Assembly: GCA_016927595.1 (NCBI GenBank)
Contig: JAFGMI010000003.1
Location: 1-64,000, forward strand
Direction: 5' to 3'
DNA: 64,000 bases
Origin: Melioribacteraceae bacterium
GTDB lineage: Bacteria > Bacteroidota > Ignavibacteria > Ignavibacteriales > Melioribacteraceae
The notes beneath the pieces are model-generated. The model was not told the DNA's origin. It worked only from the letters and a program-made list of their open reading frames with translations, and searched no databases. Positions 1 to 64,000 of this stretch are shown in pieces. Made by a program: the position numbers and the translations under genes. Each line of letters opens with the position of its first letter. The stretch's first letter is position 1.

Positions 1-26
1 AGCCTCGGTATATTAATAACGAGGCT
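1..26 (-). terminator. Probable terminator hairpin downstream of the minus-strand tRNA
   Basis: A perfect 7-bp inverted repeat (AGCCTCG at 1-7, CGAGGCT at 20-26) with a 12-base AT-rich loop lies just downstream of the minus-strand tRNA gene. The position and GC-rich stem fit an intrinsic terminator. The expected T-tract would lie beyond position 1, outside the window, so it cannot be confirmed. Confidence 0.5.
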
Positions 27-39
27 CATTAACTATTGG

Positions 40-113
40 TGGGCCTGCACGGGCTCGAACCGCGGACCCTCTGATTATGAGTCAGATGCTCTAACCAGCT
101 GAGCTACAGGCCC
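40..113 (-). tRNA. tRNA with CAT anticodon (elongator Met or Ile2)
   Basis: The reverse strand folds as a complete 74-base cloverleaf: acceptor GGGCCTG pairs with CAGGCCC, the D arm contains GCTCAGCTGGTTAGAGC, the anticodon stem TCTGA/TCAGA encloses loop CTCATAA with anticodon CAT, and the T arm contains TTCGAGC. The discriminator base is A and CCA is not encoded. The first acceptor pair is G-C, so this is not the usual C-A mismatched initiator tRNA. Sequence alone does not separate elongator methionine from the lysidine-modified isoleucine tRNA. Confidence 0.93.
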
Positions 114-126
114 TTATTTAGAGCAG

Positions 127-158
127 CAAAAATAATATAAAGACCCCTTATTAGCAAA
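127..158 (-). promoter_or_regulatory. Bacteroidetes-type promoter of the CAT tRNA
   Basis: On the minus strand, TTTG (158-155) is followed after exactly 20 bases by TATTTTTG (134-127), matching the Bacteroidetes housekeeping promoter (TTTG about -33, TAnnTTTG about -7). The tRNA 5' end lies 13 bases further on. The bases after the -7 box, CTG, are the same as at the tRNA-Leu promoter. Confidence 0.7.
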
Positions 159-496
159 CATAAAGTGGATACTAGATTTTTTTGCTCGGGAATTATTTTG
201 ATATTTGTATGCAGAAACTAGAGAAAATGACAAATGAAATTAAAGAATAGGTGGATTTATAAATTTCTAATAAATGCTGTTTTTTAGATCCCGGACACTC
301 AATTCTTTCGTTCCGGTTAGACGATCATGCAATTCGTCTTTTCCAATAATACCTTAGATTAATTCTCAATTTACGTTTTTTTATTCAATCAATACTTTCA
401 TTCTGGTCTAAATTTCTCCCACTTTATTCTTAAATCTTACTTCAATCTTCTAATTTCTTACTTCTGTTTGCTTACTCCTTTCTTACAACTAAAATG

Positions 497-527
497 TTGC
501 GTTAATTGAGGATATAGCTTATATTTG
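497..527 (+). promoter_or_regulatory. Bacteroidetes-type promoter of tRNA-Leu
   Basis: TTG (497-499), a spacer of exactly 20 bases, then TATATTTG (520-527) fit the Bacteroidetes -33/-7 consensus. The tRNA begins 30 bases downstream. Spacer length and the trailing CTG match the divergent tRNA promoter at 127-158. Confidence 0.65.
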
Positions 528-557
528 CTGTTCGCTTTATGTGCGGAATTGTTCTTT

Positions 558-643
558 GCCGGGGTGGCGGAATTGGTAGACGCACAGGACTTAAAATCCT
601 GTGGGAGTTATCTCCCGTGCCGGTTCGAGTCCGGCCCTCGGTA
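558..643 (+). tRNA. tRNA-Leu (TAA anticodon)
   Basis: An 86-base class II tRNA. Acceptor GCCGGGG pairs with CCTCGGT including G-T pairs, the anticodon stem CAGGA/TCCTG encloses loop CTTAAAA with anticodon TAA, a long variable arm (GGGAGTTATCTCCC) forms its own hairpin, and the T stem GCCGG/CCGGC encloses TTCGAGT. The discriminator is A, as expected for leucine. CCA is not encoded. Confidence 0.96.
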
Positions 644-773
644 CTTATTGAAAGATTATTATAACACTGTTTAATTTATATTCGGTTCGAGCCTGTCTTG
701 ATAAGCCAGTCAGGTGCGGCTGTAAAAAGTTTAGTGTTCTAGTATTCTGCACGAATTAAGTTTTTTAATTGGC

Positions 774-847
774 GGGTTCTTAGCTCAGTTGGTTAGAGCG
801 TCTGCTTGACGTGCAGAAGGTCAGAGGTTCGAATCCTCTAGAACCCA
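774..847 (+). tRNA. tRNA-Val (GAC anticodon)
   Basis: A 74-base cloverleaf with acceptor GGGTTCT/AGAACCC, D arm GCTCAGTTGGTTAGAGC, anticodon stem TCTGC/GCAGA with loop TTGACGT (anticodon GAC), T stem AGAGG/CCTCT and discriminator A. CCA is not encoded. It may be co-transcribed with tRNA-Leu 130 bases upstream, since no clear promoter was found between them. A terminator follows at once. Confidence 0.95.
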
Positions 848-853
848 CAGAAT

Positions 854-878
854 TCGGAGTTAACTCCGATTTTTTTTT
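854..878 (+). terminator. Intrinsic terminator after tRNA-Val, abutting thrS
   Basis: TCGGAG and CTCCGA (854-869) form a 6-bp stem with a TTAA loop, followed by nine T residues (870-878). It ends the tRNA-Val transcript. It finishes only 13 bases before the preferred thrS start, so thrS either depends on readthrough or has a promoter upstream of the hairpin. Confidence 0.85.
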
Positions 879-891
879 AATGGAAGAGCTT

Positions 892-2826
892 ATGGAACAT
901 ATCAGAATTACATTACCCGATGGATCGGTCAGGGAAATGGAGAATGGTGCAACTCCATATCAGGTTGCTGAATCGATCTCAGGAAGACTCGCAAAAGAAG
1001 CTTTGATTGCCAAAATTAATGGTACTTTCAAGGATTTGAATACTCCTTTAACAGAGAATTCATCCCTCCAGATATTTACGTTTGATGATGATGAAGGAAA
1101 GCATACTTACTGGCATTCTACTTCTCATCTTATGGCTCATGCAATCCAATCGCTTTACCCTGAAGCAAAGTTCGGTGTCGGACCTGCTATTGAGAACGGC
1201 TTTTACTATGATATAGATATTGATACAAAACTTAGTGAAGAAGATCTCCCGAAAATTGAGAAGAAAATGCTTGAAATTGCCGATATGGACCACCCATTCC
1301 AGCGTTCGGAATTGAGCAAGCAAGATGCTTACGAATTCTTCAAGAAAAAAGGCGACGAATATAAATTAGAGCTTATCGACGGACTTGATGAGAATAAAGA
1401 GGTAATAAGTATTTACAATGAAGGTGAGTTCACAGACCTTTGCACCGGTCCGCATCTTCCTTCAACAAATAAAATTAAGTTTGTAAAGCTTCTCAGCGTT
1501 TCCGGTTCCTACTGGAGGGGAGATGAACACAACAAACGTATGCAGAGAATATACGGCATCTCTTTCCCAAAGAAGAAAATGCTTGATGATTATCTTCAGA
1601 TGCTGGAGGAAGCGAAGAAACGCGACCACCGGAAGCTGGGTAAACAGCTTGATCTGTTCAGTACTCAGGAAGAAGCAGGTCCCGGACTGATTTATTGGCA
1701 TCCGAAGGGTTCACGAATTCGTCATATCATCGAATCTTTCTGGAAGGACGCTCATTACGAAAATGGTTACGAAATGCTTTATTCACCGCATATTGGTAAA
1801 AGCTGGCTTTGGGAAACAAGCGGACATCTCGAGAATTATAAGGAGAATATGTACGCCCCGATGATGATAGACGAGCAGGAATACTACATCAAACCGATGA
1901 ACTGCCCGTTCCATATAATGATTTATAAATCGAAACTGTGGTCCTACAGGGATCTGCCTCTCAGATGGGCTGAACTCGGTACTGTGTACAGGTATGAAAA
2001 AAGCGGTGTTCTGCACGGGCTCCTAAGAGTAAGGGGCTTCACACAGGACGATGCGCATATCTTCTGTGCTCATGAGCAGGTTGAGGATGAAATTGTTGAA
2101 GTACTCCGTTTCAGTATGTATATGTGGAAATCATTCGGTTTTGAGAATATAAAAGTATATCTCTCAACGAAACCTGAAAAAGCAGTCGGGGAAGATGAGT
2201 TGTGGAATAAAGCTATTGAATCTCTAAAGAGAGCTATTGAACGTGAAGGCTATGAATATGAACTTGACGAGGGCGGCGGCGCGTTTTATGGTCCTAAAAT
2301 TGACTTGAAGGTTAGGGATGCATTGAACCGTGAATGGCAGATGAGTACAATACAGTTCGACTTTAACCTCCCCGAAAGATTCGATATGAAATATACCGGC
2401 GAGGATGGTAAGGATCACAGACCATTTATGATTCATCGTGCCTTACTTGGCTCGCTCGAAAGGTTTATGGGTGTTCTTATAGAACATTACGGCGGCGATT
2501 TCCCGGTTTGGCTGGCTCCTGTACAGGTTGCAGTAATTCCTGTCTCCCAGGTCTTTATGGATTATGCTGAACAGGTCGAAAAGGAACTTAAAAAATATAA
2601 GATCAGAGTAGAAGTTGATAAAAGAAACGAGAAAATAGGATATAAAATCAGGGATTGGGAAACACAGAAAGTACCTTATATGCTTATAGTAGGTGAGAAA
2701 GAAAAGGATTCCGGTACTGTAAGTATAAGAAAACATAAAGAAGGCGATAAAGGAGCTAAACCCGTTAAAGAATTTATAGACGAGATATTATCGTCAATAG
2801 AAAACAAAGTTACTAACAATAAGTGA
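892..2826 (+). CDS. thrS: Threonine--tRNA ligase
   Basis: Charges tRNA-Thr in the cytoplasm. The 644-residue product matches the usual ThrRS length. It starts with a TGS domain (ITLPDGS near the N-terminus), followed by the editing domain with HSTSH at about residues 75-79, the class II catalytic core with MNCPFH (zinc-ligand Cys at about 338), and a C-terminal anticodon-binding domain ending with PYMLIVGEKE. The frame is open further upstream into tRNA-Val. The ATG at 892 is preferred because GGAAGAG lies about 5 bases before it and ThrRS proteins begin this way. The ATG at 880 sits directly behind the terminator T-tract without a ribosome binding site. It heads the translation-factor cluster, with infC 8 bases after its stop. 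Confidence 0.96.
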   Translation: MEHIRITLPDGSVREMENGATPYQVAESISGRLAKEALIAKINGTFKDLNTPLTENSSLQIFTFDDDEGKHTYWHSTSHLMAHAIQSLYPEAKFGVGPAIENGFYYDIDIDTKLSEEDLPKIEKKMLEIADMDHPFQRSELSKQDAYEFFKKKGDEYKLELIDGLDENKEVISIYNEGEFTDLCTGPHLPSTNKIKFVKLLSVSGSYWRGDEHNKRMQRIYGISFPKKKMLDDYLQMLEEAKKRDHRKLGKQLDLFSTQEEAGPGLIYWHPKGSRIRHIIESFWKDAHYENGYEMLYSPHIGKSWLWETSGHLENYKENMYAPMMIDEQEYYIKPMNCPFHIMIYKSKLWSYRDLPLRWAELGTVYRYEKSGVLHGLLRVRGFTQDDAHIFCAHEQVEDEIVEVLRFSMYMWKSFGFENIKVYLSTKPEKAVGEDELWNKAIESLKRAIEREGYEYELDEGGGAFYGPKIDLKVRDALNREWQMSTIQFDFNLPERFDMKYTGEDGKDHRPFMIHRALLGSLERFMGVLIEHYGGDFPVWLAPVQVAVIPVSQVFMDYAEQVEKELKKYKIRVEVDKRNEKIGYKIRDWETQKVPYMLIVGEKEKDSGTVSIRKHKEGDKGAKPVKEFIDEILSSIENKVTNNK

Positions 2827-2837
2827 GGTAATTCATC
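2825..2837 (+). promoter_or_regulatory. Ribosome binding site and ATC start of infC
   Basis: GAGGT (2825-2829) precedes ATC (2835-2837) by 5 bases. An in-frame TAA at 2829-2831 blocks any start further upstream. Translation from ATC gives (M)AKKQTVRVNED, a normal IF3 N-terminus. E. coli infC likewise uses a rare start (AUU), which lets IF3 repress its own synthesis by rejecting poor start codons. The same control is inferred here. Confidence 0.75.
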
Positions 2838-3368
2838 GCAAAGAAACAGACTGTAAGAGTCAACGAAGACTTGAGAGACTTGAAAGAATTAAGGCTGATC
2901 GATGCCGAAGGGCAGCAGGTTGGCGTGGTCTCTGCTAAGGAGGCATTGAAACTGGCAGATGAAAGCAATCTTGACCTTGTTGAGATTGCTCCTAATGCTA
3001 ATCCGCCTGTTTGTAAAATCATCGATTTCGGTAAGTTTATTTACGAACAGCAAAAACGAGATAAAATACAAAAGAAAAAACAACATGTTACCGTGCTGAA
3101 AGAGATAAGACTTCATCCTAATACCGATACTCATGATTTTGATTTTAAAGCCAGGCATGCAGCAAACTTCATCGATGACGGCAACAAGGTTAAAGTTTCG
3201 GTAATATTCAAAGGTCGTGAGCTCGCCTATAAGGAACATGGCGAAGAGTTGTTGAAGAGATTTATCGAAACACTGGCAGATTCAGCTAAACTGGAGAATG
3301 AAATAAAATTTGAAGGCAGAACAATGCATGCCATTCTAGCACCGATAAAAATTAAGAAAAAGAAATAA
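2835..3368 (+). CDS. infC: Translation initiation factor IF-3
   Basis: IF3 binds the 30S subunit, prevents 50S joining and proofreads the start codon. From the ATC start the product has 177 residues, close to the usual 170-180. The N-terminal domain holds RLIDAEGQQVGVVSAKEAL and the C-terminal domain begins after the lysine-rich linker (EIRLHPNTDTHDFDFK). The next standard start, TTG at 2871, would remove 12 residues, including the conserved opening AKKQTVRVNED, so ATC is preferred. It lies between thrS and rpmI, the classic order. The rare start suggests autoregulation, which is inferred from E. coli. Confidence 0.93.
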   Translation: MAKKQTVRVNEDLRDLKELRLIDAEGQQVGVVSAKEALKLADESNLDLVEIAPNANPPVCKIIDFGKFIYEQQKRDKIQKKKQHVTVLKEIRLHPNTDTHDFDFKARHAANFIDDGNKVKVSVIFKGRELAYKEHGEELLKRFIETLADSAKLENEIKFEGRTMHAILAPIKIKKKK

Positions 3369-3383
3369 AGATAAGGTGACCAT

Positions 3384-3581
3384 ATGCCAAAAATGAAGAG
3401 CAACAGAGGAGCGGCTAAAACGTTCAGAACTACCGCTTCAGGTAAAATAAAAAGAAACAAGGCTTATAAATCTCATATCCTTACTAAAAAAAGTACTAAA
3501 ACTAAAAGGAATCTGAGAAAAGCGACATTGGTTTCTAAAGCGGATTCCGCAAGAGTTAAACAAATGATTCAACAAGGTTAG
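3384..3581 (+). CDS. rpmI: Large ribosomal subunit protein bL35
   Basis: A 65-residue, very basic ribosomal protein beginning [17 protein letters not shown], the family signature (K-rich, RGAAKRF-like), with [17 protein letters not shown] in the middle. AAGGTG lies 6 bases before the ATG. It sits 15 bases after infC and 9 bases before rplT, the conserved infC-rpmI-rplT operon order. Confidence 0.97.
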
Positions 3582-3590
3582 AGGTGTAGT

Positions 3591-3938
3591 ATGCCACGAG
3601 CAAAAAACAATGTAGCGTCGAGGAATAGAAGGAAAAAAGTACTGAAGATGTCCAAAGGCTACTGGGGAAACAGAGGTAATGTTTATACCATAGCAAAAGG
3701 CTCTGTCGAAAAAGGTCTTTTACATTCTTATAAAGATAGAAAACTTAAAAAGAGAGTTTATAGGAGTCTTTGGATAGTCCGTATTAATGCCGCTGCAAGA
3801 GAAAATGGAACAACTTATTCAAAACTTATTGATGCTATGAATAAGAAAGGCGTTGAAATTAATAGAAAAATTCTTGCTAGTCTTGCCGTCGAGAATCCCA
3901 AAGCCTTTGCTGATATAGTTAAGTTTGTAACGAATTAA
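3591..3938 (+). CDS. rplT: Large ribosomal subunit protein bL20
   Basis: A 115-residue protein that binds 23S rRNA early in 50S assembly. The start MPRAKNNVASRNRRKKVLKM is the typical bL20 opening and the length is standard. Other family marks are GYWGNRGNVY and RSLWIVRINAAAR. GAGGTG precedes the ATG. A strong terminator-like hairpin follows at 3945-3995. In other bacteria bL20 represses this operon, but I identified no binding site here. Confidence 0.97.
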   Translation: MPRAKNNVASRNRRKKVLKMSKGYWGNRGNVYTIAKGSVEKGLLHSYKDRKLKKRVYRSLWIVRINAAARENGTTYSKLIDAMNKKGVEINRKILASLAVENPKAFADIVKFVTN

Positions 3939-3944
3939 TTTTAA

Positions 3945-3995
3945 CCCTCTGCATACCGTTTAATTATTAAAGGTATGCAGGGGGTTTCTTGTTTT
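3945..3995 (+). terminator. Terminator or attenuator between rplT and pheS
   Basis: A 13-bp stem (3945-3957 with 3972-3984, one G-T pair) around a 14-base AT-rich loop is followed by a T-rich tail (TTTCTTGTTTT). It ends 21 bases before the pheS start. E. coli has an attenuator at the same place before pheST. I see no Phe-rich leader peptide here, so any regulation would work differently. Confidence 0.85.
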
Positions 3996-4016
3996 AAATT
4001 CAAATACCGGGATGTT

Positions 4017-5006
4017 ATGCAAGAAAGAATCAAAAAAATTCAGGCTGATTTCGAAAGCGAAATAACCAAAGTTGGTAATCCGGCAGAACTCGAACAGGTA
4101 AGAATAAAATTTCTGAGCAGAAAAGGTTTGGTGCCGCAGTTATTTGAAGACTTCAAACAACTTCCTTCTGATGAGAAGCCCAAATACGGCAAGACTCTTA
4201 ACATTCTTAAAAATTCTATTCAATCAAAATTTGATCAAATTAAACAAAAGATCGATAATAAGGCTGAATCTGATGTGAATCTGGTTGATCTTTCACTGCC
4301 GGGACGCCGGGCTCATCTGGGATCGATGCATATACTTATGCAGACTATGTACGAGATCAGAGATATTTTTAAGAGCCTCGGTTTTTCAGTTTATGAAGGT
4401 CCCGAACTGGAATCGGATTATAACAATTTTGAAGCGCTCAACTTTCCGGAAGATCATCCTGCAAGAGATATGCAGGATACGTTTTTTATTAATGAGAATT
4501 TTCTCCTCAGAACTCATACATCTCCCGTCCAGGTCAGATTGATGCAGAATAAGAAGCCGCCGCTTCGGGCAATAATGCCCGGGAAGGTTTATCGCAATGA
4601 GGCAATCAGCGCTAAGAGTTATTGTCTGTTTCATCAGGTTGAAGGACTTTATGTAGATAACGATGTAACATTTGCGGAGCTGAAAGGTACGCTTGTCGCT
4701 TTTGCAAAGCAATTTTTCGGCGAGGAAATTAAGTACAGGTTCCGACCCAGCTTTTTCCCCTTCACCGAACCGAGTGCCGAGGTTGATATCTGGTGGGAAC
4801 CTAAAGGAAAAGAAGGCAGATGGATGGAAATTCTCGGGTGCGGTATGGTTGATCCTAATGTTCTTGAAAACGTGGGAATCGATCCGGAGAAATATACAGG
4901 GTATGCCTTCGGGATGGGTGTCGAACGAATTGCAATGCGTAAGTATGGAATAGATGATATACGGACATTTTTTGACAATGATAAACGCTTTTTAATCCAA
5001 TTCTAG
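4017..5006 (+). CDS. pheS: Phenylalanine--tRNA ligase alpha subunit
   Basis: Catalytic subunit of the alpha2-beta2 PheRS, which charges tRNA-Phe. The 329 residues match E. coli (327). An N-terminal coiled coil (about 1-90) leads into the class II core, with LLRTHTSPVQVR (motif region), FHQVEGLYVD, FRPSFFPFTEPSAEVDIWW and the C-terminal GMGVERIAMRKYGI. The frame extends upstream into the terminator to an ATG at 3975. The ATG at 4017 is preferred because it restores the family length and clears the hairpin. pheT follows after 10 bases. Confidence 0.96.
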   Translation: MQERIKKIQADFESEITKVGNPAELEQVRIKFLSRKGLVPQLFEDFKQLPSDEKPKYGKTLNILKNSIQSKFDQIKQKIDNKAESDVNLVDLSLPGRRAHLGSMHILMQTMYEIRDIFKSLGFSVYEGPELESDYNNFEALNFPEDHPARDMQDTFFINENFLLRTHTSPVQVRLMQNKKPPLRAIMPGKVYRNEAISAKSYCLFHQVEGLYVDNDVTFAELKGTLVAFAKQFFGEEIKYRFRPSFFPFTEPSAEVDIWWEPKGKEGRWMEILGCGMVDPNVLENVGIDPEKYTGYAFGMGVERIAMRKYGIDDIRTFFDNDKRFLIQF

Positions 5007-5016
5007 GGGTGTTGTT

Positions 5017-7416
5017 TTGAAAATTTCTCTAAACTGGCTTAAACAATATATCGGTGATGATAGTATTACCACCGATGATGTAATGAATGCGCTGATTACA
5101 GCAGGACTCGAAGTCGATGAAATGATCGATCAGAATAAACTGTACGACAATTTCGTTGTTGGTTTTGTTAAAGATAAAAAGAAACATCCGAATGCGGATA
5201 AACTTTCACTGTGTGTCGTTAATGACGGGGAGAAGGATGTATCTGTAGTTTGCGGTGCGCCCAATGTCGGTAAGGGTCAGAAAATTGCACTCGCTAAAGT
5301 AGGTGCTGTTATTCCCGAAGGCGGATTCGAAATAAAACCTGTTAAGCTGAGGGGCGAAAATTCCGAAGGTATGATATGCTCAGAAAGAGAACTCGGAATA
5401 AGCGATAATCACGACGGAATTATGGTGCTCGACGGTTCACTCATAGAGGGCACGCCTTTAAGTAAAGCAATTAATCGGGATGATGTTATATTCGATATTG
5501 ATATTACTCCTAACAGGGCAGATGCGTTAAGTCATATCGGAGTGGCGCGCGATGTCTGCGCTGTGCTTAAAAAAGAATTGAAATACCCGGTCATAGAATT
5601 TGAAGAAGAAGATAAAAAATCTTCGGATTATGCTTCGGTTGTAATTGAAAATGAAACCGACTGTCCGCGTTACGTTGGCAAAGTAATTACGGGAGTAACA
5701 ATAAAGGAATCCCCCGGCTGGCTGAAAAATCGTTTGACCAGTATCGGGCTGCGTCCGATTAACAATGTAGTTGATGTAACCAATTTCGTTCTGCACGAAA
5801 TGGGTCAGCCGCTTCATGCTTTTGATCTGGATATGCTCGCCGGCAAAAAGATAGTCGTTAAATCTGCAGCCGATAACGAAAAATTTGTTACACTTGATTC
5901 AAAAGAGCGTACGCTTGGTAAAGATAATTTGATGATATGTGATGCTGAAAAATCTGTAGCCGTTGCCGGCGTAATGGGCGGCGAAAATTCCGAAGTGACT
6001 AATGATACCAGAAATATACTTATCGAGAGCGCATATTTCAGACCTTCATCGGTAAGAAAAACTGCAAAAATGCTCGGCTTATCGACAGATTCTTCTTACA
6101 GGTTTGAAAGGGGATGTAATCCCGAAAGGGTAATTGAAGCAGCTAGAAGAGCTGCCCAGCTTATAGCCGGGACCGGAGATGGTAAGATTGCCGCAGGTGA
6201 AATCGATGCTTACCCTAACAAGCTAGTAAGAAAAACAGTCAAACTAAGATACGACCGTGTCATTAAAATTCTGGGATATGAAATTAGTCCTGAAGATATA
6301 TCTGAAATAATTTCACGACTCGAATTCCCCATTGTATTCCAGGATGAAAAATCTCTGATATGTGAGATACCATTATTCCGCCCGGATATAGAAAGGGAAA
6401 TCGATTTGATTGAGGAAGTTGCGCGCATAAAAGGGTTCGACAAAATTCCAACTGTCGGAAAAGTAAACATTACTCTCGATCCTAAAATCGATCAACTGGC
6501 ATTTTCGCAGGGCATCAGAGAATCGCTGATCTCTCTGGGTATGAGAGAGATTGTAACAAATTCACTTCTTAACAAGGAGACAGCTGAAAAGTTCGGGCAC
6601 CCAATAACAATTTTAAATCCGCAGAACCAGGAGATGTCGAATCTGCGCCCTTCGCTGCTTCCGGGTATGCTTGCAACGATTTCTAAAAATCTTAAGGTAC
6701 GGGAAACAGATCTCAGATATTTTGAGGTTGGGCATGTCTTTGAAAAAAAATCCGAAAACGACATCAACTCATTCAATGATTTTACGGAATCGGAAGAGCT
6801 GCTCTACGCACTAACGGGAAAGTCAGGTACCGACGAGTGGTACAGAAAATCCAGGGGGTACGATATTTACGATTTAATTGGCTTAACACAGGATTTTATG
6901 ACCAAAAATTCGCTTGACAAAGATAACCGTTATAATTATAATCACGGCAATTCTTTTTACGATCAGTCCTTTAAGCTGTTTGTTAAAGATTTGAAAATCG
7001 GGACTGGCGGTAAATTAAACCGAAATCTTTTGGATGATTACGATATTAAGCAGGAAGTCTTTTGTGTATCGTTAAACCTTGGTGTTCTTAAAAGCGTTGA
7101 AAAAGAAGAGAAGAAATTTACCGAACTGTTGAAATTTCCGAAAGTTATCCGGGATTTTGCAGTTATACTGGATAAAAAAATTCATGCTTCAGACGTAATT
7201 GAGATTATTACTAAAAATTGTTCTAACTTATTGAAAAATGTAAAGTTATTCGATATTTTTGAAAGTGAAAGTTTAGGTGAAGGTAAAAAAAGTCTTGCTT
7301 TCGAACTTGAATTCTACAATATTGAAAGAACTTTAACAGAAGAAGAAGTAAATAAAGATTTCTGGAAGGCTATAGAAGAAGTAAAGAAAAAATTTAACGC
7401 TCAATTAAGAGGATAA
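5017..7416 (+). CDS. pheT: Phenylalanine--tRNA ligase beta subunit
   Basis: Partner of PheS. The 799 residues match the bacterial beta subunit. Domains in order are an N-terminal EMAP/tRNA-binding fold (about 40-150, with HPNADKLSLCVV and VVCGAPNV), the B3/B4 editing region (TPNRADALSHIGVARD; NNVVDVTNFVLHEMGQPLHAFD), the B5 domain, a catalytic-like core (LRPSLLPGML), and a C-terminal anticodon-binding FDX-ACB domain (KFPKVIRDFAVILD). It starts with TTG, with AGGGGTG about 6 bases upstream. The next gene starts 2 bases after its stop. Confidence 0.96.
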   Translation: MKISLNWLKQYIGDDSITTDDVMNALITAGLEVDEMIDQNKLYDNFVVGFVKDKKKHPNADKLSLCVVNDGEKDVSVVCGAPNVGKGQKIALAKVGAVIPEGGFEIKPVKLRGENSEGMICSERELGISDNHDGIMVLDGSLIEGTPLSKAINRDDVIFDIDITPNRADALSHIGVARDVCAVLKKELKYPVIEFEEEDKKSSDYASVVIENETDCPRYVGKVITGVTIKESPGWLKNRLTSIGLRPINNVVDVTNFVLHEMGQPLHAFDLDMLAGKKIVVKSAADNEKFVTLDSKERTLGKDNLMICDAEKSVAVAGVMGGENSEVTNDTRNILIESAYFRPSSVRKTAKMLGLSTDSSYRFERGCNPERVIEAARRAAQLIAGTGDGKIAAGEIDAYPNKLVRKTVKLRYDRVIKILGYEISPEDISEIISRLEFPIVFQDEKSLICEIPLFRPDIEREIDLIEEVARIKGFDKIPTVGKVNITLDPKIDQLAFSQGIRESLISLGMREIVTNSLLNKETAEKFGHPITILNPQNQEMSNLRPSLLPGMLATISKNLKVRETDLRYFEVGHVFEKKSENDINSFNDFTESEELLYALTGKSGTDEWYRKSRGYDIYDLIGLTQDFMTKNSLDKDNRYNYNHGNSFYDQSFKLFVKDLKIGTGGKLNRNLLDDYDIKQEVFCVSLNLGVLKSVEKEEKKFTELLKFPKVIRDFAVILDKKIHASDVIEIITKNCSNLLKNVKLFDIFESESLGEGKKSLAFELEFYNIERTLTEEEVNKDFWKAIEEVKKKFNAQLRG

Positions 7417-7418
7417 TT

Positions 7419-7730
7419 TTGCCGGAGTCATCCAAATACGATTTATTCATGGATGAATTGCTATCGCTGGAAAAACAAATCGGAGTCTTTGCCCAGCGTT
7501 GCGATGAACTGGTTGAGCAGAACAACTATTACAAAGACCAGATTTTTAATATGGAGCAGGAGAACCAGGCTCTTAAAAACAAAATTAAAGAAATTGAAAT
7601 ACAGCTGTCGAAGCAATCGAATAATGAAGATTTGTTCGGCGGCAATTCATTAACAGCGGAGGATCGCGAACAACTGAAAGAAAAGGTTGGTGAACTAATT
7701 AATAAAATAGATCATCATTTGCGTTCTTAA
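7419..7730 (+). CDS. Small coiled-coil protein upstream of zapA
   Basis: A 103-residue protein starting at TTG, 8 bases after GAGGA and 2 bases behind pheT. Residues about 8-68 form an uninterrupted heptad-rich coiled coil (LLSLEKQIGVFAQRCDELVE, then NMEQENQALKNKIKEIEIQL). A short loop (NNEDLFGGNSLTAEDREQ) and a C-terminal helix follow. There is no signal peptide or membrane segment, so it is cytoplasmic. Its place directly before zapA suggests a divisome-associated coiled coil, similar in shape to ZapB. That is inference, as I do not recognise the family by sequence. Confidence 0.8.
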   Translation: MPESSKYDLFMDELLSLEKQIGVFAQRCDELVEQNNYYKDQIFNMEQENQALKNKIKEIEIQLSKQSNNEDLFGGNSLTAEDREQLKEKVGELINKIDHHLRS

Positions 7731-7762
7731 TTAGATTGACCGTATGATGGTTAGAGAGAATA

Positions 7763-8062
7763 ATGACTGAAAAAAAGAAGCTTAAAGTAAACATATTTGA
7801 TAAAGAATATTCCTTGTTAGTTGAAAATCAGGATATAGCTGCTGAATTGGCTAAGTATGTAAATAATGTAATGCAAGAGACTAAAGATGAATTACCAGAG
7901 CAGCCCACTGAAACGGTTGCGATAATTGCTGCATTAAATATAGCTTATGACTTATTCGTTGAGAAAAATAAATTTAGAGAATTCAGTATTCAGGCGACTG
8001 ATAAAGTAAAAAAAATAAAGCTTCTTTTAAACGATTCTAATATTATATCCTCTCCATCATAA
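7763..8062 (+). CDS. zapA: Cell division protein ZapA
   Basis: ZapA binds FtsZ and crosslinks protofilaments at midcell. The 99-residue product has the family form: an N-terminal beta segment (KKLKVNIFDKEYSLLVEN), then LAKYVNNVMQET and a long C-terminal helix carrying TVAIIAALNIAYDLF. It lies between a coiled-coil gene and a 6S RNA followed by RNase Y, an order I recall as common in Bacteroidota and relatives. No strong Shine-Dalgarno sequence is seen (GTTAGAGAGAATA before ATG). Confidence 0.88.
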   Translation: MTEKKKLKVNIFDKEYSLLVENQDIAAELAKYVNNVMQETKDELPEQPTETVAIIAALNIAYDLFVEKNKFREFSIQATDKVKKIKLLLNDSNIISSPS

Positions 8063-8068
8063 TTTTTT

Positions 8069-8271
8069 CCGCGCTGCCAGTACATAAAGAACTATTAAGT
8101 TAAACCATAAGGGTTATTGACTTACGGCGTGTATTACAGGCCTCATCCCGGTTATAACCGCCTTTGGTGGTTTGGTCGGGATCCCGTAAACGGGACAGTG
8201 GACGTAAAAAGCGTCGGGCAATTCCCCGCACTGTATGGGAAGGGTTCTTAAACGTTTACTGGCAGGCGCGG
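8069..8271 (+). ncRNA. ssrS: 6S RNA
   Basis: A structured RNA of about 203 bases between zapA and RNase Y. The ends pair: CCGCGCTGCCAGTA (8069-8082) with TACTGGCAGGCGCGG (8257-8271), leaving one bulged G. Just inside, AAGAAC (8087-8092) pairs with GTTCTT (8244-8249). The interior holds further hairpins (ATCCCG with CGGGAT; CCCGTAAACGGG). A long closing helix, a bulged rod and a length near 200 fit 6S RNA, which mimics an open promoter and binds RNA polymerase. 6S genes commonly lie next to zapA. Ends are inferred from pairing and may be off by a few bases. Confidence 0.82.
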
Positions 8272-8306
8272 CTTTAATATATATATTGATTTTATCGGAG
8301 GAAAAT

Positions 8307-9878
8307 ATGGAATGGTTTGTTCCAATTTATGTTATACCGGTTTCCGTATTATTGATTATCATCGCATTTTATCTTGGATGGGCAATAAATTCAAAAATCG
8401 GTAAGAATAATATCCACTCTGCGAAAGAAAAATCTGAAGCAATAATTGCAGATGCGGAGAAAGAAGCAAAAAGTATTAAAAAGGAAAAACTGCTCGAAGT
8501 AAAAGACGAATGGTTTAAGAAGAAACAGGAATTCGATGGCGAGGTAAATACTAAACGTCAAAAACTTCAGAGTATTGAAAAAAAACTTGAGCTGAGAGAA
8601 GAAAATATTGAAAAGAAATATGATCTTGTTATTTCCAAAGAAAAGGAAAATAAGCAGCTTGAAAAACAGATTTCAGAACGACAGGAGTTGATTAAAAGAA
8701 AAGAAGAAGAATTAAGTAAATTAATCGTTGAACAAAACGTCAGGCTGGAAAAAATTGCTTCGCTTACTTCTGAAGAAGCAAAAAAGATGTTGATGGAAAA
8801 TATGGTCAACAAGGCAAAGTCTGATGCATCGCAGGCTATTCAGCAGATAAGAGACGAGGCAAAAGCCGAAGCAAAAAAAATTGCCCAGAAAATTGTGGTT
8901 CAGGCTATTCAAAGAACAGCTGTGGATCATTCGGTTGAAACAACTGTATCGGTTGTACAAATACAGAATGACGAAATGAAAGGAAGGATTATTGGCCGTG
9001 AAGGGAGAAATATTCGCGCCTTCGAAGCCGCTACGGGCGTGGATGTTATTGTCGACGATACCCCTGAAGCTGTTATACTCTCGGCTTTTGATCAATTCAG
9101 AAGAGAAGTAGCAAGAATTGCTCTCGAAAGATTAATAGCAGACGGACGGATTCACCCGGCCAGAATCGAAGAGGTGGTTGCAAAGGTTGAGTCCGAACTC
9201 GAAGAAGAGATTATGCGTGAAGGAGAGAATACGGTAATTCAGCTTGGTTTGCACGGAGTGCATCCGGAACTTGTGAAACACATTGGTAAAATGAAATACC
9301 GCTCAAGCTACGGACAAAATCTGCTGCAGCATAGTATCGAAGTTGCATATTTAACAGGGATAATGGCATCGGAATTGGGCTTCGATCCGCTGATTGCCAA
9401 AAAAGCCGGACTTATGCATGATATCGGAAAAACAGTAGATAAAAGTATTGAAGGTCCGCATGCTCTTATCGGTTACGATCTTGCAAAAAAGTTTAAGGAA
9501 CATCATATTGTTGTAAACGCAATCGGAAGCCATCACGAGGATATTGAAATGGAACATCCGATTGCAGCACTTGTTCAGGCTGCTGATGCCATTAGCGGCG
9601 CTCGTCCCGGAGCAAGAAGAGAACCTCTCGAATCGTACGTTAAAAGACTTGAGAATCTCGAAGGTATTGCAAAAACTTTCGAAGGAGTGGCTAAAACCTA
9701 TGCAATACAGGCTGGTAGAGAGGTCAGGGTTATTGTTGAGCCTGATAAGGCTGATGATGATTTTTCAGATAAACTTGCATACGATATAGCGCAGAAGATT
9801 GAAGAAGAAATGGAATATCCGGGACAGATTAAAGTAACCGTTATCCGTGAAGTAAGAAAAATAGCATACGCAAAATAA
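8307..9878 (+). CDS. rny: Ribonuclease Y
   Basis: Membrane-anchored endoribonuclease that starts mRNA decay. The 523 residues match the family. One N-terminal membrane helix (about 3-24) is followed by a long charged coiled coil (about 35-205), a KH RNA-binding domain (GRIIGREGRNIRAFEAATGV) and an HD domain with metal motif LMHDIGK, then IGSHHEDIE and the C-terminal PGQIKVTVIRE. The frame opens upstream inside the 6S RNA. The ATG at 8307 is chosen because CGGAGG lies 5 bases before it and the protein then begins directly with its anchor. A terminator follows. Confidence 0.96.
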   Translation: MEWFVPIYVIPVSVLLIIIAFYLGWAINSKIGKNNIHSAKEKSEAIIADAEKEAKSIKKEKLLEVKDEWFKKKQEFDGEVNTKRQKLQSIEKKLELREENIEKKYDLVISKEKENKQLEKQISERQELIKRKEEELSKLIVEQNVRLEKIASLTSEEAKKMLMENMVNKAKSDASQAIQQIRDEAKAEAKKIAQKIVVQAIQRTAVDHSVETTVSVVQIQNDEMKGRIIGREGRNIRAFEAATGVDVIVDDTPEAVILSAFDQFRREVARIALERLIADGRIHPARIEEVVAKVESELEEEIMREGENTVIQLGLHGVHPELVKHIGKMKYRSSYGQNLLQHSIEVAYLTGIMASELGFDPLIAKKAGLMHDIGKTVDKSIEGPHALIGYDLAKKFKEHHIVVNAIGSHHEDIEMEHPIAALVQAADAISGARPGARREPLESYVKRLENLEGIAKTFEGVAKTYAIQAGREVRVIVEPDKADDDFSDKLAYDIAQKIEEEMEYPGQIKVTVIREVRKIAYAK

Positions 9879-9885
9879 TAATTAG

Positions 9886-9911
9886 AGCCCGATTTAAGAT
9901 CGGGTTTTTTT
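9886..9911 (+). terminator. Intrinsic terminator after rny, abutting coaE
   Basis: CCCGAT and ATCGGG around a TTAAG loop (stem within 9886-9904) are followed by seven T residues (9905-9911). The coaE ATG begins at 9912, directly after the T-tract. coaE therefore has no room for its own ribosome binding site outside the hairpin. Confidence 0.85.
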
Positions 9912-10520
9912 ATGTCAGGAAAATTTAAAATAGCCGTAACCGGTGGTATAGGAGCCGGGAAATCTGAAGTATGTGCATTCCTTGAATCATCGGGGTATAA
10001 GGTAATTTATGCCGATAAAATTGCGAAAGATTTATTATACAATCACCCGGTTGTTAAGAATAAAATAATCAAATTTTTCGGCAGCGAAGCCTATACTTCA
10101 GACGGTCCCGATAAAACATTTCTAGCCCGGAATGTCTTTTCAAACATGGAAAGTCTTGAAAAGATAAACTCCATTATTCACCCGGAAACCTTAAAGATAA
10201 TTCAAACTGAAACAAATAAAATACTGGAATCGGAAAAATTTGTTTTTGTTGAATCTGCACTGATATTTGAAGCTAAACGTGAAAAATATTTTGACCTGAT
10301 AATACTTGTTGTAGCAGAAAAATCAATCCGGGTAAAACGTACTTCCGGAAATCTGCAAATAACTGAAAGCGAAGTTCTTGAAAGAATGAATATGCAAATA
10401 GATGACGACATTAAAAGACAGCGCGCAGATTTTACGATTGAAAATAATGACTCATTAGATGGATTACATGCAAGGTGCAGACTCGTTTTAGGTATTATTA
10501 AAACTCTGTCTGTCTTGTAA
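9912..10520 (+). CDS. coaE: Dephospho-CoA kinase
   Basis: Catalyses the last step of coenzyme A synthesis, phosphorylating the ribose 3'-OH of dephospho-CoA. The 202 residues match CoaE. The P-loop GGIGAGKS is at about residues 11-18, followed by YADKIAKDLL, IIHPETLK and FVFVESALIFEAKREKYFD, then the lid with RMNMQIDDDIKRQRADF and FTIENNDS. The ATG lies directly behind a terminator T-tract with no Shine-Dalgarno sequence. How it is transcribed and translated is therefore unclear. Confidence 0.92.
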   Translation: MSGKFKIAVTGGIGAGKSEVCAFLESSGYKVIYADKIAKDLLYNHPVVKNKIIKFFGSEAYTSDGPDKTFLARNVFSNMESLEKINSIIHPETLKIIQTETNKILESEKFVFVESALIFEAKREKYFDLIILVVAEKSIRVKRTSGNLQITESEVLERMNMQIDDDIKRQRADFTIENNDSLDGLHARCRLVLGIIKTLSVL

Positions 10521-10532
10521 TTTTAGAATCTC

Positions 10533-10540
10533 TATCTTTG
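10533..10540 (+). promoter_or_regulatory. Candidate -7 promoter element for proline dehydrogenase
   Basis: TATCTTTG matches the Bacteroidetes -7 consensus TAnnTTTG exactly, in the 78-base gap before the proline dehydrogenase gene. The best upstream TTG (10515-10517) is only 15 bases away, shorter than the 20 seen at the tRNA promoters, so support is partial. Confidence 0.35.
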
Positions 10541-10598
10541 TAATATTGATTTACATTTTGTGCAGGACTAATTTTGTGTATTAAATTGTGAGGAAAAA

Positions 10599-11498
10599 TT
10601 GAAAGCTGTTAATAATCTGATTGTAGGGCTGGTTAAATCCATGCCGAAACAGGTTGTGCATATTTTTGCAAAAAAGTATATCGCGGGAGAAAAGCTTGAC
10701 GATGGTGTAAAGGTTGTTAAAGAATTGAATTCAAAAGGTATTTGTGCTACACTGGATGTACTGGGAGAATCGGTTAGAACGAAAGCCGAAGCCAGAGAAG
10801 CTAAGGAAGATTGCCTGAAAGTTCTGGATGCGATTGAAGAAAACAAACTCGATTCCAATTTGTCAATCAAACCGACACAGCTAGGACTGGCAATTGATCG
10901 CGAATTTGCATTTGATCTATTAAAAGAAATTCTCGACCGGGCAAAGAAATACGATAACTTTGTGAGAATCGATATGGAAGATTCCAGTGTTACGGATGAT
11001 ATATTCTGGTTCTATGAGCAGGCTAAAACTTACTACCCGAAAGTTGGAATAGTCGTCCAGTCCTACCTAAAAAGAAATATCGATGATGTGAAAAGGCTTA
11101 GTCTGAATGGAACAAATTACAGACTTTGCAAGGGAATATATGTTGAACCGGAGGAGATCGCATTCAAGGACAGACAAGAGGTTAGAGATAAGTATGTAGA
11201 AGCTCTGACTATAATGCTCAGGAACGGTAACTATGTCGGTATTGCCACACATGATGATTATCTAATTGATGCAGCGTATAAACTAATTGATGAATTAAAA
11301 ATCCCGAAAGACAAGTTTGAGTTTCAAATGCTGTACGGAGTTAAAGAAAGTCTTCGCGATAAGATTAACGCAGATGGTCATAAAGTACGTGTTTACGTTC
11401 CATACGGGGATCATTGGTATGCATATTCCATCAGAAGACTGCAGGAAAATCCGCAGGTTGCCTGGTATATTACAAAAAGTATCTTCTCTCTGAATTGA
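10599..11498 (+). CDS. Proline dehydrogenase (single-domain)
   Basis: FAD enzyme that oxidises proline to pyrroline-5-carboxylate and passes electrons to the quinone pool. The 299 residues fit the short monofunctional PRODH rather than bifunctional PutA. The barrel shows ATLDVLGESV, SIKPTQLGLA, VRIDMEDSSV, YRLCKGIYVEP, GIATHDD, FQMLYGV, and the substrate-binding tail YSIRRLQENPQV. It starts with TTG at 10599, preceded by GAGGA. No pyrroline-5-carboxylate dehydrogenase is in the window. Its TGA overlaps the tsaD ATG by one base, so the two are probably translated together although functionally unrelated. Confidence 0.92.
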   Translation: MKAVNNLIVGLVKSMPKQVVHIFAKKYIAGEKLDDGVKVVKELNSKGICATLDVLGESVRTKAEAREAKEDCLKVLDAIEENKLDSNLSIKPTQLGLAIDREFAFDLLKEILDRAKKYDNFVRIDMEDSSVTDDIFWFYEQAKTYYPKVGIVVQSYLKRNIDDVKRLSLNGTNYRLCKGIYVEPEEIAFKDRQEVRDKYVEALTIMLRNGNYVGIATHDDYLIDAAYKLIDELKIPKDKFEFQMLYGVKESLRDKINADGHKVRVYVPYGDHWYAYSIRRLQENPQVAWYITKSIFSLN

Positions 11499-12511
11499 TG
11501 AATGTATTAGGGATTGAAACATCTTGTGACGAGACTTCCGTTGCTGTTATTTCGAACGGGCAGCTTAAGGTAAATCTTATTTCTTCTCAGGATTTTCATA
11601 TTAAGTTCGGCGGTGTGGTACCCGAGTTATCAAGCAGGGCACATCTGCAGACTGTTACACCTCTGATGAAAGAAGCACTTCATCAGGCAATGCTAGAATT
11701 AAAAGAGATCGAGGTAATTGCAGCAACCGCTGGTCCCGGTTTGATTGGAGCATTATTAGTTGGTCTTACCTTTGCAAAAGGTTTATGCTATTCGCTGGAT
11801 AAAACCTTTATACCAGTAAATCACATCGAGGGGCATATTTTCTCCGGATTCTTAATGGAAGACAAACCGCAATATCCCTATTTGTGTCTTGTAGTATCAG
11901 GAGGGCACAGTCTTCTCCTGATAGTTGAAGATGATCTGAGAATAAAAAAACTTGGAGGCACAATTGACGATGCTGCAGGCGAAGCTTTTGATAAAGCTGC
12001 TAAAATGATGGGGCTAGGTTATCCCGGTGGTCCGAATATTCAAATGTATGCTGAGAAAGGTAATCCCGATGCAATAAAATTTCCCATAGCACAACTGAAA
12101 AATAAATACGATTATTCATTCAGCGGATTAAAAACCGCTTTGCTTAGATTTATACAAAAGGAGTATGAGGGAAAAGTGCCGGAAAGTGATCTTCCGGATC
12201 TGGCGGCTTCATTTCAGAAGACTATTTCCGATACACTTACAACTAATGTTATCAAAGCATTAAATGAATATAAGGTTAAATCTATTTCTGTTGTCGGAGG
12301 AGTTGCTGCTAACAGATATATACAAAATGCTTTTCATGAGATAGCGGAAAGTCGTAATTTGAAATTAGTTATACCTGACCAGCAGTATTGCGGTGATAAT
12401 GCAGCAATGATAGCCTACAGAGGGATGCTGCTGCATCTTAATAAGAAAAAGTATAATCTTGGTTTTAATGCCTTTCCGTCAATATCCGAGGGGATGTTTT
12501 CCGATGGATAA
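11498..12511 (+). CDS. tsaD: tRNA N6-adenosine threonylcarbamoyltransferase
   Basis: Transfers threonylcarbamoyl to A37 of ANN-decoding tRNAs, with TsaB and TsaE. The product has 337 residues, the same as E. coli TsaD. It shows the ASKHA-fold start LGIETSCDETSVAV, the metal-binding HIEGH, VSGGHSLLL, the core GEAFDKAAKMMGLGYPGGP, and C-terminal VVGGVAANRYI and CGDNAAMIAYRG. The ATG at 11498 overlaps the preceding TGA. The frame is open further upstream, but that part lies inside proline dehydrogenase. The mltG start lies 8 bases inside its 3' end. Confidence 0.96.
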   Translation: MNVLGIETSCDETSVAVISNGQLKVNLISSQDFHIKFGGVVPELSSRAHLQTVTPLMKEALHQAMLELKEIEVIAATAGPGLIGALLVGLTFAKGLCYSLDKTFIPVNHIEGHIFSGFLMEDKPQYPYLCLVVSGGHSLLLIVEDDLRIKKLGGTIDDAAGEAFDKAAKMMGLGYPGGPNIQMYAEKGNPDAIKFPIAQLKNKYDYSFSGLKTALLRFIQKEYEGKVPESDLPDLAASFQKTISDTLTTNVIKALNEYKVKSISVVGGVAANRYIQNAFHEIAESRNLKLVIPDQQYCGDNAAMIAYRGMLLHLNKKKYNLGFNAFPSISEGMFSDG

Positions 12512-13538
12512 AACTTCTCTGAAATTAACACGTAACGATGCCTATCTGATTTCCGGTGTTTTCGGTTTTTTGCTCGGACTTCTCCTCTTTATATTTTTTA
12601 CCCCAAACTATTATTATGTAAAAGCTCCCTACGAATTCGAGGTAAAAACCGGCTGGTCTTTTCGAACAGTTGCAGACTCTCTCTATGTCCGCAGAATAAT
12701 TCCAAACAAAACCATGTTTAGAATCGCTGCATTTTTCTACAGTGCTGAATCGAGAATTAAAGCCGGCAAATATAGCCTGCCGAACGGGCTGAATTATTTC
12801 GATCTGATTGAAATGCTGATTCATGGATCTGATTCACATCAGGAATTAATTACTATTCCCGAAGGGATATGGCAGCATAATCTTGCAGGTCTTTTTCAGG
12901 AAAAGTTCGACATTGACTCAGCAAGATTTATGAAATTGAGCAAGGACAGATCTTTTTTATCCAGGATAGGTGTAAACTCTTCGACTGCCGAGGGTTATTT
13001 GCTTCCTGATACATATTATTTTTATGAAGATGCTAAGGAGGAAGAAATAATTGCTAAATTGAAGGGTGAAATGGATAAACTGTTTCTGCCTGATTCTATT
13101 CAGCAGCAAATGAAGCTGCTCGGCATGAACCAACATCAGATTTTAACACTGGCTTCTATTATTGAAGGTGAGTCGAATATCGTAAGTGAATTCAAGAAGA
13201 TATCCGGAGTTTATCATAACCGTTTAGGGAAAAGTATCGCTCTTCAGGCAGATCCTACTATTCAGTACCTTAAAAGATACAGCAGAAGAAAAAATAAAAT
13301 TTATTATAGAGATTTGGACAGAGATTCACCGTATAATACGTATAAATACAGGGGGCTGCCGCCAACCCCGATTAATAATCCTGGCAAAGATGCAGTTATG
13401 GCGGCTCTGTTTCCTGAAAAACACGATTATTATTATTTTGTAGCTGATGGTAGCGGCGGACATGTATTTGCTAAATCGTTGAGTGAACATAATAAAAACG
13501 TTAGGAATTACAGGCGATGGAGAAATTCTCAGAATTAG
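12504..13538 (+). CDS. mltG: Endolytic peptidoglycan transglycosylase MltG (YceG-like)
   Basis: Inner-membrane lytic transglycosylase that cuts nascent glycan strands. The 344 residues are in the family range. A short cytoplasmic N-terminus leads to one membrane helix (about 12-34), a LysM-like region (GWSFRTVADSL), and the YceG catalytic domain with ASIIEGES (catalytic Glu), VYHNRL, LQADPTIQYL, YNTYKYRGLPPTPINNPG and YYFVADGSGGHVFAKS. The ATG at 12504 has GAGGGG about 10 bases upstream. The earlier ATG at 12459 would place the start inside tsaD and add a polar stretch before the anchor. Confidence 0.94.
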   Translation: MDKTSLKLTRNDAYLISGVFGFLLGLLLFIFFTPNYYYVKAPYEFEVKTGWSFRTVADSLYVRRIIPNKTMFRIAAFFYSAESRIKAGKYSLPNGLNYFDLIEMLIHGSDSHQELITIPEGIWQHNLAGLFQEKFDIDSARFMKLSKDRSFLSRIGVNSSTAEGYLLPDTYYFYEDAKEEEIIAKLKGEMDKLFLPDSIQQQMKLLGMNQHQILTLASIIEGESNIVSEFKKISGVYHNRLGKSIALQADPTIQYLKRYSRRKNKIYYRDLDRDSPYNTYKYRGLPPTPINNPGKDAVMAALFPEKHDYYYFVADGSGGHVFAKSLSEHNKNVRNYRRWRNSQN

Positions 13539-15208
13539 TTTCAGCATTCTTTTCGGTTTTAATCAGCGCGTTGTTACTGTTCTCATGCGCTAATCAAATC
13601 GGTCCCTCCGGGGGAGAGATTGATAAAATTCCTCCGGAAGTAATAGAGGTTTATCCTGCCGATCGAAGTGTTAATTTTAACGACGACAGAATTGAAATAT
13701 TTTTTTCGGAATATGTTGATAAAAGATCTGTCCAGGAAGCTGTATTTATTTCCCCCTCGGTAGAGGGAAAGTCGGAATATGACTGGAGCGGTACGTCTGT
13801 CGAGATAGTTTTTGAGGATTCATTAAAAAAGAATATTACATATACAGTTACAGTCGGTACTGATGTTGTCGATATTAACAACAGAAATATGATGAAGTCG
13901 GCATATTCGTTTACTTTCTCAACCGGACCGGAAATAGATTTCTGCAGCGTAAAAGGAAAAGTTCACGATAAAAATCCGGCAGGTACATTTGTATCTGCTT
14001 ACCTGCTGAGAGATACAATACCAAATCCCAGAACACAAAAACCCGATTACATTTCACAGGCGGGTGAATCAGGTACATACGAAATTCTTGGCATGGCTGC
14101 CGGAACATACAGAATTTTTGCAATTAAAGATGAACTGAGGAACCTGATTTACGATACCGGGGATGACTTATTCGGCACTCCGTTCCGTGATGTTGTTTTA
14201 ACTAAGTCTGATTCAATTTTTATAAACTTGAACTTTATTCTGGATTATGAAGATACAACTGAAGCAAATATAACCGAAGTTATTATGACTGACATGCATC
14301 ATATTTTGATAGATTTTACAGAACCTGTCGATACTGTTAAAAATAATGCTGATAACTTCAGAATAATAGACTCACTGAATCAAAAAGTTTATCCAGTAAA
14401 TTTTTTTTACAAAGGACAAAATAAGGGATCAAAATATTTTATATCATTGTCCGACAGTATTTCTGAAAGCGAACACCTGCACCTAATCGTAGAAAATGTT
14501 TTCGACAAAAAAGGTAATTTGAATCCGGCTGAGGCTGTATCTCTGGTATTATCAAATAAGCCGGATACAACAGCTCCCGGTTTGATATCTATGAAAACGG
14601 AATACCCCGGTAATGTAATTGATTTTTTAGATCCGTATATGATTGTAAATTATGATGATGCAGTCGCAAATCAGCGACTGAATCAGTTGTTTTCTTTTGC
14701 TGATGACAGGGGATTAATGCATGAAATTGATATAAACAAACTGGATGATGCAACTATTAAGATTATCGTTAAAAAATCACTTAAGCCTAAAAGCGAATAT
14801 AAACTTCTGATTAATTCAAGCAGTATTGAAGATGCTGCAGGAAATACTGGAAGTAAAAATGATACTATTAGAATAACAACGGTAAATGAACTAGAGTTCT
14901 CTGGATTGAACGGTGAAGTAATCCCAAATGATTCTACAGCGATTAATGTGCATCTGATTAATTCTCAGACTAATGAAATTGCTTACAAACAAACGCTGAT
15001 GACAGACTTCAGTTTTAATTTTAAAAGAGTCAGACCAGGCAAGTACTTATTGTTCGCGTTTGAAGATAAGAATAAAAATAATTTATTTGATAAAGGAAGT
15101 ATTGACCCATTCCTGTACTCGGAAAGATTTATTTTTTATCCCGATACCTTAAAACTGGCTGCAAGATGGCCCGTCGGCGATGTAAGAATTAAGTTCAACA
15201 CAAACTAA
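13517..15208 (+). CDS. Lipoprotein with Ig-like (Big_5-type) domains
   Basis: A 563-residue exported protein. The N-terminus is a lipoprotein signal peptide ending LLLFSC, with Cys24 as lipid attachment site. A bacterial Ig-like domain follows (PPEVIEVYPADRSVNFNDD, IEIFFSEYVDKRSVQEAVFI, SFTFSTG; about 40-145), then a carboxypeptidase-regulatory-like repeat (GTYEILGMAAGTYRIFAIKD) and further beta-sandwich repeats, with a closing GKYLLFAFEDKNKNNLFD. Such proteins are typical of Bacteroidota and relatives, and most have no known function. It overlaps mltG by 22 bases. The 3' end overlaps the convergent namZ gene by 4 bases. Confidence 0.88.
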   Translation: MEKFSELVSAFFSVLISALLLFSCANQIGPSGGEIDKIPPEVIEVYPADRSVNFNDDRIEIFFSEYVDKRSVQEAVFISPSVEGKSEYDWSGTSVEIVFEDSLKKNITYTVTVGTDVVDINNRNMMKSAYSFTFSTGPEIDFCSVKGKVHDKNPAGTFVSAYLLRDTIPNPRTQKPDYISQAGESGTYEILGMAAGTYRIFAIKDELRNLIYDTGDDLFGTPFRDVVLTKSDSIFINLNFILDYEDTTEANITEVIMTDMHHILIDFTEPVDTVKNNADNFRIIDSLNQKVYPVNFFYKGQNKGSKYFISLSDSISESEHLHLIVENVFDKKGNLNPAEAVSLVLSNKPDTTAPGLISMKTEYPGNVIDFLDPYMIVNYDDAVANQRLNQLFSFADDRGLMHEIDINKLDDATIKIIVKKSLKPKSEYKLLINSSSIEDAAGNTGSKNDTIRITTVNELEFSGLNGEVIPNDSTAINVHLINSQTNEIAYKQTLMTDFSFNFKRVRPGKYLLFAFEDKNKNNLFDKGSIDPFLYSERFIFYPDTLKLAARWPVGDVRIKFNTN

Positions 15209-16443
15209 TTATAAAGATAATACTTACTGCTTCTCTGCTTGAATTTTTCAGCATCAGCCTTAAGTAACTGCTCGATATCCTTATAACGCCATGATTGTAT
15301 AAACTTTTCTCTTATTTGATTTGAACCGAGTGCCTTATCAAAAGCTTTAATCTGATTTGATAATGCCTTATCAAAAATATTCAGATCCGGATACAGCTCC
15401 TTAACAGCCTGCAGGAAATAAAACTGCAGCGGCATTAAATCGACTTCATTGTAATCCGTTATAAAAATCTGCACACCACCTAAATTATTCCCTTTACCGT
15501 GAGCGTAATAAGGAATGTAATTTATCGGTCGGAATAACACGTTTTCGATATCATATGAATTTAATTTATCTGCTAAAAAGTTACCATCTATCCACTCAGC
15601 TGCGAAGGTCTGAAAGGGGAGAGTATAACCGACACCTATTGACACAGCATCTCGAAGCTCACCGACTATTCCACTGCAGACATAATAAAAAGGTGAATAA
15701 TTGTGAGGTATGTGCGGGGAAGTTAAAATCCAGGGAAGACCAGTCTGATCAAACGTCATGTTTCTTTGCCATCCTTCCATTTCAATTACTGTTAAATCAC
15801 ATTTAACACCATTCTTTAACATTCCCTCTTCGTTCAGAAGAATAGCAAGTTCGCCGCATGTCAATCCGTAGACATAAGGAATTTTGAACTGACTAATGAA
15901 AGAAATATACTCGTCTTCAACGATACTTCCTTCAACCCTGATCCCGCCGAGCGGATTTGGTCTGTCGAGAATAAATACTTCCTTACCATTTTCTGCCGCA
16001 GATTCCATCACAAGCCCCATCGTGCTGATAAATGTATAAGATCTGCAGCCTATATCCTGAATGTCGTATACGATGGCATCAATGTCTTTTAACATTTCCG
16101 GAGTAGGTTTTCTCGTTTTACCATATAGTGAATAAACCGGTAATTGAGTGCGTTCGTCCGTATAATTATCCACCAGCTGTCCGCCCTCAATATTTCCGCG
16201 TACTCCGTGTTCCGGACCATATAATACCGCAAGATTTAAGTTCTGAGCTTCAAACAAAATATCTACGGTGGATTTTAATTCACTGTCAACTCCTGAAGCA
16301 TTAGTAACTAATCCTAATCTCATGCCTTCGAGCTGTTTAAAATTGTTTTCACGCAGAATCTCAATACCTGTTTTCACCTTTTGCGGCATAATGCATTGTG
16401 CTAAGAATATCAGCACTATATTTATCAGGAATAATTTTTTCAT
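15205..16443 (-). CDS. namZ: Exo-beta-N-acetylmuramidase NamZ family protein (DUF1343)
   Basis: A member of the DUF1343 family, characterised in other bacteria as an exo-lytic N-acetylmuramidase (NamZ/YbbC) that releases MurNAc from muropeptides. The 412 residues begin with a hydrophobic signal peptide (about 1-20). The core shows GLVTNASGVD, YGPEHGVRG, DAIVYDIQDIGCRSYTFIST, DRPNPLGG, YGLTCGELA and GVGYTLPFQTF, all family landmarks. AGGAA lies 6 bases before the ATG. It lies 18 bases downstream of hutI on the same strand, so the two share a transcript. Confidence 0.9.
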   Translation of the reverse strand: MKKLFLINIVLIFLAQCIMPQKVKTGIEILRENNFKQLEGMRLGLVTNASGVDSELKSTVDILFEAQNLNLAVLYGPEHGVRGNIEGGQLVDNYTDERTQLPVYSLYGKTRKPTPEMLKDIDAIVYDIQDIGCRSYTFISTMGLVMESAAENGKEVFILDRPNPLGGIRVEGSIVEDEYISFISQFKIPYVYGLTCGELAILLNEEGMLKNGVKCDLTVIEMEGWQRNMTFDQTGLPWILTSPHIPHNYSPFYYVCSGIVGELRDAVSIGVGYTLPFQTFAAEWIDGNFLADKLNSYDIENVLFRPINYIPYYAHGKGNNLGGVQIFITDYNEVDLMPLQFYFLQAVKELYPDLNIFDKALSNQIKAFDKALGSNQIREKFIQSWRYKDIEQLLKADAEKFKQRSSKYYLYN

Positions 16444-16461
16444 TTTATTTCCTTTATACCC

Positions 16462-17703
16462 TTAATAATTTTTATATATAATTTCACCATTCTTCATAGT
16501 GATACAATTAATATTTTTACCTGCATTATATACAATTTCCGGATATTCGCTGCATTCGTAAACGCTTAAATCAGCTTTCTTATTTAATTCCAGGCTGCCT
16601 GTAATAGAACTTAGATTTAATGCAGCTGCTGCATTAATTGTATAGGCTGATAATATTTCTTCAATGGTCATATTCATTTTTATGGCGGCTAAGCTCATTA
16701 TCATGCTTATATTGGCAATGTTTGACGATCCCGGATTGTAATCCGTCGCCAATGCAAGAGTTGCTCCCGATTCGATCAGTTTTCTTGCCGGAGCAAAATC
16801 ATAATTTAAAAAATATGATACTCCCGGCAGCACAACACTTACTGTGTTACTTACCGCAAGCGATTCTATATCGTTTTCGGAAATTACTTCCAGATGATCC
16901 ACGGAAACGGCTCGGTTGTCGAGGGCGGTTTTTAATCCGCCTATGTTATTGAATTGTTCAGTATGAAGTTTAATATGTAAACCTAATGAACGAGCCTGTT
17001 CAAATATTTGGTTTACTGTTGCGGCGTCAAATGCCGTCGACTCGCAAAAGGCATCACAAAATAGTGCCAGCTTGTTCTTTGCAATATATGGCAGCATTTC
17101 ATTTATAATAATTTCATTATATTTTTTCTTATCCTTCCTGTACTCATTCGGGTAGGTATGAGCGCCGAGAAATGTAGGGATAATATCAATTTTATTTTTC
17201 AGATTAAGATGATTAATAACCTGAAGCAGCTTAATTTCGTCATAAAAACTCAGACCGTAACCGCTTTTGATTTCAAGCGTTGTAACGCCCTGTGAAATAA
17301 AATAGTTGATTTTAGGCTGAATATTTTCAACTAGTTCTTCAAAAGTGGCTTTTCTCACTGATTCGACGGTTGAATTAATCCCCCCACCACTTTTAGCAAT
17401 ACTCTCGTAACTTTCGCCATTCAATTTTCTTCTGAATTCATCCGCTCTGGATCCGGTAAATGCGGTATGTGTATGGCATTCAACAATACCGGGAAGAACC
17501 ACCTTATTTCTGAGGTCAATTGTTTCATCAATATTTTTCGGTTTTTTATTCGCTGGGATATAGTCTTTAATGTATCCGTCTTCAATAATGATGGAGTGTT
17601 CCAGAAGAATATGAAGCTCATTCATTTCGTTACCGCGTTTACGGTTTTTACCGTTTGAATCAACCATAATGATTTGCGAAGGATTTTGAAGAATCGTTCT
17701 CAT
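16462..17703 (-). CDS. hutI: Imidazolonepropionase
   Basis: Third enzyme of histidine breakdown; it hydrolyses imidazolone-propionate to N-formimino-glutamate. The 413 residues match HutI. The amidohydrolase metal site is visible as VECHTHTAFTGSRADEF, followed by GGGINSTV, SGYGLS, FLGAHTYP, KLHTEQFNNIGG, VDHLE and ATDYNPGSS. No hutH, hutU or hutG gene is nearby, so the rest of the pathway must be elsewhere or absent. It is divergent from glgA across a 133-base gap and followed by namZ. Confidence 0.95.
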   Translation of the reverse strand: MRTILQNPSQIIMVDSNGKNRKRGNEMNELHILLEHSIIIEDGYIKDYIPANKKPKNIDETIDLRNKVVLPGIVECHTHTAFTGSRADEFRRKLNGESYESIAKSGGGINSTVESVRKATFEELVENIQPKINYFISQGVTTLEIKSGYGLSFYDEIKLLQVINHLNLKNKIDIIPTFLGAHTYPNEYRKDKKKYNEIIINEMLPYIAKNKLALFCDAFCESTAFDAATVNQIFEQARSLGLHIKLHTEQFNNIGGLKTALDNRAVSVDHLEVISENDIESLAVSNTVSVVLPGVSYFLNYDFAPARKLIESGATLALATDYNPGSSNIANISMIMSLAAIKMNMTIEEILSAYTINAAAALNLSSITGSLELNKKADLSVYECSEYPEIVYNAGKNINCITMKNGEIIYKNY

Positions 17704-17774
17704 AAAAGGATTGTAAAAATTGAAAAATGTAAATTATAAAGATATTAGGTGAGAGGATAGTGAAAAATCGTTTT

Positions 17775-17806
17775 TTTGTTAAAAAGCTAAGATTTTATTA
17801 AATTAC
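17775..17806 (+). promoter_or_regulatory. Candidate promoter of glgA
   Basis: TTTG (17775-17778), a 20-base spacer and TAAATTAC (17799-17806) resemble the Bacteroidetes -33/-7 pattern, with two mismatches in the -7 box. The spacer equals that of the two tRNA promoters, and the position is 30 bases before the glgA start. Confidence 0.4.
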
Positions 17807-17836
17807 AATTCTAAAAACAAAAGGACAAGTAAAAAA

Positions 17837-19333
17837 ATGCCTCCATCAAAAAAACTGAAAATTCTTTTTGTTACATCAGAAGTTGTTCCTTTTATTAAAA
17901 CAGGCGGACTAGCCGATGTTTCTTCAGCTTTACCTCAAAAATTACAGGAACTTGGACATCAGGTTAGAATTGTAGTACCTAAATATGGTGCTATCGATGA
18001 ACGAAAGTACAAAATTCATGAGGTCGTGAGGTTAAAAGATTTATCAACTACGATTGGAAAGAAAGAGGCTGTCTTTTCACTGCGATCCAGCTTTTTAGTC
18101 GGGACTAAAACACGCGTCCAGATTTATTTTCTCGATAATCAGGAATATTTCGGCAACCGGCATAGTCTCTATGCCGATCCGCTGACCGGAGAGGACTTTA
18201 AGGATAATGATGAGAGATTTATTTTACTGGCAAGATCAGTATTCGAACTTGTTGTTAAACTTGGGTGGGTGCCTGACATTATTCATTGTAACGACTGGCA
18301 GTGTGGATTGATACCTGCTTACCTTCAGAATGAATATAAGGATCAGCCTTTGTTTCAATCCGTTAAGACATTATTTACAATCCATAATTTGAGCTATCAG
18401 GGAGAATTCCCGAAATCATCATTTGCCAAAGCAGGTCTTTCCGAAGAAGTAATTAAGAAAGACAAACTTGTTCATAAAAATAAAATGAATTTCATGAAAA
18501 TCGGTTTGCAATATGCCGATTATATTAATACTGTAAGTGAGACTTATGCAAAAGAAATCTGCAAAGAAGATGAGTTTGGATTCGGGCTGCAGGACATCCT
18601 TAAAAAACGAAAAAACACTATTTATGGTATCGTTAACGGGATTGATTCTCTTATCTGGAATCCTGAAAAAGATAAGAAGATTGCCAAAAGGTATTCGGCC
18701 AAGAATCTGGAGGATAAGAGTGCTAATAAAAAAGCCCTTGCGGAAAATTTTGGATTTGAATTTAAACCAGATACACCTATCATCGGGATGATATCGCGTC
18801 TGGACGATAATAAAGGATTCGATTTGCTGCAGAAAGCTTTTAAGGATTTGATGAAACTCAACATGCACTTAGTTCTGCTGGGAACAGGGAACAGGAAGTA
18901 TCATAAATTCTTCGAAGAAGCACTGGTGAAATATAAAGATAAATTCTCCTGCTATCTCGGATTTGACGATGAACTTGCTCACCTCATCGAAGCAGGATCG
19001 GATTTGTTCCTGATGCCTTCAAAATATGAACCCTGCGGATTGAATCAGATGTACAGTCTGATGTACGGAACAGTGCCGGTGGTCAGAGAAACAGGAGGAC
19101 TTGCCGATACGGTTGTACGATATAATGAAAAAACGGGTGAGGGTAATGGATTTTTGTTCAAGAAATACGATGCCGAGGAAATGATTAAAGAGATCAAACG
19201 TGCATTGCAGATTTTTAGCGAGGATAAGAAAACGTGGACTAAAATTATGAGAACGGGTATGAAATCGAATTTTACCTGGTTGAACTCATCCAAAAATTAT
19301 GTGGAATTATACAAGACAATTTTAAGTTCTTAA
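17837..19333 (+). CDS. glgA: Glycogen synthase (GT5)
   Basis: Transfers glucose from a nucleotide sugar (usually ADP-glucose) to alpha-1,4-glucan. The 498 residues are typical for GlgA. The N-terminal Rossmann domain has KTGGLADVSSALP (substrate-loop lysine), VPKYG, IHCNDWQCGLIPAYL and TIHNLSYQGEF. The C-terminal domain has NGIDSLIWNPEKD, GMISRLDDNKGFDLL, FLMPSKYEPCGLNQMYSLMYGTVPVVRETGGLADTV. AAAGGAC lies upstream of the ATG. It heads a run of same-strand genes that reaches about 26.7 kb. Confidence 0.96.
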   Translation: MPPSKKLKILFVTSEVVPFIKTGGLADVSSALPQKLQELGHQVRIVVPKYGAIDERKYKIHEVVRLKDLSTTIGKKEAVFSLRSSFLVGTKTRVQIYFLDNQEYFGNRHSLYADPLTGEDFKDNDERFILLARSVFELVVKLGWVPDIIHCNDWQCGLIPAYLQNEYKDQPLFQSVKTLFTIHNLSYQGEFPKSSFAKAGLSEEVIKKDKLVHKNKMNFMKIGLQYADYINTVSETYAKEICKEDEFGFGLQDILKKRKNTIYGIVNGIDSLIWNPEKDKKIAKRYSAKNLEDKSANKKALAENFGFEFKPDTPIIGMISRLDDNKGFDLLQKAFKDLMKLNMHLVLLGTGNRKYHKFFEEALVKYKDKFSCYLGFDDELAHLIEAGSDLFLMPSKYEPCGLNQMYSLMYGTVPVVRETGGLADTVVRYNEKTGEGNGFLFKKYDAEEMIKEIKRALQIFSEDKKTWTKIMRTGMKSNFTWLNSSKNYVELYKTILSS

Positions 19334-19337
19334 TTTA

Positions 19338-19913
19338 ATGGCGCATAGAGCTGTTTTCCTTGACAGAGATAACACATTAATTTTTGATCCCGGATATCTG
19401 AAGGATTCTGATAGTGTTGAGTTACTTCCCGGCGTTGCTGAAGGCTTGAATCTGCTGAAAAATCAGTATAATTTCAAACTAATTGTCGTTTCTAATCAGT
19501 CGGGAATTACTCGCGGATTAATTACCAGGGAGGATGTCGAGAAGGTAAATACTAAAATTAACAACCTGCTTAGCTTGCACGGTGCAAGCATTGACTCATT
19601 TTATTTTTGTCCTTATCACCCGGATTTCGACTCTAGCGAAAAAACAGTCTGTAGGAAACCTTCTCCTTATATGATTGTAAAAGCCGCAGAAGATCATAAT
19701 ATTGATCTTTCAGGCTCATATATGATCGGTGATTCAGTATCGGACATCGAATGCGGAATAAATGCCGGTGTAATGTCAATTCTATTCAATTACAATAATT
19801 ATAGTAGTGAGCAAATAAATGTATTGATTAAGGATGGAAAAACACCCAATTTTGTTACCTCAAATTTTTTAGAAGCTTGTAATTATATTGCAAAAGACTA
19901 TTCCAGGAGATAA
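19338..19913 (+). CDS. HAD-family heptose/histidinol-type phosphatase (GmhB-like)
   Basis: HAD-IIIA phosphatase resembling GmhB, which removes the C7 phosphate of heptose-1,7-bisphosphate during LPS core synthesis. The 191 residues show FLDRDNTLI (motif I, nucleophile Asp), SNQSGITRG (motif II), FCPYHP and CRKPSP (motif III), and GDSVSDIECGINAG (motif IV). GmhB normally carries a zinc loop with CxH and CxC; here the first Cys of the second pair is Thr (KTVCRKP), leaving only three ligands. No other heptose gene is nearby, so the substrate is unsure. It sits 4 bases behind glgA. Confidence 0.85.
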   Translation: MAHRAVFLDRDNTLIFDPGYLKDSDSVELLPGVAEGLNLLKNQYNFKLIVVSNQSGITRGLITREDVEKVNTKINNLLSLHGASIDSFYFCPYHPDFDSSEKTVCRKPSPYMIVKAAEDHNIDLSGSYMIGDSVSDIECGINAGVMSILFNYNNYSSEQINVLIKDGKTPNFVTSNFLEACNYIAKDYSRR

Positions 19914-19916
19914 TAT

Positions 19917-21101
19917 TTGAAGCAGTTCTTTAGCCACTTAGTTTTATTTTTAATAGTTATTTTATCTGCATGCGAAGAAGACCCGACCTCCGTAGGTGAG
20001 GATCTGATCGATAATCAGGATTTGATTAATGTATACTTCTATGATTCCCGCGGTCACGACGAATTTATAAATTCAAAATCATACATTGATACACTTAGTC
20101 TGGGTATTTCGGAAAGAACTTTATTGGGCAGAAGCGGCAGTATTTCATCAACTGCTGCACTGAAATTTTATTTCCCTTTACCTGATTCGATAGAAAATGC
20201 AATAAATGACGGTACATTAACACCCCTATCTTCATGGATAAAATTAATTCCGAATTATTATTACGGTGAAGCAAACGGTAATTTTGGACTTACTGCTCAT
20301 AAAATTACAGAAAGCTGGGGATCGGGGAAATTTAAAATCGACACCCTAAAAAATCTGCAGTATGAACCCCAGAATTATGCAGGTCAGTTAAGTATAAATG
20401 ATACGATTGTTATAATTAATCTGGATGAGCAGCTTTCATATGAATGGCTGCTTTCAAGAATAGATGAATCTGCACATCCAAACTACGGAGTGATTCTTAT
20501 ACCTACTCAATCCACATCAAAAATTATCGGGTTCCTGGGCATTACCAGCGCAACATTGTTAGGAGCATTACCTGAAGTCCATTTGGTTGTTGAGAAACCC
20601 GGAGAATTTATAGACACGCTTACGGCTACTCCCATCATAGATGCATTTGGTGTAGAAGGTCCGTTCCCTCAAGCTGACGAAACTATCTCGTTTGTCCAGG
20701 GAGGAATACCCGTTCAAACAAGTCTTAAGTTCGATATATCGAGTCTGCCCCAAACAGCAATTATTTTGAAAGCTGACTTAACTTTGCATACAGATACGTT
20801 ATTAAGTGAGTATGGTTCATTATCATCCGATACACTAATGGTTCAGTTACTTTCCGATTACAATGACAATAATATTGATGAAGATGTATTTGCAATAGCA
20901 ATGTCTAAAACCGGAACGGCTTTCAATGTTGATATCAAGCATTTTGTCCAATACTGGCTTGATCAGAAGGATAACTTTGGAATAAAAGTAAGCGCAGCAG
21001 ATCAGGAAAAGAGTGTAACAAAAACCGCCATATACAATGAAAAGATTTCTAATGCTGATTTAAAACCAAGACTTCAAATCACTTTTACCGACATAAAATG
21101 A
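19917..21101 (+). CDS. Lipoprotein with paired beta-domain repeats (DNRLRE/DUF4270-like)
   Basis: A 394-residue lipoprotein starting at TTG. The signal peptide ends in a clear lipobox LSAC (Cys19). The acidic residues right after it (CEEDP) resemble the export signal that sends some Bacteroidota lipoproteins to the cell surface; this is inference. The body has two similar halves (SSTAALKFYFPLPD at about 80 and QTSLKFDISSLPQ at about 263), each followed by beta-rich sequence, as in DNRLRE or DUF4270 proteins. Function is unknown. Its stop overlaps the start of the outer-membrane protein gene. Confidence 0.82.
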   Translation: MKQFFSHLVLFLIVILSACEEDPTSVGEDLIDNQDLINVYFYDSRGHDEFINSKSYIDTLSLGISERTLLGRSGSISSTAALKFYFPLPDSIENAINDGTLTPLSSWIKLIPNYYYGEANGNFGLTAHKITESWGSGKFKIDTLKNLQYEPQNYAGQLSINDTIVIINLDEQLSYEWLLSRIDESAHPNYGVILIPTQSTSKIIGFLGITSATLLGALPEVHLVVEKPGEFIDTLTATPIIDAFGVEGPFPQADETISFVQGGIPVQTSLKFDISSLPQTAIILKADLTLHTDTLLSEYGSLSSDTLMVQLLSDYNDNNIDEDVFAIAMSKTGTAFNVDIKHFVQYWLDQKDNFGIKVSAADQEKSVTKTAIYNEKISNADLKPRLQITFTDIK

Positions 21102-22363
21102 AAAAAATAATATACATAGTAATTTTGTCCATAACTACAGGCAACATTTTCTCCCAAAACACATCATTATATACACGGGAAGGTATCGGCGATAATCAAT
21201 ACTCATCGTCCGCTCGTAGATTAGGATTGGGAGGAATGGGTCTTGCACTCATCGATGAGACTCATATAAGCAGTATTAATCCGGCGGGCTGGGCTAATGT
21301 TAATTTAACAAGAATGGAAGCTGGATTAAATTATGGCGGTGTTCTAATGAGTGACATTAACGGCTCGGCTTACTATTCAAATTTCAGTTTCAGCGGTTTT
21401 ACGGTAGGCATACCGATTCATAAGGACTATGGAATTGTCGGTGCTTTGGGTGTTGTTCCGGTTAGTGATGTAAACTATAAAGTTACATCGGAGAATTTAG
21501 ACGCCATTTGTTCTGATTGTTCTGACATAGAAGATGATTTCAATTCTGTATTATTCGAAGGTACGGGCGGGCTGTCAAAAATTTTTATAGGATCGTCATA
21601 TAAATTACCGTTCGGGTTTATTATAGGTGCTTCTTTCAACTATTACACAGGAAAAATTGATTATAAAACCGAGTTGCAATTCAATGAATTTTCTTCTCTT
21701 GACAATGTGATGTATACTCAAAAAAGAAGCTTTTATGGCATCGGTTCTTCTTTTGGATTGATAACAGATGATCTTGCATCAATATTTGATAGTAAAAGCA
21801 TAGAAAATTTCAGATTCGCATTTTACTATGATGTTGTTTCAAATCTGAAAACAGATACCAGTTTGATTTCCAGCACATCGATCGGAACAATAACTAAAAA
21901 TAAAGGTATAGTGGATAGTAAAATTCCATATAAAATTGGTATCGGTGCTGGTTTAACTTGGAATAAAAATTATGTAATTTTATTTGATTATTTATATCAG
22001 CCTTGGTCTGAATATGAATTCAATAATTTACCCGGTTCTTTGAGAGACTTGAGCAGAGCTTCTGTAAGTGTTGAATATTATAATTCTGATAGAAGAACAT
22101 CTGCAAATATTTGGGATATGCTGGTCCTGCGGGGTGGAATTTCATACGAAAATTCTCAATACCTCATCGGTAATACCGGCATAAATGTACTCTCCCTTTA
22201 CCTGGGATTTTCCATGCCGATCGGCGTAGGAAATACTCTCGATTTCGCTTTTGAATATGGTAACCGCGGCAAGAAGAGGGAAGGATTGGTTAAGGAAGAT
22301 ATCTTTAAGGCTGCTGTTTCAATAAGCTTTGGAGAACTTTGGTTTTTTAGACCTGATCGTTAA
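21098..22363 (+). CDS. Outer-membrane beta-barrel protein (PorV/OmpP1-like)
   Basis: A 421-residue exported protein. The signal peptide (about 1-19) ends at IFSQ. The mature protein opens with SSARRLGLGGMGLALIDE and SINPAGWANV, the opening typical of FadL/PorV-like barrels in this superphylum, then alternates aromatic and glycine-rich beta strands to an aromatic C-terminal region (AAVSISFGELWFFRPD). It is probably an outer-membrane barrel for transport or surface protein handling. ATG overlaps the preceding TGA, so it is coupled with the lipoprotein and partnership is plausible. Confidence 0.83.
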   Translation: MKKIIYIVILSITTGNIFSQNTSLYTREGIGDNQYSSSARRLGLGGMGLALIDETHISSINPAGWANVNLTRMEAGLNYGGVLMSDINGSAYYSNFSFSGFTVGIPIHKDYGIVGALGVVPVSDVNYKVTSENLDAICSDCSDIEDDFNSVLFEGTGGLSKIFIGSSYKLPFGFIIGASFNYYTGKIDYKTELQFNEFSSLDNVMYTQKRSFYGIGSSFGLITDDLASIFDSKSIENFRFAFYYDVVSNLKTDTSLISSTSIGTITKNKGIVDSKIPYKIGIGAGLTWNKNYVILFDYLYQPWSEYEFNNLPGSLRDLSRASVSVEYYNSDRRTSANIWDMLVLRGGISYENSQYLIGNTGINVLSLYLGFSMPIGVGNTLDFAFEYGNRGKKREGLVKEDIFKAAVSISFGELWFFRPDR

Positions 22364-22380
22364 TAATATCGGAGTTTATA

Positions 22381-23658
22381 GTGAAAACTATCAGATTAAT
22401 ACTAGTATCACTAAGTGTGGTGATTTTTTTGGGAGTAAATTCCGCAAAAATATCAGCCAAGCATACATCCGAAACAGTTGTGTCGGATAGTCTGCTAATG
22501 AAATTCAGTTTGTTCTGGGAAGCCTATAAGAACAAAGATTATCAATTTGCATATCCTCATCTATGGGACGTTATTAATAATAATCCTTCAGGTTTTATCC
22601 AGTATAAACCTTTCCGTAAAATGGAAGATATGATACTGTACTTTAAAGACAGTACCGATGCAAGCCCGGAACAAATTAAGATGTATGTCGACACACTTCT
22701 TGCGATGTATGATATTGCTTTGGAAAAAGGTGCCAAAAATCCCGAATATTTTATTATCAAGAAAGCCTATGCTATTGAGACGATGACTGACGCTTCTGTC
22801 GAAGAAGTTGTAGCAGCATACGAATATGCTCTGTCGAATTATCCGGACGCTCCGTCATATTATAAAGACAGACTGGGAATCATATATACAGAGAATGATG
22901 ACGGTGCAAACGGTTATAAGGAAAAGGCACTTGAGTTGTACTCCAGTCTTGCGGAACAAGATCCGGAAAATGACCTCTGGAATCAAAGGATGAAGTCAAT
23001 TGCTGAAGACCCTGAAGAACTGGCTAGCATAATGAAAAAGTCCTGGGATTTGGATCCCGATAATTTGGGAAAAGCATATGCGTATGCGGAAACCTGTTAC
23101 AATTATCAGTTTTATGAGCAAAGCCTCGAGCCTTTAAAGTTTTTAACTGAAAAAGCTCCCGATGTTATAAACTACTGGAGAAAACTCGCAAGTGTATATA
23201 CCAAACTTGAACAAAACGATAACGCTATAAATGCTTATAAAACACTGATAGAACTGGAACCAAATAACAGAGAAAACTATTATAATATAGCCGTAATATA
23301 TCAGAAGCTGGGGCAACTTTCAGTTGCAAGGTCTTATCTTCAGAAAGCCTCCAGCGCAAGTGAGGAACCCTGGGATCTGCCTTTGTACGTGGAAGCCCAG
23401 CTGTATGAGCAGGCTGCACGCGACTGTGGTTTTGAGTTCGAGGACAAACTTGTCTATCAACTGGCGGTCGATACGTATAAAAAAGCAGCTGCTTTAAACG
23501 GACCTCAGTTGAGTTATGCAAGAGAACGTATTAGAGCCCTGGAAAATTCTGTTCCTCAACAGGAAGATTATTTTTTCAGAAATATTAAATCTGGTACTGT
23601 AATTAAAATTGAGGGTAAGTGTTACGGTTGGATTAATAGGAGTATCACGGTTCCTTAA
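22381..23658 (+). CDS. TPR-repeat periplasmic protein
   Basis: A 425-residue protein starting with GTG after CGGAG. A signal peptide occupies about residues 1-26. The rest is helical, with tetratricopeptide-like repeats: [16 protein letters not shown] (about 160-175), [60 protein letters not shown] and a last repeat near 345-385. TPR proteins scaffold complexes. With the lipoprotein and barrel genes before it, this suggests an envelope assembly. The C-terminal [15 protein letters not shown] region is not repeat-like. Confidence 0.87.
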
Positions 23659-23678
23659 CAGTTTATTTGGTGGAAAAT

Positions 23679-24992
23679 ATGCTTGAATTTCTTAGTACTG
23701 ATCCTGAAGTGCTTGAAGTTGCTAAGTCCGAAATCAAAAGACTTCAGGAAAATCTGGAACTTATCGCTTCAGAAAATTTTGTCAGTACCGCGGTGCTGGC
23801 TGCTGCGGGCTCTGTTTTAACAAATAAATACGCCGAAGGCTATCCTGGAAAACGTTATTACGGCGGATGCGAAAATGTTGATATTGCTGAGAATCTTGCT
23901 CGTGAGCGCGTAAAAAAAATATTTGGTGCCGAATATGCAAACGTTCAACCTCATAGCGGATCACAGGCAAACATGGGCGTTTATATGGCATTGTTGAATC
24001 CGGGTGATACAATTCTCGGATTGAGTCTCGATCACGGCGGACATTTAACACACGGCTCGCCGGTTAATTTTTCCGGACAAATTTATAAAGCTGTAGGCTA
24101 CCCCCTGAACAAGGATACGAAACAACTCGACTACAATATTATCGAAGATCTGGCTAAAAAGGAAAAACCGAAACTTATTATTGCCGGTGCCAGTGCATAT
24201 TCAAGGGAATGGGATTATAAGATTTTCAGGGAGATAGCTGATAAAGCAGGTTCATTTCTGGTCTGCGATATGTCGCACCCTGCAGGATTGATCGCTAAAG
24301 GATTTCTCAATAATCCCCTGGAATACTGTGATGTTGTAACATCAACCACGCATAAGACTCTTAGAGGTCCCCGCGGCGGGATGATACTTGTTGGTAAGGA
24401 TAGAGAAAATCCTCTCGGTATAAAAACGCTCAAGGGTGACAGATTAAAACTAATGTCTGAATTGTTCGACGGTATGATTATGCCTGGTATTCAGGGCGGA
24501 CCTCTGATGCATGTTATTATGGCTAAAGCAGTTGCATTCAATGAAGTGCTTAACGAGAGTTTTACGAATTATGCCGGACAGATAATTAAGAATGCAAAAC
24601 GGCTGGCAGAGAAACTTGCAGGTTATAATTTTGACATAATCTCAGGTGGTACAGATAATCATTTAATGCTTGTCGATCTTAGCAATAAGAATATCAGCGG
24701 TAAGAAGGCAGAAAAAGCACTTGAACTTGCCGGCATTACGGTAAATAAAAATATGATACCTTTCGATACAAAAAGTCCGTTCGTAACAAGCGGCATCCGT
24801 ATTGGTACTCCGGCTGTTACAACCAGAGGTATGAAAGAAGATGCAATGGATATAATCGCAGGTTTCATTAATAAAGCCATAGATAATTCTGAGGATGAAG
24901 GAATGCTTGCAAGCATCAAAGCTGATGTAAGGGAATTCTGTTTAATGTACCCGCTTTACACCGAAATACTCGAACCATCCCCGAAATCATAG
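23679..24992 (+). CDS. glyA: Serine hydroxymethyltransferase
   Basis: PLP enzyme that converts serine and tetrahydrofolate to glycine and methylene-tetrahydrofolate. The product is 437 residues from the ATG at 23679, which has GGTGG about 6 bases upstream; in-frame TTG and GTG codons slightly earlier are less likely. Landmarks are [49 protein letters not shown], the PLP lysine in [12 protein letters not shown] (about K226), [14 protein letters not shown]. Its TAG overlaps the tatC GTG start by one base. Confidence 0.96.
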
Positions 24993-25756
24993 TGAGATCA
25001 GAAGAAATTAACACCGACGAAGAAAAGGAAAGCAGCGAAATCGAAATGACCTTTCTCGAGCATCTCGAAGAGCTTCGCTGGAGAATAGTAAAGACTTTGA
25101 TAGGTGTTGCAATCGGTACGATTATCGCGTGGATTTTTATTGATTTCCTGGTCGAAAATATACTCCTGCTCCCGGCAAGAAGTGCTCAATTAAATTTACA
25201 AAACCTGCGTCCTTTCGGACAATTGTTCCTATATCTTCAAATAGCTTTTATTGCCGGTTTTGTAATCAGTATCCCTAATTTCTTTCTTCAGGCATGGAAG
25301 TTTCTTTCTCCCGCTCTTAAACAGAATGAAAAGAAATATATAAAATGGATTGTACTCTTTTCAACTGTTTGTTTCGCAGCCGGAATTACATTCGCCTACT
25401 ATGTTATGCTTCCGCTTACGCTTAAATTTGCCGCCCAGTTCGGTACAGAAATAATTGAAAATAATTTTGCAATCGATGAATATTTTTCAATTATAATCAG
25501 TGTTATGCTAGGTGCGGCATTGGTTTTTGAATTACCTATGATGTCGTTTTTCCTGTCCAAAATTGGGATACTAAATCCGGGAATAATGAGAAAATTCAGA
25601 CGGCATTCAATAATTACAATACTAATTTTGGCTGCTATATTAACTCCCGGTACCGATCCGGTTGCTCAGGTACTTCTTGCTATTCCGTTGGTTCTCTTGT
25701 ATGAAATAAGTATATTCGTTTCAAAAATATTCTCGAAAAAAGTTGAAGAATTTTAG
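24992..25756 (+). CDS. tatC: Sec-independent protein translocase TatC
   Basis: Membrane receptor of the twin-arginine export system, needed for folded redox proteins such as ActB encoded downstream. The 254 residues start at GTG. The N-terminal MTFLEHLEELRWRI is the conserved TatC cytoplasmic motif, followed by six hydrophobic segments, PFGQLFLYLQIAF, the ISIPNFFLQAWKFLSPAL loop and TPGTDPVAQVLLAIPLVLLYE. No tatA/B lies nearby. The gene overlaps glyA by one base and the next gene by 14. Confidence 0.95.
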   Translation: MRSEEINTDEEKESSEIEMTFLEHLEELRWRIVKTLIGVAIGTIIAWIFIDFLVENILLLPARSAQLNLQNLRPFGQLFLYLQIAFIAGFVISIPNFFLQAWKFLSPALKQNEKKYIKWIVLFSTVCFAAGITFAYYVMLPLTLKFAAQFGTEIIENNFAIDEYFSIIISVMLGAALVFELPMMSFFLSKIGILNPGIMRKFRRHSIITILILAAILTPGTDPVAQVLLAIPLVLLYEISIFVSKIFSKKVEEF

Positions 25757-26723
25757 TCTTTCCGATATTAAAAAACCTATCGCTCACGAACTGGTACAAT
25801 TCGAAACCGTATTTAAAAGCAATCTGAAATCAAAGGTTACGCTGGTTGATCTTGTTACCAAATATTTACTTAAACAGAAGGGGAAAAAGATACGACCGGT
25901 TCTGGTATTGCTGTCTGCTAAGGTAGCCGGTGGGGTAACAGAAAGGACATACAGAGGCGCTACTCTGGTGGAAATGCTTCATACTGCAACTCTGGTTCAC
26001 GATGATGTTGTAGACAGGGCTGAAAAAAGACGTGGACTTCCGTCGATCAACGCAGTATGGAAAAACAAGGTCGCTGTGCTCATGGGGGATTATCTGCTAT
26101 CGCGTGGTCTGCTTATTGCTGTTGAGAATAAAGACTTTGACTTTTTGCAGACCATTACGAATACAGTAAAAAGAATGTCGGAAGGCGAATTGCTGCAGAT
26201 AAGCAAAACCCGGAAACTCGATAATGATGAAGAAACATATTATAGAATTATAAGTGACAAAACTGCTTCCTTGTTATCTACATGCTGCGAAATTGGTGCG
26301 ATGAGTACTACCGATAAAACAGAAGAAGTTTCAGCTATGAAAGAATTCGGTGAGAATCTGGGAATGGCTTTTCAAATAAGGGACGACATTCTGGATTACA
26401 TCGGATCGTCAATGATAATCGGTAAAACACCCGGCAGAGACATCAAGGACAAGAAACTTACTCTCCCTTTAATTTATGCATTAAGGAATTGTGATAAGAG
26501 CGATGCTTCGGCAATCCTGAAGCTGATAAAATCAGGTGAAAAAATAAAGGATGTGGAAATTGTTGTAAATTTTGTTAAAGAACACGGAGGACTTGATTAT
26601 GCAGACAGAAAAGCATTAGAATTTGCTGAGAAAGCAAAGAAAACACTCGATATTTTCCCTCTCTCCGAAAGCAAAACCGCACTAGAAAGTCTTATTGACT
26701 ATATAGTTACAAGAAAGAAATAA
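25743..26723 (+). CDS. Polyprenyl diphosphate synthase
   Basis: Trans-isoprenyl diphosphate synthase, probably making the long side chain of menaquinone. The 326 residues start at TTG inside the tatC 3' end. Motifs are GKKIRPVLVLLSAK, the first aspartate-rich motif HDDVVD (with the long-chain pattern ATLVHDDVVDRAEKRRG), KTASLLSTCCEIGA, and the second motif FQIRDDILDYIG. The long-chain type (hepta- or octaprenyl) is inferred. The respiratory operon that starts 205 bases later would use the resulting quinone. Confidence 0.92.
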   Translation: MKNFSLSDIKKPIAHELVQFETVFKSNLKSKVTLVDLVTKYLLKQKGKKIRPVLVLLSAKVAGGVTERTYRGATLVEMLHTATLVHDDVVDRAEKRRGLPSINAVWKNKVAVLMGDYLLSRGLLIAVENKDFDFLQTITNTVKRMSEGELLQISKTRKLDNDEETYYRIISDKTASLLSTCCEIGAMSTTDKTEEVSAMKEFGENLGMAFQIRDDILDYIGSSMIIGKTPGRDIKDKKLTLPLIYALRNCDKSDASAILKLIKSGEKIKDVEIVVNFVKEHGGLDYADRKALEFAEKAKKTLDIFPLSESKTALESLIDYIVTRKK

Positions 26724-26831
26724 TAATAATTTTTATTTGACATAAAATTTGTTTTTATTTTTATTATAATTTGATAATTTGGCACGTCGAATTAATAAAT
26801 TTATATATCATATCTTATTTAATTATTGATA

Positions 26832-26839
26832 TACTTTTG
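26832..26839 (+). promoter_or_regulatory. Candidate -7 element before the respiratory operon
   Basis: TACTTTTG fits TAnnTTTG and lies 90 bases before actA, inside an AT-rich 205-base gap. No TTG is found 19-21 bases upstream, so this is only a candidate. A 13-base palindrome, CTGATTTAATCAG (26850-26862), lies just downstream and could be an operator. Confidence 0.3.
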
Positions 26840-26928
26840 TGTTAGAATCCTGATTTAATCAGAGTATCATAATCCAATAAATATCATTTAAAATTCATTT
26901 AAATAAATCGCCTTACTAAAGGGAAAAG

Positions 26929-27498
26929 ATGAAAAAAACGGTTCTGGATTATACACTAAAAATTAGGCTGCCTTTTCTTTTGTTCGTTGTTGCGGTATCT
27001 TTTTTACTTACATTTTACATCTCGAGATCTGAACGCGACGGTGTTGGTTATATGCCCGAACAGCCCATAAAATATTCTCATAAACTGCACGCCGGAGATC
27101 TTGCTATCGATTGCCAGTATTGTCATGTGGGAGTTACTAAAGGGCGTCATGCTCTCGTTCCGTCTGTAAATATTTGCATGAACTGTCACACAGTGGCAAG
27201 AAAGGACAAACCTGAGATTGTTAAATTAACTCAGTATTATGAAGAGGGTAAGCCCCTTCCGTGGAAAAGAATACATAAAATTCCTGAATATGCATATTTT
27301 AATCACAGTGTGCATGTGAATGTCGGTATAGATTGCGAAAGTTGCCATGGCAATTTGCGTGAAATGGAAGTTGTGGAACAGATTAAACCATTCACAATGA
27401 CGGCGTGTCTCGATTGTCACAGAGATCCTCAGAAAGAAATTCCTTATCTTGAAAAGGTAAACAAGGGCCCTGAAAATTGCGCAGCGTGCCACAGATAG
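26929..27498 (+). CDS. actA: Alternative complex III pentaheme cytochrome (ActA)
   Basis: Periplasmic electron-transfer subunit of ACIII, the menaquinol:cytochrome c oxidoreductase that replaces the bc1 complex. The 189 residues have an N-terminal membrane anchor (about 13-32) and five c-heme motifs: CQYCH (62), CMNCH (83), CESCH (136), CLDCH (160) and CAACH (184). Five hemes match ActA of characterised ACIII. A Shine-Dalgarno GGGAAAAG precedes the ATG. It is the first gene of the respiratory operon. Confidence 0.93.
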   Translation: MKKTVLDYTLKIRLPFLLFVVAVSFLLTFYISRSERDGVGYMPEQPIKYSHKLHAGDLAIDCQYCHVGVTKGRHALVPSVNICMNCHTVARKDKPEIVKLTQYYEEGKPLPWKRIHKIPEYAYFNHSVHVNVGIDCESCHGNLREMEVVEQIKPFTMTACLDCHRDPQKEIPYLEKVNKGPENCAACHR

Positions 27499-27509
27499 AG
27501 AGGATGAAT

Positions 27510-27692
27510 ATGTTTAAGATAAAAAATATCGGCAGAAAGAAGTTTTTTAAGAGATTAGGAGCAGGTACGATTGGAGTACTTCTTATTGCAAAATCACCAA
27601 TCCGTATTTTTCAGAAAGATATACCTGGCAATTCTGGTAAGATTAAATTAAAAATTCATCCATCAGCAGTTCAAAGAACTAAAAGGTTTTAA
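27510..27692 (+). CDS. Small basic protein between actA and actB
   Basis: A 60-residue protein not recognised. AGAGAGG ends 7 bases before the ATG at 27510. The N-terminus GRKKFFKRLGAG resembles a twin-arginine motif with RK for RR, followed by a short hydrophobic stretch (TIGVLLIA); the tail is basic with KLKIHPSAVQRTKRF. It lies 11 bases after actA and 3 bases before actB, so it is translated with the complex. It could be a small ACIII subunit or an assembly factor. I know no such subunit in characterised ACIII. Confidence 0.7.
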   Translation: MFKIKNIGRKKFFKRLGAGTIGVLLIAKSPIRIFQKDIPGNSGKIKLKIHPSAVQRTKRF

Positions 27693-27695
27693 ATA

Positions 27696-30600
27696 ATGAC
27701 TCCGGATAAAACAGATCTTAAAGAACACTATTGGAAAAGTATCAAGGAATACTATAAAGACCCTGAGGTTTTGCAGGCTAAGTTGAATGAGTTTGCAAAG
27801 GGGGTTACAGATGAGTTCTCTGTCGATAAATTAAATGGATTATCAAGACGTAGATTTATTGCTTTGCTTAGTGCTTCTGCAGCTCTTGCGGCTACTGCCT
27901 GTTCCGACTACAGGGACAAAGGTGAAATAATTCCTTACACAAATCGGCCGGAAGGCGTTTTGCCCGGTAAACCTGATTACTATTCAAGTTTCGTAAACGA
28001 TAAAAGTGTTCTTATTAAGGTAAGGGAGGGTCGACCGATAAATATTGTAGGCAACCCGGACCATCCCGTTTATAAAGGTAAATTGGATGCTCAAACACCC
28101 GCAACTCTTTTAAATCTATATGATCCTGAAAGACTTAAAGAGCCGACGAAGGATAAACTAAAAATTGACTGGGCAAAAGCGGATGCAGAAATAATTGATG
28201 CTTTAACCAAGGCTGCTGCAGATGGTAAAGAAATAGCTCTAATTGGAGACAGAATCACATCGCCATCTGTTATGAAACTGTTTGCAGATTTCAAGAAAAA
28301 ATATTCGACAGCCAGGGTTTATAGTTATAAACAAATCAGCGATGAAAATAAGCGAATTGCCTGGGATCAATGCTTCGGTACCAGAAATATTCCATCAGTT
28401 AAATTGAATAATGCCAATGTTATACTGGCAATTGAAAGTGATTTCCTGGGTCGTGAAGGAAATACTATCGAAAAAACCAGAATGTTTGCTGAAAGTCGGG
28501 ATATTATTAATAATGGTAAAATGAGCAGACTTTATGCAGCCGAAGGTTCAATGAGTCTTACAGGTATGAATGCAGACTACAGACTGAGAATAAGATCTGA
28601 CTATCATCACAATTTTATTTTGAGTTTGATTAATGAACTGATTGGTAAAGGCATGACAGCTAATGCCGACAAAGAATTACGAGATATGGTCTCGTCATTT
28701 CCGCTGGATGATTTCGTTAAACGACATGGTCTTGATGCATTAAAGATAAGCTATTTGGTTAAGGATCTTTTGAATGATCCGTCGGGTTCTATTGTTCTTG
28801 GAGGCGAATCTCTACCTGTTGAAGTCCATACTGCAATCAACCTGCTGAATAATTTACTCGGTAATGATAATTTGTTTGATTATTCATCTGTTGAATTGGA
28901 TCATCAGCCTTTGTCTACTGATAAAGAATTGGATGAATTCATTGAAAGATCTTTAAGTGGAGAAGTTGGCGTTATAATTAATTTCGGAGTTAATCCGGTT
29001 TATCATCTGCCTTCATCGCTGGGTATAGAAAAAGTTTTTTCGGAAGTAAATACGACTATCAGCATTGTTGAAAGCGACAATGAAACATCTGCATTGTCGA
29101 ATTACGTTTTACCTTCCAGTCACGCACTCGAAAGCTGGGGCGATAATTTTACACGCTCCAATATTTATGAATTGCAGCAGCCGGTAATTTCTCCGATATT
29201 CAACACTCGCCAGAAAGAAGCTGTTTTGCTTTCATGGATTAACGGAATCTCCGAAGCGTATTCAGACGATGCTTTTAAAGAGTATTTGATGGATGTCTTT
29301 GAAGAGAATGTGTTCATTACTCAAAATCCTGCCGTGGATTTTAAGAGTTATTGGTATAATTCGCTGCATAACGGATTTGCACACATTAAATCTGGAAGAT
29401 TACAGCCCGGGACATTTAAATTCAATCCTGTCAGAAAAACTACGAATGCTGATGATTACGATTATGTTTTACATCTGACGCCTAATTATTTTATCGGCGA
29501 CGGTCGTTACGCAAATAATGGCTGGCTGCAGGAAATGCCTCATCCGGTTTCAAAGATTTCATGGGATAATTACGCTGCGGTGTCTCCATCATCAGCTAAA
29601 AAGCTTGGTGTTGAAAACGATGATCTTGTAAAGATTAAGACGGCAAGTAGTTTTCTTGAAATACCCGTTTTTATTCAACCGGGAATGGCTGACGGACAGA
29701 TTTCAATCGAACTGGGTTATGGAAGAACTGTAATAGGAGATGTTGGTAAAAATTCAGGTTTTAATGCTGCAGTGCTGCAGGAATCATTATCATCTGTACT
29801 GATCGCCGGCGTTACTTTAGAAAAAAGCAGCGGCAGTTATAAATTAGTTTCAACACAAGAACATCATTCACTGGATGACGATTCCGTAAAAGACTTTCAT
29901 AAAATGCGGCATATTATTCAGGAAGGGACTTTCAAAAAATATAAAGAAGATCCCGGATTTCTTCACGAGGAGAAACATAAATTAAAAGGTATTACGCGGG
30001 AGCATAAGTATGAAGGTCTGAAATGGGGGATGTCGATTGATCTTAACAAATGTATATCCTGCGGCAGCTGCGTTTCTGCCTGCAATGTGGAGAATAATAT
30101 ACCGGTAGTTGGTAAAGATCAGGTTGAACTCGGCAGGGAAATGCACTGGATTAGAATAGACAGGTATTATTCAGGGACACCGGACGAACCGGAAGTCAGC
30201 AATCAGCCGATGCTTTGTCAGCACTGCGACAACGCGCCGTGTGAGAATGTATGTCCGGTTAATGCTACCAATCATAGTCCCGACGGACTTAACCAGATGG
30301 CTTATAACAGGTGTGTAGGGACACGTTATTGTGCGAATAACTGTCCGTATAAAGTGAGGAGATTTAACTTCTACAATTTCAGGGATCATTTTGCTGATGC
30401 ATATTACCAAAATGAGCTGAGTTACTTAGCGAATAATCCTGAGGTAACAGTGCGTTCACGCGGTGTTATGGAAAAATGCACTTTCTGCGTTCAGAGGATC
30501 ATGGACGCACGGGAGGAAGCTATCCGGGAAGGAAGAGAAATTAAAGGTAGCGATGTAGTAACTGCATGTCAGTCTGTATGTCCTGGCAATGCAATCGTAT

Positions 30601-30743
30601 TCGGTGATATTAATGATCCTGAATCTGAGGTTTCAAAATACAGAACACATGAACTGGGATACCATGTTTTAGAAGAATTATATGTCAAACCAAACGTAAC
30701 TTATATAGCTAAACTTAGAAATACTCATGCGGAGGAAGCTTAG
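27696..30743 (+). CDS. actB: Alternative complex III iron-sulfur subunit (ActB)
   Basis: Large periplasmic subunit of ACIII, related to molybdopterin oxidoreductases fused to a ferredoxin domain. The 1015 residues carry a twin-arginine signal ([20 protein letters not shown], about 50-70), a molybdopterin-type domain without an evident metal ligand, and a C-terminal ferredoxin domain (about 780-990). The latter has 15 cysteines in four groups: [35 protein letters not shown], and CTFC with CQSVC. This equals three [4Fe-4S] clusters and one [3Fe-4S], as in known ACIII. Export by Tat fits tatC upstream. Confidence 0.95.
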
Positions 30744-32110
30744 TGAGTACTATTGATTTCACACGTGAGCTGGCAGTTGTTGAAGGGCGTCCCCCTTTAA
30801 GAGAGATAGACGATATTATTTCCAAACCTCTTGAAACCAGGCCTGATAAGAAGTATTACATCGCGTTGTCGATAACATTAACCATGCTTGGTATTGGAGC
30901 CATTGCTCTTCTGCTTTCTTTCTACTATGGGACAGGACTATGGGGAAACAACAATCCGGTTGGATGGGGCTTGCCTATTGTAAACTTTGTTTTCTGGGTC
31001 GGTATTGGTCACGCAGGCACTCTAATTTCTGCAATATTATTTTTATTAAGACAAAGATGGCGTAACGGTATTGCGAGATTTGCAGAAGGTATGACCATTT
31101 TTGCCGTTATGACTGCCGGTATTTTTCCTCTTATTCACGTTGGTCGACCCTGGCTCGCTGGTTATCTGCTTCCTTATCCTAATCAGCACTCCATCTGGGT
31201 AAATTTTACTTCACCTCTGTTATGGGATGTATTTGCTGTTTCTACTTACTTTACAGTTTCATTCGTGTTCTGGTATGTCGGGTTGATACCCGATTTCGCA
31301 ACATTAAGAGATCGCACTACTAACAAAATTAAAAAAGTGATTTACTCGGTAACCAGCCTGGGATGGAGACATTCCAACCGGCACTGGCAGCATTATGAAA
31401 TGGTTTATTTAATACTTGCCGGATTTGCAACTCCGCTGGTACTATCGGTTCATACAATTGTAAGTTTCGATTTTGCAGTTTCAATAATTCCCGGATGGCA
31501 TACAACTATCTTCCCTCCGTATTTTGTTGCCGGCGCCGTATTTTCAGGTTTTGCCATGGTGCAGAATGTATTGATCTTCATCAGAAAGATTTTTAATTAT
31601 GAACATATTATAACTCTGGACACACTTGAGCGAATGAATAAAATTATGCTGCTTACCGGGTCTTTGGTGGGGTATGCGTATGCTATGGAGTTTTTTATAG
31701 CCTGGTACAGCGGGGTGCAGCCGGAACAGTTTGCATTCCTTAACAGGGCTTTCGGACCTTATGCATGGGCTTACTGGATTATGGTATCATGCAATGTATT
31801 ATTCCCACAGCTTTTCTGGATTAAGAAAATACGCAGACACATACCTGTTATGTTTGTAATTGCAGTCCTTATTAACGTGGGGATGTGGTTCGAGAGATTT
31901 GTTATTACCGTTACTTCTTTATCGAGAGACTACTTGCCTTCCAGCTGGGCATATTACAAACCCACACTGGTAGACGGTGCTATTTTACTGGGCAGTTTCG
32001 GATTCTTTTTTACGTTCTTACTTTTGTTCACTAAAACACTGCCTGTGGTTTCGATTGCAGAAGTCAAAGCTGTTGTAGAAGGTTCGCAGCCTTCACATGG
32101 AGAACATTAA
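30743..32110 (+). CDS. actC: Alternative complex III membrane subunit (ActC, NrfD-like)
   Basis: Quinol-binding membrane subunit of the NrfD/PsrC family. The 455 residues start at GTG overlapping the actB stop. About ten membrane helices are visible, beginning [20 protein letters not shown]. Family features are the loop [38 protein letters not shown], and [21 protein letters not shown]. His and Asp residues in these loops probably form the quinol site by homology. Confidence 0.94.
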
Positions 32111-32112
32111 TT

Positions 32113-33252
32113 ATGAATGATAAAATTTTATACGGTTATACAGGCGTTTTCGATTCGCCTGATGAAATAATTCGTGCGGCAGATAAAACTGCTGAGGAAG
32201 GGTACAAAAAATTTGATGTAAATACACCTTATCCCGTCCACGGAATGGACAAAGCGATGAAGCTGCCACCATCAAAACTTGGCTATGCAGCCCTGGTATT
32301 CGGTCTTTCAGGTACTGTTTCAGCACTTTTATTGATGTTCTGGATTTCCGTTATAGAATATCCTATAGTTATAGGCGGTAAACCATTTTTTGCTTTTCCA
32401 GCATTTGTACCTGTAATATTTGAAGTAACCGTGCTTGCAGCTTCAATTGCAACTGTTGTGACTATGATAGCTGTATTTTTTAAATTCCCAAATTTAAGCC
32501 ACCCTTTGCACGACACAGAATACATGAAAAAAGTATCATCGGATAAATACGGGCTTTGTATTCAGGCGGAAGATGAAAATTTTAACGAGAATAATGTTAA
32601 GGGGTTTCTTGCTGGTCTCGGTGCTAAAGATATTTCACCTGTATATTACGACAGCGAAGAAATATCGGTAAAACACGTACTGCTGGAACCTAAATTTATC
32701 GGAATCCTGATCGTTGCAGCTGTTGTTACTTCGGGAACGGTTTATTTCGGGTTAAACAAACTAATGTTTATGGTGCCTTTCAACTGGATGGTTGATCAGG
32801 AGAAAACTGTTCCTCAGGAAGCATCGACGTTTTTCGCCGATGGGTTTGCAATGCGTCCGCCGGTAAATGGCACCGTTATGCGCGGCACACTACCTTATCA
32901 ATTTAAAGGTAATCCGGAAGATGCTGGTAAGTTTCTGAAAAATCCGTTGCCCCAAACCGAAGAAAATTTTACACTCGGCAAAATGAAATATGATATTTAC
33001 TGTAGCCCATGTCATGGTTATTTCGGTGAAGGTGACAGTCGTCTCAGAGGTCAGTTTCCGAATCCACCAAGTCTTCATTCCGAAAAATTACGTAACTGGT
33101 CCGACGGTAGTATTTATCATGTTATAACCGATGGACAGAATATAATGCCTTCATATGAAACACAGCTTACGAGACAGGAAAGATGGGCTACGGTACTATA
33201 TATAAGAGCATTACAACGATCGCTAAACGCTAAGGAGTCTGATCTAGAATGA
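32113..33252 (+). CDS. actD/actE: Fused ACIII subunit: ActD (DUF3341) plus ActE-type cytochrome c
   Basis: A 379-residue protein that joins two ACIII subunits usually encoded separately. Residues about 1-190 are ActD: a DUF3341-type cytoplasmic domain (VFDSPDEIIRAADK, FDVNTPYPVHGMDKAM) with two membrane helices (about 57-80 and 95-123), then HPLHDTEYM. A third helix (about 198-218) crosses to the periplasm. Residues about 245-379 are a monoheme cytochrome c with CSPCH at 297 and a Met ligand in NIMPSYE, as in ActE. The third helix replaces the lipid anchor of separate ActE. The reading frame is continuous with no sign of frameshift. The actF start overlaps its stop. Confidence 0.9.
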   Translation: MNDKILYGYTGVFDSPDEIIRAADKTAEEGYKKFDVNTPYPVHGMDKAMKLPPSKLGYAALVFGLSGTVSALLLMFWISVIEYPIVIGGKPFFAFPAFVPVIFEVTVLAASIATVVTMIAVFFKFPNLSHPLHDTEYMKKVSSDKYGLCIQAEDENFNENNVKGFLAGLGAKDISPVYYDSEEISVKHVLLEPKFIGILIVAAVVTSGTVYFGLNKLMFMVPFNWMVDQEKTVPQEASTFFADGFAMRPPVNGTVMRGTLPYQFKGNPEDAGKFLKNPLPQTEENFTLGKMKYDIYCSPCHGYFGEGDSRLRGQFPNPPSLHSEKLRNWSDGSIYHVITDGQNIMPSYETQLTRQERWATVLYIRALQRSLNAKESDLE

Positions 33253-34439
33253 GTTCAGAAGAAACAAATATCGGTTATAGTAAAAAAGAATTACCGGGAA
33301 GCCTCGGTAAAATCGGATTCGCCATACTTGGAATCGGATTGGTTGTGGTAATTGTAAGTTTTTTTGTAGATCACACGAGAGCTGCATTTAATAATTTAAT
33401 CATGCTGATGTTTTTAACAAGTGTCGGTGTCGGCGGGCTGTTTCTGATTGCTCTTGAATATATTGCAGGCGCTGTTTGGAGTACACCGTTCCGAAGAGTA
33501 ATTGAAATAATTACCGGTATTGTTATTCTGCTTCCGGTTATTGCCGTGCCGGTTTATCTTAATCTGCATGATCTGTTTCACTGGACACATGAAGAGGTTG
33601 TGCAGGGTGATTACAGCCTTGAATCAAAATCAGGATATTTAAATGTTTCGTTCTTTACAATAAGAGTTGTAGTTTTCTTTGCTCTTTGGATATTGTTTTA
33701 TCTATTGCTTAGAAAAAATTCTTTGAGTCAGGATGTTACAGGCGACCAGCTTTTAACTAAGAAAAATATAAGACTTTCAGCTGTTTTTATGCCCGTCTTT
33801 GCAGTTACAATCACATTCTCATCAATCGACTGGATAATGAGTCTGGAACCTCACTGGTTCTCAACCATTTTCGGAGTATATTACTTCTCCGGTACGGTAC
33901 TGGCTGCTTTAGCTGCCGGGACTTTAGCTATTATCATGCTGAACGAAAAGGGTTACTTAACGAAGGGCTTGGTAAAAGATCACTACTACAGTCTGGGAGC
34001 GCTTCTTTTTGCATTTACTAACTTCTGGGCTTATATAGCATTCAGTCAGTTTCTCCTTATCTGGTATGCAAATCTGCCGGAAGAAACTTTCTGGTTTTTG
34101 CAGAAGTGGGAAGGCAGCTGGATGATAATCTCAGTTGGATTGATTTTTGTACATTTTATTGTACCTTATTTCGGACTTTTATCACAACCGTCAAAGATGG
34201 ATCCCAAAAGACTTAAATTAATGTCGATATGGATTCTTTTTGCGCATTGGTATGACTTATACTGGCTTGTTATGCCAACATTCAGTAAGGAAGAAGCGGT
34301 ATTCGGCTGGATGGAAGTCGCATTCCCGATTCTTACTGTCGGTATAGTAATCCTGGCTTTTGTTATAATATCCAGAAAGAAAAATTTAATACCTGTTGGT
34401 GACCCGAAATTGAAGAGGGGTCTCGATTTCAGATTATAA
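33249..34439 (+). CDS. actF: Alternative complex III membrane subunit (ActF)
   Basis: Second NrfD-like membrane subunit of ACIII. The 396 residues show about ten helices, starting GKIGFAILGIGLVVVIVSFF, with TPFRRVIEIITGIVILLPVIAVPVYL, SSIDWIMSLEPHWFSTIFGV, AFTNFWAYIAFSQFLLIWYANLPEE and IVPYFGLLSQ, all ActF landmarks. The ATG overlaps the previous stop by 4 bases. The protein probably takes part in coupling or quinol chemistry with ActC; its exact role is debated. Confidence 0.93.
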   Translation: MSSEETNIGYSKKELPGSLGKIGFAILGIGLVVVIVSFFVDHTRAAFNNLIMLMFLTSVGVGGLFLIALEYIAGAVWSTPFRRVIEIITGIVILLPVIAVPVYLNLHDLFHWTHEEVVQGDYSLESKSGYLNVSFFTIRVVVFFALWILFYLLLRKNSLSQDVTGDQLLTKKNIRLSAVFMPVFAVTITFSSIDWIMSLEPHWFSTIFGVYYFSGTVLAALAAGTLAIIMLNEKGYLTKGLVKDHYYSLGALLFAFTNFWAYIAFSQFLLIWYANLPEETFWFLQKWEGSWMIISVGLIFVHFIVPYFGLLSQPSKMDPKRLKLMSIWILFAHWYDLYWLVMPTFSKEEAVFGWMEVAFPILTVGIVILAFVIISRKKNLIPVGDPKLKRGLDFRL

Positions 34440-34444
34440 GCGGA

Positions 34445-35386
34445 ATGAATATGGGAAAAGGAAAAATCGAAGCTGAAATGAAATACCGGGAACTACTGAA
34501 TAATCCAATCCGATTATTCGGATTCGCTTTCCCTTATTTCTTTGTTATAATTCTTCTTGCCGGAATCTTTTATGTTAAAAATCTTGATACTATCTCATTT
34601 AATAGTATTCCGATATCATATATTGATTCATTAAACATTGACAGGGATATTGAACAGAAGAGGGGAGGAATAATGCCGGCTGTTGAACTTAACCGGGTTT
34701 TGAATCCTACGGAAGAAATGATCAGAAAGGGAAAAGAATTATATGATGCCAACTGTCAATCATGTCATGGAAGCGGGGGTAAAGGCGATGGTCCGGCTGG
34801 TGTTGCTATGAATCCTAATCCGCGAAATTTTCTTGATACTAATGGCTGGACTATAGGAAGAACATTTCCTGATTTATATAAAACATTGCAAGAGGGAATA
34901 ATTAAAAACGGTATGGCAGCTTATGAATATATGCCGCCCTCAGACAGAATTGATATAATACTTTACTTAAGAACCTTTACCGATTTTCCGGAGATCACAA
35001 ACGATCAATTATCGCAGCTAGATGCAACTTATAATTTGTCAGCCGGCGCCACAATGCCGAATCAGATACCGGTAAAAAAATCTGTTAAAATATTGGTCTC
35101 GGAATTTAACGGTTCGGATACTTTTTCTGAATTATTATTCTACATTAAATCTGATGGAAGCCAAGTGGGAGCACGGTTGCTCAATGAATATTCTTATTCC
35201 CCCGAAAGAATTGCCGGGCAGGTATTAAAGGGTGAAATTTCTATGAGACTGGACGAATTCATAAAAACAGTGAGCCATGATCCTTTAGCATCAGGCTTCA
35301 AAACCTCTGTTGTCTCATTGAGTAAATCGGAATGGAATGAGTTACATAAGTTCTTATTAGAGTCCAGAAATTTGAGAAAATCTTAG
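34445..35386 (+). CDS. Membrane-anchored monoheme cytochrome c
   Basis: A 313-residue protein with one N-terminal membrane helix (about 24-44) and a cytochrome c domain with CQSCH near residue 104 and a probable Met ligand in YEYMPPSDR (about 160). The C-terminal 120 residues are unlike known cytochromes. It sits between actF and the SCO gene. Because the oxidase subunit II here lacks the fused heme-c domain of caa3 oxidases, this protein could carry electrons from ACIII to CuA. That role is inferred from position. Confidence 0.87.
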   Translation: MNMGKGKIEAEMKYRELLNNPIRLFGFAFPYFFVIILLAGIFYVKNLDTISFNSIPISYIDSLNIDRDIEQKRGGIMPAVELNRVLNPTEEMIRKGKELYDANCQSCHGSGGKGDGPAGVAMNPNPRNFLDTNGWTIGRTFPDLYKTLQEGIIKNGMAAYEYMPPSDRIDIILYLRTFTDFPEITNDQLSQLDATYNLSAGATMPNQIPVKKSVKILVSEFNGSDTFSELLFYIKSDGSQVGARLLNEYSYSPERIAGQVLKGEISMRLDEFIKTVSHDPLASGFKTSVVSLSKSEWNELHKFLLESRNLRKS

Positions 35387-35397
35387 ATAAGTATATT

Positions 35398-36165
35398 ATG
35401 AGAAAGATCAATTTAAGTTATTTATTTGTTATACTTTACATCTCTCTATTCCAGACTTTTATTCTTGGGCAAGTTAGTGATCTGGAAGTTGGAATAGATG
35501 AAAAGTTGGGCGATTATTTACCACCTGACGCAACATTTACAACATCTGAAGGTGATACTGTTGCTCTCGGCGATTTAATCGATACTCCCGTGCTCCTGGC
35601 ATTGGTTTATTATGAATGTCCGGGTATATGCAGCCCTCTTTTGACTGAACTCGGCTGGGTGGCAAATAAGGTTGATCTTATACCGGTAAAAGATTTTAAG
35701 GTAATCACATTAAGTTTCGATCATCATGAAACGCCAGCAACTTCTTCAAAATGGAAAAAGAATTATTTGGACGGACTGAATAATGAGTTTCCTGAAGATG
35801 CATGGGTTTTTTTAACAGGTGATAGTCTCAATATTAAAAAAGTTACAGATGCTGTCGGATTTTATTTCAGACCTGACCGGGACGAGTTTGTCCATGCAGG
35901 TGCAGTCATCACAATATCACCTAAAGGAAAAATCTCAAGATACTTGTTTGGAACGAAATTTAATCCTTTTGATGTTAAGATGGCGTTACTGGAAGCACAA
36001 AGTGGAAAAACAAGCCCTACAATTTCAAAGGTTCTTCAATTCTGTTTTAGTTACGATCCGGAAGGTAGAACCTATACACTGAATATCACCCGCATTATTG
36101 GTAGTATAATGCTTCTTAGTATCGGAATATTTTTGGTCGTATTATTAATTAAAAAGAAAAAATAG
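35398..36165 (+). CDS. SCO1/SenC/PrrC-family copper chaperone
   Basis: Thioredoxin-fold protein that delivers copper to the CuA site of oxidase subunit II. The 255 residues have a signal peptide (about 1-24), the copper-binding CPGIC motif in YYECPGICSPLL (about 77-81), the distal His in FVHAGAVITISPKG (about 164), and a C-terminal membrane helix (about 228-250) before KKKK. The C-terminal anchor is less usual than an N-terminal one. It precedes the oxidase genes by 22 bases, which fits an assembly role. Confidence 0.91.
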   Translation: MRKINLSYLFVILYISLFQTFILGQVSDLEVGIDEKLGDYLPPDATFTTSEGDTVALGDLIDTPVLLALVYYECPGICSPLLTELGWVANKVDLIPVKDFKVITLSFDHHETPATSSKWKKNYLDGLNNEFPEDAWVFLTGDSLNIKKVTDAVGFYFRPDRDEFVHAGAVITISPKGKISRYLFGTKFNPFDVKMALLEAQSGKTSPTISKVLQFCFSYDPEGRTYTLNITRIIGSIMLLSIGIFLVVLLIKKKK

Positions 36166-36186
36166 ATTTCAAAGGAGTGCAAATAG

Positions 36187-37827
36187 ATGGCTAACGGAAC
36201 AATAGCCGCAAATGGAAAAACATTTTACGAGGAAGGAACCACAAAAGCTAAGACAGGCTTGACAGCCTGGATTTTCAGCACTGATCATAAAAGAATCGGC
36301 TTGATGTACTTATCTGCTATTTCAATATTCTTTTCGGCTGCTGTAATTATAGCATTGCTGATGAGGCTGGAATTAATTGCCCCCGGTAAAACAATTATGG
36401 AACCGCAGACATACAATAGTCTTTTTACGCTTCATGGCGTTATTATGATTTTTCTTTTTATCATTCCCGGAATTCCGGCTGTATTTGGAAACTTCTTCCT
36501 GCCATTGCAGATAGGGGCTAAAGATGTGTCGTTTCCACGATTAAACCTGCTTAGTTTCTGGATTTATATTATCGGAGCTTTTCTTGTGCTGCTTTCGCTT
36601 GCGCTGCCCGGCGGACCGATTGATACAGGCTGGACGTTTTATATACCTTATTCAGTGCGCTCCGGAACAAATATTTCACTGGCAATCTTTGCAGCTTTTG
36701 TGTTGGGTTTTTCATCTATACTTACCGGATTAAATTTTATAACAACTGTCCACAGGTTGAGAGCACCAGGCATGTCATGGTTCAAGATGCCGCTGTTCGT
36801 TTGGGCTACTTATGCAACAGCCTGGATTCAGATTATCGCTACACCGGTGATAGGAATTACAATATTGCTGGTTATAATAGAAAGATTTTTCGGAGTCGGG
36901 ATATTTGATCCGGCTCTCGGTGGTGATCCAATCCTATATCAGCATCTGTTCTGGATCTATTCGCATCCTGCTGTTTATATCATGATACTCCCTGCTATGG
37001 GAGTTGTCTCGGAAATTATACCCACATTCGCCCGGAGAACAATTTTCGGTTACCGTGCAATTGCTATGTCGTCTCTGGCGATTGCCTTTGTTGGATATCT
37101 GGTCTGGGCTCATCACATGTTTACAAGCGGAATAAGCGATGCTGCAAGGATTATTTTTTCGCTACTGACATTTATTGTAGCATTGCCCAGCGGTGTTAAA
37201 GTATTCAACTGGGTTGCTACAATGTATAAAGGCTCTATCGATCCCAAACCCCCCTTCCTATGGGTTATGTCATTCATCGTATTGTTCTCGATAGGCGGAT
37301 TAACGGGACTTGTACTCGGATCGCTGGCAACGGATATTCATTTACATGATACATATTTTGTCGTGGCTCATTTTCATTATGTAATGTTCGGCGGAACGGG
37401 AACAATATTTTTTGCTGCTCTCTACTACTGGTTTCCGAAAATGTTCGGCAGATTATATAATACGAAGCTTGCAAATATTGGGGTTGCATTATTTTTTATA
37501 GCATTTAATCTTCTGTATTTCCCGAAATTTATTCTCGGATATATGGGAATGCCCAGAAGATACTATGATTACCTTTCGGAATTTACAAGTCTACAGCTGA
37601 TATCTACTATCGGCTCTTGGGTGATGGCTATTGCTTTAATAATTGTGATAGGTAATATAGTGCACGGTATTTTCAGAGGACCTAAATCGACATCGAATCC
37701 ATGGGGAGGAGTGACGTTAGAATGGCATACTTCTTCACCGCCGCCGTTGGAAAACTTCCATGAAATTCCAACGGTTACGCATGAACCTTATGATTTCAGT
37801 CAACTTGAGGAAATGAAGAATGAGTAA
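36187..37827 (+). CDS. ctaD: Cytochrome c oxidase subunit I (A2-type)
   Basis: Catalytic subunit with low-spin heme, heme-copper centre and proton channels. The 546 residues have twelve membrane helices. Visible ligands are FTLHGVIMIFLF (low-spin heme His), YSHPAVY at 258-264 (CuB His260 and crosslinked Tyr264), AHHMFTSG (CuB His pair) and HDTYFVVAHFHYV (heme His residues). The Tyr-Ser pair before HPAVY replaces the Glu of A1 enzymes, which classes this as A2, as in Rhodothermus and Thermus caa3 oxidases. AAAGGAG precedes the ATG. Confidence 0.97.
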   Translation: MANGTIAANGKTFYEEGTTKAKTGLTAWIFSTDHKRIGLMYLSAISIFFSAAVIIALLMRLELIAPGKTIMEPQTYNSLFTLHGVIMIFLFIIPGIPAVFGNFFLPLQIGAKDVSFPRLNLLSFWIYIIGAFLVLLSLALPGGPIDTGWTFYIPYSVRSGTNISLAIFAAFVLGFSSILTGLNFITTVHRLRAPGMSWFKMPLFVWATYATAWIQIIATPVIGITILLVIIERFFGVGIFDPALGGDPILYQHLFWIYSHPAVYIMILPAMGVVSEIIPTFARRTIFGYRAIAMSSLAIAFVGYLVWAHHMFTSGISDAARIIFSLLTFIVALPSGVKVFNWVATMYKGSIDPKPPFLWVMSFIVLFSIGGLTGLVLGSLATDIHLHDTYFVVAHFHYVMFGGTGTIFFAALYYWFPKMFGRLYNTKLANIGVALFFIAFNLLYFPKFILGYMGMPRRYYDYLSEFTSLQLISTIGSWVMAIALIIVIGNIVHGIFRGPKSTSNPWGGVTLEWHTSSPPPLENFHEIPTVTHEPYDFSQLEEMKNE

Positions 37828-38449
37828 TAACGTGCAGACAATTGAAACTCATGGAAATGTACACAGGGATGATGTCGGTGCCAAAATGGGTATGTGGCTG
37901 TTTCTGTTCACAGAGGTGCTGCTGTTCGGCGGTATGTTCCTGATTTATGCTGTATACAGGTTTCAATATCCCGATCAGTTCCATATTGCGGGTATGGAAC
38001 TTAGTACAACAATTGGTACAATTAATACTATTATACTTCTTACGAGCAGCCTGACAGTAGCATTATCGATTACAGCATTGCAGAAGGGCAACAAGTTATT
38101 GTCGGTTTCCATGCTCTCGCTTACGTTATTTTTTGCTCTTTTTTTTATGGTGAATAAATACTTTGAATGGTCAGCAAAATTTAGTCACGGATTGTACCCT
38201 GGTTCGGATGAAATGCTTGCAAAACAAAACGGTGAAATTCTTTTTTTCGGTCTTTACTTTGTTATGACCGGACTTCATGGTTTTCATGTTCTGATCGGTA
38301 TAGTGTTATTATCTGTTATTCTTGCATTCATCATTAAAGATAAAATTACTCCAAATAATTTTGTTAAACTGGAAAATTCCGGATTGTACTGGCACCTAGT
38401 TGATCTTATCTGGATTTTCCTGTTTCCGTTATTCTATTTAATTCAGTAG
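37820..38449 (+). CDS. ctaE: Cytochrome c oxidase subunit III
   Basis: A 209-residue membrane subunit overlapping ctaD by 8 bases. It has about five helices: MGMWLFLFTEVLLFGGMFLIYAV begins the core, followed by TIILLTSSLTVALSITALQ, FFGLYFVMTGLHGFHVLIGI and the C-terminal LYWHLVDLIWIFLFPLFYLI, the classical subunit III signature. It stabilises subunit I and binds lipid. Confidence 0.95.
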   Translation: MSNNVQTIETHGNVHRDDVGAKMGMWLFLFTEVLLFGGMFLIYAVYRFQYPDQFHIAGMELSTTIGTINTIILLTSSLTVALSITALQKGNKLLSVSMLSLTLFFALFFMVNKYFEWSAKFSHGLYPGSDEMLAKQNGEILFFGLYFVMTGLHGFHVLIGIVLLSVILAFIIKDKITPNNFVKLENSGLYWHLVDLIWIFLFPLFYLIQ

Positions 38450-38456
38450 GGTTTTT

Positions 38457-38753
38457 ATGGACAATCATCAGGAACATGATAAACAACATATTACTCCTTA
38501 CAGTCTGTATGTACTGATTTGGGTAGCCTTGATTTCTTTAACGTCGATTACTGTTACCGTTGCAGGCATTAGTCTGGGCAACTATACTCTCGCCGTAGCA
38601 TTATTTATAGCGGCGGTAAAGTCGGCTTTAGTAATAAATATATTTATGCATATCAAGTTCGATCAGCCGATTTTTAAGGTTTTCTTACTTTTAAGCGCTT
38701 TGACGCTGCTTGTAATTTTTATTTTAACATTTTTTGATTTCACATATCGTTGA
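38457..38753 (+). CDS. ctaF: Cytochrome c oxidase subunit IV (prokaryotic type)
   Basis: A 98-residue protein with three predicted membrane helices (about 16-36, 41-61, 70-92), containing AAVKSALVINIFMHIKFD, the motif shared by small prokaryotic oxidase subunit IV proteins. It lies 7 bases after ctaE and 9 bases before subunit II. The role is structural. Confidence 0.88.
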   Translation: MDNHQEHDKQHITPYSLYVLIWVALISLTSITVTVAGISLGNYTLAVALFIAAVKSALVINIFMHIKFDQPIFKVFLLLSALTLLVIFILTFFDFTYR

Positions 38754-38762
38754 GGATGATGT

Positions 38763-39395
38763 ATGTTTCCCGGACCAACCAGTCATGTTGAAACTGTTGA
38801 TTTCGTATTTTTATATATAGTAGGCATATCCGTAATACTTCTTCTGGGTATAACCGCTGTAATGATTTATTTCGTGTTTAAGTTTAACAGAAAGAAAGGA
38901 CACAAACCTAAAGATATCCACGGGAGTATACTTCTTGAAACGATATGGATTGCAATTCCTACTGTACTTGTCCTGTCGATGTTTTATTTCGGCTATATTG
39001 GTTATGAGGAATTGAGAGATATCCCTGACGATGCAATGCAGGTTGAAGTTATAGCAAGAATGTGGGAATGGGATTTCAGGTATGAGAACGGAAAGGTTAC
39101 AAAAGAACTTTACGTTCCTCTGAGCAAACCGATAAAACTCGTAATGGAATCTGTTGATGTGAACCATTCTTTTTATATCCCTGCTTTTCGTATTAAAGAA
39201 GATGTAATAGCCGGGAAGAAAAATGTTCTGGGATTTACTCCCTCCAGAATAGGCGAATACGATGTTGCCTGTGCGGAATACTGCGGCCTTCAGCACTCGA
39301 TGATGTATACCAAAGTAATTGTAATGCCGGAACGCGAATTTGAAGAATGGTACGCAAATACAGAAGAAACAGCAGTTGAACCGGAAAACAAATAA
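38763..39395 (+). CDS. ctaC: Cytochrome c oxidase subunit II (CuA, no heme c)
   Basis: Receives electrons at the binuclear CuA centre. The 210 residues have two membrane helices (about 12-35 and 55-78) and a cupredoxin domain with MWEWDFRYENG, VNHSFYIPAFRIKEDVIAGK and the CuA ligands in ACAEYCGLQHSMM (two Cys, His, Met; about 173-182). The protein ends shortly after this domain, so the cytochrome c extension of caa3-type subunits is missing. The gene order I-III-IV-II is unusual but complete. Confidence 0.96.
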   Translation: MFPGPTSHVETVDFVFLYIVGISVILLLGITAVMIYFVFKFNRKKGHKPKDIHGSILLETIWIAIPTVLVLSMFYFGYIGYEELRDIPDDAMQVEVIARMWEWDFRYENGKVTKELYVPLSKPIKLVMESVDVNHSFYIPAFRIKEDVIAGKKNVLGFTPSRIGEYDVACAEYCGLQHSMMYTKVIVMPEREFEEWYANTEETAVEPENK

Positions 39396-40307
39396 GTGAT
39401 ATCTCTTAGTTTAAATATAAAATTAGGTATGATGATAAAAAGGTATGTCAATATATACCTTGAACTGGCCAAAATAAGAATAACTTTTTTTGTAGCAGTA
39501 TCAGCTTCTTTAGGTTATATACTGGCAGCAGGAAGCATACTGCCTCAGATGATATTCCCAACGATCGGTGTTTTTCTGCTTGCATCAGGTTCATCGGCAG
39601 TAAATCATTTCCAGGAAAGCAATTACGACAGATTAATGAACAGGACAAGAAACAGACCAATACCCAGAGGAGATATTTCACCACTGGGTGCAGTAATTTA
39701 TGCCATCATTCTGATAATGCTTGGATTCTTACTGCTGTTTGTATCTGCTGACATTATTTCTGTTTTGCTTGGTTTGACTGCTCTCATATGGTATAATTTT
39801 ATTTATACTCCATTGAAAAGAATTAATTCTCTTGCTGTTATTCCGGGTTCACTTATCGGCGCTATACCTCCTGTTATTGGATGGGCAGCTGCAGGAAGGA
39901 ACATTATGGAACCGGAAATTCTTTCGTTGGCTATGTTTTTCTTTATCTGGCAGATACCTCACTTCTGGTTATTACTTATTATGCACGGGGAGGAATATGT
40001 GAAAGCGGGATATCCTTCATTAACACAAGTTTTTAATAAAGGTCAACTCAGCAGAATCACATATGTCTGGATAATCTCTCTTGCAGTGAGTAGTCTGCTT
40101 ATACCTTTATTCAGTTTGTCTGCAACTTTTTTAACCGGGTTTGTCCTCTTTATTGCCAGTGCTTATCTGGTATATTCATTGAAAAATATTTTATACGATT
40201 TCGCAGACAGGCTTGTTATAAGAAGAGCATTTATGCTAATAAATATTTACGTATTGTGTGTAGTAGCGATTTTGATAATCGATAAACTGATATTATCAGA
40301 AATTTAG
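39396..40307 (+). CDS. ctaB: Protoheme IX farnesyltransferase
   Basis: UbiA-family membrane enzyme that adds farnesyl to heme b to make heme O, the precursor of heme A for the oxidase. The 303 residues show LAKIRITFFVAVSASLGYILA, the aspartate-rich NHFQESNYDRLMNRTRNRPIPRG, and YTPLKRINSLAVIPGSLIGAIPPVIGWAA. The frame opens with GTG directly after the ctaC stop. ATG codons at 39429 and 39432 behind TTAGGT are plausible alternatives and would shorten it by 11 or 12 residues. No heme A synthase (ctaA) is in the window. Confidence 0.94.
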   Translation: MISLSLNIKLGMMIKRYVNIYLELAKIRITFFVAVSASLGYILAAGSILPQMIFPTIGVFLLASGSSAVNHFQESNYDRLMNRTRNRPIPRGDISPLGAVIYAIILIMLGFLLLFVSADIISVLLGLTALIWYNFIYTPLKRINSLAVIPGSLIGAIPPVIGWAAAGRNIMEPEILSLAMFFFIWQIPHFWLLLIMHGEEYVKAGYPSLTQVFNKGQLSRITYVWIISLAVSSLLIPLFSLSATFLTGFVLFIASAYLVYSLKNILYDFADRLVIRRAFMLINIYVLCVVAILIIDKLILSEI

Positions 40308-40319
40308 GGAACTGAAATA

Positions 40320-41678
40320 ATGGATTTTTTAGATAACCTGGTGCTTCCCCAGTCCTCTCATCATATGATATTGTTAAAATATCTGCTGGTATTAACGTAT
40401 CTGATTTTTATCCCGTATTTAAGTGTGCTGATCGGGACAAATATTCTTTCGGTTTATTTCAATCGTAAGGCAGATCAAACAGGCGAGAGATCCTACTATA
40501 ATTTTACCAGAGAGATTATTGATATAGTTACTTTTAATAAAGTGTCTTTCATCGCATTGGGTTTTGTTCCATTGGTAAGTGCGGCACTTTGTTATGCCCA
40601 GCTCCTGCATTTATCAGAAGCCGATGTTACAGGATATTTGGTTATTTCACTTATCATGATTTCAGCAGGATTTATACTTCTATTTTCCTATAAAAACAGT
40701 TTTCATCTGAAGGATTTGGTTAATGCAGCAACGTCTTCCCATAACAATGAATATAATATTAAACATGATGTGGAAGTAATAGGATCGAGAGCGGAAAGAG
40801 CCAACAAGAAATACGGCGTTTATTCACTCGTATTATTCGCGTTATCTGCTTATGTTTTTATCGGTGCTGTTAAATATGCCTCTGATCCGCTTAGCTGGGG
40901 ATCAGTTCACTCGATCCTGGATATCTTACTATCATTTAATACATTCGTCGGATTCCTGTACTTCACTGTTGCGGCGATTTTTATTACATCGGCGGTTATA
41001 TTGTACATTTTTTCCGGACGGAACGATGAAGCTTCAGTAGTTGATGAGACGGTTAAAATTATTGCCCGTAAAGTTTCGTTAAGCCTGGGCTTAGTATCTG
41101 CCATTCTTTTGCCATTGTTCCTCTTGCTGAATACTGTTTTGATCCCGGAATCAGGACTTAATAACGCATCATTTCTTTTACTTATAGTAATGCTCTTGAC
41201 TGTATTGCTTTCATCAGGTTATTTTTATCTGATGATAAGGAATTCAGACTTGCACTATTCATCGTTCGTTTTGTTTTTAGTTATAGTTTTTGTAATTGCT
41301 GCAACTGTTAAAGATCAGTATGCCTTCGATACATCTACACAAAATCAGTTTATTAAGCTAACTGAGAATTATACCGAGTATCAGAAAAATCTTAAAGAAG
41401 AACTCGGACTTTCAGTCGAAACAATAAGCGGTGCAGATATTTATAACGGCAGGTGTATTGCATGCCATCAGTTCGAAAATAAACTTGTCGGTCCGCCATA
41501 CAATGATATACTGCAGAAATATGAGGGTAAAAAGGAACAGCTGGTACAATTTATTCTTAATCCTGTAAAAGTGGATCCCAACTATCCGCCGATGCCTAAT
41601 CAGGGTTTAAAACCTAAAGAGGCTGAAGCAGTTACCGATTATATTATTAAGGTTTACGAAGAACAATACAAGAAGTGA
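40320..41678 (+). CDS. Polytopic membrane protein with C-terminal cytochrome c domain
   Basis: A 452-residue protein, last gene of the respiratory operon. Hydrophobicity suggests about eight membrane helices (near 16-44, 74-97, 102-123, 166-187, 201-232, 247-270, 282-305, 314-330). A soluble linker and a small cytochrome c domain follow (about 365-452) with CIACH near residue 379 and YPPMPNQG supplying a Met ligand. The N-terminal part shows SSHHMILLKYLLVLTYLIFIPYLSVLIGTN and is not a family I can name with confidence. It could be an additional redox module docking on the oxidase or ACIII; that is inference. Confidence 0.85.
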   Translation: MDFLDNLVLPQSSHHMILLKYLLVLTYLIFIPYLSVLIGTNILSVYFNRKADQTGERSYYNFTREIIDIVTFNKVSFIALGFVPLVSAALCYAQLLHLSEADVTGYLVISLIMISAGFILLFSYKNSFHLKDLVNAATSSHNNEYNIKHDVEVIGSRAERANKKYGVYSLVLFALSAYVFIGAVKYASDPLSWGSVHSILDILLSFNTFVGFLYFTVAAIFITSAVILYIFSGRNDEASVVDETVKIIARKVSLSLGLVSAILLPLFLLLNTVLIPESGLNNASFLLLIVMLLTVLLSSGYFYLMIRNSDLHYSSFVLFLVIVFVIAATVKDQYAFDTSTQNQFIKLTENYTEYQKNLKEELGLSVETISGADIYNGRCIACHQFENKLVGPPYNDILQKYEGKKEQLVQFILNPVKVDPNYPPMPNQGLKPKEAEAVTDYIIKVYEEQYKK

Positions 41679-41736
41679 GCGTTTTGTAAAGCTTCCCGAA
41701 AATTTTATCAGCCCGATGTGAGAATTATTCCAAGTT

Positions 41737-41744
41737 TACATTTG
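41737..41744 (+). promoter_or_regulatory. Candidate -7 element before prmC
   Basis: TACATTTG followed by CTG resembles the -7 boxes of the two tRNA promoters in this window. It lies 75 bases before prmC. No TTG is found about 20 bases upstream. A second match, TAATTTTG at 41794-41801, lies only 18 bases before the start, so the true site is uncertain. Confidence 0.3.
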
Positions 41745-41818
41745 CTGAACCTGTAATTATCCGTCCGTACTTTTTTAGTTGCTTAATTTATTTTAATTTT
41801 GCAAAAACGATTTCTCGA

Positions 41819-42676
41819 ATGCTTACAGTACTTGATGCTATTAAACTTTCAACGGAATATCTTGAGAAAAAAGGTGTTGAATCACCCAGAATAAATTCCG
41901 AACTTCTTCTTGCTTACATATTAAAATGCAAACGTCTGGATTTATATCTCTCATTCGACAGACCTCTTCAGGATGATGAGATAAGTTTATACAGGGATTA
42001 CATCTCAAGGCGAGGTAAAAGAGAGCCTCTTCAGTATATTACCGGTGAAGTGGAATTCTATGGCATTCGCCTGATGGTGAATAGAAATGTACTGGTTCCC
42101 AGACAGGAAACAGAAATACTGGTAGAACATATTATTAACGATTACAAAGACCGTGAAGGAATAAATATTTTAGAGATTGGTACAGGGAGCGGCAATATCG
42201 CAATAGCACTGGCTATGAATCTGCCAAGGGCATCAGTAACAACAGTTGATATTTCACTTGAGGCGCTCAATGTTGCGAAAAATAATGCTGGTTATAATCA
42301 TGTTGAGGACAGGATAAGTTTTATCCAAGGTGATATTTTAAGCGCTGAGTTCAATACGGGCATAATAAATTACGATTTAATCGTTTCAAATCCGCCTTAC
42401 GTATCATGCGGGGAAATGCCTCTGTTGCAGCGCGAAATTACTGAATACGAACCTGAAATAGCTTTAAGCGATTATAGCGACGGATTAAGTTTTTACAGAA
42501 CCATTTCTGAATTTGCAGGTCACAAATTAGTTAAAGGCGGAAGAATTTATTTTGAAGCGGGTATAGGGCAATATAAAAAGGTGCAGGAAATTTTGAAGGA
42601 AAACGGTCTGCAAAATATTAAGATAGAAATGGATTATCTTAATATTGAAAGGGTAATAATCGCGGAGAAAAAATGA
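41819..42676 (+). CDS. prmC: Peptide chain release factor N5-glutamine methyltransferase
   Basis: Methylates the Gln of the GGQ motif in RF1/RF2, which speeds peptide release. The 285 residues match PrmC. An N-terminal helical domain (about 1-75, with ESPRINSELLLAYIL) is followed by the SAM-binding methyltransferase fold: EFYGIRLMVNRNVLVPRQETEILVE, ILEIGTGSGNIAIALA, and the substrate motif NPPY at about 191. It begins an overlapping gene run (prmC-dtd-phosphatase-comEC). Confidence 0.95.
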   Translation: MLTVLDAIKLSTEYLEKKGVESPRINSELLLAYILKCKRLDLYLSFDRPLQDDEISLYRDYISRRGKREPLQYITGEVEFYGIRLMVNRNVLVPRQETEILVEHIINDYKDREGINILEIGTGSGNIAIALAMNLPRASVTTVDISLEALNVAKNNAGYNHVEDRISFIQGDILSAEFNTGIINYDLIVSNPPYVSCGEMPLLQREITEYEPEIALSDYSDGLSFYRTISEFAGHKLVKGGRIYFEAGIGQYKKVQEILKENGLQNIKIEMDYLNIERVIIAEKK

Positions 42677-43134
42677 GAGCATTAGTTCAGCGTGTAAGAG
42701 AAGGAGGAGTTAAAATTGTTGATCAGGGCTACAGTGAGGAAATAGCAAAAGGAATGGTTATACTTCTGGGGGTAAAGCAATCCGATGATAATTCGGATGT
42801 TGAATTCGTTGCAGATAAATGCTGTAACCTGAGAATATTCGAAGATGAAAACGGAAAGATGAATTTATCGCTTAAGGATATTGACGGTGAAGTTTTAATA
42901 ATATCTCAATTTACTCTCTATGGAGATGCGAGGCGTGGAAACAGACCCAGTTTTTCTCACGCAGCTGATCCAGCTCATGCTCAAAAAATGTATGATAAAT
43001 TTGTTGAAAGAATCAAGCAGAATATTGGTAATGAAAAAGTTAGAACAGGTGTATTCGCCGCAATGATGGATGTGAAAATAATTAATGACGGACCGGTTAC
43101 GCTGATGGTAACTTCAAAGGATGAGTACGATTAA
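42673..43134 (+). CDS. dtd: D-aminoacyl-tRNA deacylase
   Basis: Hydrolyses D-amino acids mis-attached to tRNA. The 153 residues are typical. Landmarks are MRALVQRVREGGV at the start, ISQFTLYGDARRGNRPSFSHAA (SQ catalytic motif), GVFAAMMDVKIINDGPVT with the GPVT-type cis-proline motif. It overlaps prmC by 4 bases and its stop overlaps the next start by one base. Confidence 0.95.
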   Translation: MRALVQRVREGGVKIVDQGYSEEIAKGMVILLGVKQSDDNSDVEFVADKCCNLRIFEDENGKMNLSLKDIDGEVLIISQFTLYGDARRGNRPSFSHAADPAHAQKMYDKFVERIKQNIGNEKVRTGVFAAMMDVKIINDGPVTLMVTSKDEYD

Positions 43135-44036
43135 TGCCCCGGGTGCTTGTCATATTTCTCGACGGCGTAGGTATAGGGGCAAAGGATAGAAAATCAAATC
43201 CATTCTTCAGCAAGGGTCTCAAATTTGTTGATGACGTTTTTAATGATACTCCACATAGCGGGAACAGTAGATTATCGTGTAACGGCAGCCAGCTCTTTCC
43301 CATTGATGCATGTATGGGAATTGAGGGCTTGCCGCAAAGCGGCACAGGACAAACATCAATCCTTTGTGGGGTGAATGCATCAGAAATTTTGTGTAAACAT
43401 TTCGGACCCTTTCCTCACACCTTTTTACTGCCGTACATAAAACAGAAAAATTTATTTAAAGAATTAATGGACCTGGGAAAAAAGGTTTGTTTTGCAAACG
43501 CATACCCGCAGATATTTTTCGACTATCTTAATTCGGGGAAAACAAGGATAGGAGTCTTTGCAAGATCTGTTGTAGAATCTGGTATTCGACTGAAAAACTA
43601 TTCCGATGTTATTAAGCAGGAGGCAATAACTGCTGAAATTATAAATAAGGTCTGGAAAGAACGGCTGGGGTATGAGATTAATGTAATAACTCCTCAGCAA
43701 GCTGGCGAAAACCTCCTGCGAATATGTTCACATCACGATTTTACATTATTCGAATACTTCTTAACGGATCATCTTGGACATGGTCGTATCAAAGATCACT
43801 TTGATGAAATTACTGAAGTACTTGATCAATTTATTTGCCATATCATTAAAAATTTACAGGATGATACGACGCTGCTAATTTGTTCAGACCATGGGAATTT
43901 TGAGGACTTATCAGTCAAACAGCACACCACTAATCCCGCTTTGGGAATTTCAATTGGGCAGTATGCAAAAATGCTTGGAACTCAAATTAAATCTTTGTAC
44001 CATATAAAACCTGCAATCATGAATATTTTTAAGTGA
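43134..44036 (+). CDS. Alkaline-phosphatase-superfamily metalloenzyme
   Basis: A 300-residue protein of the phosphopentomutase/phosphoglycerate-mutase metalloenzyme fold. The N-terminal metal site is VLVIFLDGVGIG; LPQSGTGQTSILCG probably holds the phosphorylated residue (Ser or Thr); the C-terminal metal site is FLTDHLGHG and ICSDHGNFEDLSVKQHTTNPAL. There is no signal peptide, so it is cytoplasmic. It is shorter than true phosphopentomutases (about 390) or iPGM (about 510), and the substrate is unknown. It overlaps dtd and comEC. Confidence 0.85.
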   Translation: MPRVLVIFLDGVGIGAKDRKSNPFFSKGLKFVDDVFNDTPHSGNSRLSCNGSQLFPIDACMGIEGLPQSGTGQTSILCGVNASEILCKHFGPFPHTFLLPYIKQKNLFKELMDLGKKVCFANAYPQIFFDYLNSGKTRIGVFARSVVESGIRLKNYSDVIKQEAITAEIINKVWKERLGYEINVITPQQAGENLLRICSHHDFTLFEYFLTDHLGHGRIKDHFDEITEVLDQFICHIIKNLQDDTTLLICSDHGNFEDLSVKQHTTNPALGISIGQYAKMLGTQIKSLYHIKPAIMNIFK

Positions 44037-46438
44037 AAAATTATCCGCTCATAAAATTTGTTATTCTGCTGTTCCCGGGAATTATCTTAGCCGAATCTTT
44101 AACCGAATCTGACTTTGTAAAATATTTTCAGGCGAATGCTCTGGTAATTATTCCTGTTGTAGTAATTTTTATGGTATTGCTTTACGAATTGTCCAGAAAA
44201 AATTTTATAACCGGTAATCTTTTAATAATGGTTATTGTACCATTCACAGCATTCTTATATACGAGTCTGAGAACAGACTCTGTAGCGTATTATCCATTTG
44301 AGACCTCCCGGATCCGAGATTCTGAAACGTTCGGTGTTATCGAAAGTATGGAACTTCCCGGAGAAAACAGGTGGGATATGATAATAAGAGTGGATTCAGT
44401 AAAATTCAATGATAACATCTATCGGAATAAGATTGATCTTCTGCTTAAGATAAATACCGGGAATACAGATATCAATAGTCCGATTCCGTTATATGATTCA
44501 TTCAGTATCGGGGACAGAATCAAAGCCATCGGCATGATACAGAAAGCGCGTGAGCGGAGAAATCCTTTTGAATACGATTTTAATAAGTATATAAATTCAA
44601 AAGGTATCAGTGCATTATTGTATGTAAAAAGTTTTGAAAACATTTACATAATAGAAAATACCGGGCTAAATTATTCCAAGGTTCAATACCGATTAAGATC
44701 TTCAGTTGCACGTCTGATAGAATCATTATTTAACAGGGAAACACAGGCTTTAGTAAAAGGACTTTTACTTGCCGACAGAAAAGGGATTGATTACGATACA
44801 CGTGAAAGCTTTGTGAACGCAGGAGTAATTCATGTGCTGGCGGTTTCGGGTTTGCATGTAGGTTTTATCACATTGATATTTTTGTTTTTGTTTTCCCGGT
44901 TGAATATTAGAGTAAGAATAATGCTGACTATTCTCGGTCTTTGGTTTTTCGTGTTTTTAACGGGAAGTCCAACTTCAGTCGTCCGCGCATCATTGATGGC
45001 GTCAATGTTGCTGCTCGGTTATTTATCGATCAGGAAATACAATGCATTAAATGCTGTGTCTCTCAGTGCTTTAATTATACTGATCTGGGATCCTCATCAG
45101 TTATTTGATCCTGGTTTTCAGTTGTCGTTCTCCGCTGTTATTTCAATTCTGATTCTCTATCCATTGATAAAAAAGGCAATTGACAATACAAGAATAGATT
45201 CAAAATTATTCAGAAGTGCTGCTGTTTTCTTTGCAGTTTCATTTTCCGCACAGTTAGGGACACTGCCTTTCACGCTGACTTATTTTCATAAGTTATCGAT
45301 CATTGCGATATTAGCAAACTTAGTTGTGATTCCTTTAATTGGTATAATTGTACCTCTGGCAATTACTTCAATATTCTTCGCTTCCACTTTGGGATTCCCG
45401 GCTCAATATTATGCAGCTGTTACCGATTTCTGCTCCGGAATTCTTTTTGAAATTGTTGATGCAGCCGGCAGCTGGGATTATTCTTTTATCCTAATTCCTC
45501 AGTTCAGCATGGTAGACGGAGCAATATATTTTACAGCATTGTTTTTTATACTTCTATTAAAAAAGTTAATGGTAAATAAACTGGCAATATTATCTGCCTC
45601 TTTATTAATTGCTATAAATGCCTTCATATGGATGGAAATTGATAATAAGGATTTATTACCCGACAATTTATTATCCGTTGTGATGATCGATATTGGACAG
45701 GGCGATTCATTCCTTATTAAATTTCCCGATGGTTCTGTGGCTTTAATCGATGCTGGTGAGGCTACAAAGAAATTCGATAACGGTGAAAGAGTAATAGAAC
45801 CTTTACTTAATAATCTTGATATAAAAAAAATAGACATGGGATTTGTTTCCCACGTAGATGGTGACCACTACGGTGGATATATTTACCTGCTTGAAGAGAA
45901 TCATGTAAGAAAAATATTTAAACCTGAACTCGATAATGCCAGAAAAAATGATGTAGAATTTGAAGATGTAATTAAGAGAAATGGAGTGCCCATAGAATAT
46001 TACCATAAAGATATAATGGAAATTGGCAATTCAAGAATATATGTTCTTAACAACAGTGATAATTATTACAGTGATTCAAACGATAAAAGCGGAATACTAA
46101 AAATATACTATGGAGATTACAGCTTTCTTTTCATGGGTGATGCGGGGACTAAAGTCGAAAACGATTTATGTGATATATATGATGAATTTCTTAAATCAAA
46201 TATACTGAAAGTCGGGCACCATGGCAGCAATACCAGCAGTTCGATGAGTTTTCTGAATAAAGTTAAACCCGAAATCGCCTTAATAAGTGCAGGGCAATTC
46301 AACAAATTCGGTCATCCCTCCGAAAGGGTAATGCAGAGGTTAAGAAAAATTAATACAAGTATCTGCAGGACAGACCTTGATAAAGCCGTTATACTCCAAA
46401 CCGACGGCGAAGAACTGTGGTACAGGGAATGGAAATAA
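44033..46438 (+). CDS. comEC: DNA internalization protein ComEC/Rec2
   Basis: Inner-membrane channel for uptake of single-stranded DNA in natural transformation. The 801 residues start at GTG overlapping the previous stop. Order: N-terminal helices (about 1-75), a DUF4131-like soluble domain (about 85-210), the Competence domain with GLLLADRKGI, VNAGVIHVLAVSGLHVGF and SVVRASLMASMLLLGYL (about 230-510), then a metallo-beta-lactamase domain (DIGQGDSFLIKFPDG, DAGE, SHVDGDHYGG, KVGHHGSNTSSS; about 555-790). The full three-domain form suggests transformation potential; other com genes are not in the window. Confidence 0.93.
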   Translation: MKNYPLIKFVILLFPGIILAESLTESDFVKYFQANALVIIPVVVIFMVLLYELSRKNFITGNLLIMVIVPFTAFLYTSLRTDSVAYYPFETSRIRDSETFGVIESMELPGENRWDMIIRVDSVKFNDNIYRNKIDLLLKINTGNTDINSPIPLYDSFSIGDRIKAIGMIQKARERRNPFEYDFNKYINSKGISALLYVKSFENIYIIENTGLNYSKVQYRLRSSVARLIESLFNRETQALVKGLLLADRKGIDYDTRESFVNAGVIHVLAVSGLHVGFITLIFLFLFSRLNIRVRIMLTILGLWFFVFLTGSPTSVVRASLMASMLLLGYLSIRKYNALNAVSLSALIILIWDPHQLFDPGFQLSFSAVISILILYPLIKKAIDNTRIDSKLFRSAAVFFAVSFSAQLGTLPFTLTYFHKLSIIAILANLVVIPLIGIIVPLAITSIFFASTLGFPAQYYAAVTDFCSGILFEIVDAAGSWDYSFILIPQFSMVDGAIYFTALFFILLLKKLMVNKLAILSASLLIAINAFIWMEIDNKDLLPDNLLSVVMIDIGQGDSFLIKFPDGSVALIDAGEATKKFDNGERVIEPLLNNLDIKKIDMGFVSHVDGDHYGGYIYLLEENHVRKIFKPELDNARKNDVEFEDVIKRNGVPIEYYHKDIMEIGNSRIYVLNNSDNYYSDSNDKSGILKIYYGDYSFLFMGDAGTKVENDLCDIYDEFLKSNILKVGHHGSNTSSSMSFLNKVKPEIALISAGQFNKFGHPSERVMQRLRKINTSICRTDLDKAVILQTDGEELWYREWK

Positions 46439-46494
46439 TTAATTTTACATTTAGTATATTCTCACAATTATTTTATTAATTATTACTGATATTA

Positions 46495-47511
46495 ATGGTA
46501 ATCAAGGAAAACTATCCTCTAAAAAATCTCAACACATTTCAAGTAGATGTATCTGCAAAAAAATATATCGAAATTTCCGATATAACCGATTTAAAGGATC
46601 TTGGTGCTCTCATCCACGACTCAAATGATGATTATATGATATTAGGCAGAGGAAGTAATGTACTATTTACTAAGGATTTTGATGGATTAATAATCCGACC
46701 GATGCTTAAAGGAACTGAAATTATTGATGAAGATGATGAAAATGTAATCATTGAATCGGCTGCCGGTGAGATATGGGATGAAGTGGTAACCTTCGCTGTT
46801 GAAAACGGATTTGGCGGAATTGAAAATCTTACATCAATCCCGGGTATGGTTGGTGCCGCGCCCATACAGAATATCGGAGCATATGGAGTTGAGTTGAAGG
46901 ATGTATTTCAGTCGTTGCATGCTGTTGAATTGGATACCGGATCAATCCATGAGTTCAGCCCGGCAATGTGCAGGTTCGGTTACCGAGACAGTATATTTAA
47001 GGGAGAACTGAAAAATAAGTTCATGATAATATCGGTGAGGTTAAATCTCAAAAAAAATCCCAGGTTGAATATAGCTTACAAAGATATAATGGCAAAAATG
47101 AGATCGGTTGCGGAATCGGAAATTAATATTAAGGTAGTCCGTAATGTTATACACGAGATTAGAAGTGAAAAACTTGCTGATCCTGCCGTGCTCGGAAATG
47201 CTGGAAGCTTTTTTAAAAATCCGATTATCGGGAAATCGGATTTAATGAAGATTTCTGAAGAATATACTGATGTACCTCACTACGCGGTTGATGACGCTAA
47301 GGTGAAGATCCCTGCAGCATGGTTAATTGACAAGTGCGGTTTGAAAGGATTGAGAGAAGGTGATGTCGGAACGCATGTGAACCAGCCGCTTGTTATCGTA
47401 AATTATGGAAATGCATCTGGTCAAATGATTAAGGAATTTTCAGAAAAAGTCTCAGCCGCAGTCAAATATAGATTCGGAATACAACTCTATTCTGAGGTAA
47501 ATATTATTTAA
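46495..47511 (+). CDS. murB: UDP-N-acetylenolpyruvoylglucosamine reductase
   Basis: FAD enzyme of peptidoglycan synthesis that reduces UDP-GlcNAc-enolpyruvate to UDP-MurNAc. The 338 residues and the retained extra region fit type I MurB, as in E. coli. Landmarks are NTFQVDVSAKKYIEI, LGRGSNVLFT, SIPGMVGAAPIQNIGAYGVEL, CRFGYRDSIFK, the catalytic Ser in GNAGSFFKNP and C-terminal WLIDKCGLKGLREGDVGTHVNQPLVIVNYGNA. No strong Shine-Dalgarno sequence is seen in the AT-rich 56-base gap upstream. Confidence 0.95.
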   Translation: MVIKENYPLKNLNTFQVDVSAKKYIEISDITDLKDLGALIHDSNDDYMILGRGSNVLFTKDFDGLIIRPMLKGTEIIDEDDENVIIESAAGEIWDEVVTFAVENGFGGIENLTSIPGMVGAAPIQNIGAYGVELKDVFQSLHAVELDTGSIHEFSPAMCRFGYRDSIFKGELKNKFMIISVRLNLKKNPRLNIAYKDIMAKMRSVAESEINIKVVRNVIHEIRSEKLADPAVLGNAGSFFKNPIIGKSDLMKISEEYTDVPHYAVDDAKVKIPAAWLIDKCGLKGLREGDVGTHVNQPLVIVNYGNASGQMIKEFSEKVSAAVKYRFGIQLYSEVNII

Positions 47512-47527
47512 CTAAATATGGTGTTTT

Positions 47528-49099
47528 ATGAATGATTTACTCGTAGTCTTTATTGGATTAGCTGTTATAGCATACATCTTCTTTGTCCTTGGAACGACAC
47601 GTATAGCGATAACAAAAGGACTTAATGCAGTTATGTGGTTTGTCTTCTCACTGATATTGCCTCCTGTTGCCTATCTTCTTGCGATAACACTTTCTAAAAG
47701 TGATTCGATGATCAGTAACGAAAATACTTTTTTTGAGAAAATTATTCTGGACTTGTCGCAGCCATTTATCGACCTTGCACATACATCACGTGCTTTGCTG
47801 GGTGTAAATATTTCGTATGTACTGGAAGGATTAACGTATTTCGGTGTCGTATCACTGCTTGCAATATTTTTTAATGATTTTATAAAATTGGATGATATCG
47901 ATGCCGGGAGAATGGTCGGTATTTTAACAGCTGGAATTACCATCGCGATGCTGTTCCTGGGTGCTACCGTTGACTGGATTGGCTTACGGAAATCTCTGCT
48001 GATCGCTCTATCGTTAATGCTCGTCGGAAGGATACTTCTGACGGTTTCACCCGATTTAGGTGTAAGTGGAATATGGAATTCCGCACACATATTTGCTATG
48101 CTCGGTATATTAGGCATTATTTTAGGGTATGGTATATACCAACCTGCAGCTTATGCAGGAGTTAAACAGTTAACAACTCCTAAAACTGCTGCCATGGGTT
48201 ATGCAATGCTTTATGCATTAATGAACCTAGGAGGATTCCTGCCCGGAATAATCTCGCCGCCTATAAGAAAAGCCTTTGATATTACCGGTGTATTCTGGGT
48301 ATATGTCGGACTTACGGTCGCAGGGATACTCGTTGTTTTTTTTGTTATCACAAATAAAGCTATGGCAAAAGCCGTGGAGGAAATAAGACGGGAAGGCGGC
48401 ACATTAAAAGACGAGAAGGAAGAAAACGATTTAGCGGATTTATCAACAAAGGAGAAAATACAATACTATATAAAGAACTTTCCACTAAAGGATTTAAGAT
48501 TTCTGTTCTTTATTTTTATGCTGATTCCGGTTCAGACTTTATTTGCACATAATTGGCTTACATTGCCTATGTATACCAGCAGGGCTTTTGAGGGATTTGT
48601 CAGTGAAAACTTTGAATTCTTTGTGAATCTGAATCCGATACTGATTTTCATTTTAACTCCTATGGTTACTGCATTCACTTCAAAAAAGAACACCTATAAC
48701 ATGATGATCATTGGAACCCTCGTAATGGCGGCTCCTACGTTTATACTTGTATTCGGACCGAACTTTTATACTTTAATGGGCTATCTTGTGCTCATGACCT
48801 TTGGAGAAGCGATGTGGCAGCCCAGATTCCTGCAATGGGTAGCAGAGATAGCACCGAAAAATATGACGGGCATTTACATGGGAATAGGGCAGTTTCCATG
48901 GTTTCTGACGAAGGTAGTAACTTCATTGTATTCCGGATGGTTCTTAATGCAGTATTGTCCGGCAGATATACCTCCTTCTGAAATGAATACTGAAATTATG
49001 TGGCTCATATACGGTTTTATTGCAATCATTTCCCCAATAGCTCTTTTTCTTGCCAGGGGATGGATGGTGAAAGGATTCAAAACAAAACACGAATCATAA
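47528..49099 (+). CDS. MFS-type transporter
   Basis: A 523-residue polytopic membrane protein. Two N-terminal helices (about 4-27, 35-56) precede the main MFS core, which starts near residue 100 (YVLEGLTYFGVVSLLAIFF) and shows GATVDWIGLRKSLLIALSLMLVGR, the conserved MFS loop. A charged cytoplasmic loop (about 280-315) divides the halves. The second half has MYTSRAFEGFV, FGEAMWQPRFLQWVAEIAPKNMTGIYMGIG. It is distantly like peptide (POT) transporters; the substrate cannot be stated. It lies 16 bases after murB. Confidence 0.86.
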   Translation: MNDLLVVFIGLAVIAYIFFVLGTTRIAITKGLNAVMWFVFSLILPPVAYLLAITLSKSDSMISNENTFFEKIILDLSQPFIDLAHTSRALLGVNISYVLEGLTYFGVVSLLAIFFNDFIKLDDIDAGRMVGILTAGITIAMLFLGATVDWIGLRKSLLIALSLMLVGRILLTVSPDLGVSGIWNSAHIFAMLGILGIILGYGIYQPAAYAGVKQLTTPKTAAMGYAMLYALMNLGGFLPGIISPPIRKAFDITGVFWVYVGLTVAGILVVFFVITNKAMAKAVEEIRREGGTLKDEKEENDLADLSTKEKIQYYIKNFPLKDLRFLFFIFMLIPVQTLFAHNWLTLPMYTSRAFEGFVSENFEFFVNLNPILIFILTPMVTAFTSKKNTYNMMIIGTLVMAAPTFILVFGPNFYTLMGYLVLMTFGEAMWQPRFLQWVAEIAPKNMTGIYMGIGQFPWFLTKVVTSLYSGWFLMQYCPADIPPSEMNTEIMWLIYGFIAIISPIALFLARGWMVKGFKTKHES

Positions 49100-49416
49100 A
49101 ATGCTGGGGTCAGCGCAAAAATTCCGAAACCGTTATTTTTAATAGGCAGTAAGGTAAAGATGTCAGGTATCTGGTTGACAAAGTAAGTATATTTTTAATT
49201 TTAGTGAAACCAATGCTCGAACAAATTTGGGAGTTGCAAAAAATACTTTCAAGACGGTCCCATGTTTTTTATGTACATCATAAATTTATGTTTAACAGAA
49301 TTTCATTCCCGTATTAATTTAATTCTGTAAGTATTAAGTTTAATTATGTTGAACATTTTATTTTTTATTTCGATTATAAACTCTGATCTCAAAAAATGTG
49401 AGGATCCGAAATAAAG
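49100..49416. other. Intergenic region before the histidine kinase
   Basis: A 317-base AT-rich gap without a convincing reading frame, RNA fold or terminator. TTGAAC (49349-49354) and TATAAA (49375-49380) lie 20 bases apart, too far for a standard sigma-70 promoter, and TAnnTTTG is absent. GTGAGGA before the next ATG is a fair ribosome binding site. Confidence 0.5.
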
Positions 49417-51165
49417 ATGCTGATTGATTGGTTTAAATATCAGAGGCAGCAGTTTACCGAAGCTTTTTCATTTAAGGAATATGACCTTAGTAAATCCGAA
49501 GACCAGCGCAGAACAGCATTGCTTACCTTCATAATGTTTACCGGAGTAATATTTCTGGTACCATTCGGACTTTATGCACTTTACAACTGCTCGTATGTTC
49601 AGGGTCTGGCAGATCTTTCGGCTGCAATTATGATTACCGCATTGGAACCATATTTAAGAATTAAAAAGAAAATTGAATTTGTAGCATCAATTGTAGTTAT
49701 ACTTTTTTCAATTTTATTTGTTTATCTGATTATTAGTGATGAAGGATCAACCTCTGGACATATCTGGTCGCTGATAGCTCCAGTATGCGTATTGTTTCTT
49801 ATCCGGGGTAAGAAAGGTCTCTATTATACACTCGGATTTTTAGCGACTGTTATGTTGATATTTGCTTTAGATATACCTGAAGGTAGATATGACTTGTATT
49901 TTAAGATCAGATACGCCGGTGCGTTTTCAGCAATACTGATTATTGCTTATCTGCTGGAATCAGCCAGGAGAAAAACATTAATAGCGTACAAGCAAAAGAA
50001 TAAAGATCTGAGTACCATTGTCAGGGAACTTGAGAGAAAGGATGCGCAATTAGTTGAAAGTATAGGCAAATACAGGGTGCTGTTCGAAAGATCTAATGAT
50101 GCAATTTTTCTTCTGGATAAATTAAATATAATAGATTGTAACGATAAGACCTTGAATATTTTCGGGTATACGAAGGAAGAAATATTAAAAATGACACCTG
50201 TTGAATTATCTCCTGAGTATCAACCAGATGGTAAACTGAGCAGGGAAAAGATTAAGGACTTTTTCGAACTGGCGCGTATTAATGGTGCATTAAGATTTGA
50301 GTGGCTGCAGAAAAACAAAACCGGACATGAGTTTTACGCGGACACAAACCTCCATATTGTAGAAATTAATAAACGGCAGTTTATCTTTGTTACACTCAGA
50401 GATATTACATCTCAAAAAAATACCGAACAGATGCTGATCAAATCGAAAAATGAAGCCGAAAAATCCGAAAGACTCAAATCGGAATTTCTTGCTCAGGTAT
50501 CACATGAAATCAGGACACCGGTAAACGCAATTGTAAATTTGAGCTCAATTTTAAAATCAGACCTTGAAAACAAACTTAGTCAGGAAGATTTAATTGCATT
50601 CAATGCTATGGAAGGCTCCGCTTCGCGTCTCGTCAGGACAATTGATCTGATATTGAACATGTCCGAAATTGAAGCGGGTGCTTATCAACCGGTCTTTAAG
50701 GATATTGATATAGCCTCGGAGATAATTGAACCATTGATTACGGTATTTTCTTCATTGGCAGAAGAAAAAAAACTTAAACTGAAATTCATTAATGAATTGA
50801 AAAATCCATTCAAAATTCAAATGGATCACTACACTGTTTCTCAGTCGATTCTGAATCTTATCGATAATGCTATCAAATATACCAATAAGGGGGAAGTAAC
50901 TGTTCATCTGCATTCAAACGGCAATGTTGCAGTTGATGTGATCGATACAGGTATTGGAATTTCAAAGGAATACCTCAATAGAATGTTTGCAATTTTTTCG
51001 CAGGAGGATCAGGGATATTCACGCAGATTTGAAGGCAACGGTCTCGGTTTAGCCCTGGTTAAAGAGTATTGTAAAATTAATCGGGCTGTAATAAAGGTTG
51101 AGAGCAAAAAAGGTGTCGGATCAAAATTCTCCATTATCTTTTCGAATACTATTACTTCTGATTGA
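49417..51165 (+). CDS. Membrane-bound PAS-domain sensor histidine kinase
   Basis: A 582-residue kinase. Residues about 35-190 hold six membrane helices as the input module. A PAS domain follows (IGKYRVLFERSNDAIFLLDK, IFGYTKEEILKMTPVEL, FVTLRDITSQK; about 220-340), then HisKA with AQVSHEIRTPVNAI (phospho-accepting His363) and HATPase_c with NLIDNAIKYT (N box), VDVIDTGIGIS (G1) and GNGLGLALVKEYC (G2). It ends without a receiver domain. No response regulator is adjacent, so it is an orphan whose signal is unknown. Confidence 0.93.
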   Translation: MLIDWFKYQRQQFTEAFSFKEYDLSKSEDQRRTALLTFIMFTGVIFLVPFGLYALYNCSYVQGLADLSAAIMITALEPYLRIKKKIEFVASIVVILFSILFVYLIISDEGSTSGHIWSLIAPVCVLFLIRGKKGLYYTLGFLATVMLIFALDIPEGRYDLYFKIRYAGAFSAILIIAYLLESARRKTLIAYKQKNKDLSTIVRELERKDAQLVESIGKYRVLFERSNDAIFLLDKLNIIDCNDKTLNIFGYTKEEILKMTPVELSPEYQPDGKLSREKIKDFFELARINGALRFEWLQKNKTGHEFYADTNLHIVEINKRQFIFVTLRDITSQKNTEQMLIKSKNEAEKSERLKSEFLAQVSHEIRTPVNAIVNLSSILKSDLENKLSQEDLIAFNAMEGSASRLVRTIDLILNMSEIEAGAYQPVFKDIDIASEIIEPLITVFSSLAEEKKLKLKFINELKNPFKIQMDHYTVSQSILNLIDNAIKYTNKGEVTVHLHSNGNVAVDVIDTGIGISKEYLNRMFAIFSQEDQGYSRRFEGNGLGLALVKEYCKINRAVIKVESKKGVGSKFSIIFSNTITSD

Positions 51166-51315
51166 ATATTCTGATGTAAAAGAGACAAGCATCTGATTTT
51201 TCCCTCAGATATTAAACATATTTTCACTAATTCCGTTTTAAAGTAAACTTTGCCAAAGGTATGTTTGTTTTAAATTATGTGCAATGAATTATATAATCTA
51301 TTAAGTCAGGTTAAT

Positions 51316-51774
51316 ATGAAGATATTTGAGCTGAAACAAACCCAGCATTTATCAATTCCACTGGATGAAGCGTGGAGTTTTTTTTCGAATCCCCGGAACC
51401 TGGATGAAATCACACCACCTTTTCTGAAGTTCAAAATTAAATCCAGTATTGATAACAGCATGTATGAAGGGCAGATAATAAATTATTCTATAAAAATTCT
51501 TCCGGGCATATTTCAGAATTGGGTAACTGAGATTAAGTCAGTCAGGAAAGGGGAATTTTTTATTGACGAACAGCGTTTCGGTCCATACAAATTCTGGCAT
51601 CATAAGCATATATTTAAACCGGAAAGTAACGGTGTAGTTATGACCGATCATATTCATTATTCTCTTCCCTTTGGCATTATTGGTTTACTTGCACACATCC
51701 TCTTTGTGAAGAGAAGATTAAAACAGATATTCGATTACCGTTATAATTGGTTGGATAAAAATTTTAACAAATAA
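51316..51774 (+). CDS. SRPBCC-family ligand-binding protein
   Basis: A 152-residue cytoplasmic protein of the START/SRPBCC helix-grip fold. It begins FELKQTQHLSIPLDEAWSFFSNPRNLDEITPPFL, the usual first strand and helices, contains FGPYKFWHHKHIF, and ends with the long C-terminal helix (HILFVKRRLKQIFDYRYNWL). The ATG at 51316 is preferred because TCAGG lies 5 bases before it; an in-frame ATG at 51277 has no such site and adds residues outside the fold. The ligand is unknown. Confidence 0.85.
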   Translation: MKIFELKQTQHLSIPLDEAWSFFSNPRNLDEITPPFLKFKIKSSIDNSMYEGQIINYSIKILPGIFQNWVTEIKSVRKGEFFIDEQRFGPYKFWHHKHIFKPESNGVVMTDHIHYSLPFGIIGLLAHILFVKRRLKQIFDYRYNWLDKNFNK

Positions 51775-51794
51775 AATTTCTCTGTAAGAAAACT

Positions 51795-52118
51795 TTAATC
51801 TTCCAGAACAACTGCTGTTCCGCTTGCAGTAACCATTAACATGCTGCCGCCCTGTCCAAGTGTCTCGTAATCAAGATCTACTGCGATTACAGCATTACCA
51901 CCCAAAGACCTTGCCTGTTCAACCATTTCGCTTATTGCCATATCTTTAGCCTGTCTGAGTTCTCTCTCGTAAGATGCGGATCTTCCACCAACAATATCTC
52001 TAATCCCGGCAAAAAAGTCTTTGAAAATGTTGGCTCCAAGAATTGCCTCGCCCGATACCATACCCATATATTTAGTTATTCTTTTACCTTCAATGTTGTT
52101 GGTGGTTGTCACAAGCAT
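51795..52118 (-). CDS. YbjQ/UPF0145 family protein
   Basis: A 107-residue protein of the YbjQ family, sometimes called a heavy-metal-binding domain. It starts [34 protein letters not shown] and continues with [22 protein letters not shown] and [20 protein letters not shown], the family core. It forms a pentameric barrel in solved structures; its role is unknown. It is convergent with the SRPBCC gene. A TATCTTTG element lies upstream. Confidence 0.93.
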
Positions 52119-52148
52119 ATTACCCTCAATGTCTTTTTTGATTCAGAC

Positions 52149-52156
52149 CAAAGATA
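52149..52156 (-). promoter_or_regulatory. Candidate -7 element of the ybjQ-like gene
   Basis: On the minus strand TATCTTTG (52156-52149) matches TAnnTTTG and lies 30 bases before the ATG. The nearest upstream TTG is 24 bases away rather than 20, so the -33 part is doubtful. Confidence 0.35.
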
Positions 52157-52237
52157 ATAAAAAAGTACATTTTCACATAACAAGTAATTCAGGTATCAAA
52201 TCTACTCTTTTATATAGCATTGAAACTCACCAATAAA

Positions 52238-53743
52238 TCAAGTAAACGATTCCTCATCATTGTATTCATCTTCATCCTGTACTGTAAACATTCCGCTGAG
52301 CATATCCTTGAATTGTGTGCCGTGTTCAATATGATGCTTGCTGAGTAAGGAATATTCAGCCAGTCCGTGCAGTAAGAATTCCATGTATAGGTATTTTTCT
52401 CCGTTCATCAGACTAGGATGGTTTTTTATAATTAAATTTTCCAGTGAGGGTACGGTTTTTAATGTCTCAATATATTTATGGTTCGGGTATTCTCCCAGCA
52501 AGTCGATATAATTTCCCTTACTGAACCAGCTTGTAATTTCCTGGTAGGGATTTCCCAGATGTTTTTTCTTAATCTTTTCAGGACTTGGGAAAAGTTGTGA
52601 AAAAAGATTTCTGACAGCTTTACTTATTAGAATCTGAGCCACTTTAGCGGGTCCCTCGAGTTCCCCCTCATAAACCAGTTCAATTTTTCCTGTTATGGAC
52701 TGTATCACACCAGTGAAATCAGATATCCTGATATACGCTTTCTCTTCATTATTAATCAGCATTCTTCTTTCAGCAGTTGAAACAAGATTTTCAAATGCGG
52801 AGATGGTTAATCTGGCAGATACCCCGCTTTTGTGATCGACATATTCGCTCTGCCTTGCTTCGAATGCTATCTGCTCGACAATATCCTTTACCAGTTCGGG
52901 TATTACTATTTTACTCTGCTGATCATTGGTGAGTTTAGCCTCCTGACGGGTGATAGATTTTGAATCTTCAATAGTCTTAGGATAATGTGTTAGAATTTGA
53001 GAATCAATTCTATCCTTAAGAGGAGTTACAATCGAACCTCTGTTTGTATAATCTTCTGGATTTGCCGTAAAGACGAACTGAACATCAAGCGGAAGCCTTA
53101 TCTTGAATCCTCTTATCTGAATATCTTTCTCCTGGAGTATGTTGAAAAGTGCAACCTGTATTCTTGCCTGCAGATCCGGGAGCTCGTTAATAACAAATAT
53201 GCCTCTGTGCGATCTCGGAATAAGACCGAAGTGAATAACGCGTTCATCTGAATAGTGTAGTTTCAACGATGCCGCTTTTATAGGGTCAACATCACCAATC
53301 AGGTCGGCAATAGTAACATCGGGAGTTGCAAGTTTTTCGGTGTATCTGCTCTCACGATCCAGCCACTCAACGGGCGTATCATCACCAGATTTTTCAACTG
53401 TATCCTTACCGTACCGCGATATTGGATGAAAGGGATCATCATTTATTTCGGAATCTTTTATTACAGGTATGTATTCGTCCAGCATATTAATCATTAGCCG
53501 GGCAATTTTTGTCTTTGCCTGTCCTCGTAAACCGAGCAAAATAATGTTATGCCGCGAAAGTATTGCGGTCTGAATATCGGGGATAACTGTTTCACTATAA
53601 CCGATAATAGTTGAAAATGAATCGGTTTTCCTGCTAAGAAGTTCGATTAAATTCTTTCTCATTTCGTCTTTGACTGAAAGCGGTTTATAACCGGCTTCTT
53701 TCAGCTGTCCCAATGTCTCAATTTTTTCAAAGTTTTTTATCAT
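52238..53743 (-). CDS. MoxR/magnesium-chelatase-like AAA+ ATPase
   Basis: A 501-residue AAA+ protein of the MoxR/ChlI clade. Walker A is GLRGQAKTK (71-79). The Walker B region reads GIFVINELPDLQARIQ, with Asn where most AAA+ proteins have Asp before the Glu. Sensor 1 is FVFTANPEDYTNRGSIVTPLKDRID, including the arginine-finger area. The C-terminal 180 residues are helical. The gene follows a VWA-domain gene on the same strand 20 bases upstream. Such pairs act as chaperones that insert metals or remodel complexes; the client here is unknown. Chlorophyll synthesis is unlikely, as no such genes are near. Confidence 0.9.
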   Translation of the reverse strand: MIKNFEKIETLGQLKEAGYKPLSVKDEMRKNLIELLSRKTDSFSTIIGYSETVIPDIQTAILSRHNIILLGLRGQAKTKIARLMINMLDEYIPVIKDSEINDDPFHPISRYGKDTVEKSGDDTPVEWLDRESRYTEKLATPDVTIADLIGDVDPIKAASLKLHYSDERVIHFGLIPRSHRGIFVINELPDLQARIQVALFNILQEKDIQIRGFKIRLPLDVQFVFTANPEDYTNRGSIVTPLKDRIDSQILTHYPKTIEDSKSITRQEAKLTNDQQSKIVIPELVKDIVEQIAFEARQSEYVDHKSGVSARLTISAFENLVSTAERRMLINNEEKAYIRISDFTGVIQSITGKIELVYEGELEGPAKVAQILISKAVRNLFSQLFPSPEKIKKKHLGNPYQEITSWFSKGNYIDLLGEYPNHKYIETLKTVPSLENLIIKNHPSLMNGEKYLYMEFLLHGLAEYSLLSKHHIEHGTQFKDMLSGMFTVQDEDEYNDEESFT

Positions 53744-53763
53744 AATTTTTCCATAATAATTAT

Positions 53764-54900
53764 CTACCTAAGTTTCCTTCGCCGGTTTCTTACAAAGTCT
53801 TCGAATATATATTCACCAAGTCCTGATAATGTGCTGTAATAAGCACGACCCTGATTAATTTTGGTGAAATCTCTTACGAATTGTTGAAGATATGGGTCGC
53901 GGGCAATCATAAATGTGGTAATAGTTATGCCCAGTTTCCTGCATTTTGCAGCCTGACCGAGAGTTTTATTGATTATTTTTCTGTCAAGTCCGAAACTGTT
54001 TTTATAGTATCGGGCACCTTCTTTAAGACATGTTGGTTTACCATCCGTAATCATGAAAATTTGTTTGTTTTTAGTTTTACGTTTTCTCAGAATATCCATC
54101 GATAGTTCCAAACCGGAATAAGTATTTGTGTGGTAGGGTCCAACCTGCATATAAGGAAGATCTTTAATCTCGATCGCCCATGCATCATTACCGAATACAA
54201 TAATATCGAGGGTATCTTTGGGATAACGTGTGCTTATAAGTTCTGCAAGTGCCATAGCAACAGTCTTTGCCGGGGTAATCCTGTCTTCGCCGTATAAAAT
54301 CATCGAGTGAGAAATATCGATCATCAGTACAGTTGACGTATTTGTCTTAAATTCATTTTCCTCAACTTCAAGATCATGTTCGGTTAATTTGAAGTTGTCG
54401 AGCCCGTGGTTTATCTGTGCATTTTTAAGTGAACTGGTTACATCTATCTGATCGAGGGTATCACCATACTGATAATCTCTTCTCTCTGAGGTGCTTTCGT
54501 CGCCGGACCCGCTGAATGGTGTACGGTGATTCCCCTGCGCGGACTTTTTTAATTTACTGAAAATCTGTTCAAGCGATTGCTGCCTGATTGCTTTTTCGGT
54601 TTTTGCGCTAATGCTGAATGATCCCGGCGAATTCTGATCGTCTTTTAAATAGCCTTTTTCTTTAAGTTCCTCAATAAAATCACCAATACCGTAGTCATTT
54701 TCTGTTAACTGATACTTTTTATCGAGTTCATTAAGCCACTGTAAAGCCTCCGCAGCATTGCCGGCAGAAATATTCAAGAGTTGAAGAAAAATTTTTAACA
54801 GTTCATCAAATCTGTATCTGTCGTTTCCTTCAGGGACAAATTCAGTAAATCGGGATCCTATCATTAGCTTTATTTTTTCCAGTTTAAACTGAATTTTCAT
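53764..54900 (-). CDS. VWA-domain protein, partner of the MoxR-like ATPase
   Basis: A 378-residue cytoplasmic protein. The N-terminal 190 residues are helical and charged. The VWA domain (about 190-370) has a complete MIDAS metal site: DISHS, Thr in TNTYSG, and TDGKP. No signal peptide or membrane helix is seen, unlike BatA-type proteins. The ATG at 54900 is chosen; a TTG at 54924 in the same frame is possible, and neither has a clear ribosome binding site. It is transcribed with the ATPase gene, and divergent from alr. Confidence 0.88.
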   Translation of the reverse strand: MKIQFKLEKIKLMIGSRFTEFVPEGNDRYRFDELLKIFLQLLNISAGNAAEALQWLNELDKKYQLTENDYGIGDFIEELKEKGYLKDDQNSPGSFSISAKTEKAIRQQSLEQIFSKLKKSAQGNHRTPFSGSGDESTSERRDYQYGDTLDQIDVTSSLKNAQINHGLDNFKLTEHDLEVEENEFKTNTSTVLMIDISHSMILYGEDRITPAKTVAMALAELISTRYPKDTLDIIVFGNDAWAIEIKDLPYMQVGPYHTNTYSGLELSMDILRKRKTKNKQIFMITDGKPTCLKEGARYYKNSFGLDRKIINKTLGQAAKCRKLGITITTFMIARDPYLQQFVRDFTKINQGRAYYSTLSGLGEYIFEDFVRNRRRKLR

Positions 54901-55000
54901 GTTAAAAGTTCTGTATTTCAACAAATGACTTAATAAACTTTCTTATAATGCATAATTCGATTATTTTAACGTCATAAATAACCTTATTTGTTGTTTGTCT

Positions 55001-56104
55001 ATGCGATCAACTTTTGCTGAAATAATCCTCTCAAATCTTAGATACAATTTTTTAAATATTCGTAAAAAGGTAAAAAAATCTCGTGTTATGGCGGTTGTGA
55101 AAGCTGATGCATACGGACATGGTATGATTCAGTGTGCTAAATCTCTCAATCTGCTGGGCAGAGACAAACCAGATTATTACGGTGTTGCGCTTGTTGAAGA
55201 GGCTGTTGAGTTGAGGAAAGGGAAAATAAGTGGGCCTATATTATCATTCGCTCCGTTCGAAAAATCCGAGCTCCCGGTCTATCGTAAATTTAATATAGAA
55301 CCTTCGGTTTCGGATGACAAAAATTTCCGGTTTCTTCAAAGTTATAAGGGGGAAAAATTAAAAATTCAGATTAATATAGATACCGGTATGGGCAGGCTGG
55401 GTTTGAACCATGATATTGCCGGGATGCAGATTGAAAAAATGAGTAAGAATAAATACCTCATAATAACAGGTGTGTATACCCACTTTGCAACTTCGGATGA
55501 GAAGGATAAAAATTTTGCACGTAAACAAATTTCCAGGTTTAATTTGATTATAAATTACCTTAAGGGTAAAAATATCGATATAGGGCTTGTCCATGCTGCA
55601 AACAGCGGAGCCATCCTCGATTTACCGGAGGCATATTACGATATGGTTAGACCGGGTATTTCGTTATACGGATATTACCCATCGATGGAGACTTCAGAAA
55701 CTATAAAATTAAAACCGGTTATGCGCCTTGTATCGCATGTGAGTACTGTTAAAAGTATTTCAAAAGGAGAAAGTGTAAGTTACGGAAGGTTATTCAGGGC
55801 TGAAGAAAATACGCGCATAGCTACCGTACCTATAGGTTATGCTGACGGTGTAGTGAGAAATCTTACGAATAGAATGCGAGGATATATCAAACGGAACTTG
55901 TTCAGTCAGGTCGGCAGAGTGACTATGGACAGAATTATGTTCGACGTTGGCGGCAGCACTGTTCGTGAAGGAGATAAGGTAATTCTATTCGGAGATTCGC
56001 CGCGCGGCATTCCTTCAGCATGGGATTGGTGCAAGGTTTTAGGTACAATACCTTATGAAATTACTTGCGGCATCAGTAAACGTGTTCCGAGAGTGTATTA
56101 TTAA
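55001..56104 (+). CDS. alr: Alanine racemase
   Basis: PLP enzyme that makes D-alanine for peptidoglycan. The 367 residues match Alr. The PLP lysine is in VVKADAYGHGM (K34); further marks are NIDTGMGRLGL, GVYTHFATSDE, VHAANSGAIL, MVRPGISLYGY, SYGRLF (catalytic Tyr), PIGYADGV and GRVTMDRIMFDVG. The ATG at 55001 is preferred to the TTG two codons earlier. The stop overlaps the next ATG (TAATG), coupling it to an unknown gene. Confidence 0.95.
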   Translation: MRSTFAEIILSNLRYNFLNIRKKVKKSRVMAVVKADAYGHGMIQCAKSLNLLGRDKPDYYGVALVEEAVELRKGKISGPILSFAPFEKSELPVYRKFNIEPSVSDDKNFRFLQSYKGEKLKIQINIDTGMGRLGLNHDIAGMQIEKMSKNKYLIITGVYTHFATSDEKDKNFARKQISRFNLIINYLKGKNIDIGLVHAANSGAILDLPEAYYDMVRPGISLYGYYPSMETSETIKLKPVMRLVSHVSTVKSISKGESVSYGRLFRAEENTRIATVPIGYADGVVRNLTNRMRGYIKRNLFSQVGRVTMDRIMFDVGGSTVREGDKVILFGDSPRGIPSAWDWCKVLGTIPYEITCGISKRVPRVYY

Positions 56105-56985
56105 TGGATTTCATCAAACAATATATAATCCAATCAGTGATTGTAGCTGCGAACAACCTTCGTTTGAATTCGGAAAAAATTGAAGTAGTTGCCATTTTAC
56201 GGGAGCACCTGAGCAGATCCCAAAGTATAGGGGAGGAAATAATAAAGTTCAAAAAGAAAACTGAACTTTCAAAGCTCGGCATTAAGCTGGGTGAAATTCA
56301 TAAAAAAATATCAACCGAGAAAATTGATTTTCTTAAAATTTCTGACGACTTCAAAGAACAAAGTTCCTCACTGGTGGTAGTATTGAGCAATTTTCTTGAT
56401 GTTGTTACTCCGTCAAAACTCAGGGAAATTATTGAATCACTTTCAGATCAGAATCAGATGAGTACCGAGGAACTGGAACAACCAAGATCTGAAGATATTA
56501 AAATTATTGAAATACCGCAGGATGACAAAAGCGCTGATAATGATAAGCAAGAACAGAATGAATTGAAAAAAGAAATAATATTCGAGGGACTTGAGAAAGA
56601 GCAGGAATCCGATGATGAATTGAACATAGAAGATTTTCAGAAGAGGATTTTAAAACCCGTAAAAAATCTTGAATCCGTACTGGTTCAGATGCTGAATATG
56701 TCGTACGATGAAATTGAGCTTAAATCTTACATCGATGTATTAAAGAACAACGCTGAACTTGCTGAATCTGTCGGCTTTAAATTATTATCGAACATGCATC
56801 TGATAATGGCAGTGGGAATGAAACTTATTGTCGAGAAAAAACTGATCCCCGATGTGAACATAATTGAAAATCTCAGAGCATGCCTTATTGTAATTGTAGC
56901 AATAGTACGCAGGAAGGAAGTAGATATTACGGGTTATCTGAACAGAGCCGAAAAATTCGGCGAACAAATTTTAAAATATAAATAA
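56104..56985 (+). CDS. Uncharacterised helical protein coupled to alr
   Basis: A 293-residue protein I do not recognise. The N-terminal part (about 1-110) is helical with hydrophobic ridges (KQYIIQSVIVAANNLRL; LVVVLSNFLDVV). The middle (about 115-175) is acidic and low-complexity, rich in E, D, Q and S, so probably disordered. The C-terminal part (about 180-293) is again helical (NLESVLVQMLNMSYDEIELK; ACLIVIVAIVRRKEVD). There is no signal peptide, clear membrane helix or catalytic motif. It starts within the alr stop codon and lies 8 bases before manC. Confidence 0.82.
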   Translation: MDFIKQYIIQSVIVAANNLRLNSEKIEVVAILREHLSRSQSIGEEIIKFKKKTELSKLGIKLGEIHKKISTEKIDFLKISDDFKEQSSSLVVVLSNFLDVVTPSKLREIIESLSDQNQMSTEELEQPRSEDIKIIEIPQDDKSADNDKQEQNELKKEIIFEGLEKEQESDDELNIEDFQKRILKPVKNLESVLVQMLNMSYDEIELKSYIDVLKNNAELAESVGFKLLSNMHLIMAVGMKLIVEKKLIPDVNIIENLRACLIVIVAIVRRKEVDITGYLNRAEKFGEQILKYK

Positions 56986-56993
56986 GGATTGAA

Positions 56994-58061
56994 ATGAATT
57001 TATATGCTGTGATAATGGCTGGTGGTGTTGGTGCAAGGTTCTGGCCGAAAAGCCGGGAGAAAACGCCAAAGCAATTACTGAAAATATTTAATGAACACTC
57101 ATTACTACAGAATACATACCACCGTCTGAACGGATTGGTAAAGCAGGAAAACATTTATTTAATCACCAACAAAATTCAATCCGAGACGATAAAGAAACAA
57201 CTGCCCGGCATTCCGAATCAGAACATTATTGAAGAACCTTTTGGCAAGAATACTGCCGCTTGTATCGGTCTGGCTACGAGTTTTATTCAGATACATGACC
57301 CTGATGCATTAACATTAATTCTTCCGGCTGATCATCTTATAGTGGATGTTGAAAAATTTCAAAAAACAATTTTGCGCGCAGCAGAATATGCATTTAAAAA
57401 CAGCGCTCTCGTAACAATCGGGATAAATCCTACAAGACCCGAAACAGGTTACGGTTATATTCAAGCCGATAATCTCGCCGATGCTGCTGACATTTATGAT
57501 GTAAAAACTTTTGCTGAGAAACCTAATCTTGAAACCGCTAAAAGGTTTCTGGAGGCAGGCGATTTCTTCTGGAATTCCGGAATGTTTATCTGGAAAGCAA
57601 GCACAATAATGAATGAGCTAAAACTTTTTATGCCTGAACTATACGAAGGCTTGAGTAAAATTTCATCTGTTATTGGCAAGCAAAATTATGATCAGGTATT
57701 AACGCTCGAATACGGGCAGCTCAGAAACATTTCAATTGATTACGGAATAATGGAGCACTCACAGAAAGTGTATGTGATAAAGGGAGAATTCGACTGGAAC
57801 GATGTAGGTAACTGGGAAGCTGTATATCAATTATCTGAAAAGGGGAAAAACGAAAACGTAGTAAAGGGCGATGTGTATCTTCATGAAGTCTCGGGTTCTT
57901 ATATAGAAACAACAAAAGGATTTACCGCAGTCCTGGGCGTAGATAATCTGATAGTTATAGAAACCGATGATGCATTATTGATCTGTGATCGCAAAAAAGC
58001 TCAGTCGGTTAAATTGATCGTGGATAATTTAAAACTTAATAAGAAATATAATTTGCTTTAA
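56994..58061 (+). CDS. manC: Mannose-1-phosphate guanylyltransferase
   Basis: Makes GDP-mannose from GTP and mannose-1-phosphate for surface glycans. The 355 residues are the nucleotidyltransferase domain alone, without the C-terminal isomerase domain of long ManC proteins. Landmarks are the pyrophosphorylase signature MAGGVGARFWPKSREKTPKQLL, EEPFGKNTAACIGLA, PADHLI, RPETGYGYIQ, FAEKP, FFWNSGMFIWKA and DWNDVGNWEA. GGATTG lies before the ATG. No other GDP-sugar gene is adjacent. Confidence 0.94.
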   Translation: MNLYAVIMAGGVGARFWPKSREKTPKQLLKIFNEHSLLQNTYHRLNGLVKQENIYLITNKIQSETIKKQLPGIPNQNIIEEPFGKNTAACIGLATSFIQIHDPDALTLILPADHLIVDVEKFQKTILRAAEYAFKNSALVTIGINPTRPETGYGYIQADNLADAADIYDVKTFAEKPNLETAKRFLEAGDFFWNSGMFIWKASTIMNELKLFMPELYEGLSKISSVIGKQNYDQVLTLEYGQLRNISIDYGIMEHSQKVYVIKGEFDWNDVGNWEAVYQLSEKGKNENVVKGDVYLHEVSGSYIETTKGFTAVLGVDNLIVIETDDALLICDRKKAQSVKLIVDNLKLNKKYNLL

Positions 58062-58069
58062 TTTTAATT

Positions 58070-58693
58070 ATGAAAAAGGTTATTACAGACAGGTATGTTC
58101 GTGATGTTTATAAATCGGGCAGCCGGAAAATCGAAATAGGCAGTGAGGATATACTTACCCCGCTGGCAAAGGATACTATTAACGATTTAAGAATGTCCGT
58201 TGTTGAACCGGCCAAACTGGTTTCCAGAACCGATGCCGGAGTTGTGGCGATTGGCTCTGATCATACGGGTTTTAAATTGAAAGAGATACTCAAAAATACT
58301 CTTCAAAATATGGGTATTAAAATTATAGACGTTGGTACTTTCGGTGAAGATTCCTGTGATTATCCTGATTTTGCAGTTAAAGTTGCAAATAAGGTTATAA
58401 CCGGTAAGGCAGAATTCGGAATAATGCTGGATGCAACCGGCATCCCGTCGGCTATTACCGCAAACAAAATTCCCGGGATACGTGCCGCTACATGCTACAA
58501 TGAGTTTACAGCATGGAGTGCCAGAAATCATAACAATGCAAATCTGATGGTTCTGGGAGCCAAAACTATCGGTGAGGAATCAGCCAAATCCATACTGAAT
58601 AAATGGATGAACACGAAATTCGAAGGCGGAAGGCACCAGAACAGACTAGATAAAATTACGATGATCGAAAAACAATTCAGCAAGAATACTTAA
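58070..58693 (+). CDS. RpiB/LacAB-family sugar-phosphate isomerase, divergent active site
   Basis: A 207-residue protein. Residues about 57-207 are an RpiB-type domain: AIGSDHTGFKLKE, IIDVGTFGEDSCDYPDFA, ANKIPGIRAATCYN, ARNHNNANLMVLGAK and KFEGGRHQNRLDKI. The usual catalytic segment (consensus ILICGTGIG) reads IMLDATGIP, so the catalytic Cys is Asp and two loop glycines are lost. The extra N-terminal 56 residues (VITDRYVRDVYKSGSRKIEI, then LTPLAKDTINDLRMSVVE) resemble a segment I recall on microcompartment-associated enzymes. Activity as ribose-5-phosphate isomerase is doubtful. It is 8 bases behind manC. Confidence 0.86.
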   Translation: MKKVITDRYVRDVYKSGSRKIEIGSEDILTPLAKDTINDLRMSVVEPAKLVSRTDAGVVAIGSDHTGFKLKEILKNTLQNMGIKIIDVGTFGEDSCDYPDFAVKVANKVITGKAEFGIMLDATGIPSAITANKIPGIRAATCYNEFTAWSARNHNNANLMVLGAKTIGEESAKSILNKWMNTKFEGGRHQNRLDKITMIEKQFSKNT

Positions 58694-58765
58694 TTTGTTA
58701 ATATGCCTTTTGTTAACAATTTCCAATTCAGTAAATTTACCAATCAAATAATCAAGTTAGTGTAA

Positions 58766-59527
58766 TTGAATATCTTTAAAATCCCCGTTTTAACGAACAG
58801 TAAAATTGCTGAAAACACATTTCTTATGAAGTGTCATTCACCTGAACTGGCAGCCGATATGAAGCCGGGACAATTCTGCAATATAAAAGTTTCGGAATCC
58901 GATTATCCTCTTCTCAGAAGACCTTTCAGTATATGTGATGCTGAAGGTAACAATATTTATTTCATGTTTGATGTGCACGGGGAAGGGACAAGGTTACTTT
59001 CCCGAAAAAAGCAGGGTGATTTGATTGATTTGATTGCTCCTCTCGGGAACGGATTCGGGATTGATGATGACTATGATACCGCAGTATTGATTGCCGGAGG
59101 AATTGGTGCAGCACCCTTCCCGTATTTAACCAGGATTTTAAAAGGATCAAAAAAAATAGTCACCTATATTGGTGGAAGATCCAGTGAGCTTGTACTGAAA
59201 TATGGTCTCGAGAATTTTTCAACCGCCACCGACGACGGCTCAGAAGGATTTCAAGGGAACGTAGTGCAACTATTTGAGTCCAAGTTTGAAATGCTGAAAT
59301 CCTCAGACATCAAAGTATTTGCATGCGGTCCAAATCCGATGCTGCGTGCTGTAAAGAATTTTTGTTCAGAACGTGGAATAAATTGTGAAGTCTCTGTCGA
59401 ATGTGCGATGGCATGCGGATTCGGTATATGTCAGGGCTGCCCTATAGAAAAGTCTGAAGTCGATGGCAGCTATTTATTAGTATGTAAAGACGGACCAGTG
59501 TTTAATATAAACGATATTGTTATATGA
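58766..59527 (+). CDS. pyrK: Dihydroorotate dehydrogenase electron-transfer subunit
   Basis: FAD and [2Fe-2S] subunit of type 1B dihydroorotate dehydrogenase, which links pyrimidine synthesis to NAD. The 253 residues start at TTG. The FAD-binding motif is LLRRPFSICD, with an NAD-binding region IAGGIGAAPFPYL and ACGPNPMLRAV. The cluster ligands lie in CAMACGFGICQGC and YLLVCKDGPVF (last four conserved Cys). It overlaps pyrD by 4 bases, the expected partner. Confidence 0.95.
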   Translation: MNIFKIPVLTNSKIAENTFLMKCHSPELAADMKPGQFCNIKVSESDYPLLRRPFSICDAEGNNIYFMFDVHGEGTRLLSRKKQGDLIDLIAPLGNGFGIDDDYDTAVLIAGGIGAAPFPYLTRILKGSKKIVTYIGGRSSELVLKYGLENFSTATDDGSEGFQGNVVQLFESKFEMLKSSDIKVFACGPNPMLRAVKNFCSERGINCEVSVECAMACGFGICQGCPIEKSEVDGSYLLVCKDGPVFNINDIVI

Positions 59528-60441
59528 GTACCGATCTGAGTATAGAAATAGGCTCATTAAAATTGAAGAATCCCGTCATGCTGGCTTCGGGAACAGTAGG
59601 ATATGGGAATGAAATATCTACTTTTATGGATCTCAGCAGAATTGGAGCCATAGTTACAAAATCGGTATCGCTGAAACCGCGGAAGGGGAATCCTCCTCAG
59701 AGAATTGTTGAAACTCCTTCGGGAATGCTTAATGCTATCGGACTGGCAAATGTAGGCGTGGAAGAATTTGTTAAGTCGAAAATACCTTTCCTCGAAAAAG
59801 TACATTCAACTGTTATATGTAATATTGCCGCCAGTTCTGTAGAGGAATATGTAGAGTGTGCCAGGATACTTGATTACGAAGAGGTAATTAAAGGATTTGA
59901 AATAAATGTATCCTGCCCTAATGTAAAAGAGGGCGGACTGATTTTCGGTAACGATATAAACGCCGTCGGAAGAATTACCGAAAAGGTAAGAGCGGTTACA
60001 GATAAACCGGTTATAATAAAGTTATCTCCGAATACTTCAAATATTTCGGAGTTTGCAAAGACTGCTAAAGAGGGGGGTGCCGATGCAGTGTCGGCTATAA
60101 ATACATTGGTCGGGACATCGTTTGATATCTATACGCGTAAACCGAAAATTAAAAATGTTACCGGCGGATTGTCGGGTCCCGCAATTAAACCGGTTGCTCT
60201 TGCTAAGGTTCTGGAAATAAGCAGGTGTGTTGACATACCGATAATAGGTATTGGCGGAATTATGAACTGGAAAGATGCCGTTGAGTTTATGATTTGCGGC
60301 GCGATGGCAGTGCAGCTGGGCACAGTTAATTTTATTAATCCAACAGCAGCTATTGAAATAATCGAAGGAATAAACAACTATTGTAAGGAAATGTCGGTTT
60401 CATCCGTTAAGGAAATCGTAGCATCATATCATATCCAATGA
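59524..60441 (+). CDS. pyrD: Dihydroorotate dehydrogenase, catalytic subunit (type 1B)
   Basis: FMN enzyme that oxidises dihydroorotate to orotate. The 305 residues match PyrDB. Landmarks are LKNPVMLASGTVGYG, KSVSLKPRKGNPPQRIVETPSGMLNAIGLAN, the catalytic cysteine in NVSCPNVKEGG, IIKLSPN, SAINTLVG, GGLSGPAIKPVAL and IPIIGIGGI. A Cys base and an adjacent pyrK identify type 1B. Its stop overlaps the folC ATG. Confidence 0.96.
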   Translation: MSTDLSIEIGSLKLKNPVMLASGTVGYGNEISTFMDLSRIGAIVTKSVSLKPRKGNPPQRIVETPSGMLNAIGLANVGVEEFVKSKIPFLEKVHSTVICNIAASSVEEYVECARILDYEEVIKGFEINVSCPNVKEGGLIFGNDINAVGRITEKVRAVTDKPVIIKLSPNTSNISEFAKTAKEGGADAVSAINTLVGTSFDIYTRKPKIKNVTGGLSGPAIKPVALAKVLEISRCVDIPIIGIGGIMNWKDAVEFMICGAMAVQLGTVNFINPTAAIEIIEGINNYCKEMSVSSVKEIVASYHIQ

Positions 60442-61700
60442 ACATCGAACAATCGCTTAATAAATTATTTTCACTGCATCAATTTGGTATAAAGCTTGGT
60501 CTGGAAAATATTACCAGACTTCTTGATTATATTGGCCATCCGCATGAAAAATTATTTACATTTCATATAGCCGGTTCAAACGGGAAAGGCAGTACGGCTT
60601 CATTTATGGCAAGCATGCTGCAGGAAGCGGGTTTTAAAACCGGGCTTTATACATCACCACATTTCGTAAGCTTTAACGAGAGAATAAGAATAAATGGCAT
60701 CATGATACCAGACGAGTATATATGCGAATTTATGAATTACCTGAATGATTATATAGATCTTAACAAACCGACATTTTTTGAGTTGACTACCGCGATGGCG
60801 TTTAAGTATTTTTCAGAAAACAAGATCGATTATGCCGTTATAGAAACAGGTCTGGGAGGCAGACTGGATGCTACCAATGTTCTTAATCCGATTGCAAGTC
60901 TGATCACCTCAATAAGTCTGGAACACACAAATATCCTTGGCAATAATCTTATCGATATTGCACGCGAAAAAGCCGGCATAATAAAGCGCGACTCGCAGGT
61001 GTTTGTGGGAGACGTAACTGATGAAGTTGGTAATTTTTTCAAATCTTACGCCTCAGTGATGGATGTACCTGTTAAATTGTTAAATGAATGTACGGAAAGA
61101 GATGAAAACGAAGTAAGTGTTATGCAAGGTGATGAAATAATTCATATTTATTCAACACCGCTGGCGGGATACCATCAGAAATTAAATTCAGCACTGGCAA
61201 TAGTTGCACTCTTAACAAGTTTAAAAGGAATTTCTGCGGAACCACTGCTTAGAGGTATTGATAATGTTATTGTTAATACAGGGATCAGCGGAAGGTACGA
61301 GATATATAACGATTCACCGAGGGTAGTTTTTGATTCATGCCATAATCCTGACGGAGCGGATAAATTTATTGAACAATTCAAGCTGGAAAAATCAAAATAT
61401 AACAAAAGTATATTGGTTTTCGGAGCAATGAGAGATAAAGATATCGAGTCTATCCTCCCAAAATTATCCCCGTTATTTGATGACATATTCGCAGCAGGAA
61501 TTGATTATGAAAGAGCTTTTAGTATTGAAGATTTAATCACAATCGGGAACCGGCTGAACATTGGTATTAAACCAGTAGAGGATACTGCCGGGTTCATTTG
61601 TAAACATATAAATGAGGCAAATAATGATTGTCTGGTTGTTTTAGGCAGTATGTATTTGCTCGGGAGTGTAAAAAAAGATTTAGTTAACAAATTATCTTGA
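60438..61700 (+). CDS. folC: Bifunctional folylpolyglutamate/dihydrofolate synthase
   Basis: Mur-ligase-type enzyme that adds glutamate to folates. The 420 residues match FolC. The N-terminal LFSLHQFGIKLGLENITRLL is typical. The ATP-binding P-loop is AGSNGKGSTASFMASML, followed by GLYTSPHFVSFNERIRING, ETGLGGRLDATN, SISLEHTNILG, REKAGIIK and FDSCHNPDGADKF in the C-terminal domain. Overlapping starts link pyrK, pyrD and folC in one operon. Confidence 0.95.
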   Translation: MNIEQSLNKLFSLHQFGIKLGLENITRLLDYIGHPHEKLFTFHIAGSNGKGSTASFMASMLQEAGFKTGLYTSPHFVSFNERIRINGIMIPDEYICEFMNYLNDYIDLNKPTFFELTTAMAFKYFSENKIDYAVIETGLGGRLDATNVLNPIASLITSISLEHTNILGNNLIDIAREKAGIIKRDSQVFVGDVTDEVGNFFKSYASVMDVPVKLLNECTERDENEVSVMQGDEIIHIYSTPLAGYHQKLNSALAIVALLTSLKGISAEPLLRGIDNVIVNTGISGRYEIYNDSPRVVFDSCHNPDGADKFIEQFKLEKSKYNKSILVFGAMRDKDIESILPKLSPLFDDIFAAGIDYERAFSIEDLITIGNRLNIGIKPVEDTAGFICKHINEANNDCLVVLGSMYLLGSVKKDLVNKLS

Positions 61701-61864
61701 CATTTTAGTCTAATTCGGGTACATTTTCAGTGAACCTCTTGTTCCTTTCGAAGAAAGCTATAAATCAAATTTGTTAACTAATTTCTAAAACTAATTATTA
61801 TCCTCGAAAGCTAATCTTGATACTGACAATTAAATATTTTTCAACATTTACGTAGGAATCTGTT

Positions 61865-63118
61865 ATGCCAATGGATATTTCAGAATTGCAGAAAAAAAAG
61901 ATCATTGATTTACACTCAATTGCAAAAGAATTTAATGTTGCAGGATACAGTGATTTACGAAAACAGGAACTAATCTTTAAAATTCTTGAAGCTCAAACTC
62001 AAAAAGACGGATTAACATTTTCAAAGGGTGTACTGGAGGTGTTATCTGATGGTTACGGATTTTTGCGTTCCTCCGACTATAACTATCTTCCTTCACCCGA
62101 TGATATATATGTATCCCCTTCTCAAATAAAAAGATTCAGCCTGCGTACGGGTGATTTTGTGAGCGGGCAGGTAAGACCGCCTAAAGAAGGGGAGCGGTTT
62201 TTCGCGTTACTCAGGGTAGAAGCTGTTAACGGTAAAGATCCTGAGGAAACAAGAGAAAGAACATTGTTCGACAATCTTACTCCGCTTTACCCAACGAAAC
62301 GACTTAAACTGGAATCCGCTCCGGGAGAGTATTCGATGAGAGTAGTGGATCTGCTGGCGCCGATAGGTAAGGGTCAGCGAGGATTGATTGTTTCTCCACC
62401 TAAAAGCGGTAAGACAATTCTTCTCCAGAAGATTGCAAATTCTATTACTAGAAATCATCCCGAAGTTAAACTGATAATGCTTCTTATTGATGAGCGTCCT
62501 GAAGAGGTTACTGATATGCAGAGGTCTGTTCAGGCTGAAGTAATAAGTTCAACATTTGATGAACCTGCCGACAGACATGTACAGGTTGCCAACATGGTTA
62601 TTGAAAAAGCTAAAAGACTGGTTGAGGCAAAAGAGGATGTGGTAATTCTTCTCGATAGCATAACCAGGTTAGCCCGTGCTCACAACACTGTAATCCCGCA
62701 TAGCGGCAGAATACTTTCAGGTGGTGTCGATTCGAACGCACTTCAAAAACCAAAACGTTTTTTCGGTTCAGCCAGAAATACTGAGGACGGCGGTAGTTTA
62801 ACTATCATTGCAACTGCGCTGATCGAGACTGGAAGCAGAATGGATGAGGTTATTTTTGAGGAATTTAAAGGCACTGGCAATATGGAACTCGTTCTCGACA
62901 GAGACCTCTCTGACAGAAGAATCTTTCCTGCTATCGATGTAAACAGATCGGGCACTCGTAAAGAGGAATTGCTTATGAAGGAAGAAGAACTGAACAAGGT
63001 CTGGATATTGAGAAAAATTTTAAGCGAGTTCGATTCAATTGAAGCAATGGAATTCCTGATTGATAAAATGCGTGGTACAAAGAACAACAAGGAATTTCTT
63101 AACAGCATGAACAGTTGA
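61865..63118 (+). CDS. rho: Transcription termination factor Rho
   Basis: Hexameric RNA helicase that ends transcription. The 417 residues match standard Rho without the long N-terminal insertion found in some Bacteroidota. It has an N-terminal helical domain ([28 protein letters not shown]), the RNA-binding cold-shock-like domain ([30 protein letters not shown]), Walker [15 protein letters not shown], Walker [17 protein letters not shown], the Q loop and R loop region, and [21 protein letters not shown] lies about 8 bases before the ATG. A second Met two codons on is possible. Confidence 0.96.
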
Positions 63119-63177
63119 CAAATAAATTTTTCTGCTCTTTAATTCCGGATAATTAAAGAAACCTTCATCCTGTGAAA

Positions 63178-63208
63178 TTTGTTGAAATGCATACCTTTAT
63201 TTATTTTG
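63178..63208 (+). promoter_or_regulatory. Candidate promoter of the last gene
   Basis: TTTG (63178-63181) is followed after 20 bases by TATTTTG (63202-63208), one base short of TAnnTTTG. The ATG of the next gene begins 7 bases later, so a transcript from here would be nearly leaderless. Confidence 0.3.
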
Positions 63209-63214
63209 CATTAT

Positions 63215-64000
63215 ATGAGAACATTATTAATATTTATTTTTACCGCAAACTTATACCTGGCTCAACCTTTTGGTAATGCCTTTCACAGTGAAATTAATTC
63301 CTTCTATGAGGATTCAGTTTTCACTGTTGTTCTTTCCTACAAGATTTCCTACGATAAACTGATATTCCTGAAAAATAACAGTTATTATGAGTCCGGGCTG
63401 GAATATTCTATAGAGGTTTATAAGGATGAAAGGGTAATATTAAGGGACTCGGATATAAAAAGAGTTTCCACTGAAAACTATAATGATACGAACTCGCCAG
63501 ATAAATTTCTGAATGGTCTGATTAATTTTACTCTGCCCGTGGGTGAGTTCAAGTTTATTTCAGAAATTGCATTGCATAATTCCGATAGAACCATTCGTTT
63601 GACGGATAAGGAAATAAAGCTGCAATTTGAAGATACTTTAAAACTACTCAAACCAATATGTATTATTGAGCCGGTGGACAGAAACACTGATAAAAAATTA
63701 TTGCTGACTAATAATTCGGGTTTAATTTCTTATTCTGCTAACAGCCACTCAGTTGTTATACCGGTTGTCAACTATCCATACAATAGCGCAGAGTTTGCAC
63801 TAATACAGAATGATTCGATTCTGTTAAAGTCATCCGCTTTATTCCTCGGATCCGGAGCCCCTGAAATTAAACTCTCTGATCATGAAGTCCAACTTCAGTT
63901 TAAAAATAATCTTACAGAGAAGACAAAATATTTTCTGATCAGTGAAGTCTCTCAATTTCTTGACGAGGGGGAAGTGCTCTTCAGACTTAGATTCAATGAG
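63215..64000 (+). CDS. GWxTD-type exported protein, partial (cut by window end)
   Basis: A reading frame open from ATG 63215 to the window edge (262 codons, no stop). It starts with a signal peptide (MRTLLIFIFTANLYLAQ). The following beta-rich sequence, VVLSYKISYDKLIFLKNNSYYESGLEYSIEVYKDE and FLNGLINFTLPVGEFKF, resembles the N-terminal half of GWxTD-domain proteins of Bacteroidota and Ignavibacteria. The GWxTD motif itself would lie beyond the window, so the family call is tentative. Function of the family is unknown. Confidence 0.75.
   Translation, partial: MRTLLIFIFTANLYLAQPFGNAFHSEINSFYEDSVFTVVLSYKISYDKLIFLKNNSYYESGLEYSIEVYKDERVILRDSDIKRVSTENYNDTNSPDKFLNGLINFTLPVGEFKFISEIALHNSDRTIRLTDKEIKLQFEDTLKLLKPICIIEPVDRNTDKKLLLTNNSGLISYSANSHSVVIPVVNYPYNSAEFALIQNDSILLKSSALFLGSGAPEIKLSDHEVQLQFKNNLTEKTKYFLISEVSQFLDEGEVLFRLRFNE

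Follow-up and report, generated by a model that had tools for sequence, protein, structure and literature searches.

A cytochrome bd-like membrane protein with a cytochrome c domain, a possible linker between alternative complex III and heme-copper oxidase in Ignavibacteria

The gene that closes an operon for alternative complex III (ACIII) and a heme-copper oxidase in the window, by which we mean the whole analysed stretch of 64,000 nucleotides, encodes a membrane protein of 452 aa, here labelled T. By its modelled fold and by profile comparison, the membrane domain of T is a member of the cytochrome bd superfamily that lacks the heme-ligand histidines, and it is followed by a class I cytochrome c domain. 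We consider it reasonably probable that T is a ligand-less second subunit of this superfamily that anchors and wires the cytochromes of complex III to CuA. The wider proposal, that a bd subunit lost its heme ligands and was turned into a cytochrome c linker of heme-copper oxidase and ACIII, with copies near nitrous oxide and nitrite reductases, we hold tentatively, as a nearly even call. If true, it would mean that two phylogenetically unrelated oxygen-reductase superfamilies have been joined, one of them giving a heme-free scaffold to the other.

Gene T, its operon and its cytochrome c domain

A sequence-only reading of the window had described a membrane protein encoded at this place. The frame stands at exactly 40320–41678 on the + strand, begins with ATG in the window's ORF list and has relatives in 53 of 58 related genomes, so it is not a chance frame; its reverse complement, read in frame 1, has stops throughout. 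The same reading had put the gene at the end of an operon, after the oxidase and heme farnesyltransferase genes, and T indeed starts 12 bases past CtaB, at the end of a one-strand series that runs ActA-ActB-ActC-ActDE-ActF-monoheme cytochrome-Sco-CoxA-CoxC-CoxD-CoxB-CtaB-T. The names ActB, ActC, ActF, Sco, CoxC, CoxD and CtaB are presumed family assignments. The features referred to below are the following.

26929–27498, +: ActA, 189 aa, five CxxCH motifs, without an extra monoheme domain
27696–30743, +: presumed ActB of ACIII
30743–32110, +: presumed ActC
32113–33252, +: fused ActDE, one CxxCH, named after M. roseus
33249–34439, +: presumed ActF
34445–35386, +: ActE2 (label used here), a further monoheme cytochrome c subunit
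35398–36165, +: presumed Sco copper chaperone
36187–37827, +: CoxA, heme-copper oxidase subunit I
37820–38449, +: presumed CoxC, subunit III
38457–38753, +: presumed CoxD, subunit IV
38763–39395, +: CoxB, subunit II, with a CuA motif and without CxxCH
39396–40307, +: presumed CtaB heme farnesyltransferase, ending 12 bases before T
40320–41678, +: gene T, bd-type membrane domain plus class I cytochrome c, 452 aa
40320–41354, +: membrane domain, residues 1–345, eight helices, predicted CydA fold (structure and sequence)
40407–40409, +: F30, site of the helix-1 invariant histidine in bd-like second subunits (alignment)
40959–40961, +: Y214, site of the second invariant histidine (alignment)
41430–41645, +: class I cytochrome c domain, residues 371–442 (Pfam, structure)
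41454–41468, +: CIACH heme c attachment motif, residues 379–383 (sequence)
41592–41594, +: Met425, likely sixth heme ligand (alignment)

A scan for promoters and terminators gave scores close to those of shuffled sequences. When genome contigs were scanned with the single protein T, no match was obtained; a scan with an alignment succeeded and led to 197 confirmed loci. The best 80 of these 197, most of them labelled Ignavibacteria, Melioribacter or similar, make up the collection set used here. In 79 of the 80 loci, with L050 as the exception, no more than 183 bases separate the end of CtaB from the T frame that follows it, and the searched genes keep the same order wherever the contigs extend.

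The C-terminal part of T had been described from the sequence as a cytochrome c tail with CIACH near residue 379, and this description holds: CIACH occupies residues 379–383 and Met425 lies downstream. In Pfam, residues 371–442 of the window protein match PF00034 (E = 1.4e-6) and PF13442 (E = 3.3e-6), and cytochrome c is the sole match of T in NCBIfam. The CxxCH motif is present in T at all 80 loci of the collection set, with C379, C382 and H383 conserved in 80 of 80 aligned sequences and M425 in 78 of 80, the remaining two being gaps. Besides M1, the positions that are invariant in all 80 sequences are C379, C382, H383, G391 and P392, every one of them within the cytochrome c domain. The closest fold is that of c551/c552 (351c, Z 9.8, r.m.s.d. 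2.0, 77 residues), and T thus combines the CxxCH motif, the downstream Met and the fold of a class I cytochrome c.

A membrane domain of the cytochrome bd superfamily

We modelled T with AlphaFold2 from 80 aligned sequences, namely the window protein plus those of every collection locus but L073 (79 of 80), and obtained a mean pLDDT of 89.2 and a pTM of 0.79. The eight membrane helices expected from the sequence recur in the model, at residues 13–54, 74–95, 103–139, 145–187, 206–233, 243–273, 282–308 and 314–339. Its top structural match is the CydA chain 7oy2_C (Z 26.8, r.m.s.d. 3.2, 305 residues), with a second CydA chain, 5doq_A, close by (Z 26.4, r.m.s.d. 2.8, 303 residues), and Foldseek ranks 1–16 are all bd oxidase chains (best E = 1.7e-4). 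After CydA, the next fold to appear is that of NrfD-like subunits of ACIII, with Z values of 18.6 or less. For the count of basic residues, loop sets were picked by us from the model on the assumption of an N-out, C-out topology, and K + R per residue came to 0.171 in the inside-assigned loops versus 0.070 in the others, with the same direction in 80 of 80 rows. Because basic residues are denser in the inside loops of the N-out/C-out topology, the cytochrome c of T is predicted to lie in the periplasm.

Sequence searches with the membrane domain itself were uninformative. Pfam gave scattered matches and no consistent family, the commonest among 45 T members being Tetraspanin (3 of 45, best E = 1e-4), with AA_permease found once (1 of 45, E = 8.7e-6). 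A PDB sequence search with T returned cytochrome c and a weak transporter stretch (E = 0.019), and with the membrane domain alone one chance match. PF01654 has no match in the window T at E ≤ 10, and a sub-threshold match of 16.7 bits in the T relative of genome G003. Compared directly, the profiles of T and CydA gave weak values of E = 0.0068 and 0.0048, and the other membrane families were weaker still (CydB 0.21, CtaB 0.19, and, by hhalign, ActC 0.15 and ActF 0.032, the latter two with fold Z about 18). Because the direct comparison of T with CydA is weak, a bridge through second subunits was needed.

This bridge came from the T membrane-domain profile (A8). Run against 294 genomes of the class, it matched 166, which were split by us into 153 strong and 13 weak matches. 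Twelve of the 13 weak matches are proteins of 368–376 aa (alignment A9), here called second subunits, and 11 of the 12 genes are directly preceded by a gene for a CydA-like protein of 431–441 aa with one CxxCH; at the twelfth locus, L171, the preceding frame runs past the end of the stretch. The three of these first subunits that were scanned with Pfam match PF01654 (E = 2.8e-13, 5.6e-19 and 9.4e-20), and the first-subunit alignment (A10) matches CydA at E = 4.4e-11; the second subunits scanned with Pfam gave no bd family match. T (A8) aligns with the second subunits (A9) with a probability of 98.1 and E = 7e-14 over 298 columns, the second subunits align with CydA at E = 9.7e-5, and T aligns with the first subunits (A10) at E = 4.2e-5. 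The sequence-only reading had left the membrane domain unassigned and proposed a remote-homology and structure search; by that search, through the CydA fold and the profile match to second subunits, the domain is now placed in the cytochrome bd superfamily. A match to a known, unrelated family had been named there as evidence against a redox module: the family found is known, but it is a respiratory one, and its defining ligands are gone from T. Because those ligands are gone, the function of the family is not simply transferable to T.

The thirteenth weak match, in G301 (L165/L193), is a second subunit with a C-terminal cytochrome c, as is the match in G356 (L191), which comes from outside the class; the genes preceding both encode products that match A10 and contain CxxCH. 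In the first subunit beside L191, PF01654 is absent from the Pfam results at E ≤ 0.01, although the A10 profile matches it at 1.9e-89. A sample of the phylum gave matches in 60 of 395 genomes at E ≤ 1e-5, with G356 alone outside the class. In BLASTP against a three-sequence database, the window membrane domain alone matched L193 (2.4e-9), L192 (8e-7) and L191 (1.1e-5), and the whole window T matched L191 at 8.7e-23 over 447 columns. Two loci illustrate the tandem bd-like pairs: L191 of G356 (9094–12025), with CxxCH in both subunits, and L192 of G062 (5190–7670), with a second subunit without cytochrome c in a genome that also has T. The tandem CydA-like pairs with fused cytochrome c probably correspond to the OR-C family (Murali et al. 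2021). The excerpted text of PMC10839748 describes three bd families, OR-C named among them, as differing in subunits and in quinol- and heme-binding sites.

H33 and H195 are invariant in the second subunits (12 of 12) and align with H18 and H187 of the CydA alignment, each conserved in 20 of 20 sequences, which we take to correspond to H19 and H186 of E. coli CydA; both histidines are retained in L165 and, judged by eye, in L191. In T the first position is occupied throughout by F, L or V (80 of 80 sequences, His in 0 of 80; F30 in the window). His occurs at the second position in 6 of 80, the other sequences being variable there (Tyr, Y214, in the window). The best conserved of the other membrane-domain histidines are H15 (74 of 80) and H97 (50 of 80), and Q94 is conserved in 79 of 80. 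Because both invariant histidines are lost, T is predicted to be free of b heme and would then be a bd relative that carries a cytochrome c. The same loss led us to reject an active bd oxidase. The single PF01654 match in the window genome (E ≤ 1) is a full-length CydA on contig C59, so no bd-like first subunit was found to pair with T, and the window ORFs include no CydA-like first-subunit gene in the T operon.

T and the tandem CydA-like pairs are thus alike in fold and full-length homology, and the layout of T, a membrane domain with a C-terminal cytochrome c, is common to the second subunits of L165/L193 and L191. Unlike the pairs, T has lost both histidines, has no adjoining CydA-like gene and is encoded in a heme-copper oxidase operon. 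Among the titles and abstract openings searched there was no description of a heme-less bd relative with cytochrome c, which does not establish its absence from print.

Linkage of T to the oxidase and to ACIII

Among the 294 genomes of the class, 146 of the 147 with a window-type CoxA contain T, by a count compiled from hand-transcribed tables; G246 alone has this CoxA without T. The converse, T without window-type CoxA, is found in G015, G020, G045, G083, G233, G256 and G296. In G083 the T match begins at base 3 of its contig, and the contig piece of G233 (L194) has ActE2, CoxC and T, with CoxA absent. The T frame of G233 (L163/L194), of 420 aa, ends off within the cytochrome c domain, through a frameshift or an assembly error. 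The suggestion from the sequence that T is a redox module tied to the ACIII and oxidase cluster gains from this linkage and from CoxA-less operons, described below, that keep T with ACIII and mostly with CoxC and CoxD.

T occurs without an ActC match (E ≤ 1e-60) in G043, G110, G145, G165, G174, G178 and G233. The contig of G043 starts just ahead of CtaB, and at the G145 locus ActF and ActE2 are present as far as the contig extends. In G165, G178, G174 and G110 (L153–L156), T stands with CoxA–CoxB and an ActE2-like cytochrome at loci that have no Act membrane genes; past T, a Rieske protein and a cytochrome b–cytochrome c fusion are encoded on the opposite strand, identified by Pfam at L153 (Rieske 5.1e-11, Cytochrome_B 6.6e-50, Cytochrom_C 1.4e-25) and assigned by like sequence at the other three. 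Because these four genomes have T and CoxA without Act membrane genes, ACIII is not needed by T, and a strict need was rejected on these loci. Where ACIII has been replaced, T seems to remain with the oxidase.

Further copies lie away from the oxidase. The only T of G048, still counted among the 146, belongs to a nosZ cluster, with CoxA about 0.54 Mb away; this T (L151, 8925–10202) has a cytochrome c and stands at the end of the nosZ–nosD cluster, with neighbours that match nos_propeller (4e-35) and NosD (8.6e-40) in Pfam. A second T of G035 (L149, 8774–10063), also with cytochrome c, adjoins nrfHA, its neighbours matching Cytochrom_C552 (4.4e-174) and NapC/NirT (7.7e-13). The gene after each of the two encodes a small membrane protein, DoxX-like by eye. 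These copies suggest that the T module can serve other reductases, and because they lie at nosZ–nosD and nrfHA they weaken any claim that T is specific to the oxidase.

Operons with ACIII genes and T, without an intact CoxA or any CoxB, were found in G006, G015, G020, G028, G029, G045 and G296 and at locus L050. CoxC-like and CoxD-like genes are kept in seven of these eight, G006 having neither; the CoxD-like frame of G028 was recognised by eye, and COX3 passes the Pfam cut-off in G020, G028 and G015 and falls short of it in G029. In G006, G020, G028, G045 and G296, T stops short of the cytochrome c domain. G015, G029 and L050 keep the cytochrome c despite having no intact CoxA or CoxB, so the losses coincide in five of the eight operons. 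Among the matches listed, and contig ends aside, no cytochrome c-less T occurs outside the CoxA/CoxB-less operons; G003 was rejected as such a variant, its apparent loss being a contig end. A loss tree of 62 rows, with L050 left out and loci whose contigs stop short of CoxA labelled as having it, gave a minimum of three changes for cytochrome c and four for CoxA; G020 and G296 are of one genus. With so few changes on the tree, a correlated loss of cytochrome c and CoxA is beyond statistical test. We read the loss pattern as meaning that the cytochrome c of T would serve CuA, and its anchor ACIII, CoxC and CoxD; the natural cytochrome c-less variants offer a way to tell which half binds what.

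Each of the seven G genomes has one COX1-family gene of 701–715 aa, read as CcoNO (E ≤ 1e-10), and G020, G045 and G296 have a second, of 735–747 aa; in the five genomes with a cytochrome c-less T there is no COX1-family gene (E ≤ 1e-10) beyond those of 701–712 and 735–747 aa. A FixO domain was confirmed in the CcoNO of G045 (COX1 + FixO), and in G045 only. At L146 of this genome (3161–17000), one series of genes on a single strand comprises ACIII genes, CoxC, CoxD, a T without cytochrome c, a CcoI-like ATPase and CcoNO, an apparent ACIII–cbb3 operon. At L050 (8806–9936), a 74-residue CoxA-matching frame (43.9 bits) stands alone between ActE2 and CoxC, Sco, CoxB and CtaB have no match, and T keeps its cytochrome c; the oxidase core appears to have been lost recently at this locus, unless the assembly is faulty. 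The residue at the start of helix 1, His15 (window 40362–40364), is His in 74 of 80 sequences and Asn in 6 of 80. In four aligned cytochrome c-less T this position is Arg, Arg, Arg and Glu (Glu in L147), and His15 may work with the cytochrome c domain.

Proposed role and comparison with known systems

In the mechanism that we propose, the eight-helix domain of T would be both the membrane anchor and the contact to an ACIII–CoxC–CoxD assembly. The periplasmic cytochrome c would take single electrons from the ActE-type cytochromes of complex III and hand them to the CuA of CoxB (the window CoxB itself carries no cytochrome c); in one lineage the donor would perhaps be the Rieske/cytochrome b–c complex instead. 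T would thereby be an extra subunit in the ACIII–oxidase assembly. CoxB is without CxxCH in 70 of 77 cases among the 80 loci and has one in the other seven. These seven, in which CoxB has its own C-terminal CxxCH despite the cytochrome c on T, are L040, L055, L063, L068, L100, L106 and L108.

The alternative to which we give most weight, though we still think it unlikely, is that T serves the ACIII–CoxC–CoxD membrane unit chiefly in structure or assembly and that its cytochrome c is secondary. The persistence of T in eight operons without intact CoxA/CoxB, seven of them with CoxC/CoxD-like genes, and the absence of the cytochrome c from T in five of the eight favour this alternative, but besides M1 all the invariant positions of T fall in the cytochrome c domain, and T occurs without Act membrane genes at L153–L156. 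A membrane domain that binds quinol or moves protons, and so couples ACIII and oxidase, seems improbable. In favour, both CydA and NrfD-like proteins work at quinone sites, and after CydA the fold of T is nearest to that of the NrfD-like subunits of ACIII (Z about 18); against this, the OR-C family of bd enzymes probably receives its electrons from cytochrome c and not from quinol. The excerpted text of PMC10839748 says the same of the OR-N family, so that related bd families speak against a quinol site in T.

We regard it as very unlikely that T is still a subunit of a bd-type oxygen reductase, with unusual heme ligands and an unlinked partner. The homology to bd-like second subunits is clear and some polar residues are conserved (H15 in 74 of 80, Q94 in 79 of 80), but both invariant histidines are lost, the operon has no CydA-like gene, and the single PF01654 match of the genome is a full-length CydA on another contig. 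Least probable of all, in our judgement, is an ordinary c551/c552 redox partner, as in M. roseus, with the helices as an irrelevant tether: the domain does match c551/c552 (351c, Z 9.8), and the M. roseus papers, in the text available from them, speak of a class I soluble cytochrome (PMC3534657, PMC5492636), but the eight helices are conserved, have the predicted bd fold and are retained without the cytochrome in five genomes.

Set beside known systems, our preferred reading of T as an anchored linker to CuA has partial counterparts. According to the excerpted text of PMC5928083, the linking cytochrome c domain of R. marinus is on oxidase subunit II, and in F. johnsoniae an extra cytochrome c domain is on ActA. 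Like the caa3 IIc domain of the former and the ActA domain of the latter, T would be a monoheme c between ACIII and oxidase; unlike both, as they are described there, the window domain is on a separate, bd-related protein, and CoxB and ActA of the window are without one. T would be a third way of wiring ACIII to CuA, after a CoxB- or ActA-borne cytochrome c. Cytochrome cy is anchored by a single N-terminal helix, whereas T is anchored by an eight-helix domain with a predicted bd fold and has its cytochrome c at the C-terminus. The likeness, as far as the excerpted text of PMC8361435 describes a membrane-anchored cytochrome cy in the Rhodobacter CIII–CIV supercomplex, is that T too is a membrane-anchored cytochrome c, encoded with complex III and an oxidase. 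MROS_0033 of M. roseus, at the end of the same cluster, is called a class I soluble cytochrome c551/c552 in passages of PMC3534657 and PMC5492636, and the latter reports it as reliably identified only in aerobically grown cells. Equated by position alone in those passages, MROS_0033 is very probably the orthologue of T. It is described there as soluble, whereas its relatives at that position are predicted integral membrane proteins, and we suggest that an expressed respiratory protein of Ignavibacteria, so far taken for a soluble carrier, is a subunit integral to the membrane.
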